From assembly GCA_030789695.1 (NCBI GenBank), contig CM061130.1:8857860-8921859 (forward strand): 64,000 bases of DNA, given 5' to 3'. Positions within the stretch are counted from its first letter, which is position 1. Every line of letters starts with the position of its first letter. Source of the stretch: Scilla litardierei (lineage: Eukaryota; Streptophyta; Magnoliopsida; Asparagales; Asparagaceae). Positions 1 to 64,000 of this stretch are shown here, one piece after another. The notes below the pieces were generated by a model. It saw only the letters and a list, made by a program, of their open reading frames with translations. It made no database searches and was not told where the DNA came from. The translations under genes were made by a program, and so were the position numbers.

Positions 1-159
1 GAGAGATCGATGGGGGGAAGGAGATGGAGAGTGGAGGGATCGATCTAAGGGGATTTGTGGTCTGTTGAGGGGAGATCGATGCCAGTTGGAGGAAGGAGAA
101 GTCGAAACGGCGAGAGAGAATCGAAATCGGGTGAGGGAGATGAACGGGTGGGAGGTGCT

Positions 160-530
160 GTGTATTTATAGGGTTTAAGTCGAACCGATCGGGTGAGTTT
201 TCTCCCGATCTGTTGACTATTAGGTCGAAAATTTTTGCTGAAAAGAGGCTACAGGCGAACCGATCTGTTGAGAAATCAACCGATCGGTAGGACGCTTCAC
301 AGTTTTTCCCGAGAATTCAGTGCTGCTCACCCGGTCGGTCACCCGACCACGCTTCCTATCAACCGATCGGTTGATCAAATCCCCAAATTTTTCGAGACGT
401 CAGCCCAGGTCATACGGTCTGCCACCCGGTCTCACATTGCTTCACCCGACCAGTTCATTGGAGAACAGATACGGCCATTGTCTGATACGTCTCACCCGAT
501 CAGTTGAATGATCACCCGATCGGGTGAGGG
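160..530 (-). promoter_or_regulatory. Internal promoter-like module of A1 (TATA plus CCGATCGG-word array)
   Basis: A minus-strand TATAAATA lies at 163-170. Upstream of it (higher coordinates, 181-530) are many words of the type CAACCGATCGG and TCACCCGATCGG, often as inverted pairs. The same arrangement occurs at 30050-30430 in the sister element, just upstream of its env-like ORF, and it resembles the TATA region of the LTRs. The promoter role is inferred from layout only. Confidence 0.5.
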
Positions 531-722
531 CTTGTTTTCTGCAAAAATTCACAAATGGCCTAAGTCTCTCGACGGAAGTTCCCGCGGCTGGATTTAATTA
601 TTAAAATAGAAAAAATAAAGTTAGAAATAATCCTAAAAACTAAGATGAAAGTTTAGAGCATGGGTTGCCTCCCATGAAGCGCTTTTGTTTAACTTCGTTT
701 GCTCGACGCCCGTAGATGATCT
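531..722 (-). other. Post-protease segment of A1, remnant of pol 3' end
   Basis: This stretch holds the segment around 656-690 (AGCGCTTCATGGGAGGCAAC on the minus strand). From knowledge of the family, such a segment normally follows the pol stop codon in Athila elements. Here it follows the protease directly, which marks an internal deletion of pol. No coding frame is seen. Confidence 0.5.
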
Positions 723-2133
723 TCATGGTGGACGGGGGCGATGCCCTAAGATTGGCATCGCTTCAGATTCAGAGTTGGTGGCCTTTGGTGTCGTCGGCGG
801 TGACAAGAAGATTTGCTCGACAACTCTCCCTTTGTTGACGGGATCCGGGGGCTTCTCCCTTATATTGGCGTCTACCGCCACTCGTTTCAAGATCCGGATC
901 TCGTCTCCGGTGAGCCCCATGGGCTCCTTTCCTTTTCTCCTTGTCGGAGGAGACTTTTGGAATCCTGGAGGGAGTGTATGTGACGGACCCGCTATCTAAG
1001 CAACTTCTTTCTTCTTCAGGCCGACATGTTCTTCTAAGTCCCCCAAGCTGTCGGGGGATTCCTTGAGAGAATTTCCCAGGCCCTGGCTTCAGCTGTTCTA
1101 TCTTCCTTTATATCCAGCATATTGCAACTTGGATCATCTGGGGGGTTAGGGTGCTTCATTGATAACCCCAAGTCGAACTCGACTTTTTCGTTGCCGACGT
1201 TAAGGGAAAGCTTCCCCTTCTTCACATTTATTAACACGCCGGCAGTGGCCATAAAAGGCCGTCCAAGGATGATGGGGGTATGCGTATCTTCAGGCATGTC
1301 CATAACAATGAAGTCCACTGGCACATGCACCCCACTTACGTTGACAGGTAGGTCATCTATAACCCCTACCGGATATTTGACCGATCGGTCTGCAAGCTGT
1401 AGGGTCATACCAGTGGGCTCCAGGTCACCCATCCCTATCCTCCTATATAACGACAAGGGCATTAAACTGACGCTCGCTCCAAGATCAACGAGCGCGCGAT
1501 GGATCTTTACCTCCCCAATCGCACAAGGGATGGAGAAGCTCCCCTGGTCTTTAAGCTTAGGTGGATTTGCTCGCTGGATGAGTGCACTACACTCCGCCTT
1601 TAGAACGACCTTTTCCTTCCTGGACCCTCTTGTCACCAAATCCTTTAAAAATTTTGCATAGGAGGGAATCGTCTCAATAGCTTCGAGGAAGGGGATTTGA
1701 AGGCTTAAATCCTTGACCATGGCAAAGAATTTTCCATACTTTTCGTCTATCTTTGCTTGGGCCAGACGTTGTGGAAAAGGCACAACGGGGTCGAATACTT
1801 TGAGGCTCCCTTCTTCGTCCTTATTCTTATCTTCTTTAGGGAGTCCCTCTGGAGTCGTAGTCTTTGGTGACGAAACACCGTTGTCATTGGCTTTTTCAAT
1901 TGGTCGCTTTACGGCCAACGATGCTTCCGGTTCCTTGGCAGGCACTCTTGTGGGGATTTGTGTTCCGCTTCTCAAGACGATAGCGGACGCATTCGCATGC
2001 TCGTGCGTGAGTGCCAAAGTCTGGTTCGCTCCCCTTCGGTTCACTTCCGGTTATGTCGACAATAGATTTTGTGACCTTTGAAGGTTTGCCACCTGTAACC
2101 CCAGCTGGGTCACTTGGTCAGTGAGAGCCCTCT
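723..2133 (-). pseudogene. Gag C-terminus and aspartic protease of A1, frameshifted
   Basis: This encodes the retroviral-type aspartic protease that processes the element's polyprotein. The minus-strand frame holds SAIVLRSG near the start, the Athila-typical segment EKYGKFFAMVKDLSLQIPF, and the active-site region ALVDLGASVSLMPLSLY followed by IILGRPFMATAGV, the flap-like second motif. A one-base loss relative to the sister copy near 1040-1060 ends the first frame at 1034. The rest continues in another frame at 920-723. The N-terminal side is cut at 2133 by the element at 2139. It was originally continuous with the gag at 11364-12668. It cannot give a functional polyprotein. Confidence 0.85.
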
Positions 2134-2138
2134 GCCCC
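2134..2138. repeat. Left target-site duplication GCCCC of element L1
   Basis: GCCCC directly precedes the terminal TGTCACG at 2139 and recurs right after the far LTR at 11359-11363. This shows a precise integrase-type insertion into the A1 gag-protease gene. Confidence 0.9.
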
Positions 2139-3868
2139 TGTCACGCCCCGCTTCCCAAAAATATGGAGGCGAAGCGTGAGAAGGTCCGCTCAGACTTGAA
2201 GCTACAAAGCTTTAAGTCCGATAAGCGTCAATCAACTTTTAAAACTGCAGGTCCTTGCAACGCGAACGAAACAAAGATAATAATAACGAAAGAGACAAAA
2301 GAAACATCTCAGAATATCCATAAAATAAGTTTCAACATCACAGAAAAAGCCACCAGGCTAAAAGAAAAGAGACAAAAGGCCCAAACATGGCCAACAGAAG
2401 TACAAAGTACAAAACAACGGTGCTACACACCAACAACTAACAAAAGGCCTAAAACAAAATAAAGCTCAACAAAGACTCAAAGAATTGTCACCGGTGTCCA
2501 CCAAAATCCTCCTGGGCAATCATGGACTCAGACTCAGCGTCAGCAAAACATCACGTACTCAGCAACGGTCTCTGGCTCAGGTCTAACATGTGACACCCAA
2601 AAGAGCAAGGGGCACATGTCAGCAAGTCTACAAGAGACTTGTGCAAGAAAACTGAAAATAGGTAAAAGTAAAGCAACCTAGCAGTTCTAGCATGATGCAA
2701 TGGCATGGCAGTTTAAAGTATGAGTGCAGCAGGTAAAGTAAAGTAAAGTAAAGTACGAGCATGGCATGGCATTCACAAGAAAAGTACAAGACAAGTAAAG
2801 TAAGCACCTCGTGCACAGATTTCACGTCCTACAGCTAGAGTGGCTGATCGGGCCAAGTCCTAAGCTGATTGATCGCTCAACCCTACCCCTCCACGTGTGT
2901 CGAGCCAGGGCCTTACCCCCGAACGGTAATGCTCGCTTCTGGATCACGAGCCAGGAAGTGTCTTTAACAAGTATGGCATAGGGGTGCACCTAGCCCGGGA
3001 CAAGCAAGTACAAGAATGTAGCGTGTGCTACGAATGCAACATTCAATGCATGGATGACAGGACATGGCAAGTAGTAAAGCGTACAGGTAAGGAAAGTAAA
3101 CGTGACAGTTTAGCATGCATGAACAACAAGTTTAAGGGTTGGATCTAGCTTCGTTGTCAAGCTAGATCAATTAGGTGACGGATCTAGTTTCGTTGTCAAA
3201 CTAGATCAAGTAGGCGTCTAGCCAGCTATCATTTCACTGACTAGTCTCTTTTACGCTAGGAACAAGGAAGTGGCCTAAAAACATGGCCCTACACAAGATT
3301 CGGCAAGTTTCACTTGCCTGCAAGTACGACGTCTGAGCACACCATCCAATGAGTCCAAAAATCACAATTATCCTACGTGCACAAGTCCACCGGCCTAAAG
3401 TCCATATTATTAATCTTGATTAGTGAATTTAAAACATTTAAAATACTTTAAAAATACTGATTTTAGTCTTGATTAGCATGCAATGGGTTTGGGGGTCCTA
3501 GGGGTGCAAAGCGTTACCTCAACACGACGCGAAAGCTACACCGGCGTCGGGTAGCGACGCCGGGGGTTGGAATAATAGATCGCGCTCCAAGTCCAGATTC
3601 CAATATATATTCCTCGCTGGAAAATTCAGAGCATCGACCGGGGCAACGGTTCCAGATTCCAAAGCTAGCACGTGCGACGACGGGCTACGACGTGTCGCAA
3701 CATCGTGCACGGCGAATCGTCGGAGAGAAAACACCTAGGTGGGGCCCACAGTAGTCCTAGGGGCCTTTGGGGGACCCACAATACCTCTGGAGAACTTGGG
3801 GGGCCCACGGAGGCAAGTGGTGCGACGGATGCGGGGTTGTGACGTTTGGCCATCGGTCGTACCCTAGC

Positions 3869-3893
3869 CTGACCGAGAGAGTCTCTCGGTCAG
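3869..3893. repeat. Perfect inverted repeat in L1 LTR
   Basis: CTGACCGAGAGA (3869-3880) and its exact reverse complement (3882-3893) are separated by one base. The same hairpin occurs in the other LTR near 10291-10315. Related CGGTCTGACCGAG / CTCGGTCGGAC words recur up to 4170. Confidence 0.8.
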
Positions 3894-4267
3894 ACACAGC
3901 GCACGGCGCTGTGCAGCGCTGCGGAGCGGTGCAGCAGCGGGTGCGGGGAACTCCATCGGTCGGAGCGGTCGGTCGTCTCGGTCGGGCGCTTGGGCGGGCG
4001 TTGCAACGTCGCAATGTTGCAACGCGGGGCGATGCGGGCGAGAGCATCGGTTAGACACAGCGGGCGGGTCGGTCGGGCGCTCGGCTGCAGCGGAGCGGGG
4101 GAACGGGCGTGAGCGGGGGCGGCCATCGGTCTGACCGAGAGGATTCCTCGGTCGGACACAGCGGGCGGGGCGATGGCCGTGCAAGCGAGCGAAGCGGATG
4201 AGCGGGCGGGGGCTTCGGTCGGTGCGGGGGAACGGGGCCGTTTTCTTCGGTCGGTGCGGTGGCTGAA

Positions 4268-4320
4268 CGTCGCAACGTTGCGACGAATCGTCGCAACGTT
4301 GCGACGAATCGTCGCAACGT
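4268..4320. repeat. 21-bp palindromic tandem repeat, expanded in one LTR
   Basis: The unit GTCGCAACGTTGCGACGAATC is repeated twice plus a partial third copy. The equivalent site in the other LTR (about 10690) has only the partial copy. The core GTCGCAACGTTGCGAC is a perfect palindrome. Confidence 0.85.
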
Positions 4321-4978
4321 CAATTTTGGGTTTTGGAAGAGGCTAGGGTTAATTTCTTGCGAAAATAGGTCTTCCTAGAGGTTGTTTATATAGTGTAGAT
4401 GGGTTGACTAGGTCTAGGGCTAATCCTAATGAGATTAGGAGTTTAAAATAATTTAAAATTTGAAATTCAACTTCTCCAACTCATCCAAGGATTTGACCTG
4501 GTCCAAATGAGCTGGAAATTGGCTCAAAAATTCTTTAAAACGTTTTAAACCTAAATAAATTTTCTTTGGCCGAATTTAATATAAAAATTAATTATTAAAA
4601 ATAATATAAAACTTGTTAAAAATATATAAGTGGTCAAATAAACTCCAAAAATTATAAAATAAATATCGGGGTGATCGTGGTGACGAAAGTGAGCTAACTA
4701 AGAAGACGGTTCTCGATTTCGACGTCGGACGACGAAACTAAAAATAGAAACGTCTCCCGTCAAAAGTGAAAATCGTCACGTCTCATCGAGTAAGTTTAAA
4801 TTGTGGAAAACGACTCGAGAAGTGTCGTTCCAAGATAGTGCCACTATTTAATACTCTCAGAGACGTTGACAACGGCATAACACACGAAAGTGTTCACCAA
4901 CGAACAAAGTCTAAAACAAACACGTGCACGGCCAAAAGCACGTGCACGAAAAACGTACAACGAAAAGTGGTCGTTACA

Positions 4979-7900
4979 TCCCCCCCACCTTAGAATAAAG
5001 TCCGTCCTCGGACTTTCTAATATAGCTAGTCGCTCTAGTAACTACCCCAATCAGGTCATATAATAATTCAACCAGGTATAGTCATTACAAGTGCTTATAT
5101 ATGCACTAGGTAGTCAAACATTAACACTACCAACACGTATATATATATACATTCACGTACGTTATACATTAATACCTATTATAGTCCGTCAACTTCATAC
5201 ATGTATTTCAATCAGGTATATAAGCATACATCCCTTATATAACTGCTACTCACAAAACAATAGTTCAGATACTTATATGGGTATGATCTCATACTAGCAA
5301 ATACAATCATTGCTCTATCTATACATAGCTACCTATGCACAAACATCAAGGGTATACTACACTCTACTATTCATCCAATGCCAAACATCTCAACACATAT
5401 AGTCACACCATACCATTATTAAATCAAGTTCACTATATCTAATATACATTCACCACTACTATAATTTCACAATATATAGTCATTCGAATACATGCAAATA
5501 GTTCACCATATATTCACATCACGTACGGTCCTATAACTGTATTTACGACACACCACATATATCATAGTCATCAATACCTATAACTAAGCACATACTTACC
5601 CGTGCATGGTGCACACCCATACACGCTAACATTTCATTTACATACACCAATCATACCATTATATTACCAGCACATCTATGCACCTAGTTTAGCTAGCACA
5701 CAAGCAAGTCCTTAGTAAATAACTATACCACAAGACCAACACCTATAACTATATATTGGTGTAGTGACCCACAGTCATGTGCGTAACTCAACCAGGCACA
5801 AACGCTCCTATCACTATACATACATCAAACGTTTTATATTCAACTACAAACATACATTCAATATACTTAGAGTATACCCACTCAAGCTTGAGTGAGACTC
5901 AGTACACACATCAGGATATTCTATATACGTAACACGGCATTCATACCTATACCAATACCATTCCAATATTTATACGTCTACCAATACAACCATATACATT
6001 CCATAAATCAATCACACTTAATATTTAGTCAGGCAATACTCACGTAGTTCAATCATTCTATATACCATAATAATAATACAGACATTAGCACACGTATATT
6101 TATAATACACTCCTTCATACATGCATACGTATACATCGTATAGTCACACACGTGTAACATATATATTTATATATTCACTCCATAGCCTACTACCTATAAT
6201 TAGTATACTAACACATCCACACATACCTAATTAGGATGTGCAATAGTCGTGTATACCTCACGGTATGCACGCATGCAACATCCATAAGAGCAAGCAATAC
6301 CAATCAAAATTATAATCCTACTACCATATGTTTATCACATATATACTCAGGCAACAAAACATAACTACCTTCATATAAGCACATTTCATATCTACGTACG
6401 AGCACATACTCACACGTACTAACATATGGGTCACTCAATAGGTCTACTTACTTAACTATACGTACGCTTATTATTATTACACCTAGCATACACATAGCTT
6501 AACCAATCATTTTATTTCAACCATCACAAGTATCTCTAACTACGTACACAACTTAGATATTTCAACGCTAACTCTCATATACCCAGGCATCCCTATTATT
6601 GTATATCTAACCACTCACAAGTCTATACATTCTAACACACAAACAACTTCATAATATTACGAATAACTCCGAGTACATATATATATATATCACACAATAG
6701 GCAAGCATCAATATACTATGGGGGTATACCCATTCAAGCCCACGTACCCAAGTTAGGTACGTGCACAACGGCACCTCACAAGGGTCCAAGGGTCTACTAA
6801 CAACTAAGGGTTGACACAGACATTGACGGACCCTAAGGCCTAAGCAATGAAGAGATGGTCGAGGTCGAGATGAGAGAAGGATCGATAAGCGCGAGTTCAG
6901 ATAGGACGAATACAAGGAGACGGCTTGGTTAGGGAAAACATTGGCTCAATGGTGATGTTTAGGTTGAGGGAAAAGGAGATGCAGTGATGCTTGAATAGGA
7001 TAAAGAAAATAGGCTAAATAGCATAAGCTAAAATACGTGGAGTTTGAAAACTGGCGTACTTCAAAAGTTGAAATCCCAGTCTGAAAAGAAATATTGGAGG
7101 TCGATAAAACGAGTTGTTCAAAATAAATTTGAGTCGAACATTCATAATAAAAGAAAATGGTCTATTGGTTTTAAAAATTTTAAAAGGAAGTAAAATCATT
7201 TACACGAATATGAAGGACGTAGTTTAGAAAGTTCTTATACGTCAGTAACTTAATATAATGTTGTCAAGATTTTTGAAAGTCAAAGAATGAAATCAAGTAA
7301 CGGAAGAATTTAAACTCGTGTTAAATGTTTTCAAAACTTTTAGGCTATGGAAAATTTAAAATAATCAATTTCTGAAACTTCTTTTAGAGAACCAGTGTTT
7401 GCCAAAAAAAAGGGTAAAACTGATTTACACAAGGTTCTTAATATACGAGCACAACAAGTCTGGCACGGTTATAAAAATAGTTGAAATTCAATTTGGTTTA
7501 GAAATTTTTCTAAAAGCGTGTATGGTGAGCGGAAAGAAAATAGTAGTAACTTAGCATAAGAATTATCAGGATCGAATAGAAAATCTTTAAAATCAAATCA
7601 GGGAGGGTCTAAAGCAGGAAGAGGTTATGAAAATAGTAATTTTGCAAAAATCTGAAATAGTGAGAACGACGAGCAAAAACCAACTTGCTGAAATCTGAAA
7701 TTCCATGTGACTTGAAAAGTATATTAAAAGTAAACACGATGTATTATTCAAATGGCATAAATAAGAGGGAAAATTATAAATCGAACTGAGCAAAATAAAG
7801 GTACGGTTCAGAATAAAATTAATATATGAAGGAACGACACATTTGCACAATTACGAAAAACATAGGCTGGGAAAATACTATAAACTAGTATTCAGAAATT

Positions 7901-8560
7901 CAGACAACGTTTTAAAAATTTAAATCAACGAAGGGGGATGAAGTATAAGTATTTTAAAATTTTGAACAAAATTAAACTTAGGGAAAAAGGAAATCGAAAA
8001 AATACTTTCAGAAGATTCAGGTTTGTAATGGGGAGGGTCGACAATTGACGACGATCGTCATGAGGCGATCTCGTGAATCGAGGCAAGGGAATTGGTCCGA
8101 TGATCCAAACATACATACGCCTAGGATATGAATCAGAATAGGCTACGGGGAAACTCCTATGGTCGACCAACTAAAGATTAGGAACTAGGCGCTAAGACTT
8201 CTAAAGGTTAGACGGTAAAGAAATGCGTTCAGCTTGGTCCGAAATCGATGAACCCAAAAGCGAACATCTAAAGGAGATTCTAGGAGTCTAATATGGTCAG
8301 GGGTAAACAAGGACCACTAGGGTAACTCCTACGACGATTGAATAAATTGCTAGAAGGGGGTCTAACTACAATCAGGGCCTCTAACTAGCAAGGACAGACG
8401 TCTAACTAAGCCTTCTTATCACCTAGTGTCCTAAGAAAACAACTAGACTCAGGGCTTATGACTCAGATGTTGCAATTTATTTAATGGACATTCCGTTATT
8501 ATCGTTGTTCCGTTAATTCGCAATTGCAAGATCGGACCTGCATGGGCCACCAACAAAACC
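4979..8560 (-). other. Internal domain of L1, non-coding
   Basis: Reading on the minus strand from 8560, the domain starts with GGTTTTGTTGGTGGCCCATG, which has a close counterpart after the other LARD-like 5' LTR at 42837. The part 8180-8480 resembles 42950-43140. The part 7000-8000 is AT-rich and 5000-6650 is a low-complexity run of ACATATAC-like words. It ends in the purine tract at 4979-4992. I see no gene in it. Confidence 0.7.
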
Positions 8561-11358
8561 TGTCACGCCCCGCTTCCCAAAAATATGGAGGCGAAGCGTG
8601 AGAAGGTCCGCTCAGACTTGAAGCTACAAAGCTTTAAGTCCGATAAGCGTCAATCAACTTTTAAAACTGTAGGTCCTTGCAACGCGAACGAAACAAAGAT
8701 AATAATAACGAAAGAGACAAAAGAAACATCTCAGAATATCCATAAAATAAGTTTCAACATCACAGAAAAAGCCACCAGGCTAAAAGAAAAGAGACAAAAG
8801 GCCCAAACATGGCCAACAGAAGTACAAAGTACAAAACAACGGTGCTACGCACCAACAACTAACAAAAGGCCTAAAACAAAATAAAGCTCAACAAAGACTC
8901 AAAGAATTGTCACCGGTGTCCACCAAAATCCTCCTGGGCAATCATGGACTCAGACTCAGCGTCAGCAAAACATCACGTACTCAGCAACGGTCTCTGGCTC
9001 AGGTCTAACATGTGACACCCAAAAGAGCAAGGGGCACATGTCAGCAAGTCTACAAGAGACTTGTGCAAGGAAACTGAAAATAGGTAAAAGTAAAGCAACC
9101 TAGCAGTTCTAGCATGATGCAATGGCATGGCAGTTTAAAGTATGAGTGCAGCAGGTAAAGTAAAGTAAAGTAAAGTACGAGCATGGCATGGCATTCACAA
9201 GACAAGTACAAGACAAGTAAAGTAAGCACCTCGTGCACAGAGTTCACGTCCTACAGCTAGAGTGGCTGATCGGGCCAACTCCTAAGCTGATTGATCGCTC
9301 AACCCTACCCCTCCACGTGTGTCGAGCCAGGGCCTTACCCCCGAACGGTAATGCTCGCTTCTGGATCACGAGCCAGGAAGTGTCTTTAACAAGTATGGCA
9401 TAGGGGTGCACCTAGCCCGGGACAAGCAAGTACAAGAATGTAGCGTGTGCTACGAATGCAACATTCAATGCATGGATGACAGGACATGGCAAGTAGTAAA
9501 GCGTACAGGTAAGGAAAGTAAACGTGACAGTTTAGCATGCATGAACAACAAGTTTAAGGGTTGGATCTAGCTTCGTTGTCAAGCTAGATCAATTAGGTGA
9601 CGGATCTAGTTTCGTTGTCAAACTAGATCAAGTAGGCGTCTAGCCAGCTATCATTTCACTGACTAGTCTCTTTTACGCTAGGAACAAGGAAGTGGCCTAA
9701 AAACATGGCCCTACACAAGATTCGGCAAGTTTCACTTGCCTGCAAGTACGACGTCTGAGCACACCGTCCAATGAGTCCAAAAATCACAATTATCCTACGT
9801 GCACAAGTCCACCGGCCTAAAGTCCATATTATTAATCTTGATTAGTGAATTTAAAACATTTAAAATACTTTAAAAATACTGATTTTAGTCTTGATTAGCA
9901 TGCAATGGGTTTGGGGGTCCTAGGGGTGCAAAGCGTTACCTCAACACGACGCGAAAGCTACACCGGCGTCGGGTAGCGACGCCGGGGGTTGGAATAATAG
10001 ATCGCGCTCCAAGTCCAGATTCCAATATATATTCCTCGCTGGAAAATTCAGAGCATCGACCGGGGCAACGGTTCCCGATTCCAAAGCTAGCACGTGCGAC
10101 GACGGGCTACGACGTGTCGCAACATCGTGCACGGCGAATCGTCGGAGAGAAAACACCTAGGTGGGGCCCACAGTAGTCCTAGGGGCCTTTGGGGGACCCA
10201 CAATACCTCTGGAGAACTTGGGGGGCCCACGGAGGCAAGTGGTACGACGGATGCGGGGTTGCGACGTTTGGCCATCGGTCGTACCCTAGCCTGACCGAGA
10301 GAGTCTCTCGGTCAGACACAGCGCACGGCGCTGTGCAGCGCTGCGGAGCGGTGCAGCAGCGGGTGCGGGGAACTCCATCGGTCGGAGCGGTCGGTCGTCT
10401 CGGTCGGGCGCTTGGGCGGGTGTTGCAACGTCGCAATGTTGCAACGCGGGGCGATGCGGGTGAGAGCATCGGTCAGAGACAACGGGCGGGTCGGTCGGGC
10501 GCTCGGCTGCAGCGGAGCGGGGGAACGGGCGTGAGCGGGGGCGGCCATCGGTCTGACCGAGAGGATTCCTCGGTCGGACACAGTGGGCGGGGCGATGGCC
10601 GTGCAAGCGAGCAAAGCGGATGAGCGGGCGGGGGCTTCGGTCGGTGCGGGGGAACGGGGCCGTTTTCTTCGGTCGGTGCGGTGGCTGAACGTCGCAACGT
10701 CAATTTTGGGTTTTGGAAGAGTCTAGGGTTAATTTCTTGCGAAAATAGGTCTTCTTAGAGGTTGTTTATATAGTGTAGATGGGTTGACTAGGTCTAGGGC
10801 TAATCCTAATGAGATTAGGAGTTTAAAATAATTTAAAATTTGAAATTCAACTTCTCCAACTCATCCAAGGATTTGACCTGGTCCAAATGAGCTGGAAATT
10901 GGCTCAAAAATTCTTTAAAACGTTTTAAACCCAAATAAATTTTCTTTGGCCGAATTTAATATAAAAATTAATTATTAAAAATAATATAAAACTTGTTAAA
11001 AATATAAAAGTGGTCAAATAAACTCCAAAAATTATAAAATAAATATCGGGGTGATCGTGGTGACGAAAGTGAGCTAACTAAGAAGACGGTTCTCGATTTC
11101 GACGTCGGACGACGAAACTAAAAATAGAAACGTCTCCCGTCAAAAGTGAAAATCGTCACGTCTCATCGAGTAAGTTTAAATTGTGGAAAACGACTCGAGA
11201 AGTGTCGTTCCAAGATAGTGCCACTATTTAATACTCTCAGAGACGTTCACAACGGCATAACACACGAAAGTGTTCACCAACGAACAAAGTCTAAAACAAA
11301 CACGTGCACGGCCAAAAGCACGTGCACGAAAAACGTACAACGAAAAGTGGTCGTTACA
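8561..11358 (-). repeat. 5' LTR of L1 (right copy)
   Basis: It starts TGTCACGCCCCG and ends TTACA, followed by the GCCCC duplication. Differences from the left LTR are scattered single bases plus the 42-bp tandem-repeat difference, which suggests a moderately recent insertion. Confidence 0.9.
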
Positions 11359-11363
11359 GCCCC

Positions 11364-12668
11364 ATTTCCAGCTTCAAATTTATCTTCTCCTGGTTTGAGA
11401 TGTACTGAGTCAAGAGGGACTCAACCGGGGAGATAGCACGTTGCTGGCTGTACGGCTGCTGCTGCTGCTGCATGGGCTGCTGGTTCCTTGGGGGGGTACT
11501 GTTGGTATGATTATGGGGGCTGCTGCTGCTGAAACTGCTGCTGTTGTTGCCTAGGCGGCTGATATACTTGCAGTTGCGGTTGCTGATAAGGCGCCCGGTA
11601 GCTAAGATTGGGGTGATTCCGGTTATTTGGAGAGTAGGCCGGATTGGAGCTAGTCCATGGTGGATACTGCGCATTTCCCGTAGGATTGTAGAATAGTGCG
11701 CTCGCTTGGTCCAACGGTGGTGAGATGTCACCACCCTCGAAGTCCCCCATGACTTCTGCTTCCACCGCCGTAATTTGTTGTGTACCGACACCACCGGCTC
11801 CTACCATCAGTGCTGAGATCTGGGTCGACAGCAGGTCAAACTTTCTGGATTATTTGTCGATGTCCTCGACCCTGTGGATACTCCCAGATCTAGGTGTGGC
11901 TCTCTCGTCACACCACCGATCATTGTTCGATGCCATGTTTTCAAGAATTTGTCCGGCATCTTCTTTACTCCTAGACATAAAGGACCCTCCAGCCGCCGTG
12001 TCCATCAAAGATTTCAAATCATCCCTCAGTCCGTTATAGAACAGATTAATTATTTGTCACTTTGGAAGCTCGTGATGAGGGCATCTCCGCTGCATTTCTT
12101 TATATCTCGTCCAAGCTTCATGCAGGGACTCGTGGCTGGCCTGTGAGAAGGAGGAGATCTCACTCCTCAGCTTCATGGTCTTTCCCGGAGGAAAGAACTT
12201 CGTCAAGAACACATTCAAAAGCTTCTCCCAAGTGTTGAAAGTGTTCGGGTCGTTTCCCCTTAGCCACTACTTGGCCTTATCCCACAGAGAGAAGGGGAAT
12301 AACTTCAGACGGATTGCTTCAGCTGTGACACCATTTATCCAGAAGGTGTCACATTTCTCGAGGAATGAGTCCAGATGTTCGATGGGGCTTTCCATGGGTG
12401 CCCCAGAGAATTGATCCTACTGGATCCACGTCATTAAGGACGGCTTAAGCTCGAAGCTCTGTGCCGTAATAGCAGGAGATCGGATGGTGGAGGTGGACTC
12501 GATGGATGGCATCGAGTACTCCAGCAGGGACTTATGCGGTGGGGTATTCTCCCCCATGGCTTCAGATTCTTCTCTTCTTCTCTTCTCTGCGGCCAGATGC
12601 CTTAGGGTGGTGTTTATCTCAGGATCAACAGGAATCAAGTCGTCAAGACTCCTTGTGTTCCTGCGCAT
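11364..12668 (-). pseudogene. gag of A1, several stops
   Basis: This encodes the capsid/nucleocapsid precursor of the Athila-type element. The minus-strand start is MRRNTRSLDDLIPVDPEIN at 12668. The retrotransposon gag domain follows (about 12300-12040; NGV..EAIRLKLFPFSL, WEKLLN..LTKFFPPGKT, HEAWTRYKEMQRRCP, INLFYNGLRD). After it come a linker with ALFYNPTGNA and a Gln/Pro-rich stretch (CTG repeats at 11456-11530). An in-frame TAG follows WIQ at 12417, a TGA replaces a Trp codon after ELPK, and frames change further on. The start is chosen because it is shared with the sister element (33330). It was split from its protease part by L1. Confidence 0.85.
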
Positions 12669-12843
12669 TAAAAGCAACAAACACTTGTGAAGCAAAAGTG
12701 GGAAAGAAACAGATAAAAATAGAAAATACAAATAAGAATAAGAAAATAAAAATGAAAAAGAAGAATGCGAAAATTATCGCGAGATAGAGATATGAGCTAG
12801 ACTCAAGGGTTCAAAAGATCCTAAAATAAACAAGCACGTTGCC

Positions 12844-12861
12844 TCCCTGGCAACGGCGCCA
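12844..12861 (-). promoter_or_regulatory. Primer binding site of A1 (tRNA-Asp type)
   Basis: TCCCTGGCAACGGCGCCA equals the 3' end of plant tRNA-Asp(GTC) with one mismatch. It sits 7 bp from the LTR, so on the minus strand it would prime first-strand synthesis. Confidence 0.8.
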
Positions 12862-12868
12862 TAAAGCT

Positions 12869-14538
12869 TGACGTCCTCCACGATGTGTGTGATCATGCAA
12901 GTGCAATATGAGATTGGGGGCGTGAGATTTAAATATTTATAACCGCAAGCGCACGGTATTGTAGTGTGGCTTGGGGGTCGAACTCAGGGAGGCGTGGTTG
13001 TGCTTGTGTCAGAAGGGACCAAATTCACCCTATGGGTGAGCTAACCCGAATAGGTGGATGGTTTGTCACAAATTGTAGATAAGAGATTAAACAATATAAG
13101 AGGAAACCTGGGACTTCGGTTTCCACCCTATCATGTGTTCCCGCTAATACGGCCGACGGTTAGGACAACGATCAGAATTAGGGTTAATGGTGAGACGTTG
13201 CCTCTAAGAGTGATACCAGCGTCCCATGAGATATTCCGGTCAGTACCCAGGATGATACGCCGGACTACCCGGGTTCGGTCAATGGGCATTCCCATGTCCA
13301 TTAACACTGACCAACTCCGGGAGCACTAAGCTCGCAACGATAACTCCCAACATCTCATCCTGCCGCTCCCGCGTGCTAGGATTCGATGTCTACGCTAAGG
13401 GCATGAGCTATGGCTAGGGAGTCAACCGCCAAGTTTATTCCCCCTTGGCCCAACGGTCAAAGGCGGTCTTTTTCCCGTCGATGACAATAAAACACACTGC
13501 GTAACCAATAGATCCCTAATCCCTATCGATTTCCTAGTCCTATGGACGCATTAGGGAGAACCCACGAAGGGGTTTCCACCGAAATCCCAGATTGGGAACT
13601 ACTCACACATTTTAGGTAAAAAGCAATCTAAATGAAAATCGACAGTTAAAAACATGATCGGGCAATAGAAATTCGGTAGTAGCAATGCAATTAACAATGT
13701 ATTAAAGTGTTACAAAGATCGGAACACTTACAAATAAGTATAAAATTCCAGCCGTCGCAATAGAGGAAAAACAGAAAATAAACACAGCCCAAAAACACAG
13801 CTTACGTTTTTGAAAACCTAGTGCTAATATATATAGAAAACGATGTCACCCGATAGGTTGAAGAATCAACCGATCGGGTGACCTGCTTCGTTCTTCGGCA
13901 GCGCTCTTCAGGACTTCACCCGGTCACATGACACGATCAGTTGGCGGAAGCTTCTGGTCGTTTGGATCTTGAGCTCATCAGGTGAACCGATAGGTTGATA
14001 AATCAACCGATCGGTTGGAAACGTCGCCCAAATAAACAGAAAGTTGCGACGTTTTGGCACGGTCTGTTGGCTGAGCTCTCCGGGTCATCTCTTTGGGGGA
14101 ATCGGCTACAGATGAACCGATCGGGTGAAGGTCACCCGATCGGTTGGAGTTCAGCTCCAATTTCCAGAGAAGAAAGTTGGGCTGAATCGGTCGTCGACCC
14201 GGTCAGTTGATGCCCACGTTGCTTCAGCGGCTGTCCGGGTTGTGCACGCGTGCATCACCCGATCGGTTGGCTGTATCCAACCGGTTGGGTGGGGGGCTGA
14301 AAGATAGAAATCTTTGTCGTATGACCCCCCGGATCACGCGTGACTCCTCCCGTTACTCCGGGGACATGTGATATCTTTGTTATGTGTCCCCTATGCTGGC
14401 AAACTCCTGCAAACACGTAAAAACACAGAGAAGTGAAAGAAAACTAGAAAATACGAGAAAACGGATACGAGACGGCGGAAAATAACGGAAAAACACAAAG
14501 AAGACGTGCGTGAATATATAAAATATACACACACGTCA
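12869..14538 (-). repeat. 5' LTR of A1
   Basis: On the minus strand it starts TGACGTGTGTG and ends GGACGTCA near the primer site. It is homologous over most of its length to the LTRs at 24268-25873 and 33541-35157. A minus-strand TATATATA lies at 13828-13835. Upstream of it (13845-14300) is an array of CCGATCGG-type words. Confidence 0.85.
14115..14145. repeat. 14-bp-arm hairpin in A1 LTR
   Basis: AACCGATCGGGTGA and its perfect reverse complement are separated by AGG. The identical hairpin is at 25450-25480 and 34734-34764 in the two LTRs of A2. Confidence 0.9.
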
Positions 14539-14540
14539 GA

Positions 14541-14957
14541 CGACGACCATTCGAGAATCTCATAATTTAAGAGACCTCGCCGTTGAAGAATTGAAGGGAA
14601 ATCTGATGGTATATGAGATTGAGCTTGAGGAAGACAAGAAGATAGAGGAGGAACCAAAGAAAAAGAACCTAGCATTCAACATCAACGATGAAGACTCCGA
14701 CTTCACCGACAAATAAGATCATATTGCCTTCATCTTAAAGAACTTCAAAGACTTCATGACAAGTAAGTATGGTTAACGATCTTTTCGTTCTACTAATAAT
14801 ATTATTTGTTTTGGTTGCAACAAACCAGGACATGTAAAAGAGACTGTCCGTTGGAGAAGAACAACAGAGACGCCAAAGACCGTGGCAAAAGCAGAGAGAA
14901 TAATAGAAAAAGACTGATAGAAGAAACAAGACTCGACGACCAAGGAAAGAAGCATAT
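14541..14957 (+). pseudogene. SIRE-like gag, middle part with zinc knuckle
   Basis: The frame begins TTIRESHNLRDLAVEELKGN, the usual copia gag segment just before nucleocapsid, followed by an acidic/lysine-rich linker. A zinc knuckle CFGCNKPGHVK lies near 14808-14840; its last Cys (KRDCP) is one base out of frame at an A-run. In-frame stops lie at about 14715 and 14774. It is cut at 14957 by the element at 14958 and continues at 22571. Confidence 0.75.
14953..14957. repeat. Left target duplication CATAT of T3
   Basis: CATAT precedes TGATCGG at 14958 and recurs at 22566-22570. With one copy removed, the gag frame reads on with AYAAFDQSNDSTSDESSSDD. Confidence 0.9.
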
Positions 14958-16925
14958 TGATCGGCCCGGAATTTACTCCAAAACGATGTCGTTTTACTGC
15001 AAGCGCACGGTATAGTGGCAAGCTGGTATTGAACACGGGAAAGCGGTGCTATACTACCTATCTACTCCTAGGTTGGGTTAGACTTGCGAGTTTATTGGTG
15101 GATGCAGATTGTGGAGTATCGTAATGGTGATGGATGCAAAGTTTGTGTCACTCGATATCGCAAACAAAGGATTCCACACAAAGAAAGAAAGAAAAGAGAA
15201 AAGACTAGTGCAGTAGGATTTACCACCAGGATCGTCGGATGTTGATGCTAGGTTAGAACACTTATGTGCATTGGCTTTATTAGGGGTTTTCGCATCTAAG
15301 ATGTAGAACAATGGCCAGCTAACATTAGCACCATTTGTTTAACGTATCGCATTAACCCTGCTCTCGTGATAGGTGCACACGATCTGTGCATTAAGAATCG
15401 ACAATATTCATGCCACTCTCGTGGTCAAAATGATCTCAACTCACGCCACTCTCGTGGGTTAGAGTTTCGATGTATTTTGGTGGCTCTCATTGACGCAATG
15501 GCGGTAGCCGTCAATTAGTAATATAGTTCATCGGTGGATCCCATCAAGACACGAGCCAGATATGGTCACGAGCCCTAATTGAATCCACTAACTCTCTAAT
15601 TAAGTTTATAAGATACTACTTAAGCTAATCAATTCCACCGACCGTAGGCACGATCTCAGTACGAGATCTCCGACAAACTTTGCTAGATCGACCAAAATAT
15701 GTCCATTTTATACCAACGCAACCTAAAATTCCTAACTTTACATCTAAACCCTAAGATCCATGGGCTAATCCATTAGCCCTAGATAAGACTACTCAAGCAT
15801 AGTAAACATTATGAAAATAGTAGAGATCATTGCTAGCATCATAGAAAAACAATAAGAAGAGAATAGAATACTTAGTTTGATGCAAGGGAGGGGCCTATGG
15901 CATGGCCAAACTCCAAAAGAAAGTCTTCAAGAACTCCTAAGAAAATAAGATCTAACTCTCCCCAAAGGGGGGTTGGTTCCTCTCAATGACGGCTATAATA
16001 CCTATATATAGTCCCCTCAAACCCTAACAAATATCCTATAAAAGCTCTGAAATTCGTTCCAAATCTGTTTCTGGTCGCAACTTAAGTTCTGGGCCCCAGT
16101 TGACTCGGTCGAGTAGAACACAGCACTCGGTCTCGAGTGCTGATTTCAGCACTGCAGTGTCAACCTCCAAAAATTCCCCAGATTTTAACCAACCTTCGAT
16201 TGGTGCGTTCTTGGTGGTGTTGGAACCTTCATTAAGTCTACTATCCATAAAAAATATGAGAAAAATACTTTTCCAACTGGAATGATAGCAGATCTCAAAA
16301 GAGGGAGAGGCTGTTTGAAAATCTGGGTGCTTGCCTTACTCGACCGAGTAGTCTTCGTGCTCGGTCGAGTATCCCCCTACTCGATCGAGCTATAGTAGAT
16401 CAGAACTTCCTCCAAAATGCTGCTCTGTTTGATGACGACTCGGGTTGAGTAGGTGAACTGCTCGGTCGAGTTGCTTTGCTGCTCGGTCGAGCTACAATGC
16501 CTTGGAGAATAGCTCAAAATCGTCGCTCTGTTTGATATAGCTCGGGTCGAGCTGGCTGTTTGCTTGGTCGAATAGGTCATGTCCGTTTCTCTGCTAACTC
16601 TGCGTGTCAGCTCAGCCGAGTAGCTGTTGCTACTCGGTCGAGTCGCTAGGTAAACTGAAGATGGCACGAGCTTCTCATCTTTCGCTCCTCCTCCTCTTGT
16701 CTTCTTCTTTGGCACCTCAGGCATGTCATCATGAGTCTTCTAGGTGCTCTCACGTCGCCGATCATCTCATTGACTCCAAATTTCTCCAAATATCTGAAAT
16801 GGGCATAAATGCTCCGAAAGTCATGTTATTCCAAATAATGGCGTAAAAGCGTATAAAATGGGGGTTTGGAGGGTAAAATGCGTTATGAAAATATGCGATA
16901 ATTCATTCAAAATAGGAGCATATCA
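14958..16925 (-). repeat. 3' LTR of T3
   Basis: It is 1968 bp. It carries a minus-strand TATATATA at 16003-16010, with an array of CTCGGTCGAGTA / TACTCGACCGAG words upstream at 16101-16640. The first and last hundred or so bases align with the other LTR. The segment of about 16101-16350 matches the other LTR only as reverse complement, and about 16360-16640 has no counterpart there. Confidence 0.8.
16101..16350. repeat. Segment inverted relative to the partner LTR
   Basis: GGAACCTTCATTAAGTCTAC here (about 16221) corresponds to GTAGACTTCATGAAGGTTCC near 22143, one mismatch on the reverse strand. The flanking TCGGTCGAG words are mirrored as well. Confidence 0.75.
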
Positions 16926-19900
16926 AGATCCCCCAATCTTACCTCTTACTCGTCCTCGAGGAAGACGAATACGAAGCTCAACGGAAGGTAAAAATAAGAA
17001 AACGAAAAAGAATACGAAGTGGAAGGGGTCGCTAGATTATTCTCTCAGATCTCAAGCCATAAGCTACACATCACGATAACTCGGAAAATACAAATCACAT
17101 GCTATAAAGATTTCATATCTTACTTAAACATGGTATTTGCAAGCTTTCGAGAACAACAAAAGAGACTCTCTAAATTCATGCGATCAAATCATATTCACTT
17201 CACGCAATTCATAGAATTTAATATGTAGAACATTGGCGATGCACCTTTCAATCAAGAGTTATAACAGAAGCATATAAGAATCACACCAAGCATGCAATGG
17301 AGGATGGAATAAATCATGGCATTCACATATTTATATCGAATCATAATAAATCTCCATAACTAAAGTATTTTGTTAAGTTTTAGCATTATCAAACTTTCCC
17401 ATTCGTGTACCTCTCCACTCTAATGGCTACTCACACTTGTGGTCAAATGAATTAGCTTAGCTTGAGGCATCACATCTAAAGGAAAAGGATAGGGAAAAAT
17501 GAAATTTTTACCTTGGTTTTCCAAGTATTTTTGTGGCTCCAATAATGAGATAGAGAAATATTTTTCTTTTTCTTTTTATTTCTCATTTTTCTTTCTGGAT
17601 TTTGTAGGAGCTATATGATATGTATTTTTGGTTTTTGGCTCCTTTTTGGCTTTTTGAACTTTTTGGAGCTAACTTTTCTTTTGCAATGGATTTTTGGAAA
17701 TGGATGCGGTATAAGTAGCTTTAGGAGGTGATCTCAAGTGACATGTAGAGAATAAAAAGATATATGGGGAAAAGGAAATGATGTAACACTCGGTTCACTC
17801 ATAAGATGTGCACAAAGGGTTCAATAAGATAACACCTAAACTTAAACTCATATGTAAGCCTGAATATTCTTAATCATCTCAATAAATAGTGAAGTCAAGC
17901 GGTAAAGCGTACAATCTATCAAGAATGCAACAGAAGGTGAATAAGACAATAATACAGATGCTTCAGATATACAAGTGATGCGTGAGTCTTGGTGCATTTC
18001 CAACAAAAGCATACTAAACACTATTACATACATTCAGCTTCAATTAGTATCATGCATTCTTATATAAGAATCATCAAAAGAATATATAAGCAAGCACATG
18101 GATAGCAGTATACTGAAATACCCCAAATAGCATGGAAAGAGATATATGATGGCTACTAAAGCAATAAGCGATATCATCATAAGGAACATATCTAGCAAAA
18201 GAAGGAAAAGAGAATAAAGACATAAATACAAAAGAGAAGAAGAAAAAGAAAAACAAGCACAATATGATACATGAACACATATAAAAGGAAAATAAGATGG
18301 AAAAATTGAAAAGATGATGTAAAAATTTGAAAAATCCTAAAAATCCTAAAATGAAGTAAAAATGCAACTAAATGGCATGGAAATGCACTCCCCAAGCTTA
18401 AACTTCACATTGTCCTTAATATGATCATAAAAGGTAATTATGAGGAACATCAATAAATATGAGGGGGTGAATGAAAAATGATGAAATGAATGATATGCAA
18501 TCCCAATGCAACTACGTATATGCACATGCAATGATGCATGAGAGCGCCTTGCACCAAGCTTATACCAAACAATCTTATTCAAATGACTTGATAAAAATGT
18601 CACGTCTTCCCTAAGCGAGATCAAGTCAAACGAATAAGAAAGTAATGTTTTAATTGAAAGAAATGCTCGATGGTGGTGAGCAAAATGGTGGGACATATCA
18701 AAATGTGAAGAGGGCAATTAATATATATAATGGATTTGGGGTGTAAAAGATTATTGTTGCCATTATATGAGGTGATCGTTATTCTAAACTAACAAATCAA
18801 GCAAATCTATACGGTACTCTCGTTGTCGAGAGGATTCGTGTTTATTGAAAGCATAAAATACTACACTACTAGATTGATATTACCTATAGCAAAAGGCAGA
18901 TCCAGTATCTTTGCCGGTGCATGAAATGTTCCTACGTCCCCACCATTATTGACCACCAATGGACTCGTGGAATTTAATGCCATGAAACTACTCCAACTGC
19001 TCCTTCCGTGGCTCCGCTAGGTGCGTGTGTCCACAGACTCCATCAAATTCTAGCAATGCAGCTCCCAGCATCTCTCCAAGGACTCCACCTGTACCCTGTA
19101 AGAGATAAGCCGCATTAATCTGATGTGGATAATTCTTCCCCAAAAAAAATGTATTCCAAAGAAGGTCATCAAAAGAAATATTTAAAATTAAGGGTGGTTG
19201 ACAACACTTCCCTGGAAATAAATCTCTACTCTCGTGCACCATGTCAACTAAGTCCTCGTTGTTCGTTTCAGGTTGTTCCGGTAACTCTGGCATATAAGCA
19301 CGTGCCTCATCAGGCAACGCCTCATCATCGTCAGACTTATCCTCGCGCATATCCTGTTCGTATTCATATGCGTTTCATGGGTGCTAACTCCTTGCTCTCC
19401 TCCTCGTATACGTCCCATCGTGCCTCTTGTTCATATGTATGTGTATCCTACAATAGGTGCAATGAGTCATCAAAATCTGAATCATAAAAAATATCATATA
19501 TATGAGGGAAATCAAATGCAAAGAGCTATGGAGTAAACATATCTCCTTGAATGGGAGCCAGAAGCTCTATAGGATAGTCCTCGGCATCAGTGGAAGGGTG
19601 AGGTGGATGTGAAAGCTCTAATAGATGAGGGTAATTCTCGGGATCCTCATGAATGGCTATGTCATCGTCCTAAGTCAGGTCCTCCTTGATGGTCAGCTCC
19701 GACAATGTAGGCACGACCTCCTCAATAATATCTTCTGATGGTATAGGCTGCTTTGACTCATATGGGTGGCAGGGGGAGCGACGATGGCACAAGTTGACTC
19801 CGCAGTGCCAGGTGCCGTTGTCTCGTCGAAGATGACAATATCAAATCACATAATATCTCCCCCAAGCTGAACATGGACATCCTTCTCAGGCTCCTCAGGT

Positions 19901-19953
19901 ATAAAAGGCAATGTAAACTTCATCTTCTCCTTTTTATGCCTCCTTCTTCGTTT
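16926..19953 (-). other. Internal 3' part of T3, no recognisable gene
   Basis: It begins with the purine tract (minus strand AAGATTGGGGGATCT, 16926-16940). The rest is AT-rich with many stops. A second CCCCAAGCTTAAACTT motif lies at about 18391. A 120-codon minus frame (19350-18988) is acidic at its start (DKSDDDEALPDEARAYMPEL) and could be a decayed part of the element's polyprotein. I do not recognise it. Confidence 0.5.
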
Positions 19954-20406
19954 TCATCCTGGAGCTCGAGGCATCCGATTGCATGGCTTGGACTTCTCAA
20001 TAGTAGGTGCAGGTGACACTGTGGGCTCATGTATCTGGTAGAGGGATAAGCAGGATGCTAAAATATCCTCAGGATCCTCAGGTATGGAAGTGAATGTGTT
20101 GCCCTTGGACGCGTCGTATCTGTCATCTAGCACGAGGTAAATAACATCAATGTCTTCTTCATCTGAATCGTCCATCCACTCATCATATGAACTAGTTGTA
20201 TCGGTGGGTAGGGGAGCGATGACGGTGCAAACTGGATCTGCAGTAACACCTCCCGAGTGTCTCATCGCAGTTCCCTCATCAGAAGTGACTGCATCCATGC
20301 ATGGTTCCGCTGTCTCCTTAGAGGTCGAAGCATCCATATTCTCGGTCTCTCCCTCGGGTTCATGAGATGAAAGATTCTTGTTGGTATCATTCAGCTTAGC
20401 TCGCAT
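19954..20406 (-). CDS. Acidic 150-aa ORF of T3, unknown
   Basis: This minus-strand frame starts MRAKLNDTNKNLSSHEPEG. It is rich in Asp, Glu, Ser and Thr, with DEWMDDSDEEDIDVIYLVLD in the middle and a basic, proline-containing end (KSKPCNRMPRAPG). It follows the gag zinc-knuckle remnant on the same strand, so it is probably the gag-protease linker of the element. There is no catalytic DTG/DSG motif. I do not recognise a family. It may be a leftover frame rather than an expressed protein. Confidence 0.35.
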   Translation of the reverse strand: MRAKLNDTNKNLSSHEPEGETENMDASTSKETAEPCMDAVTSDEGTAMRHSGGVTADPVCTVIAPLPTDTTSSYDEWMDDSDEEDIDVIYLVLDDRYDASKGNTFTSIPEDPEDILASCLSLYQIHEPTVSPAPTIEKSKPCNRMPRAPG

Positions 20407-20479
20407 TTCCTAACTTAGAAGTGAATAGATGCACAGCTCTCCTCAAACCGCGCGAGCGTCAAATTGAGGGGATAGTTAG

Positions 20480-20650
20480 GACTTAAGCAACAGATGCAGC
20501 TTTCTTAGGGCATGTGTCCCTCCTTATCACAATACTCACAGTAGGCATAGCACTCTGAATAGTCATATCCTTTCATCTGATAGTATGTGTCCTGTGGATA
20601 ATATCTGCATTCTTCGATTGGAGCCTCATACTGTGTCAAATAATCATTGC
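20480..20650 (-). pseudogene. gag nucleocapsid remnant of T3
   Basis: The minus-strand frame holds a CEYCDKEGHMP segment, a degenerate CCHC zinc knuckle broken by a stop right after it. It is preceded by NDYLTQYEAPIEECRYYP. Its position just inside the primer site fits gag. Confidence 0.45.
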
Positions 20651-20839
20651 CTGAAATATAACAAAAGTGATCCTTTGTACCTGAATAGTCAAAGCAAACA
20701 ACCTGAAAAAGATATTAGTGGTACAAGAAGATAGAAATAATGATAAAGCAGGTGGCGGAGAAAATATCATGTTCTTCTCTCTCTTTTTTCGAAGTCTAAT
20801 CAACCTAATTATGATAAATAGATAATATGACAGAACGCC

Positions 20840-20857
20840 TCCCCGGCAATGGCGCCA
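20840..20857 (-). promoter_or_regulatory. Primer binding site of T3
   Basis: TCCCCGGCAATGGCGCCA is the tRNA-Asp 3' end with one mismatch. It lies 9 bp from the LTR start at 20867. Confidence 0.75.
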
Positions 20858-20866
20858 CCAAAAACT

Positions 20867-22565
20867 TGATGCTCCCGAAACTTACATCTAGAAGCCACCC
20901 AGCAATGGCACGAATGCCAAGGGCTAGATGTATCCCAAATGTGAATTCCCGGTACTTTACGCAAGAGTACGGTGTCAAGTAATAATATAAAAGATTATCG
21001 ATCTCACAGGGAGGGTAGCGATGTTATTGTCTCCGGCTATTTCCAAATCTCGAAATTTAGGTAGCAGTCGGTTTCAACAGATTGTTTGTTTGGGATTGTG
21101 ATCAATTAATAAAGACTAGGGCATTGAGACTCACCACTAGGATCGTTTGATGTCGATGCTAGGTTAAGATTCTTACATTGCATTGGCTTTATTAGGGATT
21201 GTCGCATCTAAGAAGTTGAATTCATGGCTCTAAGCGCCATGAATCTAACGTATCGCATTAAGCCTGCTCTCACGACAGGCGCACATGATCCGTGCATTAA
21301 GAATCGACAATATTCATGCCACTCTCGTGGTCAGAATGATCTCAACTCACGCCACTCTCGTGGGTTAGAGTTTCGATGTATTTTGGTGGCTCTCATTGAC
21401 ACAATAAAGGGTAGCCGTCAATTAGTAATATAGTTCGTCGGTGGATCCATCAAGACACGAGCCGAACATGGTCAGGAGCCCTAATTGAATCCACTAACTC
21501 CCTAATTAAGTTTATAGGATACTCCTTAAGCCAATCGATTCCACCAACTACGGGCACGATCTCAGTATGAGATCTCCTACAAACTTTGCTAGATCGACAA
21601 AAATACGTCCCTTTTATACCAACGCAACCTAAAAATACTAACTTTACATCTAAATCCTAAGATCCATGAGCTAATCCATTAGCCCTAGATGGAACTACTC
21701 ATGCATCATAGAAAAAACAATAAAAGATGCAAGAACAACAAGAGAATTCATATCGACCATCAAAAGCATAGAAAGTTTAGAATAACGTACCAAAGCGTTA
21801 TAGAGCAATAGCAAAGCAAATAAAATTAAGGATAATAAGATTCCTTGCGTAATAGAACAATAAAAATCCGATCTTTGGTCTTCACAAAACAACGACGGCA
21901 CAAAACCAAAACTAGATCTACAAACACTAATTAAAACTAAAGATAGGCTAAAACACTCGATGTCTCTCATTGACGCAATGATGGTAGGGGGACCCGACCG
22001 AGTAGGGGGGCTACTCGACCGAGCATGAAAGCTACTCGGTCGAGTAAGGCAAGCGCCCAGATTTTCAGACAGCCTCTCACTCTTTTGAGATCTTCTATCA
22101 TTCCAATTAGTACAGTATTTTTCTCATATTTTTTAATGGATAGTAGACTTCATGAAGGTTCCAACGCCACCAAAAACGTGCCAATCAGAGGTCGGATGAA
22201 ATCTAGAGAATTTTTGCAGGTTGACGCTGCATGCTGAAATCAGCACTCGACCGAGTGTTGTGTTCTACTCGACCGTGTCGACTGGGAAACTGAAGATGGC
22301 CTGAGCTTCTCATCTTTCGATCTCTCCTCCTCCCCTCATCTTCTTATTTGGCACCTCAGGCATGTCATCATGAGTCTTCTAGGTGCTCTCACGTTGCCGA
22401 CCGTCTCATTTACTTCAAATTGCTCTAATATCGCTCCAAATCCCTGAAATGAGCATAAACGCTTCAAAATTCATATTGTTCCAAAAAAGCGTATAAAATG
22501 GGGGTTTGGAGGGTGAAATGCGTCATGAAAATATGCGATAATTCATGCAAAATAGGAGCATATCA
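20867..22565 (-). repeat. 5' LTR of T3
   Basis: It is 1699 bp, TGATGCTCCCG to GAGCATATCA. It shares with 14958-16925 the segment around CTCACCACTAGGATCG and the end region. CGACCGAG words lie at 21997-22045 and 22226-22275. Confidence 0.8.
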
Positions 22566-22570
22566 CATAT

Positions 22571-23310
22571 GCAGCCTTCGATCAAAGTAATGATTCTACC
22601 TCCGACGAATCATCATCAGATGACAAAGAAGATTGAAGAGAAACATCTCATATGTGCTTCCTAGCTTCTACATGATCGCAAGTAAGTTCATTTCATAATT
22701 CATCATTTTGTGAAGATGATTCATTATCAAGTGATGATGAAGAGATGGATTATTGGGGTGCATACAAGGAGCTTTGCTCACTTCATGATAAGCTCATTAA
22801 AGAACATAGAAAAACATTGAGATTAGTTAAAAAGGATGCAAAAGATAAAGAGAAACTTCTTAAAGAAAACATTGCACTAAAAGAGAAGAACGAATTATTA
22901 GAAAAAGACATAAATTCCATGAAAAAGAAAATTGAGGGTTTGGATAATCTTCTCGTGTATATCAAAGACAAATACGATTCTACGATGAAGATTGTCGAAA
23001 ACTTCAATAAAGGGAAAGGAAAATTGGATAGTCTTATAAATAGTCAAAAAGCATGATTTAGCAAAACCGAACTTGGCTATGATTCTACTCAAGCCAAGAA
23101 AAGGATTAAGCATACTAGGATGCATCATGCTAACCGAAATTTTTTGAGCATATGGATTCCCAAGCATATGACAGATCAAAAGAAACAAAGGTACACAATC
23201 GATTTTGTTCAAAAAATTCATTTAAATAAAAATTACAAGTATAGTTCTATTGAAGGAACTAAACCATATTGGGGTTGGTTTCCTAAAGGCCAATCCTTTG
23301 GACTCAAATG
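22571..23310 (+). pseudogene. SIRE-like gag C-terminal coiled-coil region
   Basis: This continues the gag after T3. It begins AAFDQSNDSTSDESSSDDKE, then a stop, then a coiled-coil frame at 22745-23056 (KLLKENIALKEKNELLEKDI, heptad-like, about 100 residues) ending KGKLDSLINSQKA. Next come a stop and FSKTELGYDSTQAKKR. The last part ends PYWGWFPKGQSFGLK at 23311. The order knuckle, acidic-serine, coiled coil, GLGY-like box is typical of SIRE/Maximus gag. Stops at about 22635 and 23054 make it non-functional. Confidence 0.7.
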
Positions 23311-24050
23311 AATAAAGAGTACCACAATGTTCATATTTTTAGGCACTAAATGTTCATATTTTTTAGGTACTCTAAACAAAGGAGTAGGAATACAAATATC
23401 AACGCTTTGCGAAAAAAAATTTGGCTAAGAAACGTTGCTTCGCAAATGCTTAAGAAATGTTTAATAATTGTTTAGAATTTTTTTTTGTTTTATATGAATG
23501 TTTATATATGCTATTTAACTTGCTTGTTAAAGATTTTTGGCTAAAACGATCAAACCAGCACGTCGAAAATCCCTCGGGATGAGAAAATTCTCAAACCCAG
23601 GAGGGAGTCGACTCCCAGCCTCCAAGGCTGGGAGTCAACTCCCAGAGCACAGTCTGCCGAAATCTGTGTTTTATTTTTCACTTTTTTGACTAACTCTTAG
23701 TGGGGTTTTAGAGCTTATTGGGCTCATAACCAGTTGATGACTTAAACCCATTAAAGGGATTGATCCTAGCCCTTCATCTTCTTGATCTAATGGCCCCCAT
23801 TCATCTCCCTCTTCATTTCAAAATCAAAACCCTCGCATCTAAACCCTAGGTAGCCGACTACCTCATTTGGGTTCCTCATTTTGAATTTTTTGTGTGTGTG
23901 TGTGTGTGTGTGCTTGCTCATCTCTTTCTCAAGGAGCTCTTGATCTTTCATCTTCCTTCAAGAAAATCTCCATCATCAAGGTATAATCTTCACTTATCTC
24001 TTTGAATACTTCATATATCTCTTTCATTATTTCATCTTTTCATTATCAAT
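23311..24050 (+). other. Spacer between gag and env-like ORF of the SIRE-like element
   Basis: No gene is seen. It holds a mirrored GGGAGTCGACTCCCAGCC / GGCTGGGAGTCAACTCCC repeat at 23606-23645 and a (TG)n run at 23890-23912. The pol region expected here is missing. Confidence 0.5.
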
Positions 24051-24267
24051 ATGCTTAAGAAAATATCTGCTGGTAAAAGGAGAAAGATTGATGAAATTTT
24101 GCATCCTCTAACTGAGAGAGAAGTGATTGAACACTATCTAGTCAATTTTTCTAGTTATGCTAAGTTTCTAACATCACCACGAGGCAAATCCTCCATAAGA
24201 GGTTTGTCAATATTGAGGATGTAGAGAATTATGGCATTGATATTATTCTGGAATTTCAAAATCTGCT
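24051..24267 (+). pseudogene. Env-like ORF of SIRE-like element, piece 1
   Basis: It starts MLKKISAGKRRKIDEI and reads through EREVIEHYLVNFSSYAKF, then shifts frame near 24190 to FVNIEDVENYGIDIILEFQN. It is cut at 24267 by A2 and continues at 35163. The domain resembles the family called putative plant transposon protein, found in env-like or third ORFs of plant LTR elements. The function is unknown. Confidence 0.6.
24263..24267. repeat. Left target duplication CTGCT of A2
   Basis: CTGCT precedes the LTR at 24268 and recurs at 35158-35162. Removing one copy joins QNLL and NLF in one frame. Confidence 0.92.
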
Positions 24268-25873
24268 TGACCATGCCCCCGTCGGGCGCGTCTAATCCGC
24301 GCCGGATGTTGTGCAATGATGCGAACGGGGGTGTGTGAATTTAAATATTTGTAACCGCAAGCGCACGGTGTCGTAGTGTGGCTTGGGGGTCGAACTCAAG
24401 GAGGCGAGGATGTGCTTGTGTCAAAGAGGATCAAAATCCGCCCATGGGCGAGCTAGCCCAGATCGAATGATGGGTTGTCACGGTAAAGGAATGCAAGGTA
24501 TAGACACTATGAAGGGGAAAAACCCGGGACTTTGGTTTCCACCCCCAACGAGCGACTCTCGTCGACATGGCCTACGGGTAGGATAGCGATCGGAATTAGG
24601 GTCTAAAGGTGAGACGTTGCCTCTGGAAGTGGTACCGACATCCCATGGGACCGATATTCCGATCGGTGATCAGGATGATACGCCGGACTTCCCGGGTTCG
24701 ATCAGTGGGCACTCCCGTGTCCATTAAAACTGATCGACTCTGGGAGCACTAAGCTCGCAATGATAACTCCCAACGTCTCATCCTACCGCTCCCGCGCGCT
24801 AGGATTCGACGTCTACGCTAAGGGCGCGAGCTATGGCTAGGGAGTCAACCGCCAAGTTTATTCCCCCTTGGCCCAACGGTCAAAGGCGGTCTTTTTCCCG
24901 CCGATGACAATAAAACACCCCGCGTAACCGTTAGATTCCTAATCCCTATCGATTTCCTAACCCTATGGACGCATCAGGAAGAGCCCACGAAGGGGTTTCC
25001 GCCAAAATCTCAGATTTGGGAACTACTCACACATATTTAGTAAAAAGCGATCTAAACGAAAATGAACCGTTAAAATCAAGATCAGACAATAGAAATGCGA
25101 TGGTAGTAAAGCAATTAAGATAATACTAAAGTTTTACAAAGATCCGAAAACTTACAAAAACTGGAAAATTACAGCCGTCACAAAATGAAGAAAACAGCAA
25201 AAAATAACCAACTCCCGAATCTGGGAAACCTAGGGTTCTATTTATAGAAAACGACATCACCCGATCGGTTGACAAGTCAACCGATCAGGTGAAGCGCTTC
25301 ACAAAATTACAGCGCAAAGTGGGGTTTCACCCGGTCAGGATGAACCGGTCGGTTGGATCTTGGAAGCGGTCGGTTGGATCTTGGTGCCGACCGGGTGAGG
25401 AGACCGGTTGGATCTTCGTGTCTTGGCTGTTGAAATTCGGCTACAGGTGAACCGATCGGGTGAAGGTCACCCGATCGGTTGGCAATCAGCTTCGAATTTC
25501 CAGAGACTTTGAGCTTTTGACCCGGTCACTGAACCGACTGGGTGACTTCTCGTGAGCTCCAAGCTGCGCCCGGGTGGTGCACGTGTGCAACACCCGATCG
25601 GTTGGAGATGACCAACCGACCGGGTGAGGGGCTGAAAGATGCAATCTTCGTCGTTTGACCCTCTGGATCACGCGTGACTCCTCCCGTTGCTCCGGGGACA
25701 CATGATATCATCGTTTTATGCCCCAAATGCCAGTAAACTCCTGCAAAACACGGAAAACACGGAAAAGTGAAAGAAAACAAGAAAACACGAGAAAACGAAT
25801 ATAAGACGGCGGTAAAACACGGAAAAACACGGAAGAAAACGTGCGTAAATATATGAAATATAAACGCACGTCA
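24268..25873 (-). repeat. 3' LTR of A2
   Basis: It is 1606 bp and very similar to 33541-35157. A minus-strand CTATAAATAG lies at about 25239-25248, with the CCGATCGG-word array on its upstream side (25255-25630). The length difference from the other LTR is one motif duplication near 25285. Confidence 0.92.
25450..25480. repeat. 14-bp-arm hairpin in A2 3' LTR
   Basis: AACCGATCGGGTGA, then the spacer AGG, then its exact reverse complement. It is identical to the hairpins in the other two LTRs of this family. Confidence 0.9.
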
Positions 25874-27188
25874 AAATCCCCCAAGCTGAACTCTTCCTCG
25901 ACCTCGAGGAAGACGAGTGAGAGTAGGAGCTCGGAGGGAAAAAATAGAGAGAAAGAGAGAAAAAGAAAACTCTATATCCCAGATCGCCCGTCAGGGCCAA
26001 CAAAATCAAAAACGACACACCAAGCAAGCAAACGCCAAATCACATCACTAAACCAAGGAATACGAGTCCAGACAAGTGCAGTGGGCCCACGCGGTGAAGC
26101 GCAAGTGAGTGTGGTCGTGTGCTAGCAGACGGTGTCACTATCTACGATGTGCGATAAAGCTCAATATACACAAATCCAGGAAATGACCCAAATATCGATT
26201 CGAATTGAATAAAGCGGTGAATATATAGTTCAAGCATGCATGAGAATAGAGAGAGAATCGAAACATATCATACGTCAGGGACTCCACAACTAGGGTTAAG
26301 GAAATCACCCCACTATAGCCTAGATAATAGCTAAAAAGTTCCTAAGCCAAGTGTTTTCGAAACCGATGGGGGTTGAGATGATGTGGAGAAGAACACTCGG
26401 TGCAAATTCTCGCCTTCCCTTTATTCTCGGCAAGTAGTAAAATATTCACACGGGAATTTTTTTTGGGTTTTGGGTATTTGTATTTTTTTTGGCTTTTTGG
26501 CTATATAAAAATTTTCTTTTCTTTTCTTTTTGGGTTTTTCTTTTCTTTTCTCTTTTTTTTTGGATTTTTGGGGTTTTTGGGCTATACACATGCGTACTCT
26601 CCCAAGTGGGAGAACGGTACACGATGAGGGGATTTGCACCAAGTAAAACAAAAAAGAAGTCGGAATCTAAACACTTGGGCAAAGGAAACTATTCTTGCTA
26701 AATAGAGCATGGGCTAAATGGGTTATCCTAGTCCTTAATTATGGAATCCCGACACATGCGAAATGAAGCATACGATATGTATTTAATCATGCATGCAGAA
26801 ACATGCAAGAGAGGCAAATACCGCATTAATCATATCGACTCGTGATAATCTAGGGGTCATTCCTGGACAGGTATATAAAGTAAAATCATAAAGCGGAAGC
26901 ACACCACACGGCTAGGCACGACACACGACTCACAAAAAGCTAAGTGGACCCACGATGCGTGAAATGCAGGGGGACTCGATATCCTAGAGTTAGTGAGTGT
27001 GATTACCGATGCTATGCTAGGTGTGTGTGATTTTGTGGCAATTCATCATAGGGTTCATCTCTAGGAGAAAGAGATAAAAAAGAAGAAAAGAAAAATTAAA
27101 AACACGATGAAAACAACACAAAAACGAAAAAGAAAGACTCAAATGACGCACAAAGTGCGACTCCCCCAAGCTGAAGCTTGCATTGCCC
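25874..27188 (-). other. 3' untranslated internal region of A2
   Basis: It begins with the purine tract (minus strand CAGCTTGGGGGATTT, 25874-25888). It holds T-rich runs (26455-26590) and a second CCCCCAAGCTGAAGCTTG motif near 27163. No gene is recognised. Confidence 0.6.
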
Positions 27189-28583
27189 TCAATGCAATAA
27201 GAGTGAGTACGGGAGGGCAATGAAAATAGGGGGGAATACGCACAGACACAAAAAGACAAGAAGAACTAGAAAAACACAGATACGAAAATGAAAATAAAGA
27301 AAAATCAAAATCAAACCACACGACAAAAAAATAGAAAAAGAAAGAAAGAAAATGAACAAACTACACGACACGATCAAACCACATGACATGACACGACAAA
27401 AAGTAAAACAAGCACACACAAACAAAGAGAAAACAAAACACGACAACACAGTAAAACAGACTTCCCCCAAGCTAGACATGACAATGCTAGCAATGAAATA
27501 TGAATGTGAAAGTGCAGAAATATGCAAGGTGGATGTCAAAAAAAAGTGAAATAAAAAATCAGGAGAAGGAGAATCCTCGCCCTCCTCGGAAGAGGGTGTG
27601 AATGGGTGGGTGGGGGAGACTGGGGGTGTGCGGAGAAGCGGGGAAAGAGGTGGAGGAATAGGTGCAGTGGTGGTGTGAATGATGGGTGGAATGTCGGTGG
27701 TGGCGGGTGGTTGTGGAAGCACGGCGATCAAGGCGGTGGTAAAAGGAATAGAAATGGGGGGAGAAGACGTGATGGTGACAGTATTGGGTGGAGGTGGGAG
27801 GGATTTGGAGCGCACCTGCAATTTCTTGCGGCGCACATATGATGTGACGGAGGAGGAGGTAGAAGGTGGTGTGGGTGCGACGGAAGTGGTCGTGAGAGGA
27901 GAAGTGGATACCGAGATGGGAATAGATGTGGGTGGGGGAGATGATCACCTAGGTGGGGGCGGGGGAGGTGGGGATGGGTGGGATGGTGGAGGAGAAGAAT
28001 GTGATGGGGGAGGTGATGGAGGTGGGGATGTGTGGGAGGGTGGAGGCGAAGATCGTCGAGGTGGTGAAGGTGGAGGTGGTCCGTGGATGTGAGTGAGAAG
28101 GCGAAGAATGGCGGCCACGTTCCTCTCAAGTGCGAGGAACCGTGGGTGAGTGAGAAAGGAGGACGGTGATGGGTCCGAGGGGGCAGAGGACATGGCGAGA
28201 TCATGGAGGGCTGCGACCTCCCTCTCTAGAGCAAGACGGGCAGAGACCTGGTGGCGACCAAAGGAAGTGGACTGACATGAGGCGGAAGTGGTGCCGGCAG
28301 GTGATGTGGAAGTAGTGCCGGTGGCAGTGGTCATGCCGGCACTGGACACGAGGCCAGAGATGGCCGCAAAGAGATGCTCAGAAGTGATGGGGCCAGGTGC
28401 AGAAACAGGGTGACTTGGGCCAGCCCCAATATCTCCCCGGGACGCAGGAATATCCTGCTCGCCTAAGTGGGCGGCAGGGGAAGGTGGTCTGCGTGCGTCC
28501 GGGGGAAAGAAAGGAAGGTGCAACCCCGCAAAGAACTCGGGATCGGGCGGAAAAGTCCAATCCGCCACGATAGCAACAGTCAT
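27189..28583 (-). pseudogene. Proline-rich downstream part of A2 env-like region
   Basis: A 212-codon frame (28583-27945) starts MTVAIVADWTFPPDPEFF and ends in a long Pro/Ser stretch. Its ATG overlaps the stop of the upstream env-like frame as ATGA. A third frame (27836-27189) starts MRRKKLQVRSKSLPPPPN, is Pro/Thr-rich, then very hydrophobic in its second half. Together they look like the C-terminal part of an env-like protein broken by frameshifts, with a possible membrane segment at the end. The hydrophobic run may also be chance translation of an A-rich strand. Confidence 0.45.
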
Positions 28584-29665
28584 GCGAGCGGGGTTGGGGA
28601 GAATGGTGTAGGGGCGAGGGGGTGGCCGTAATTGAATTCGAAGCGACCGTCGGGGCGGGGCTTAATCATATGAATGTGCCGCAGGACGTCAAGATCTAGA
28701 CGTGAGGGTCCTACGGCGATGGGAAGACCACGGGGGATATGGATATTAAACGGGGGGTAAGAAGAAATAATAGTGATAATGCCCCCACAGCAGATCTTGC
28801 CCTTCCCGGCCCTGCTAATCTCGAGAAGCTTGTAAACAAGCCAATCGCCAGCATGAACAGGGACAGTAGGGGCCCTAAAGCTAACTCCATCATCGTCACG
28901 AACAAAGGGGAAAGTCATGGCCCAGAGAATAAAAAGATCGGGGATAGTCACGGTGCCTGACTCATCCCGCGGGAAAAATGCAGAGGATATGATCATATGG
29001 GCCAAACGAAATATGGGATGGATGATGGAGGAGGCCTTGGCCTTACCACGTGGATAGCGACGGAGTATGGTGAGGCGGAACCAAAAGTTATCGACGTCAA
29101 ATTCCGGGGGGTATCCGTAGTGTCGGATAGCGTCATTCCCTAGAATAGGGAAACCAAATATACGATTGATGGTATCCAGGTTGGTGCGTATGGTTTGGTT
29201 ACGCACCCGGAAAGTGACAGTTGACCCCGACTCACAAACGAGGGAGGAAAGGAATTCTAGGGTGAGTGACGGGTAGGATACCGCAGAGGCATTCAGGAAG
29301 GCCAACCAACCAAGGTTAGCGAAAAGAGTCTCGACCTCGGTGAAGACACCGAGGTCGACGAGTGATTGGGTGTGGGCAAACTTGGTTGATAAATGCCCCC
29401 GAGCATCTAGTCTGTGGTAGAAGTCTTTCTGCTCTTGGTTCCTAAATAGGTACCCATCCGGGCCCAACATGGGGTCCACAGGGGGAATGATAGGTGCGGG
29501 AGGGGTAAGTGTCAGTTCGCGTGTGTGGGGAGGAGGACGTGTTTGTTTACGTCTCTTACGAGACAGTTCCTCCTCCCGCATGATACCCTTCCCCTTATCT
29601 CTCTCTCGGGCCATGTGTGCGAGTGAGCGATGCAAATGAGTGCAAAGTACTATCAAAGTGCACAC
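28580..29665 (-). CDS. Athila ORF-1/env-like protein of A2
   Basis: This is an open minus-strand frame of 361 codons. A later Met at about 29614 (MARERDKGKGIMREEELSRK) is the likelier start because it opens with the usual basic stretch. The body holds FYHRLDARGHLSTKFAHTQS, FLNASAVSYPSLTLEFLSSL, TINRIFGFPILGNDAIRHYG and MIISSAFFPRDESGTVTIPD, which match the pattern of the Athila ORF-1 family. The function is unknown; it sits in the env position but I see no signal peptide. It lies 400 bp downstream of a TATA box at 30050-30057. The stop overlaps the next ATG, so a frameshift there is possible. Confidence 0.7.
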   Translation of the reverse strand: MCTLIVLCTHLHRSLAHMARERDKGKGIMREEELSRKRRKQTRPPPHTRELTLTPPAPIIPPVDPMLGPDGYLFRNQEQKDFYHRLDARGHLSTKFAHTQSLVDLGVFTEVETLFANLGWLAFLNASAVSYPSLTLEFLSSLVCESGSTVTFRVRNQTIRTNLDTINRIFGFPILGNDAIRHYGYPPEFDVDNFWFRLTILRRYPRGKAKASSIIHPIFRLAHMIISSAFFPRDESGTVTIPDLFILWAMTFPFVRDDDGVSFRAPTVPVHAGDWLVYKLLEISRAGKGKICCGGIITIISSYPPFNIHIPRGLPIAVGPSRLDLDVLRHIHMIKPRPDGRFEFNYGHPLAPTPFSPTPLA

Positions 29666-30049
29666 ACACGAACAACCAAGCAGATTAAATATCTAGGGTA
29701 AAAATTGAAATTTGAGAAGTGGAGCAAAGTTACCCCATAGAAATTCGAGCTCCTCGCTTGTAAATGACCCAATGCCGGGCAATGGGAGAAGTGTGGAGCC
29801 GCGGCACTCTTCTTCAGCAAAAAATTCGAAAGTGGGGGTTGGTATTGGGAATTAGGGCTAGAGAAATGCGAAATAGGAGAGGGAGAGAGAGAAATAGACG
29901 GAGAGATGCAAGGGGGAGGTGGAGAGAGAGGTTAATGGAGGATTTGAGGTTGTGGGAGAGGGGTTTTTGGCAGTCGAGTGCTTGGAGGAGACGAAATGAT
30001 GGCGAAACGGCGAGATCGGGCGAGGGTTTGTGAACGGGTGGGTCGGGGG
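29666..30049 (-). other. Leader between internal TATA box and env-like ORF of A2
   Basis: This purine-rich stretch (plus strand GAGAGGGAGAGAG type) would be the untranslated leader if transcription starts at the TATA box at 30050. No gene is seen. Confidence 0.4.
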
Positions 30050-30430
30050 TATTTATAGGTTTTAAGTCGAACCGGTCGGGTGAGTTGTCACCCGATCGGT
30101 TGACTTTAGGTCGAAATTTGATGCTGAAGAAATGCTACAGGCGACCCGATCGGTTGAGAACTCAACCGATCGGTTCGCCGCTCCACACATTTTCCCGAGA
30201 ACTCAGAGTTTCTCACTCGGTCCCTCAACCGGTCTCGCTTATTGTCACCCGCTCGGTTGACAATTCCCTGAAATTTTCCCGAGAGTTTCCCCAGGTCACC
30301 CGGTCCGCTCACCCGGTCTCATCTTTCTCCACCCGGTCGGTTCATTTGGTGACAGACACGGCTGTTAGCTGATACATCCCAACCGATCGGGTGAGTTATC
30401 ACCCGATCGGTTGGGGCCTTGTTTTCTGCA
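30050..30430 (-). promoter_or_regulatory. Internal promoter-like module of A2
   Basis: A minus-strand TATAAATA lies at 30050-30057. Upstream are repeated pairs such as CAACCGATCGGGTGA / TCACCCGATCGGTTG (30378-30413) and GAACCGATCGGTTGAG (30157-30176). The LTR TATA region has the same order of parts, including the CCTGTAGC word. It probably drives the env-like ORF; this is inferred. Confidence 0.55.
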
Positions 30431-30726
30431 AAAAACCAAAAATCACCTAAATTCCACGTCGGAAGTTCTTGCGGCTGGATTTATTTATAAAAGTAGATAA
30501 AATAAAGTTGAAAATACTCCTAAAAATTGAAACAAAAGTTTAGAGCATGGGTTGCCTCCCATGAAGCTCTTTTGTTTAACGTCGTTTAGCTCGATGCCCG
30601 TTGATGATGTTCATGGTGGGCGATACGGGTGATGCCCAAAGTCCGGCATCTCTTCAACTCCAGAGCTTGTGGCTATTGGTGTAGTCGACGGCTGTAAAAA
30701 GATTTGCTCGACTACCCTCCCTTTGT
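30431..30726 (-). other. Pol-deletion junction region of A2
   Basis: It holds the conserved post-pol segment (GAGCTTCATGGGAGGCAACC, minus strand, about 30548-30567) directly downstream of the protease tail. That tail continues out of frame to about 30600 (GRVVEQIF). Confidence 0.55.
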
Positions 30727-31908
30727 CTACAGGATCCGGGGCTTCTCCCTCAAATTGGCGTCTACCGCCATCTTTTTCAGGATCCGGACCTCATCACCAG
30801 TGAGGTCCATGGGTTCTTTCCCCTTTCTCCTCATGGGAGGAGACTTAGGGAATCCGGGAGGGATCACATGTCGCGCGACCGCATCATTAGCAACTTCATT
30901 CTTTGGGGAGCCAACTTGCTCTCCAAGGTTCCCCAAGCTATCCGGGGGATTACTCGAGAGCACTTCCCAGGCACTTGTTTCAACAGCTCTATCTTCTTCA
31001 TTCTCCAGCATACTGATACTCGGATCGTCCGGGGGATTTGGATGCTTCATCGACAAGCCTAAGTCAAATTCGACTCTTTCTTGGCCCACATTGAGGGAAA
31101 GCTTCCCATTCTTCACGTCTATCAAAACTCCGACGGTTGCCATAAAGGGTCGTCCAAGAATAATTGGGGTATGCTTGTCTTCCGGCATGTCCATCACCAC
31201 AAAATCAACCGGTACATGTACTCCTCTCACATCGACTGGGAGGTCGTCCACTACTCCCACCGGGTACTGGACCGAACGGTCAGCAAGTTGCAATGTCATG
31301 CCGGTGGGCTCTAAGTCTCCCATCCCTATTCTCTTGTACAACGATAGGGGCATTAAGCTGACACTCGCGCCTAGATCGACAAGTGCCCTCTGGATTTCCA
31401 CTTCCCCAATAGAGCAAGGGATGGAGAAACTTCTGGGGTTCTTGAGCTTGGGCGGATTTGCGTGCTGAATAAGTGCGCTGCACTCCGCTGTTAACACGAC
31501 CTTCTCTTTTCTAGATCCCCGTGTCACCAAGTCTTTCAGAAATTTAGCATATGAGGGAATCGTCTCGATGGCCTCGAGGAAGGGGATTTGTAAGCTCATA
31601 TCTTTCACCATGGCAAAGAATTTGCCATACTTCTCATCGATTTTGGCTTTGGCAAGCCGTTGTGGGAAAGGCACAATGGGCTTGAACACTATTGGGTTCC
31701 CTTCCTCATCTTTCTTCTTCTCCTCTCTATGAACTCCCTCCGGAGTAGTTAGCTTTGGTGACGAAGCACCATCGTCATTTAGTTTCTCAATTGGTCGTTC
31801 CACGACCAACGGTGCTTCCGGTCCTTTGGGGGGCTCTCTCGTAGGTATTTGCGTTCCGCTCCTCAAGACGATGGCAGACACGTTCTCATGCTCATGTGTG
31901 AGCGCCAA
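30727..31908 (-). pseudogene. Gag end and aspartic protease of A2
   Basis: This 393-codon frame is the polyprotein-processing protease. It has SAIVLRSGTQIPTRE near the start, DEKYGKFFAMVKDMSLQIPF, active-site region ALVDLGASVSLMPLSLYKR, VDFVVMDMPEDKHTP and IILGRPFMATVGVLID. The active site reads DLGAS rather than the D-T/S-G of most relatives, the same as in A1, so it is a family feature. The frame ends EKPRIL at 30727 because one G is missing from a G-run (five in A1, four here). Upstream a TAA (near 31925) separates it from gag. Confidence 0.85.
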
Positions 31909-31999
31909 GGTCCGATTTACCCCCTAGGGTTCACCTCAGGCTGTGGCGGTAAAAGATTCTGCGGTCTCTGAAGGTTTGCCACTTGCAACCCCAGCTGGG

Positions 32000-33330
32000 T
32001 CACCTGATCAGTGAGGACTCTTTGTCCCATCTCCAACTTCAGATTTATTTTCTCTTGATTGGCGATGTATTGAGTCAAGAGGGACTCAACCGGAGAAATG
32101 GCCCTCTGCTGGCCGTATTGCTGCTGGGTGGGCTGCTGATTCCTAGGAGCATACTGTTGATACTGTGGCGGAGGTTGTTGCTGCTGAAATTGCTGCTGGG
32201 GCCTAGCCGGCTGATATATCTGCTGTTGTTACTGAGCCGGCTGTTGATAAGGCGCCCGGTAACTAAGGTTCGGATGATTCTGGTTGTTTGGAGAGTAGGC
32301 TGGGTTGGAGTTGGTTCGTGGTGGAAAAGGCGCATTCCCCGTAGGATTGTAAAATAATGCGCTCGTCTGATCCAACGGTGGTGAGATGTCACCACCGTCG
32401 AACTCTCCAAAATCTTCGGACTCCACCGCAGCAATCTGTTGTGTACCGGCGCCACCGGCACCTACCATCAATGCGGAGATCTGGGTTGACAGCAAGTCAA
32501 ACTTGCTTGACAATTTGTCGACGTCTTCGACTCTATGGATACCCCCAGATCTTGATGTGGCTCTCTCGTCACACCACCGTTCATTGTTGGATGCCATATT
32601 TTCCAAAATTTGCCTGGCATCTTCTTCGCTTCTTGACATGAAGGACCCTCCAGTCGCGGCGTCCATGGAAGATTTTAAATAGTCCCTCAACCCATTATAA
32701 AACAGATTTATGATCTGCCACTTGGGGAGCTCATGGTAGGGACATCTTCTCTGCATCTCCTTGTATCTTGTCCAAGCCTCATGCAAGGACTCATGGCTGG
32801 CCTGGGAGAAGGAGGAGATCTCACTCCTCAGCTTCATGGTCTTCCCCGGGGGAAAGAACTTCGTCAGGAAAGCATTTGAGAGCTTCTCCCAGGTGTTGAA
32901 TGTATTTGGGTCCTTCCCCCTAAGCCACAGCTTGGCCTTATCTCGCAAGGAGAAGGGGAACAGCTTCAGTCAGATCGCCTCAGTTGTGACACCATTTATC
33001 CAGAAGGTGTCACATTTCTCTAAGAAGAAGTCTAGATGCTCAATCGGGCTCTCCATGGGTGCACCCGAAAATTGGTCCTGCTGGGATCCACGTCACCAAA
33101 GATGGCTTAAGCTCGAAGCTTTGGGCCGTAATAGCTGGAGGACAGATGGCGGAGGTGGACTCGATAGATGGCATCGAGTACTCCAACAGGGACTTGTGAG
33201 GCGGGGTGTTCTCCCCCATGGCTTCAGGATCCTCTCTTCTTCGCTTCTCGGCGGCCAAACGCCTTAGGGTGGCGTTTATCTCTGGATTAACGGGGATCAA
33301 GTCGTCGAGACTTCTTGAACTCCTGCGCAT
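32000..33330 (-). pseudogene. gag of A2, frameshifted
   Basis: The start is MRRSSRSLDDLIPVNPEIN at 33330. One extra base near 33080 shifts the frame. A TGA replaces an Arg codon at 32970-32972 (EAI-stop-LKLF). From 32948 the gag domain is open (RDKAKLWLRGKDPNTFNTWE, LTKFFPPGKTMKLRSEISSF, YNGLRDYLKSSMD), followed by ALFYNPTGNAPFPP and a Gln-rich tail. No zinc knuckle is seen. Confidence 0.85.
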
Positions 33331-33516
33331 GAAAAACAACAAACACTCGTGAAGCGAAAAGTGGGAAAGAAACAGATAAGATAAGAAATAAAAATAAAAA
33401 TAAAAATAAAAATAAGAAAATAAAAAGGAAAAAGAAGAATGCGAAAATTATCGCGAGGTAGGGATGAGAGCTAGACACGAGGGTTCATGAAATCCAAAAA
33501 TAACAAGCACGTTGCC

Positions 33517-33534
33517 TCCCCGGCAACGGCGCCA
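33517..33534 (-). promoter_or_regulatory. Primer binding site of A2 (tRNA-Asp)
   Basis: TCCCCGGCAACGGCGCCA is a perfect 18-bp match to the 3' end of plant tRNA-Asp including CCA, 6 bp from the LTR. Confidence 0.9.
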
Positions 33535-33540
33535 TAAACT

Positions 33541-35157
33541 TGACCATGCCCCCGCCGGGCGCGTCTAATCCGCACCGGATGTTGTGCAATGATGCGAACG
33601 GGGGCGTGTGAATTTAAATATTTGTAACCGCAAGCGCACGGTGTCGTAGTGTGGCTTGGGGGTCGAACTCAGGGAGGCGAGGATGTGCTTGTGTCAAAGA
33701 GGATCAAAATCCGCCCATGGGAGAGCTAGCCCAGATCGAATGATGGGTTGTCACGGTAAAGGAATGCAAGATATAGACAATATGAAGGGAAAAAACCCGG
33801 GACTTTGGTTTCCACCCCAACGAGCGACTCTCGTCGACACGGCCTACGGGTAGGATAGCGATCGGAATTAGGGTCTAAAGGTGAGACGTTGCCTCTGGAA
33901 GTGGTACCGGCATCCCATGGGCCCGATATTCCGGTCGGTGCCCAGGATGATACGCCGGACTTTCCGGGTTCGATCAGTGGGCACTCCCGTGTCCATTAAC
34001 ACTGATCGACTCCGGGAGCACTAAGCTCGCAACGATAACTCCCAACGTCTCATCCTGTCGCTCCCGTGCGCTAGGATTCGACGTCTACGCTAAGGGCACG
34101 AGCTATGGCTAGGGAGTCAACCACCAAGTTTATTCCCCCTTGGCCCAACGGTCAAAGGCGATCTTTTTCCCGTCGATGACAATAAAACATCTCGCGTAAC
34201 CGTTAGATTCCTAATCCCTATCGATTTCCTAACCCTATGGACGCATCGGGAAGAGCCCACGAAGGGGTTTCTGCCAAAATCCCAGATTTGGGAACTACTC
34301 ACACATATTTAGTAAAAAGCGATCTAAACGAAAATGAACCGTAAAAATCATGATCAGACAATAGAAATGCGATGGTAGTAAAGTAATTAAGATAATACTA
34401 AAGTTTTACAAAGATCCGAAAACTTACAAAAACTGAAAAATTACAGCTGTCACAAAATGAAGAAAACAACAAAAAATAACCAACTCCCGAATCTGGGAAA
34501 CCTAGGGTTCTATTTATAGAAAACGACATCACCCGATCGGTTGACAAGTCAACCGATCGGGTAACCGATCGGGTGAAGCGCTTCACAAAATTACAGCGCA
34601 AAGCGGGGTTTCACCCGGTCAGGATGAACCGGTCGATTGGATCTTGGAAGCGGTCGGTTGGATCTTGGTGCCGACCGGGTGAGGAGACCGGTTGGATTTT
34701 CGTGTCTTGGCTGTTGAAATTCGGCTACAGGTGAACCGATCGGGTGAAGGTCACCCGATCGGTTGGCAATCAGCTTCGAATTTCCAGAGACTTTGAGCTT
34801 TTGACCCGGTCACTGAACCGACCGGGTGACTTCTCATGAGCTCCAAGCTGCGCCCGGGTGGTGCACGCGTGCAACACCCGATCGGTTGGAGATGACCAAC
34901 CGACCGGGTGAGGGGCTGAAAGATGCAATCTTCGTCGTTTGACCCCTTGGATCACGCGTGACTCCTCCCGTTGCTTCGGGGACACATGATATCATCGTTT
35001 TATGCCTCAACTGCCAGTAAACTCCTGCAAAACACGGAAAACACGAAAAAGTGAAAGAAAACAAGAAAACACGAGAAAACGAATATAAGACGGCGGTAAA
35101 ACACAGAAAAACACGGAAGAAAATGTGCGTAAATATATGAAATATAAACGCACGTCA
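33541..35157 (-). repeat. 5' LTR of A2
   Basis: It is 1617 bp, TGACC...CGTCA in plus reading. A minus-strand CTATAAATAG lies at 34510-34519. It carries one extra GGTAACCGATCG unit near 34560 compared with the 3' LTR. The hairpin is at 34734-34764. Confidence 0.92.
34734..34764. repeat. 14-bp-arm hairpin in A2 5' LTR
   Basis: It has the same arms and AGG spacer as at 14115 and 25450. Confidence 0.9.
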
Positions 35158-35162
35158 CTGCT

Positions 35163-35231
35163 GAACCTATTTTCCAAGAATAATTCATATTTGTGTTATC
35201 CAAGACTTATTCATCTTTTCTATACAAATAT
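35163..35231 (+). pseudogene. Env-like ORF of SIRE-like element, piece 2
   Basis: It continues piece 1 in frame (NLFSKNNSYLCYPRLIHLFY, then TNI) up to 35231. The next piece at 56079 starts RTKVIDTQ, and by comparison with the domain pattern roughly ten codons are missing between them. The flank therefore lost sequence during the later insertions. Confidence 0.65.
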
Positions 35232-35869
35232 TGTAAGAGACCCAGCCAAGTGACGACGTTCTTCGTCCAGGTTTCGTCGCCAACGCCACCCAATGGGAGG
35301 CGGAGAAGTCACATCAGGGGGTTGAAGCCTCTGGAGTGATGTTTGACGGCCGAGTGTTGCCACGAGCTGGGAATCAAAGGAGATGCCGTTGAGATGGAGG
35401 GAGCAGATGGATTTGTGAGAAGAAGAATACAAACCGTTGATGAGCAGTGGGCCTAGCCGTTAGAGTCATCATTGCAACGAAACAGCTGGCTTCTTTTCCC
35501 CTTGCCTCCAGCTACCCAAGGGTCGATTGTAATTAAGAGTAGGCTCACAAATCCTAACAGAATTCTGTTAGAGTTGTTAGAATCTTTGGAGAGCAAGGAT
35601 AAGTAGTGAATTGGGAGAGAATTGTAGGCATCGAATATTTTTGAGAAATCAATCCAATCTCTTTATCTCCTTTGAGATTTCAGCTTTATTTTCATTTCAG
35701 TCTCATTTTCATTTGTTCTCATGTTTTCCTATTTTTTTGTTCTTCATTGATCTCTCTTGATCTTTCCTTTCTGCTAATTCGTGTCGCTGTGAGCCATGGG
35801 CCGGCGATTGAAGCTTGCAGAAGTGGAGGAGCGGGCGGCGGAGCCACCAGAGGAGGCGGTGTCTCCACA
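35232..35869 (+). repeat. 5' LTR of the transducing element
   Basis: It is 638 bp and contains the ATG (35796) and first 24 or so codons of the long ORF. There is no strong TATA box. T-rich stretches at 35680-35770 may be the leader. Confidence 0.9.
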
Positions 35870-38789
35870 ATTGGTATCAGAGCTAGTCGGTTCTGCGAGT
35901 GCTCACAAGGTGTTTGGTGATTTGCTTCAACGAGCCAAGAATCTACATCAAGAAGGGAACACGTTCTATCAAAGCAACAAATACTATGAGGCAGCCTGCA
36001 AGTATATTGCTGCAAAGGCTTACTTCGACCGAATTTCCATAGCAAAAGGAGGGGTTAGACACTTACACTGTATGATCAATTTGATGGGTTGCTATTTGAT
36101 TACTGGGGGCTATCAGTTGTGCATCAATTTGGGTTCAGAAGTCTTGGAGTATGACTCCAGGAATCTTGGAGTTTTTCTTTATCAAGGGCAAGCTTATAGA
36201 GAGTTGGGTTTTCATGAAGCGGCATACTCTGTAATGATGAAGGCTTATGGGGACTTTTCAGCTGAAGACGGAGAAGAAGAAGAGGAACATGAGAAAGAAG
36301 ATAAGCTAGTTTACAGACAAGAAGAAATGGCTGTCCAAGAACAAGAATCCCAAGATTACCCTGTTGCAGTTCAAAGTGACAGAATTCAAAGAAATAGTGG
36401 TCAAGGAAGAGAAGTGGGCAATCGAGCAATGGTGGCTTCTTTGTCATTAGAAACTTTAAGTTCCCCAATGGTGGATACATGCATAGGTGGCAGCCGCACC
36501 TCCAAGAGCGAGAGCCGATGTGAAGACGTCCTCGCCAACATCAACATTCAAGAATCTACAATCAACTTCCAGAATCAGAAATTGTGTGAAGCTGATGGAA
36601 GAAAGCAAGGTGGCCATTTGCAAGAGACGACAACCTCTTTCCCTACTGCAAAGCAACAAAACGCGATCCAAGATGACTCGGCTACTATTTCATCACATTA
36701 CGTTTATGCTCCAGTTCCTTCCGCTCAAATTTCCATGGCTTTAAATTCTGCTCATCCGTCAGCTGCTGCAGTGAGAGATGGGGCAACATCAGGTATCAAG
36801 TCTAAAATCTGGAACTTTGTTAGAATGGGTTCTGTTATTGCCTCCTCCCATCCATTAAATCCATATAATTGTCCTGTAACCCGAATTAATTCCCTTGAAT
36901 TCTTGAAAACCCAATTACATGAAATATTGGCATGTGGGTTTCGTAAGAAAAGATTCGATGGGGGTGTGAGTTTTGATCCTGGAGGAGTTGGAGATGGCAG
37001 AGAGAATGCCGATGTGATTTGCCTAGTTCTAAAAACTATGGTTCATAATTCAGTTCATCTTCATTTCCTTCATCCTCGACAAGGAGGAAATAGCCCAGAC
37101 CTTCCTTCATCTTCAGTTCCTATTGCTATGAAAGAAGTCTTCATTTTCGACCCAGGAGGAGCCGTAGTAAAGAAAAATGAAGTCAAGCTCTTTGTTGATG
37201 ATTTGGCTGCAATAAGTTTTTTATTCAAGATATGGGACAATGACCAGATTCTTGGGGGGTTGGCTGTAGAAATTGATGAGCTTGGTAAGCGTGTTCTGGA
37301 ACTGAGACAGAAGTCGGATGCCTTGGCGAATACTGAAACCAACCATGAGGATCGGAATCAATTGTTAGCTGAGAAGAATGATGAGCTCAAAAACTGTCAG
37401 TTGGAGTGGCAACATAAATCGGTTTCTCTAGAGGCTAATGAAGCCAGTGCTGAGGAGCTACGACAGACTTTAGTTAAGAAGACGCATGAGCTTGATAGTT
37501 GCTTGCATAAATTGCATGAAATACTGGTTTCTGAAATCACTGTCGAGGAGTTGAAGATGTCAGTGGCTGAGAAGGTCAACCAGCAGGAAAAGTGCCAGCT
37601 GGAATTGAAACCGAAGTCTTACACCTTACAGACTGCTAATGTCACTACAGCAGAGCTCAAAGAGACTCAGAACTTGGTTAATGTGCTTCAGGAATCTCTC
37701 ACAGAGAAGAGCAAGGTCCTTAATGGAATAGAAGAAATAATGCTACAGGCGAATTCCAAAGAGGATTTGCTCGCTATGGAAGTCTTCGAATTTGATAAGT
37801 TTACAGTTGGAACTGAAGCCGTAGCAAAGAAGTTGGCAGAGCGTAGTGGAAGTGGGGTGACAACAAGCATCGGAGAGGGCGATTCTGTTGCCCTGGCTGA
37901 GCGTGTTACGGATGTTTTCGAGAAGGATAGCATTATGCTCTGGGATTTGGAACAGAGTGGAGTAAAGATGCTTGCCCTCGTCAAGAATCTCATCAAGGTG
38001 GCGGGGTCGCGTACAGAATTCATTATCTTGCACAGGAAAAGGAAATTGCCATGCGTCGATTGTTGTTTGGAGATTTCTAACCACAACACATTCTATGATA
38101 TTCCCACTGGTGCTATTATAGCCTCGATGTCAGATGTTGGCCAAGTCTTCAATCAGGATTACTACAGAGGGGGTCCACCAAGATTGTGGCAGACTGGAAA
38201 CATGAATGGGCATGGGAGATTAGGGTGGCTCACATCAGTGCTGGATATGCTGAACGGTTCAGAGACAAACACTTCGAGCTGTCTGAGAAATAATCATATA
38301 TTTTCAGGATCGGTTGACAACAAAGATGGGCTGATCTCTTGCCAATTGAATCTTACAGATGCATCTTCATCTATGCAAATATATAAGAGTTATGGTGGAG
38401 TGGATGGAGCCATTGGGTGTATTCCTGGCCAATTAAGTAGTAGCAAGTTGGAACACATGACTTGCATCTTGATTCAGCAATTGTTGACCAAGATCATCAG
38501 AAATTGCCAAAGTTCATGCCAGAGAATGACTGCTCGAGAAAGCAAGGCGCATAATATATATCATGGGTACGGTGTCTTTGAACGAGGCCGATACAACTGC
38601 CCAGTTCATGTGTGCATATCAAGCACACAACGCATGCATCCACCTTCATGCATCAGTTCAAAAGCCCTGTTGATATCTGCAAGCGTTAGTTCGTGGGTAA
38701 TGTTCTTAGGGGAGCATATCTCGATCAATGGGAATTTTGTCTTTGATCCGGGGGGGACTTGGAATCAGTGGATCATATCTCGACCTTGA
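35796..38789 (+). CDS. Chimeric 997-aa ORF: TPR (OEP61-like) plus coiled coil
   Basis: This open frame starts inside the 5' LTR ([20 protein letters not shown]), reads through the primer site (QLVSELVGS) and ends 30 bp before the 3' LTR. Residues about 46-155 are a TPR region ([46 protein letters not shown]) resembling the TPR domain of plant OEP61, a chaperone receptor; whether it binds anything is unknown. Residues 160-185 are acidic. About 486-650 is a heptad-rich coiled coil ([35 protein letters not shown]) resembling a segment of long plant coiled-coil proteins. FDPGG occurs at about 392, 450 and 982. The remainder is unrecognised. It has no introns, as expected for RNA-level capture. 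Expression and function are unproven. Confidence 0.6.
35872..35883 (+). promoter_or_regulatory. Primer binding site (initiator tRNA-Met)
   Basis: TGGTATCAGAGC lies two bases after the LTR. It is the standard plant initiator-Met primer site. It is also read as codons of the long ORF. Confidence 0.9.
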
Positions 38790-38803
38790 GGACAAGGTCG
38801 ATT

Positions 38804-38818
38804 TTGAGAGGGTGGGTT
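38804..38818 (+). promoter_or_regulatory. Polypurine tract of the transducing element
   Basis: TTGAGAGGGTGGGTT directly precedes TGTAAGAG of the 3' LTR. Confidence 0.8.
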
Positions 38819-39455
38819 TGTAAGAGACCCAGCCAAGTGACGACGTTCTTCGTCCAGGTTTCGTCGCCAACGCCACCCAATGGGAGGCGGAGAAGTCACA
38901 TCAGGGGGTTGAAGCCTCTGGAGTGATGTTTGACGGCCGAGTGTTGCCACGAGCTGGGAATCAAAGGAGATGCCGTTGAGATGGAGGGAGCAGATGGATT
39001 TGTGAGAAGAAGAATACAAACCGTTGATGAGCAGTGGGCCTAGCCGTTAGAGTCATCATTGCAACGAAACAGCTGGCTTCTTTTCCCCTTGCCTCCAGCT
39101 ACCCAAGGGTCGATTGTAATTAAGAGTAGGCTCACAAATCCTAACAGAATTCTGTTAGAGTTGTTAGAATCTTTGGAGAGCAAGGATAAGTAGTGAATTG
39201 GGAGAGAATTGTAGGCATCGAATATTTTTGAGAAATCAATCCAATCTCTTTATCTCCTTTGAGATTTCAGCTTTATTTTCATTTCAGTCTCATTTTCATT
39301 TGTTCTCATGTTTTCCTATTTTTTTGTTCTTCATTGATCTCTCTTGATCTTTCCTTTCTGCTAATTCGTGTCGCTGTGAGCCATGGGCCGGCGATTGAAG
39401 CTTGCAGAAGTGGAGGAGCGGGCGGCGGAGCCACCAGAGGAGGCGGTGTCTCACA
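38819..39455 (+). repeat. 3' LTR of the transducing element
   Basis: It is 637 bp and identical to the 5' LTR by eye except GTCTCACA in place of GTCTCCACA at the end. Confidence 0.9.
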
Positions 39456-39605
39456 AATCCTTATTTTTTTTCCTTGTTAATAAATTTTAAAACTGTTGTT
39501 TTACTTTTTTTTAATTCTTCTTCTCTTTGAATTAGAACCTGTGGGTACCCTCGTTTGGAACAAAGCTTTAATAAATAAATAAATCCAATCTGTAGTAAAA
39601 GATCC

Positions 39606-39608
<3 letters not shown>

Positions 39609-39650
<42 letters not shown>
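39609..39650. repeat. (AT)n microsatellite
   Basis: About 41 bp of alternating AT. The same site in the 3' LTR (46288-46304) has only about 17 bp. Confidence 0.9.
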
Positions 39651-39653
<3 letters not shown>

Positions 39654-41769
39654 TGTTTAAAATTTTCACTATGCGTTTCTTTTTACACTTAACAGTAGTA
39701 ATACCATAAGAGCCCAACTTTGAATTATTTTCATGTTAAGAATCTTCATCTACCAGTTAGTTCTTTAAAGGAAATATAAAAAAGAAAAAAAACTGTTAAT
39801 CGATCCTATCTAATAACAACCGTACCCCATGATTTCCCTCTCCCCAAATCAAGCAACCATCACATGGCCTCTCACCCACGTTCTTATCTCTCTCTCCTCT
39901 AACTGTACAACAACCCACGTCTTATCTTTCCCTAGAAATGCTACAGAAGTCTACATGTAGGGAACTCAGTTCATTTCAAAATGCAACAGGAGCAATTGCC
40001 TAGGCTTCACGTATGAATCTTATCTCTCTCCCTCATCTTCCTCTCCTACCCAGCGTGCGGAACCCGAGTGAACCCATGCAAACGTAAAGAAACCCACAGT
40101 CGCATGAGCTCTCCTCCTCCTTCATAAAACCCAAGAGGCCGAACTTCACCTCCCCATCAACTGCAGCGCCGTCCCGCCTGATCAAGAGCCCCTACCGACA
40201 GCCATTCCTCCGACCATCCACCCCTTCGCGAGGCCGCCGTTCGCTGCTCGACCCCAGCGACTGCCGTAGCAGCGAGTCACAGGCATCGCCCGCTCGCCTA
40301 GAACCCTCGCACGACATCGTCGGCACTTTCCGATCGCCACGACCGCCAATGTTGCCGTCGGCAACGCTCCCTCGATCACCGCAGCCTCGCCGACGGCCCG
40401 TGCAGCCGCCCCGACCGCCAACACAGCCGTTCGGGCTGTGTTTCCTTCGCACCGCCGCAGCACCCAGCGGCAAACGCCACTGCCGTGACTTCTGGCGCCG
40501 CCCGACGCAGGGGATCGCCGCCCCGCCAGCCCCGAGCGCCGCTGACCTGAACCCCGTGCAGCGCAACCCCTCGACGAGCGGCATCGAACCCACCTGCAAA
40601 CAAGCGAGGGAACGTAACTAAAGCGGTGAGTTTCTTACGTGGGTGAAGATGTGAGTAGCTTAAATAGGTTGGCTTTTTATGCATACTGTACTCCAACTTG
40701 CAACAGAGAGCTATTGTTGGCATTGGGATGAATACTAGGACATGTGATAGTACGTACTCAATCATTTAGATAAAAATCAATACGTTCTTTTAATACCTAT
40801 ATATGTAAGGTTATATATGCTCTAAGTTATGTTACTGCATTAATATATGTTATGCTAACCTAATGTAACATTAAATGTACTACATTGCATGAGCAGTATG
40901 TTAAACAGTAACTCCTTTACACATTATGTCATGTGCTTTTACACAACTAGTAATATATATACGGGTTAGGGGTTAGATGATGCATGCTACCCGATAGGTG
41001 TGAACAACTTCACATATAAGGACTTCATGTTTTTATTGTTAACTGATGACCTTTAGCTTAACATCGTGAATATTATGACGCATATAACTCCACACTACCC
41101 GCAGTCAAGGAATCAAGGCGATGGTGACGCGAGCCGTTGTTTTTGGATCCGACGTCGAAAGTACACGTGACCGTCGAACCAGGTTGGGTCCCCTAACTCG
41201 TAGCACAACCCACACCGTAGCGAAACCCAAAACCTAACTAAAACTGGACAACAATAATTAAATTTACTTTTCTGCACCAGTAAAATGCTACTCACTATAG
41301 AAAATCGACGAACGGACTTTTTGACTGTGCACATAGGATAGAATCGTCGAATAGGGCTGAACATCAAAATTGTGACTTTGACAATTAGGGTAGTCCCGAC
41401 AACCTAGAAACAAAACCTAAATAGGTTTATTGAAAAACGCGACCTGACACCGTCGCCATGACCTGTTTCAGACGGACTACCGCGAACGCGACGCCTGGAC
41501 GAGACGCCCCGGACGGACGACACACTCGCCACCGCAGGCAAGTGTACCCACTTGCATTTTTGACCGTGCTTTGGTCTTAGATTGCTAGAACTGTTAGACT
41601 GTGAATGTATAGAACCGGACGTGAAATGATAGCGTCCGGGACGCCCCTGACGACTTAGACTTGACGACGAAGTCTAAGCTCGACAAACAACACCTTTTGA
41701 CACCGTAGGGCTATCTTGTGTGTGTGTGCGTGTGGACACCCTATAATAACAATTCCTTACACTTGTCTT

Positions 41770-42020
41770 GTCATGTCCCTGTTACACAAAAAGCCTGCGG
41801 GTATTTCGGATGCTTTCCCTAGCGGAAGTGATCCCTATGACTGTTATACAAAAAGCCTGCGGGCGTTTCGGATGCTCTCCATGCGAGAGTGATCCCCGTG
41901 ATACACAGCCTGCAGGCAATAAGGCACTCTCCAAGCTAGAGAGAGTGATCCCTTGTACGGATACACAGCCTGCGGGCAATAGGGCACTCGCCAAGCTAGA
42001 GCGAGTGATCCCTTGTACTG
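41770..42020 (+). repeat. Degenerate tandem repeats in L2 LTR with self-complementary cores
   Basis: Four units share CAGCCTGCGGGCAAT or AAAGCCTGCGGGCGTTT, a GCACTCTCCAAGCTAGAGAG-type stem and GTGATCCC. They differ by paired changes (CTCTCC...GAGAG versus CTCGCC...GCGAG). The block recurs at 48430-48680. Confidence 0.75.
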
Positions 42021-42836
42021 GTGTCTTGTCTTGTCTTGTCTTTCTTGGGGTTTGGGGTTGGGTTGAGCGTGTGCACGGCAAGAGGGTCTGATCCCCCTCA
42101 ACCCGTAAGGCGTGAACCCTTTCGTGTCTCACTTGTCTTGTCTTGTCCTGTCCCGTCACGTCCCGACTTGTCATGACACCTGTAGGTTAGTCCCGTAGTT
42201 GGTAGCACACGCTACGACTACTACCTGTCCCGTTTTACTTTCCTGTTGCGTTACTTCCTGTTGTGTTACTCTGTTATAACCACACCATGCTAATCACCCA
42301 GTAAACTGTGTGTAATAGAACCTCAGCATGCTAATCAACCAGTAAATCGTTGTTTAAAAGTTGATACACTTGCAGTTTGGTCTAACCCTTTTTCTAGACC
42401 TTACCTGACGTACAGTTCCCTCTTTTGGTGATGTACGTCAGGTGCTCAGCCATAGTTCATGGACGAGGTAGACTCACTGGAGCACGAGTAGCCGAAGACG
42501 TCGACCCAGAGTACGCGCCCGACGAGGACCAGACCTAGAGGTCTTTTTAGTCGTCACTTTCAGAGGTTACTGCTTTTAGTTTACTTTTAAATATTGCGTG
42601 GCCATGCTTAGGCTTCCTTTTAGACTTTGTACTCGTTGAATATTACATCTCTAATTTAATGAATGCAACTTCCTTTATATACCTTCTGTTGTTTCGAACT
42701 TTATTAATGCAAGAACCTGAAACTTTCAAATTGGTATCCCCTACAGACGCTTATTGGGTCCGAGCTTCTCAGCTCTGGCCTAAGCGGGCATTAGTCACGC
42801 TTCGCCTCCGTCCTTTTTGGGAAGCGGGGCGTGACA

Positions 42837-45800
42837 GGTTTTAGTGGTGGCCCATGCAGGTCATGCAAAAGTTTGGAACAATAAGAGTACCGCATTCATT
42901 TAATATCCATGTACAAATCTAAATATAGGTTTTCCTTGTCTTAGATGGTAAGAAGACTTAGATAGACGCCCAGGTTTGATAGTCTGACACCTTGGTTAAG
43001 ATTTAGTCGTCCTCGTCCTAGACTACCTTAGCATCCCCATTTGATTCTGACCGTGTTAGATTTCTAGAGCCCCTCTCTTTTAGTCGTTCGCTCGGGTCCA
43101 CCGACTTCGGGCCCAACAGAACGTAACCTTGATTCTCTTAGGAACCTTTTCTTTAGATCCTGATTATAGTCTAACTCATTAGGAAGTCTTAGAGCTGAGT
43201 TATCCTAATCTTTAGAAGACCCAATAACTAGAATCCCTGGCTTCTAGCGTCTACCTGATCTTTACCCCTTCGTATGATCGACCGAGGAATTCTATCGTAG
43301 CTTCGTAAATCATATCCTAAGTATATCTATTATGCGATTTTTTTCCTTTCTCTCGATTCACGTAATCATTCCTGACGAGTATCGCTGATCCTTCGAGTCT
43401 CTTCCTTGACCAATTTTGCTTCCCCTAAAAGTATTTTCGAAATTCCGTATTAAGTTTTTCGCTCGGCTCAAATTCTTTAAAAACCCCTATATTATATATT
43501 TTAAAATTTCTTTTTTTTTGGTTGAGTTAAAATTCTTTCACTGATTTTTAAAACCTCCTAGGTCGTAAAATTATTTTACTATCTCGTGCCTATTTCAAAT
43601 CGGTATCTTTCGTATTTCAGTTTTAAACCTTGTTATCAATTCTATGATCCAATATATATAAATATTACTTTTCTAAACTACAAAATTTTATTGCTAATCA
43701 TTCACCGCACGTACTTTTAGAATATTTTCTAAACCAAAGAGAACTTTAAATTCTTCTCGTATATGTATAAACAGCCCTATGTTCATCGTGCTCATACTTC
43801 AAGAATCCTTGTTTAGACTTACTTTCATTAACAAAACAATCGCTACCTCATCCTACCTTTATTTCTTTTATTTCTTGTTTTTGAAACTTATTATTAAATC
43901 TTTCGCTCGGTTTAACTCCCTTGAAACCCCTTTATTATATATATATTTAAAATTTCTTGCTTTTCGGTTGAAAGTTCCTTCTTAGATTTTTGAAATCTCC
44001 TTGGTCGTCAATTTTCAAGTTATTATCTGGTAATTATTTCAAAATCGGTATCTTTCATATTTTCATTTTAAAAACCGTGTTAACATTTTGATAATTCAAT
44101 TTATATTTTTCTGGGCTACAAGATCTATTTCTAAATCACTTACCATGCATACTTTTTAAAATATTTTCTAAACTAGGGGTAACTTCAATTATTTTATTAT
44201 TATTATTATATCTGTTCTATGTTCCTCGTGACCACATTTCAAAATCATTGTGTAAACTTATTTTCATTTGCAAAACAATCGTTTCCCACCTTACCCATCC
44301 TTCCTTCGTCTTACTTTTTCCAAAACTGTAATAATTTTACCATCTGCTCGCTTTTTACTACTTATTTTTATAAGTATAAAAGTATATGATATCCTATTTT
44401 ACACGTAATTCGCCTTTCATCTATCTAATTATTTTGAGGAATGTTTTTGCTCCATCCAACCAACTACCATCCTTACCCCGCCTTACTTGAACTTGTTCCT
44501 TCCGATTTATTTCATTACACTTTTGGTTTCCGTTTCCTTTATTTGGTGTAGACATTAGTCCTTGTAGTTGTTTATAGGAGTAGGCCTTTAGTAGGTGATG
44601 GTGTCGTGATACATGAGTATAGGTAGAGTGCGTAGACCTGTATGAGTGTGTGTTCTTTAGGATCCCGATGATTGCCTTTTGTGCCTTGAATGTGTACTCA
44701 GTGTTAACCATGATATGCTTGAAGTTGTCTGAATGGCGGTATTCGTACGTATATGAATATGGTCATAGCAGGCAATTTCCTTAGACGTAGCTTTCGCGAC
44801 TATAGAATAGCCTATCTTTGACTGCATGTGATCGTATCAAAACTTTGTTTTCCTTTTAAACCAACTCTTTAAAGTTTTGAAATTAGCTCACAAGATCACA
44901 AATCAATTGTCCTTCCTCATCCATTACCACGACTCCACACATTTTTTTCCAAATGTTTTAGAAATGTTACGTTATGGTTGCTATAGTTTTTGGACTAGGT
45001 ATTATTGTTATAGGATTTTGTTTGCAGGTAGGCTCAGGGAGAGATGAGATTTGTTATAGCAATGATTAACCAATTTTGGAACAATAGGATATTGGAATAA
45101 ATTTCTTTCGGATGAAAAGAATGGACTGTCCAAGACATATTTATAATACCGAGATGCGACGGACTCAAGGGAGAATTCTGGTTGAATGATATTATATGCG
45201 TGAAGATGAGAACTTATCAGATTTGAGGCTTAGACGAATGGTAGATAGGGATGGTTACGGAGTATGGTAGGAGTTAGGGTGATCATGAGATTGAGTAGAG
45301 CTTTTATTAGCATCGAGACTTGATTGTTGAGTTGACGTGAGAAGACATTGGGAGTAACACGACATGTTGAGATAAATGGATGGTTAGATTGTCGGATTTA
45401 ATATTGGTTGAAAAAATAATTATAACAAGTAGGAGGAGATGTGATCTTGATAGTTCGATTATTTGACGGATAAATTTATGGGAAGATATGACACGGAATG
45501 TATTGATGACACGGCGATTGTTGATTTGTGAAAGGTGCTATAAGATAGACAAAGTTTTCGTCTTGGATTGGTGATCGACTAGAACACCATTTTAGCGACT
45601 GATTAATATTGGGAAGAGATTGAGAAAATTTAAAGATGTTATGGAGCAATGATGTGTAATAGAGTGGTATGGTAAGAGAAGGTGATTATTATTCTCTTAT
45701 GAGGACTCGGAGGGGAAATTTAACAGCAGTGATGGATCTATGGTTGAGTTTTAGGATGTGAGATTAGTCGTGGCTTTATCTAGTAAAAAAAGGGGGGGAT

Positions 45801-45950
45801 TAGGATGGATTATTTGAGGAACGATGTTGAAGTTATAGAATTAGAGATCCTTGTGGGGAAGATGGGAGTTATAAGCTTAAGTATTGATGGATTTTATTAG
45901 TCTTAGTATGAGTGATTCCGAGGACTGAATCATTGCTAAGGTGGGTAGAA
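42837..45950 (+). other. Internal domain of L2, non-coding
   Basis: It starts GGTTTTAGTGGTGGCCCATG. The part 42950-43140 resembles the equivalent part of L1 (minus strand 8480-8180). The rest is T-rich, then (44950-45950) A/G-rich. No gag-pol frame is present. Confidence 0.65.
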
Positions 45951-48429
45951 TGTAACGGTCACTTTCCGACCAAACGTATTTTAGCGCGTACCTGTGTTTC
46001 GTGTGCGTTTTATGTGTTTTATTTTTATTACAGTTGTCCGTAGTCAGACGCGTGTGCGAATCCCGTATTCTCGACCCTCTCGAAGGCGCGATTCCCCCGG
46101 TATATTCGTTGTAATTTTCGGACGCCCGTGGACTTATCAGCCTTATTTTTTCCTTGTTAATAAATTTTAAAACTGTTGTTTTACTTTTTTTAATTCTTCT
46201 TCTCTTTGAATTAGAACCTGTGGGTACCCCGTTTGGAACAAAGCTTTAATAAATAAATAAATCCAATCTGTAGTAAAAGATCCTAATTATATATATATAT
46301 ATATTAGTGTTTAAAATTTTCACTGTGCGTTTCTTTTTACACTTAACAGTAGTAATACCATAAGAGCCCAACTTTGAATTATTTTCATGTTAAGAATCTT
46401 CATCTACCAGTTAGTTCTTTAAAGGAAATATAAAAAAGAAAAAAAACTGTTAATCGATCCTATCTAATAACAACCGTACCCCATGATTTCCCTCTCCCCA
46501 AATCAAGCAACCATCACATGGCCTCTCACCCACGTTCTTATCTCTCTCTCCTCTAACTGTACAACAACCCACGTCTTATCTTTCCCTAGAAATGCTACAG
46601 AAGTCTACATGTAGGGAACTCAGTTCATTTCAAAATGCAACAGGAGCAATTGCCTAGGCTTCACGTATGAATCTTATCTCTCTCCCTCATCTTCCTCTCC
46701 TACCCAGCGTGCGGAACCCGAGTGAACCCATGCAAACGTAAAGAAACCCACAGCCGCAGGAGCTCTCCTCCTCCTTCATAAAACCCAAGAGGCCGAACTT
46801 CACCTCCCCATCAACTGCAGCGCCGTCCCGCCTGATCAAGAGCCCCTACCGACGGCCATTCCTCCGACCATCCACCCCCTCGCGAGGCCGCCGTTCGCTG
46901 CCTGACCCCAGCGACTGCCGCAGCAGCGAGTCGCAGGCATCGCCCGCTCACCTAGAACCCTCGCACGACGTCGTCGGCACTTTCCGATCGCCACGACCGC
47001 CACTGTTGCCGCCGGTAATGCTCCCTCGATCACCGCAGCCCCGCCGACGGCCCGTGCAGCCGCCCCGACCGCCAACACAGCCGTTCGGGCTATGTTTCCT
47101 TCGCACCGCCGTAGCACCCAGCAGAAACTGCCGCTGCCGTGACTTCTGGCGCCGCCCGACGCCGGGGATCGCCGCCCCGCCAGCCCCGAGCGCCGCTGAC
47201 CTGAACCCCGTGCAGCGCAACCCCTCGACGAGCGACATCGAACCCACCTGCAAACAAGCGAGGGAACGTAACTAAAGCGGTGAGTTTCTTACGTGGGTGA
47301 AGATGTGAGTAGCTTAAATAGGTTGGCTTTTTATGCATACTGTACTCCAACTTGCAACAGAGAGCTATTTGTTGGCATTGGGATGAATACTAGGACATGT
47401 GATAGTACGTACTCAATCATTTAGATAAAAATCAATACGTTCTTTTAATACCTATATATGTAAGGTTATATATGCTCTAAGTTATGTTACTGCATTAATA
47501 TATGTTATGCTAACCTAATGTAACATTAAATGTACTGCATTGCATGAGCAGTATGTTATACAGTAACTCCTTTACACATTATGTCATGTGCTTTTACACA
47601 ACTAGTAATATATATACGGGTTAGGGGTTAGATGATGTATGCTACCCGATAGGTGTGAACAACTTCACATATAAGGACTTCATGTTTTTATTGTTAACTG
47701 ATGACCTTTAGCTTAACATCGTGAATATTATGATGCAGATAACTTCACACTACCCGCAGTCAAGGAATCAAGGCGATGGTGACGCGAGCCGTTGTTTTCG
47801 GATCCGACGTCGAAAGTACACGTGACCGTCGAACCAGGTTGGGTCCCCTAACTCGTAGCACAACCCACACCGTAGCGAAACTGAAAACCTAACTAAAACT
47901 GGACAACAATAATTAAATTTACTTTTCCGCACCAGTAAAATGCTGCTCACTATAGAAAATCGACGAACGGACTTTTTGACCGTGCACATAGGATAGAATC
48001 GTCGAATAGGGCTGAACATCAAAATTGTGACTTTGACAATTAGGGTAGTCCCGACAACATAGAAACAAAACCTAAATAGGTTTATTGAAAAACGCGACCT
48101 GACACCGTCGCCATGACCTGTTTCAGACGGACTACCGCGGACGCGACGCCTGGACGAGACGCCCCGGACGGACGACACACTCGCCACCGCAGGCAAGTGT
48201 ACCCACTTGCATTTTTGACTGTGCTTTGGTCTTAGATTGCTAGAACTGTTAGACTATGAATGTATAGAACCGGACGTGAAATGATAGCGTCCGGGACGCC
48301 CCTGATGACTTAGACTTGACGACGAAGTCTAAGCTCGACAAACAACAACTTTTGACACCGTAGGGCTATCTTGTGTGTGCGTGCGTGTGGACACCCTAGA
48401 ATAACAATTCCTTACACTTGTCTTGTCAT

Positions 48430-48680
48430 GTCCCTGTTACACAAAAAGCCTGTGGGCGTTTCAGATGCTTTCCCTAGCGGAAGTGATCCCTGTGACTGTT
48501 ATACAAAAAGCCTGCGGGCGTTTTGGATGCTCTCCATGCGAGAGTGATCCCCGTGATACACAGCCTGCGGGCAATAGGGCACTCTCCAAGCTAGAGAGAG
48601 TGATCCCTTGTACGGATACACAGCCTGCGGGCAATAGGGCACTCGCCAAGCTAGAGCGAGTGATCCCTTGTACTGGTGTC
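48430..48680 (+). repeat. Tandem repeats in L2 3' LTR
   Basis: Second copy of the block at 41770-42020, with scattered base changes. Confidence 0.75.
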
Positions 48681-48759
48681 TTGTCTTGTCTTATCTTTCT
48701 TGGGGTTTGGGGTTGGGTTGAGCGTGCGCACGGTAAGAGGCACTACTACAAAAAAACGC

Positions 48760-48985
48760 TTGCATAGCGCTTTTTTTTACACTTGGATAGCGCTTTTAAG
48801 CGCTATCCAAGCTACCGCTATGGTAGCTTAGATAGCGCTTTTATAAGCGCTATCGTAGTGGTTTACTAAGATAGCGCTTATAAAAGCGCTATCCAAGCTA
48901 CCGCTATGGTAGCTTGGATAGCGCTTTTTTAAGCGCTATCTAAGTGGTTTACTAAGATAGCGCTTTTGAAAGCGCTATTCAAGAT
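48760..48985. repeat. CACTA subterminal repeats, left
   Basis: At least six palindromic AGCGCTT...AAGCGCTAT units alternate with GCTACCGCTATGGTAGC and GTGGTTTACTAAGATAG. They are probable transposase-binding sites by analogy with En/Spm. Confidence 0.8.
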
Positions 48986-49028
48986 TACTCGATAAATTTT
49001 GATTTTTACCTGGCGTTTTCTAATGTCT

Positions 49029-49108
49029 GGACTGGCCGTGGCTAATACTCATTAGCCACGGACCGGCCGTGGCTAATATGCATTAGCCACGGACCGGCCG
49101 TGGCTAAT
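49029..49108. repeat. Palindromic GGACCGGCCGTGGCTAAT repeat
   Basis: Three units of (CATTAGCCAC)GGACCGGCCGTGGCTAAT in tandem, each able to pair with its neighbour. Confidence 0.85.
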
Positions 49109-49574
49109 GTTTAGTTTTGTTTTTAAAAAAAAGAAAATCAGGAAATTTCTGTGAAGCATGTTTTCTTAAAAGCTAGCTCTCTCTTGGCTGACCCGTTCAG
49201 CTACAGCTGAACAAAAACCATGTTTTTCTTACAATACTGTCATGAATTTTAAAAATAAGAAAGCACTATCAAATTAGTCCCATAAGGTTGCAAGAAAACT
49301 ATCGCATGTTTCTAAATATACTTAAATTATTGATAGAGAAACTTGATACATGAATTGGGATCACCTCCCACTGTAAATGAACCACCCATCATGTCCTTTC
49401 CTAGCACGAGACTCATTTGATCGTTTTACAGAGTTACAACACAAGAGACTTCCAATATTGTTATACAACACCCTGCCTATCAAAGTATTACAGCACTCAA
49501 ACACGAGCATTCTCATCGGCATCAAGCTCGCCTACAGGAATACAAAGAAGAATACTCAGCTGAAGTCTCTTAGA

Positions 49575-49694
49575 GAGAGCGAGGATGGCTTCGTTCGGTG
49601 AAGCGTTAATGATAGAGTTGAGTACAACGGGGGCAGCGCAGAAGCGTGTCGCTCCTTGGTAGGCAATGGCCGAAAAGATGGCCTTGGCTGTTGC
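49575..49694 (-). pseudogene. Captured exon of acyl-activating enzyme (AMP-binding ligase)
   Basis: After a good acceptor (TTTTGTAG, minus strand) the frame reads ATAKAIFSAIAYQGATRFCA then APVVLNSIINA. This is the region before the TAGAAPPP motif in plant peroxisomal or cytosolic acyl-activating enzymes (carboxyl-CoA ligases), where the usual form is a THFCAAPVVLN-like block. Similarity ends near 49575. Only about 40 of roughly 550 residues are present. Confidence 0.65.
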
Positions 49695-50350
49695 CTACAA
49701 AAGAAAATTAAAGGTTAATTGATAGCAGATATTTTGTTAATGTGTGGGGGAAAATTGATTATGTGCACCTATGCTAAGAAAGTTAAATATATGATGGCAA
49801 TCCCTTGCCCCCAGCCTCATCAGTGTGTGCCATATCATCAAGCACATAACATACGTGCACAATCATATGAACAAGAATGCCAGAAACAAGCACTAAGACA
49901 CAAACAAGACTACCAGAAACTCACCCAAATACAAACATTGTCATTGAAGATCTATATGGAACACAATCCACAAGAGTTCAAGCACACGTGTAGGGTATCA
50001 AACACTGAAAAGCCATCATTGATTATAGGTTCTCTTACATATAATTGATTTCTTAAGTCATCACTTAATTCACTCAAATGAAAAATCATTTTCAGGACTA
50101 GTTGTTTCATTTGGTAGTTGATCCACTTTGGTCACAGGACTACTAAAACAATCTTTCCTTCTAAAAAAATAGACCACCAAAACAATCAATTGCTTGTCAA
50201 ATTTGATATGAGACAACCAGACATCACAAAATTCAGAGTACACACCAAAAGGAATCATGGCCAAATCGTATCAAAAGTTGATTGATGCTATCAATAGAAT
50301 CCAAACTGAAGTCATATATAGCAAGAATTTAGATCAAGAACAGAACTTAC

Positions 50351-50404
50351 AGCGCAAAGAACAGACTGAACGATGGAAGCACAGGCGGAATCGGAAATAT
50401 TCAT
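50351..50404 (-). pseudogene. Possible captured first exon, unknown gene
   Basis: An ATG followed by NISDSACASIVQSVLCA ends at a consensus donor GTAAGTTC. The parent gene is not recognised. Confidence 0.3.
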
Positions 50405-51326
50405 GGCTATTTTTAAAATTATGAGAAGTTACAATTAATTAAAATGCTGGGACGCTATTTTTATTCATGTAAGTTATCAAACTTTCAAGACACTTGAGAG
50501 ATATTGCCAACAGTTTTTATCCAGTAACTATAACATATATATTGATCTCATTGTTCACATCATTGTTCACATATATTTCAATGTCAAATTTTCTGTATCT
50601 GATGCTGTTTGTCTTTTAACTTAAATTTGCAGAGGGTTCTAAAAGCTGAGGGATCATTTGAAGCCCGGCATATTCAGCCGCATGTGTTCCTAAAAGAGAG
50701 ACAGATTCAAATTAATTGCATGCACGTCAAGATTGTGAGCGCATATTTCAAGTGTTGGACATTTGATAAGTATTCTGAATAAGAAACATTGTAGATACAT
50801 CATTGCCATCGAAAACTGTAGAAACAAGAATCATGCTATTACAAAGAGGTACTTATTCACATAGATAGAACAGAAGATAGGCAGTTTTAAATCTACTAAT
50901 TATACTCTTGATTCAGCATATTCCATCAAGAGACCAACCAAGGGTCACAGGCACCGGCATATCTATGGAAAAGGCAGTTAAATAGCATTTAAACTTGACA
51001 TAATAGCATGCTACAAGTTAAATCCAGACAAGATATCAATAGCATCAACTAACACAAATAAAACATTGTCATCAAATTACAGGACATTCAAAAATTCTGC
51101 AGAAACTGAAACAAAAAATATCAATATATTAACATATAAAAGCACTTTGTTGTATCAATGTCTGGATATTAACCATTGTTATTGAAATACATAATTGAAG
51201 AAAACAAAAAAGAACAGGACAACATATAGTGAAAATTGCATAAATAAATAAATAAGATGTGCAACAGTAAGCATATATGGGAAGTTTAAAATAATATGTC
51301 CAAGATAAGGCTTAACTATAGCATAC

Positions 51327-51416
51327 CCTAAGGTGTTGATCATCCCCCAAACCTTTCTCCACAATTGGTTTAGCCCCAAGATCTGGTAGCCTTTTGTCCA
51401 GCTTCTTTGCAGCAAA
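51327..51416 (-). pseudogene. Captured exon of NADPH-dependent diflavin reductase (ATR3-like)
   Basis: This exact 90-bp exon is bounded by acceptor TTTTTGCAG and donor GTATGC. It reads FAAKKLDKRLPDLGAKPIVE then KGLGDDQHLR. It matches the flavodoxin-domain end of plant diflavin reductases (FxxxAKKLDxRLxxLGA...GLGDDQ). The phase is kept and there is no stop. Confidence 0.65.
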
Positions 51417-52660
51417 CTGCAAAAATAATCCAAATAAAGTTGGAAAAAATATGCATAATGAATCAAAACCTTTTGTTAATGTCGACCATGTTTCCATAAT
51501 AGATCAACAAAATTGCATGGAGAAAAACTTGATGTGCCCTTTTTCTTGTTAATTATTGACAAAATTACACACACACCCAGTTCTTGCGCAAGCTTTTGTA
51601 TCAAAATTTCAACTCTGAAGCTTTATGTGTCAAAATGAAAAGAATGTATGGTTTCTATGTGAAAAATATTGTGCTCATGATCTTATATGAGAGTAACCCA
51701 CCTAAAGATTGCTTAAAACTTGAGCATGCATGTGTTTTTTATTTTTATCATTCACAACTATTTAAAGGATAAAGGAAGGCAATTTATGTATAAGATGTTC
51801 AAAGTTATTGTTTTTTAAGCGACATATATTTGCCACAGTTTTATTTTTTTATGGAACGCATACACGTGTACGTAAATATATATATGTTCATATCTGCATA
51901 TGTGTATCTACATACATACATAGAATCATAGGAGTCATTGAGCAAGATACAATACACAAAGCACATCCCACCTCTACATGCTGGCATTAAATCAGAATTA
52001 CCTTATATAGCATTAACATAGAATTTGGTTCAAGATTACAAACATCGGCAGCAGCAGCAGCTGATAAAATAGTACCACAAACCAGTTTGAGCTGATTTGA
52101 TTTAAATTCCACCACCTGATTTGTTTGGATGGGTTTAAAATGAGACTTTTGGATCCAGTTTGAGCTGGGTTATTAGTTGAAACTAACTTGAGCTGGATTG
52201 GGTTTGGATTGCTGAATTGTGTAAGTTAGGTTGGTCAAGGTAAAGATAAGTCAAAATTGATCATGTTGAAATGAGGTCTAAAGTGGTGCATGTATTGCTG
52301 GGAAAGGAATCTATTTAGTTAAACCAAGCTGCCCTCATTTTGTGCTGCTTGATAGGGGTGGGTCCATACTATCCAAATTATCTGTATCAACCTACTTCCC
52401 AGGATTTGGAATTCAAAAGCCATTAAGAAACACTAATAATGGTAGTAGTAGTAGTAAACAATTAGTAATAATAGTCACTGGTATAAAATGATGTCCAAAT
52501 GTAAAACATGTCACTATCCTATTATAAACAAGCAGAAGGATTTGATAACAAATGACAACATAAAGCAATAATCTTGGCATGCATTGCTTTCAATATGGAA
52601 AAAATCTCAATTTAGTTTTTTAAAGCACTGAAACCATAAATTTTTATTTCATGTGCATAG

Positions 52661-52755
52661 GTGAATCAGAGACAACAATCACCATGGAATGGTCACTGGG
52701 GGAGCTGATGAAGGACCCAAGAATACTGGAGAAAGCATTGAAGAAATCTGTCACG
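52661..52755 (+). pseudogene. Captured cytochrome P450 fragment (helix I region)
   Basis: After TGCATAG the frame reads GESETTITMEWSLGELMKDP then RILEKALKKS. This is the I-helix end of CYP71-like P450s (usual pattern ETTxxxxEWAxxELMKNP). A stop follows. Its orientation is opposite to the other fragments. Confidence 0.65.
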
Positions 52756-52982
52756 ACATGAGACACACAAGGTTGAAGAGAGTTGGCAAGAACATAATGA
52801 AAGATCAAGATAGAAGAAAGCTTACCACAGAGAGGAAATATGATGCAGGAACATCTCAGTTAGGACTAGAAACCTCTTGAAAATGTTTTTATTTATATTG
52901 CGACTATGATTCCTACAAGCATGTGAGAAGCATGAAGTAAGTAATTTCTGGAAAGGAAAAAAATTGGCACATAACACTTCAC

Positions 52983-53108
52983 CTGCTGGAAAGTGCTGAG
53001 GGAGGCAAGGATTGAACCCCCAATCCAGACGATGTACTTCCTTTCCGGGGGAGCAACAACCTTAATCTTGATGCTGCTGGGCGCAAGGGCATTGATTTCC
53101 TTGCTCAT
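52983..53108 (-). pseudogene. Captured actin fragment
   Basis: The frame [20 protein letters not shown] then [20 protein letters not shown] ends QQ at a donor GTGAAGTG. In plant actin genes an intron lies exactly between STFQQ and MWI. Differences from consensus: Asn for Thr, Ile for Met, Ile for Ser. Only this 42-residue piece is present. Confidence 0.85.
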
Positions 53109-54215
53109 ACAGATGAAGAAGAAGAGTAAGATATCATCTAAGCAGGTTGCATATTATTGCTCGAGTTTTCGTCCCACCAAAATCACACCGTTCCAAAACC
53201 TAACTTTGAGTTTTATTCCTCTCGAAAATATGTCGGAATCTGACCAGTTACCAGCCGTGGCTGGAGGAGAGGGAGACAAATGCAAAGCATGAGTTGCAGG
53301 CTGATTCAAGTCTTTTTTCCGACTGATGTTTCTAATTGATTCAAATGCCCAACAAATAGAAATCTAAGGTTAAAATAAGATGAAAAATTTCATTGTTTGC
53401 AGAATTCCCTTCTACATCATTAATTGCCAGTGATATTGGTCTATATTACTTAAATATCATATTTGATTGAAATAGATTAATAAATACAAAACTTGATCAA
53501 ATAAGAATCTAATTATAAGAGAGCAAATGACATTTTAAAACAATCAAATTGACCAGTACAAAAGAGACCAAATGCCAAGGACAGGAGTCCAGATATGCAA
53601 ACTCATCTGAACATTTCTCCATGAATATTTCCAGATTTCATAGAACAGTTTCCTCAAATTAAGATAGCGAATTGAACACCAAAGAAATGAAAGAGAATTG
53701 AGAGTATAAATTTTGAATGCTTTATTATGGATTACATTTTGTGGATACATCATCCAATACTCCAAGTTCAGCAAATCTTTGCATTTTGTGGATCCATGAA
53801 GAATATCGACTCTGTTTGGGTTTTGATAGCAACCAATAAGCGGATACAGCTTGTCAAGAATTGTAACAGTGAACTCTAGGATAATATCCAACCATGATTC
53901 GATGAACTTATAATGTTACCATGTTGCATGCGTGGCAGACTACTTAAGCAAATCAAGAAAGGAAATTGAGGCTATGAAGAAAAAGTCCAGTTCATTATGC
54001 TGAAAAGATCTGAGCTAAGGATTCAAGTAATAAGCATGCTAATTTGCTAATTATATAGCCCTAAGTAATAATTTATGCAAAGTTCAGTGACTGTCATTCC
54101 ACACAAGGAATCTCAAAAATCTTACAATACCACAATAACCAGTACTCACAATACTTCACAAATTAGAAACATTATATGAAATTTAATTCTTTGAAGGGTG
54201 ATGAAATCCAAAAAC

Positions 54216-54378
54216 CTCTTCTTTGAGGAGATTCTCAAGCTCCATTCTGCAATCGACCAGACTTCGAACAACAGAGCTGTCGACAACCCAGACCAACCCA
54301 TCAGTCTGCTCAAAGTAGTTCCTCTAGTATGACCTGATGGTCTTCTGCCCACCAACATCCCATATGTTCAATGAATAC
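54216..54378 (-). pseudogene. Captured ARL2 (TITAN5-like) exon 3
   Basis: This 163-bp exon after TCATGTAG reads YSLNIWDVGGQKTIRSY, stop, [17 protein letters not shown] and ends ELENLLKEE at a GT. ARL2 is a small GTPase of tubulin-folding cofactor control. The G3 motif WDVGGQ is present. A TAG replaces the Trp codon before RNYFEQ, so the copy cannot encode the protein. Confidence 0.85.
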
Positions 54379-54661
54379 CTACATGACTCCCCCCCATATA
54401 ATAATTTTGTGCCAAAATTAGCAACCAACATCTTCAATTCATACAAAAAATCACTATAATGAGGTAACCCTATTGCCAACATGGGAAGTATGACGACTTT
54501 CAAATGCTAATTAACAAAAGGAGAAAATCACTATAATGAGGTAACCCTATCGCCAACAGGGGAAGTATGACGACTTTCAAATGCTAATTAACAAAAGATG
54601 AGCATTTGTAGAAGGAATCGTAGACAAGTTTTGGTTTTTAAGAGTGGGTAGGGGGTTTTAC

Positions 54662-54772
54662 TTTTGGTGCTTGAGGGTTTTGATGTTGAACCCGAGAGTT
54701 GGGCTGATGACGCTGGTGTCCTCGCCGTTGATCTTGAGAACTATCGTCGTCTTCCCGGAGTTGTCAAGCCCC
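54662..54772 (-). pseudogene. Captured ARL2 exon 2 (P-loop)
   Basis: This 111-bp exon reads [20 protein letters not shown] then [17 protein letters not shown]. The P-loop GLDNSGKT and switch-I PTLGFN are intact. Phases fit exon 1 (ends GT) and exon 3 (starts with the last base of a Lys codon). Confidence 0.88.
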
Positions 54773-54849
54773 CTGGATTAAATAAGATTGGGAGTTGCAG
54801 AGGGTGAAAAGAGATTGAGAGATCCATAGAGAGAGAGAGAGAGACGTAC

Positions 54850-54863
54850 ACCATTAGGATCCG
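54850..54863 (-). pseudogene. Captured end of ARL2 exon 1
   Basis: CGGATCCTAATGGT (RILMV) is followed by donor GTACGT. Sequence upstream is unrelated, so capture began inside exon 1. Confidence 0.6.
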
Positions 54864-55044
54864 CGATGGCGAAGGCCGGAAGGGGAGGTCGACGCAGATG
54901 TGGGAGTTCGCCGATTGGGGGAGGTCGCCGCCAGATGGGAAATTTAGGGCTTGGGAAGCGGGAATCGGAAAACTTTTACGCGCCTAAGGCTTGGAGAGCG
55001 GGAGTCGGGAAATTTAGGGCTTGGAGAGGTCGCCGCCAGATGGG

Positions 55045-55305
55045 GTTTTTCTGTTTAAGCGCTATTCAAGGATTATAAAAATGTATATTTAAAAAAAAAA
55101 GTGCTTACGTAACGATTAGTACCATAGCGCTAACAAAAAATGCTACGTAAGGCATTACTTGGATAGCGCTTTAACAAAAAGCGCTATCTAAGTGATTTTT
55201 ATCGTAATTTTGATTTATTTTTATTTTCTATAAGTGCAGAAGCGCTATACAAGAGCTCACTTAGATAGCGCTTTTAAAAAGCGCTATCTAAGTGGCGTTA
55301 CCCAA
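55045..55305. repeat. CACTA subterminal repeats, right
   Basis: Inverted counterparts of the left AGCGCTATCTAAG units, fewer and more degenerate. Confidence 0.75.
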
Positions 55306-56078
55306 GCCCAAATCTGTAGTAGTGAGGGTCTGATCCCCCTCGAACCGTAATGCATGAACCCTTTCGTGTCTCACTTGTCTTGTCTTGTCCTGTCCCGTCA
55401 CGTCCCGACTTGTCATGACACCTGTAGGTTAGTCCCATAGTTGGTAGCATATGCTACGACTACTACCTGTCCCGTTTTACTTTCCTGCTGTGTTACTTCC
55501 TGTTGTGTTACTCTGTTATAACCACAGCATGCTAATCAACCAGTAAACTGTGTGTAATAGAACCTCAGCATGCTAATCAACCAGTAAATCGTTGTTTAAA
55601 AGTTGATACACTTGCAGTTTGGTCTAACCCTTTTTGTAGACCTTACCTGACGTACAGTTCCCTCTTTTGGTGATGTACGTCAAGTGCTCAGCCATAGTTC
55701 GTGGACGAGGCAGACTCACTGGAGCACGAGGAGCCGAGGACGTCGACCCAGAGTACGCGCCCGACGAGGACCAGACCTAGAGTTCTTTTTAGTCGTCACT
55801 TTCAGAGGTTACTGCTTTTAGTTTACTTTTAAATATTGCGTGGCCATGCTTAGGCTTCCTTTTAGACTTTGTACTCGTTGGATATTACATCTCTAATTTA
55901 ATGAATGCAACTTTCTTTCTATACCTTCTGTTGTTTCGAACTTTATTAATGCAAGAACCTGAAACTTTCAAATTGGTATCCCCTACAGACGCTTATTGGG
56001 TCCGAGCTTCTCAGCTCTGGCCTAAGCGGGCCTTAGTCACGCTTCGCCTCCGTCCTTTTTGGGAAGCGGGGTGTGACA

Positions 56079-56937
56079 AGAACTAAGGTCATTGATACCC
56101 AACTTCAGATCATTGTCAAATCTTTAAGTCAAGCCTTAGGGATTCCATATACCGGGAAATTACTAGACGAGATTGAAAATGATTGATGGGAATGTTTTAG
56201 ATAAAATGTATCTGCCTGGAAAGTTTTTCCTCACTAAGTTACCTTGTAGCGATCTTCGTTATCCTGCTAGGATATTGGCGAACAACTTATCCTACAACAT
56301 AACCCAAAAGTCTGGCAGCCATTCCGTTCTATCTGAAAAACAAGGAAAGTGTATATATGCTATGCTTGGAAATATTAAAGTTAACTGGGCTAGAATTATC
56401 ATGGATTCAATTCTTCAGTCTGCTGTGTCTACTAGAGTTATATCTACATTGGCTCATGGTCATTTCTTAACCATTCTCTTTAATGCTTATGATATTCCAC
56501 TGGTTAATGAGTCTGAGGTTTTGGAACCCGCTTTTGTGTTTGATGCTCATACACTTGGCCGAATAGGTCTTCATTGAGACCGTAACGAAAATGATCCGGA
56601 AGAAAAGCTAGTTGGTGACACTAGCTCCACCTCAAGGAAGGGTAAGAAAATTGTTATTGAAGACTCAGATGAAGAACTTAAAGAAGGAAGCGAAGATGAG
56701 GACGAAGCACCACCTGAAGAAGTTCCAACAACATTCTTGAGCTTCAGGACATGCTCTGAAGAAGATTGAAAACTGAAGATTTCTCAAGCTAAGTGATTTG
56801 AAGAGATTAACAAGAAGGTGGAAAACTTGAAAGACGTTGTGGTTGGTAGCAATCAGATGACAGAGAAGACTCTTGCAGCAATCCTTGGTGAGATCAAGGA
56901 GCCGAAGAAAGAAAAAAAGAATGGCGGTTCTTCTTGA
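56079..56937 (+). pseudogene. Env-like ORF of SIRE-like element, piece 3
   Basis: It starts RTKVIDTQLQIIVKSLSQAL and GIPYTGKLLDEIEN, then shifts frame near 56165 to a 134-codon frame (MIDGNVLDKMYLPGKFFLTK; YPARILANNL; TLAHGHFLTILFNAYDIP) that fits the putative plant transposon protein domain. After a stop (56575) it goes on with an acidic stretch (IVIEDSDEELKEGSEDEDEA), a short coiled coil (INKKVENLKDVVVGSN) and a basic end KEPKKEKKNGGSS. The function is unknown. Confidence 0.6.
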
Positions 56938-57552
56938 ACATTGCTTATCTTTGTTTAAAACAATGCTTTCAAAACAACCGTGGTCTGTAATATTTTTTTT
57001 CATATACTCTTTGTTTGCAGTTGTGTGTTGGTTTCTCTAACTTTTGGTATCAACTCTTAGCAGTTGATGCAATGGTACTATGTTATCCTAGTTGATATGC
57101 CATGCTTTTATCTTTTAATATCTATAGATTTTGTTCAAATATAAACGAGATGGCATGAAATTTATTTTGATCAACTAACTCTATTTTGAAGATAATTTTT
57201 TGGTTGATTATTTCTATTCTCCTATACTTGGTATAAACACTTGGTTCGTTGTTGCATATACTTGGCTATTAAAATGCTTAAGTTGATTATGTATTCAACA
57301 CTTTGTGAAATTGTCATGGATATCATCGTAATATTTTTTGACCAATGACAAGGGGGAGAAAGAAATAAAAAAATGGAAAAGCAAAAACAAACATGAATAA
57401 TATATTACTATTGCTAACCAGCTTTAATGCAGGGGGAGTATAATTGTATCATACCTCATCTAAGCAGGGGGAGTAAGTTATATTACTCATCATTTTAATT
57501 TCTATTATTCATTTGTTTTTTATTTGGGTGTCATCATCAAAAAGGTGGAGAG
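56938..57552 (+). other. 3' internal region of SIRE-like element with three PPT-like motifs
   Basis: AGGGGGAG occurs at about 57351, 57432 and 57467, and the final purine tract AAAGGTGGAGAG directly precedes the LTR. No gene is seen. Confidence 0.65.
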
Positions 57553-59246
57553 TGATGGGAAATCTAATCCCACCCCTAAGTGGTTTTGATGATGAGCACA
57601 CCAAATGTGGTTAATATACTAATAGCATTATCTAAGAGTGTAGCTTGTGCGATCAATTAATGAAAGCTCTATGCATACTCCGTAAAGAAGAAGCTCAACC
57701 ACACTCAGAAGATGAAGATGAATTTGATAGCTCGCATTCTACGTCAAGTACAAATGAAGCTCAAAGATGAAGATTATAAAACGTGCTCAAGCTTAAGCTT
57801 AAGAGGAGCTCAAATTCAAAGTGAAGAGTGCATCTACATCAAGATCTTATCGGCTTAGATGTCTTCATTTAAGTCGAAGTGTGTGAGTTGTTCTTTTTAG
57901 GAATATGTTAAAGCCAAGATAAATTACACACACACAAAACGTTTTTTCCGAAAACATATTTTTAAAACCCGTTTTAAAATCTCTTGAAAGCTAAGATATT
58001 TGATTCAAACTCTTGTAGTCAATCTCCAAACACCCAGGAATTGATTACTCTCTTTCATAGCTAAGTTTCACTGAAAAACTGCTCTGGAAGTCAACTACCA
58101 AAGGAGGGAGTCGACTACTTGATGTGATCAGAGTTTTCATTGAAAACTCTCTGGGAGTCGACTACCAGCTACGTTTTGACTTTCCAGATTTTACTCCTTC
58201 ATTTACTCGTTTGCTTGATTGGTGGGCTGAAGTCAAACCGTTTTTGTATTTCAAAATCTCTTTTGAAACTCTATAAATAGAGAGCCTATGAGAAAAGTCC
58301 AAAACACCAATTCTTTCATTCTTGAGCTAAGCAAAAACTCTCATGAATTCCCAATCGTTCTTATCGCTCTCAACAATCGTCGTAGCCAAAAACTGGTTTT
58401 GAATTTCTGATCTTACTGCTCTTATCTAAATTTCCTTTAAGATCAATTTTCTTTTTGGCTATTGAAATTTTTTTTTCAAAATCCTTTTTTTCATATTCTT
58501 CAAAGGATTTTTGAAAATTCAAGATTCTAGATCACATCGAATTCATTTATATTCTTTGTATGATCTAAGAACTATTTTAATTCTTTTAGCCACATAAGCA
58601 CAATTGCGATAATATCTTGGCTATAGAATTATTTTGGGTATAAACCAATCTCCACCAATTATTGTGGTGAATTTGATTTTGATTTTTTACTTGGAGTCCC
58701 CTTTGTGATAAGGGTTGTGAAAAATCCTAATCAAGACTAGGTGGTTGGAAATCCTGGTAGGGATATTAGGTCGTTGAAAATCCTAACGAGTGAAGTTAGG
58801 TAATTGTATTGCTAAGGCAATAGTGGATTAAATCTTATACATGATTGGTTGGGGACTGGACGTACCCAGGTTGCGGGGAAACAGGATAAAATCGCTAGTC
58901 TCTCTGTGTGCTTTCTCTGTGTGTATTTTTTATTTATTTGTGCAAGCTATTCATTGTCGTTAATATATTCTCAATTGTAATTCCTTATTAATATATTATT
59001 ATTGCAAAGATTCCTTTTTGATTCTGCCGTGTAAAATCTCTCTGATTGAAATTTCTTTGTTGCTTGTAATTAATCTTTATATTCTTTTAAGTTAATCGTG
59101 TTGATTAAGGACAAAGCGTTGATCACTCTACTTGGTTCCTTAGGCAACATTGGAAGGGAAATCTATTGTGCTCTAATAATCAAAGAAAAAGTTTTAACTT
59201 ATACAACACTATTCAACCCCCCTTCCAGTGTTGTTTGCCATCAACA
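57553..59246 (+). repeat. 3' LTR of SIRE-like element
   Basis: It runs TGATGGGAAATC to GCCATCAACA. TATA box CTATAAATAG at 58271-58280. Upstream (58088-58170) lie GGGAGTCGACTAC-type words. The end has the CACTATTCAACCCCC block seen in many SIRE-type LTRs. Confidence 0.7.
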
Positions 59247-59510
59247 GGATCCAACACAAAGAACTAATTTCTCATTACACATAATGAGTAGGGGGGCTGG
59301 GGAGGCGGGTAGAGGGAGAGGGGCTGGGGAGGCGGGTGAGGGGAGGCTGAGGGGGCTGTGGAGGGGGTGGAGGGGGATGCTGTGAAGGTGGGGGCGAAGG
59401 GGGCTGGGGAGGGGTAGAGGCGAAGGGGGCTGGGGAGGGGTAGGGATGCGGAGGCAGAGGCTGCTATGGATGTGGAGGGGGCTGGGAGAGGAGTGGTGGT
59501 AAAGGGGCAT
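59247..59510. repeat. G-rich tract, left part
   Basis: Repeats of GGGGGCTGGGGAGG type, strongly purine on the plus strand, potentially G-quadruplex forming. Its open frames (minus, proline/serine-rich) are composition artefacts. The tract resumes after the inserted LTR at 61085. Confidence 0.7.
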
Positions 59511-61084
59511 TGAGTATTAAACATCTCTAATGAAGTTTTGATTAGGATCAACAAGTAATTAATATTACTAATCCATTTCATTTAAATGTGAAGATTTTAT
59601 GATTTTAAGGACTCATTTAAAAGTCAACAAAGTCAAATGATGCCAATGAGCTTAACCAAGAAGGAGGATTCTAGAGAAAGACTTGGAAAGTTGATGTGAG
59701 AGCTCAAGCCAAGGCCAAATGCTATGAGAAGCTAAGAGATGAAGATAAGATAACTCAAGTGCATCAAGTAGACCAAGATGGATATTTTGATGTAATTTTT
59801 CTTTTCATGTTGTAGATCATTTGTACGCATTAGAATTGGAGCTACACACACTCATGGCTTATTAAAACTTAGTAAATGATTACAAATGTTTCAAAATTAT
59901 TTTGAAATAATTTTCCAGTGTTTTAAAAGCTAAATACCCATATGTATGAATATTAGCCGACTACTTTAACAAAGGAGTCGACTACTTTATATGGGGAAGG
60001 AAATCTTGTGTGCTATCTTGAAAAGAGTCGATAGTCGTTATGAAAGTAGCCGACCACAGTTCACAAAGGAGTCGACTACTTTCACTACAATGGTCGACTA
60101 CTTTGAACTAGCAGACAGTCTTCCAGATTTTACGGATTTTTGTTTTATAGTCATTGGATAGCCGTTGCAAGTGTATTTTTGAGATAAATTTTGAACGGTT
60201 AAGTGGATTATAAATAGAGGGAGTTGAAGAATTATTAGGGTAGTGAATGATCAATATTTTTAAGAATTCCCAAGCATTCAAAGCATTTTAAAGCTCTTTC
60301 TCTCTCTTTCTCATTTTAAACGAAGAAAAATTCAGTTTTCTCAAAAAGATTTTAAGCATTAATTCTTAGTAATAATGATTTGATTTCTCTCTTTTAAAAC
60401 TTACCTTTCAAAGAGAATCAAATCAAAAAGAGTTTTCCTTGATTCTTGTTTTAATCTTCATCTTTCAAAGAATCTAAGAGAAATTTTCTTAGCCACATTC
60501 AAGCTCCAATTACTTTGACTATAGAATTCTTGTGGGTACTACCATCCAACTTCAAAGGCTTGTGGTAAGTGCATTGGTAAGTTCATTTGATAAAGATTAA
60601 TGTTATACTCCCCATTATTGGAGTAGTTGAGTTTAGTTGGAAATTCCTAGCAAGGAGCTAGGTATGGTGATTGTGGTTGTAATGTATTGGTGGAAGACCT
60701 AGTGAGTGAGACTAGGCAAGTGTAAGCCCTCTTGGTGAGGCATTGCTCTATTGATTAAGAGAGTTAATTAGTAAAAAATCACAATTGGAGATTGGAGACT
60801 GGACTAGCCCTAAGCAGAGGGTGAAGCAGGATAAAATCCTTCGTGTTTGCCTTTGCATCTTTGTGTTGATTATCTCTTCATTTCTATTGCTTGCATACTT
60901 TAGTTTATTATTCCGATTTGCATCTCTCTCTATTTCATTGCAAGTAATCATTTGTGCTGATTAGGTGCTTGTGTAGGTAATTCTAGCAAGCCACCTAGGC
61001 TAAACTTGAGGGTATCATTTTTATTCGTGTACATTTATTTAAAAAACTAATCACAGCTCTCTTGTGTTTAGTTTACTTTCCACA
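59511..61084 (+). repeat. Solo LTR, SIRE-like
   Basis: Its layout parallels 57553-59246: TTTTGAT segment near the start, AGTCGACTACTTT words (59953-60110), TATAAATA at 60209-60216, GGATAAAATC segment near 60828 and an ACA end. G-rich tract flanks it on both sides. A target duplication was not found, so the borders are approximate. Confidence 0.55.
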
Positions 61085-61345
61085 GGATCTTAATAAGGGT
61101 GGCTAGGGTGAGGGGTTGGGAAGGGGTAGGGAGGTAGAGGTGAAGGGTAGCGGATGCAGGTGGGCTGGGGAGGGGGAGGGTAAGGGGGAGGGGGAGCAGG
61201 CGAAGTGGGAGGGGACTGGGGAGGGGGGAGTGGTGGGGGGGCTGGGGAGTGGTGGGGGTGGTGGGGGAGTGGCTAGGAGAGGTAGGGAGGGAATATGTGA
61301 GCATGGGAGGCAGTGGGGGAGGGGGCGGTGGACGAGGGTATGATT
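61085..61345. repeat. G-rich tract, right part
   Basis: Continuation of the GGGGCTGGGGAGG-type tract. Confidence 0.65.
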
Positions 61346-61668
61346 GTTATAAAAAATATTAAGTGGTCCGTGAACTGAGCAAAAAGGGGGGAAGGGCAAT
61401 TTTGAAAAGGGTATTTTGGGGGTTTTAAGAAGGATACTATTGGTATTTTTATAAAAATTGAGTGGTCTGAGAAGAGCAAAAAGGTCTGTTCGAATATCAA
61501 TTCCCAAAGCCAAATTGCGATGCACATATAGCATATTACACACACTTAAACCAATTTATAAATCATTTGTTTACTTTACACACAACATTATATCAACACA
61601 TTACTCTCTGCTCTTCATCCTCCTCCTCCATGTCCACGTCGTCACTGCACAACCCCTGTACCGCACCT
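61346..61668. other. Unassigned stretch
   Basis: It contains two related segments (AAATATTAAGTGGTCCGTGA and AAAATTGAGTGGTCTGAGA, each followed by GCAAAAAGG). I see no gene. Confidence 0.4.
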
Positions 61669-62930
61669 TGTCAGGTCCTGAGACGATAAGTAGAACACTA
61701 AAGTGGGGTGAATAGTGTTTATCAAATAAAATAATGTTATATAAGTTTCTACCTAAGAATTTAATTAGAGTTACCTAATTGAATCTAAACCAACAATTAT
61801 ATATTGTAAGTATAAAGATAAGCACAACGCAAATAAACACAAGTATGTAATAGAATATAAATCAACAACTCAAAGAGATAGAGAAATGTAAACCAATCAA
61901 GGCAATTGCAAACACAATGATTTATCCTGGTTAAGACATCCCATGCCCTACATCATCCTCACTTCCACTTTGGGACGATTCCACTATTTCTCAAATTGTA
62001 CAACACGTCAACTTTACTGTAAGCCGGTGAATGGACCAACACCTCTCCAAAGAGAGCACATCTCCAATGAGAGCAACAACACATCTCCTCTTGAGAGCAA
62101 TACATCCTTCTTGAGGTTTACAAAATTGACCACAAATTTACAACCTCCCTAAGCCTTGAAGATGAAGCGCATATAAGTATAGTGGGGCTAGGGATTTGGG
62201 TTCTACTCTATTTGATTTGATCTTTGAGAGAGTAGATAGAAAGCTCAAAATGAAAAGAACAAGAACTTTAAAGGGCTTTGGGCTTTTTCCTTTCCTTTTT
62301 ATTTTTTATTTTTCATTTCATTTCACTAATAATCTTACCCAAATAATCCAAATAGTCTGAACTCATCCATATATATAGATGTGAAAATCTAGATAAGGAA
62401 ATACCCAAAAAGCTCATCCCAATAACTAGAAACGGATAGTTGAAAAAGCTATAATGGCTTATAGTCGATTATAGTACACTAACTAGTCGACTAATTGGCA
62501 GCTAGTCGACTAGTAATTATACATTGGTTGACTAGAAATTCCAGAGCCAGTTTCAGCCATTGGGCTAGTCGACTAGTGCACATCAGCTAGTCAACTAATA
62601 CTTGCACTTTAATCAACTAGTCCTTGTACTTTAGTCGACTATATTCAACTAGTCCTCAGCCAAACATGGATAAAACCATAGAAAATACATAGAAATCTGT
62701 AGCCTTTATGATTTCTAATTTGAGTTAACCTCTTTATACTTGGGTTGGATCTTGACCTAACAATTGGATCAAACCCAAACCTAAACTGACCCAACCCAAA
62801 CCTCGAAAGACACCACCACGTGTAGCTAGACAACCATTGCTAGCCATAACTAACCCTTGGTTGGCTGATGCCAGCCAGCCATCGATTTCCATCCAGGCGG
62901 CATACATTTCTACGAAAATGTTTTGTCACT
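61669..62930 (-). repeat. SIRE-like LTR on the minus strand (solo or fragment)
   Basis: On the minus strand it ends with CACTATTCACCCCACTTTAG and GGACCTGACA, the block that ends the plus-strand LTR at 59246. CTAGTCGACTAG words fill 62460-62650. The far boundary is uncertain. Confidence 0.5.
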
Positions 62931-63129
62931 AGCATTGTTTAGGGCTTGGTTTTGATGGGATTTCATCTCTCTCAAAGATTTTAACATATGAACTTTTCCT
63001 ACTCACAACTCTTTGTGACTCGCTCATCTCTTTCAAACGAATCAATAACATCTCATTACGATCGATCGCGTATATCTCATATACGCCAAGTTATTTCCCT
63101 TCAACTATCATGACAAGCCATTATCGGTG

Positions 63130-64000
63130 TGAGTGACTGGCGCCCCGTTTACGGTATGGGCGCGGTGTCGTTTTATCGCAAGTGCACGGTTACTGTAGGG
63201 TGCGGGTATATCGAACACAGGGAGGTGGATGGCTTGAATGGCTACTAGCCTTGCCTAGGTTATGTGAGAGCTACGCGGATAATAAGAGGGAGTAGTGAAG
63301 AAATAAAAGAAAGAAATAAAAAAGGCAAGAAAAGAATCCCCGCTAACACGGGCTAGGGCACTCATGACACTCGTCATTCGACTTGACCCAGGGTGAGACA
63401 TTGCCCCTAAAGGTGGTTCCTAGCGTCCCATGGGCCGATATTCCGGTCGATGCCCAGGATGATATGCTAGGTCTACCCAGTTTCGGACTGTGGGTATTCC
63501 CATATCCAACACCCTCCGTAACCGGGAGCATTAAGGCCACAATGATAACTCCCAACATTTCGTCCAAGCCATTCCCACGTGCGAGGATTCGATGTCAACG
63601 CTAGGGGTGTGAGCTGTGGCTAGGAAATCAAATGCCAGTTTTATTTCCCCTTGGCCCGACGGTCAAAGGCGGTCTTTCTCCCGCCAGTGATAATAAAACG
63701 CCCATGCGTAACCCTAGTGGCCAACTAGGTCAAATGTGATTTCTAGCAATACATCAAAGCGGATCTTGACAGGACAAGCATCCGGATCGCAACCCCCAAC
63801 ACATCTAGTGTGTTGATGTACGAATTGGACTCAGAATGCTAGAAATCCCCATTGACACATTCCATCAAACACTTGCCATGTAATCAAGTCGAATGTAAAA
63901 TCCCAAGCATCAATCCTACTCTAACCCATAGTAGGGTTCATCAAACACTACTCAATAGTGAAGAACATGATAGAAAGCAATAAAATGGACAAACAAACAT
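63130..64000 (-). repeat. Athila/Tat-type LTR, runs off the right end
   Basis: It aligns with the LTRs of A1 and A2: CGCAAGTGCACGGT, CGAACACAGGGAGG, the GATATTCCGGTCGATGCCCA segment (63439 on), GGAGCATTAAGGCCAC and GGCGGTCTTTCTCCC. It is more diverged, so it belongs to a related family. The left border is approximate. Confidence 0.7.

Follow-up and report, generated by a model that had tools for sequence, protein, structure and literature searches.

A young LTR element of Scilla litardierei whose interior is a single long reading frame with similarity to unrelated host genes

The element and its surroundings

The window analysed here, a 64-kb stretch of the Scilla litardierei genome, contains at positions 35232–39455 a chimeric LTR element whose internal content is one long open reading frame (ORF). 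All features of this element lie on the forward strand. With the LTR bounds set by the terminal TG...CA dinucleotides (TG at 35232, CA at 35868–35869), the 5′ LTR occupies 35232–35869 (638 bp) and the 3′ LTR 38819–39455 (637 bp), the latter differing from the former solely in its final few bases. The length of 637 bp assumes that one C was lost near the end of the 3′ LTR; it could equally be that the copy is truncated at 39452. Positions 35231–35865 and 38818–39452 are identical at 635 of 635 bases, and because the LTRs are identical, the insertion of the element is young.

Two bases past the 5′ LTR, and already within the ORF, the sequence reads TGGTATCAGAGC (35872–35883), a primer binding site (PBS) that we take to be of the initiator Met tRNA type, and an 11-base purine-rich tract containing one T, GAGAGGGTGGG (38806–38816), adjoins the 3′ LTR. 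The first-pass annotation had described two identical-looking LTRs, a Met-type primer site and a purine tract, and each of these descriptions holds. Direct LTRs with TG...CA ends, a PBS and a short purine tract, features by which LTR retrotransposons are recognised and which they need in cis, are all in place at 35232–39455. No further copy was found within the 64-kb window, and in a search for relatives among viral contigs one stretch fit a pattern and none was confirmed.

The target-site duplication of an LTR retrotransposon is commonly 5 bp long. A clean duplication is absent at the edges of this element, where the flanks read AATAT and AATCC (3/5 matching); the motif ACAAAT is repeated at the flanks, though its positions do not line up with the LTR ends. 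A duplication may have been spoiled when a few bases were lost at the right edge or when copies recombined. On the left, an Athila-like LTR element occupies 24268–35157; across it, the flank at 35163–35231 continues in an open frame into position 24267. The Athila-like element has LTR copies at 24266–25873 and 33539–35157 that are ~96% alike and a 5-bp duplication, CTGCT, and it carries on the reverse strand an ATHILA ORF1 (28580–29665), an aspartyl protease (30727–31908) and a gag (32229–32948). On the right, the flank starts at 39459, which is the exact start of a 3.4-kb repeat. The two copies of this repeat (39459–42836 and 46141–56078) are ~97% identical, end in GTGACA and have 3.3 kb between them; they may be LTRs belonging to a large element with little coding sequence, although their left ends have no initial TG. 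The second copy is split by a CACTA-type DNA transposon at 48741–55323, with ends CACTACTACAAAA ... GTAGTAGTG and a 3-bp duplication, AGG. Elsewhere in the window, 2137–4983 and 8559–11363 have 2.1 kb and 0.7 kb in common at ~99% identity, and so form either a recent duplication or a pair of repeats.

A 997-codon frame and its recognisable parts

The chimeric ORF (35796–38789) opens with an ATG in the context GAGCCATGG and encodes 997 amino acids, with approximately its first 24 codons in the 5′ LTR, where seven further ATGs lie upstream of its start. It spans the PBS and stops 29 bases upstream of the 3′ LTR, so that the earlier description of a single frame running from the LTR through the primer site was accurate to within one base (30 had been given). 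Among the 13 ORFs of at least 80 amino acids listed in 34000–40500 it is the longest, the runner-up having 135 amino acids. There are no internal stops in this frame, compared with 53, 69, 42, 45 and 55 in the other five, and across 500 simulated first-order Markov sequences the mean length of the longest open stretch was 120 amino acids and the maximum 241. Because the other frames are full of stops and the Markov sequences never exceeded that length, the 997-codon frame is not due to chance.

Pfam searches with the whole ORF and with seven sub-segments of it recognised no gag, protease, RT, RNase H or integrase domain, in agreement with the initial proposal that gag-pol had been replaced by one ORF, and six alternative-frame ORFs of the element gave no Pfam match at E 0.01. 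A full set of these domains is what an autonomous element of the Ty3/gypsy or Ty1/copia type would carry. Translation of 38785–38823, in a frame other than that of the ORF, yields a 12-codon tail that contains LEDKVDFE and stops inside the 3′ LTR. This tail is a possible relic, with an apparent likeness to the C-terminus of plant Ty3/gypsy polyproteins, and is no more than a lead to the Ty3/gypsy superfamily for the element.

The N-terminal part of the ORF product includes a TPR segment (aa 43–150; 35922–36245), which phmmer matched at E 7.2e-9 (E 1.7e-6 when the whole ORF was the query) to PDB chain 2fbn_A, listed under the name 70 kDa peptidylprolyl isomerase. The ten matches at E ≤0.01 include several engineered TPR proteins, and Pfam on the segment was weak (TPR_2, E 2). 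A protein search with the TPR segment by itself scored 60 candidates, not one of which reached E 1; the method requires shared exact 5-residue words, and its outcome does not count against the likeness to OEP61 that had been suggested for this segment.

Further along, codons 661–704 (37776–37907) form a 44-codon plant phosphoglycerate kinase (PGK) fragment in its native frame. When this piece was searched against a protein database of 5.8 billion sequences, all 31 of 31 matches bore a PGK domain, the best at E 1.4e-8, and 28 of them carry a plant species name; 35 of the 44 residues are identical to the consensus of these 31. Pfam gave PGK at E 3.5e-6 (26.7 bits, just below the cut-off of 27), and NCBIfam, run on seven segments, gave PGK at E 2.1e-6, far below the cut-off of its model, together with weak SMC-type matches. 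In the reverse direction, tblastn of the 31 PGKs against the element produced one block, at 37776–37907, with the other matches listed at E ≥1.4.

Codons 865–896 (38388–38483) probably derive from a glutamate dehydrogenase (GDH), likewise in its native frame. All three PDB matches up to E 10 are glutamate dehydrogenases, and ~15 of the 32 residues are identical by a hand count of the alignment. The best E of 0.0034 comes from an 87-aa query chosen after a weaker match (E 0.073) with a 629-aa query; with the whole ORF as the query the match is absent at E 0.1, and Pfam did not report it. An overlapping Pfam match to SRP_SPB (E 0.07 to 0.13) was set aside; neither candidate is strong, and GDH was preferred because all three PDB matches agree and the frame fits.

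Judged by these similarities, the ORF joins two well-supported and unrelated host families, TPR and PGK, with GDH probably a third; wherever a piece is recognised, it runs without interruption in its native frame. The multi-gene reading stands on the TPR and PGK pieces by themselves. In the first-pass list of parts the TPR segment had been correctly recognised, but neither the PGK piece nor the probable GDH piece was noticed. That list had also allowed for the outcome that all segments would match one ordinary gene, and what we recognise instead are two, probably three, unrelated families.

The remaining stretches are less distinctive. An acidic stretch (36255–36302), seen in translation, follows the TPR segment, and a coiled-coil-like stretch (aa 485–660; 37248–37775), delimited by eye, has a weak SMC-type match at E 0.055. 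PDB searches returned no match at E 0.1 with 37218–37778, which covers the coiled-coil region, no match at E 10 with 36276–37256, and one match, at E 1.6, with 37914–38370. A single-sequence structure fold of aa 1–165 reached a pLDDT of 45, too poor for use. The pentapeptide FDPGG occurs at the three places first reported for it: aa 393–397 (36972–36986), aa 451–455 (37146–37160) and aa 983–987 (38742–38756). In none of 2000 shuffles of the protein did any 5-mer occur three times. The codons of the three copies differ and their flanks are unrelated; with flanks just 20–37% identical, we excluded the idea that they are relics of a duplicated segment.

Probable origin of the chimera and possible maintenance of its frame

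We consider it probable that 35232–39455 is a non-autonomous plant LTR retrotransposon in which gag-pol has been replaced by fragments of host mRNAs, probably in several steps. The LTR would drive the RNA of the element, an initiator Met tRNA would prime its reverse transcription, and an autonomous relative would supply Gag and RT in trans, including for packaging. Pieces of host mRNA may have been gained by template switching during reverse transcription, perhaps over several rounds, and the resulting ORF would be translatable from the AUG located in the LTR. Before the present insertion, the frame may have been held open because the protein was useful to the element or the host; alternatively, RNA copies with early stops may have been lost to nonsense-mediated decay, a reading linked to an ORF that leaves almost no untranslated interior. 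Survival of RNAs without early stops is the form of the selection idea that we would prefer; it makes no demand on the amino acids of the patchwork and would agree with the weak codon signal near the ORF end. The PGK piece (35/44) is better kept than the GDH piece (~15/32), which fits captures at different times, though differences between the donors could equally account for this.

Since the LTRs are identical and the insertion is young, the openness of the frame after insertion needs no selection. The PGK piece suggests a longer history, be it of the frame or of its donor. Six of the 37 positions that are ≥95% constant in 31 PGKs are changed, including a glycine of GGGDS; these 31 were the best matches of one search, and the PGK of the source plant itself may be missing among them. 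We simulated random mutation starting from the present ORF, with indels left out. At 10% substitutions per site, which gives a mean identity of 0.81 (the PGK piece has an identity of 0.80 to the PGK consensus over 44 codons), the frame acquired a mean of 11.4 stops and stayed open in 0 of 400 runs, as against 37 of 400 at 2% and 4 of 400 at 4%. Because neutral drift to the divergence of the PGK piece would bring ~11 stops, there are two options: selection kept the frame open at an earlier time, or the donor was already diverged. As a sign of earlier maintenance this divergence, in an argument carried by 44 codons, is suggestive, not proof; if it goes back to the donor, the argument for selection falls away. 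With regard to the first-pass alternative of "selection or great youth", the insertion is young by its LTRs, while the PGK divergence speaks for greater age of the frame or of the donor.

Base composition is a second source of information on the frame. G+C at codon position 1 falls below that at position 2 in codons 826–900 (0.36 vs 0.41) and 901–975 (0.43 vs 0.49), and elsewhere in the ORF in codons 301–375 alone. Long-standing selection on the protein is not evident in codons 826–975.

Less probable than our main reading, though far from implausible, is an account that does not dispute the capture itself and concerns solely how the frame stayed open: the chimera would have been built shortly before insertion from diverged but open donors, and its openness would reflect inheritance and luck, with no selection. 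The identical LTRs leave little time since insertion, the donor sequences were not found, which leaves room for donor divergence, and the codon-position signal is weak near the end of the ORF, all of which suit this account. However, changes at 6 of 37 near-constant PGK sites, among them a GGGDS glycine, are hardly to be expected of a working donor. A more speculative possibility, which we think unlikely, is a lineage of retrotransposons that took up host mRNA pieces of differing ages one after another, and in which openness itself, and not the protein, was selected because an open frame evades nonsense-mediated decay and silencing by small RNAs. FDPGG would then be a motif of the elements themselves that recurs near the joins.

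For maize Bs1, domestication or a new gene function has been proposed; that the present ORF is likewise such a gene, with a protein used by the host or the element, seems to us improbable. The length of the frame, the still recognisable TPR segment and the three FDPGG copies, with their differing codons and unrelated flanks, are what such a gene might display, but a protein search with the whole ORF yielded 0 of 7993 scored candidates at E 0.001 (lengths 0.55–1.75 of the query), and the PGK and GDH pieces would be too short for enzyme action.

It is more doubtful still that the ORF encodes a fast-evolving, Gag-like retroelement protein whose similarities to host genes arose by chance. In yeast Ty1, which encodes Gag-Pol, the frame likewise opens inside the LTR and takes in the PBS, and long stretches of the present protein have no recognised domain; yet chance would have to produce a PGK match at E 1.4e-8 among 5.8 billion sequences, a Pfam PGK match at E 3.5e-6 and a TPR match at E 7.2e-9. 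Although the lack of a clean target-site duplication might be taken to indicate an ordinary host gene sitting by chance between the LTRs of unrelated insertions, this is scarcely credible given that the LTRs are identical, that the ATG lies inside one of them and that the ORF runs from there across the PBS to near the purine tract.

Relation to known gene-capturing elements

In maize Bs1, fragments from three host genes are described as forming one chimeric gene, for which both transcription and translation are reported (PMC13317346). The element described here shares with it the fusion of unrelated host-gene fragments within an LTR element into a chimeric gene (PMC13317346); fragments from more than one host gene, the Bs1-like hallmark, are present as the TPR and PGK pieces, the GDH piece being weaker. 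Compared with Bs1 as that review describes it, the host genes are others, and the element is unusual for an ORF that starts inside the LTR and takes up nearly the whole interior. By this analogy we regard the element as a further case of the Bs1 kind, similar in its apparent working, with no claim of descent.

Surveys list hundreds of captures by LTR retrotransposons (PMC3726574). In maize, 425 gene-capturing elements from at least 189 captures are reported, and under the conditions of that survey its account includes no LTR element that combines fragments from several host genes (PMC2774510). In comparison with the gene-capturing LTR retrotransposons of rice, sorghum and maize, two of the pieces in the present element are well supported and a third is probable. 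The elements described in PMC7264820 resemble it in having coding sequence other than gag-pol in their interior, but by that description theirs accompanies gag-pol, whereas here none is recognised save possibly the 12-codon tail, a candidate polyprotein terminus. Among the papers listed in a search of the open-licence literature, judged by titles and the openings of abstracts, none dealt with an LTR element with a captured PGK or GDH. As far as the two accounts extend, LTR elements with more than one host gene in a single open frame appear to be uncommon, with Bs1 as the model case (PMC13317346, PMC2774510).

The element bears on the origin of new genes by retrotransposon exon shuffling. As a young and intact example, it offers a chance to measure whether such frames stay open by selection, and whether that selection acts on the protein or on openness.
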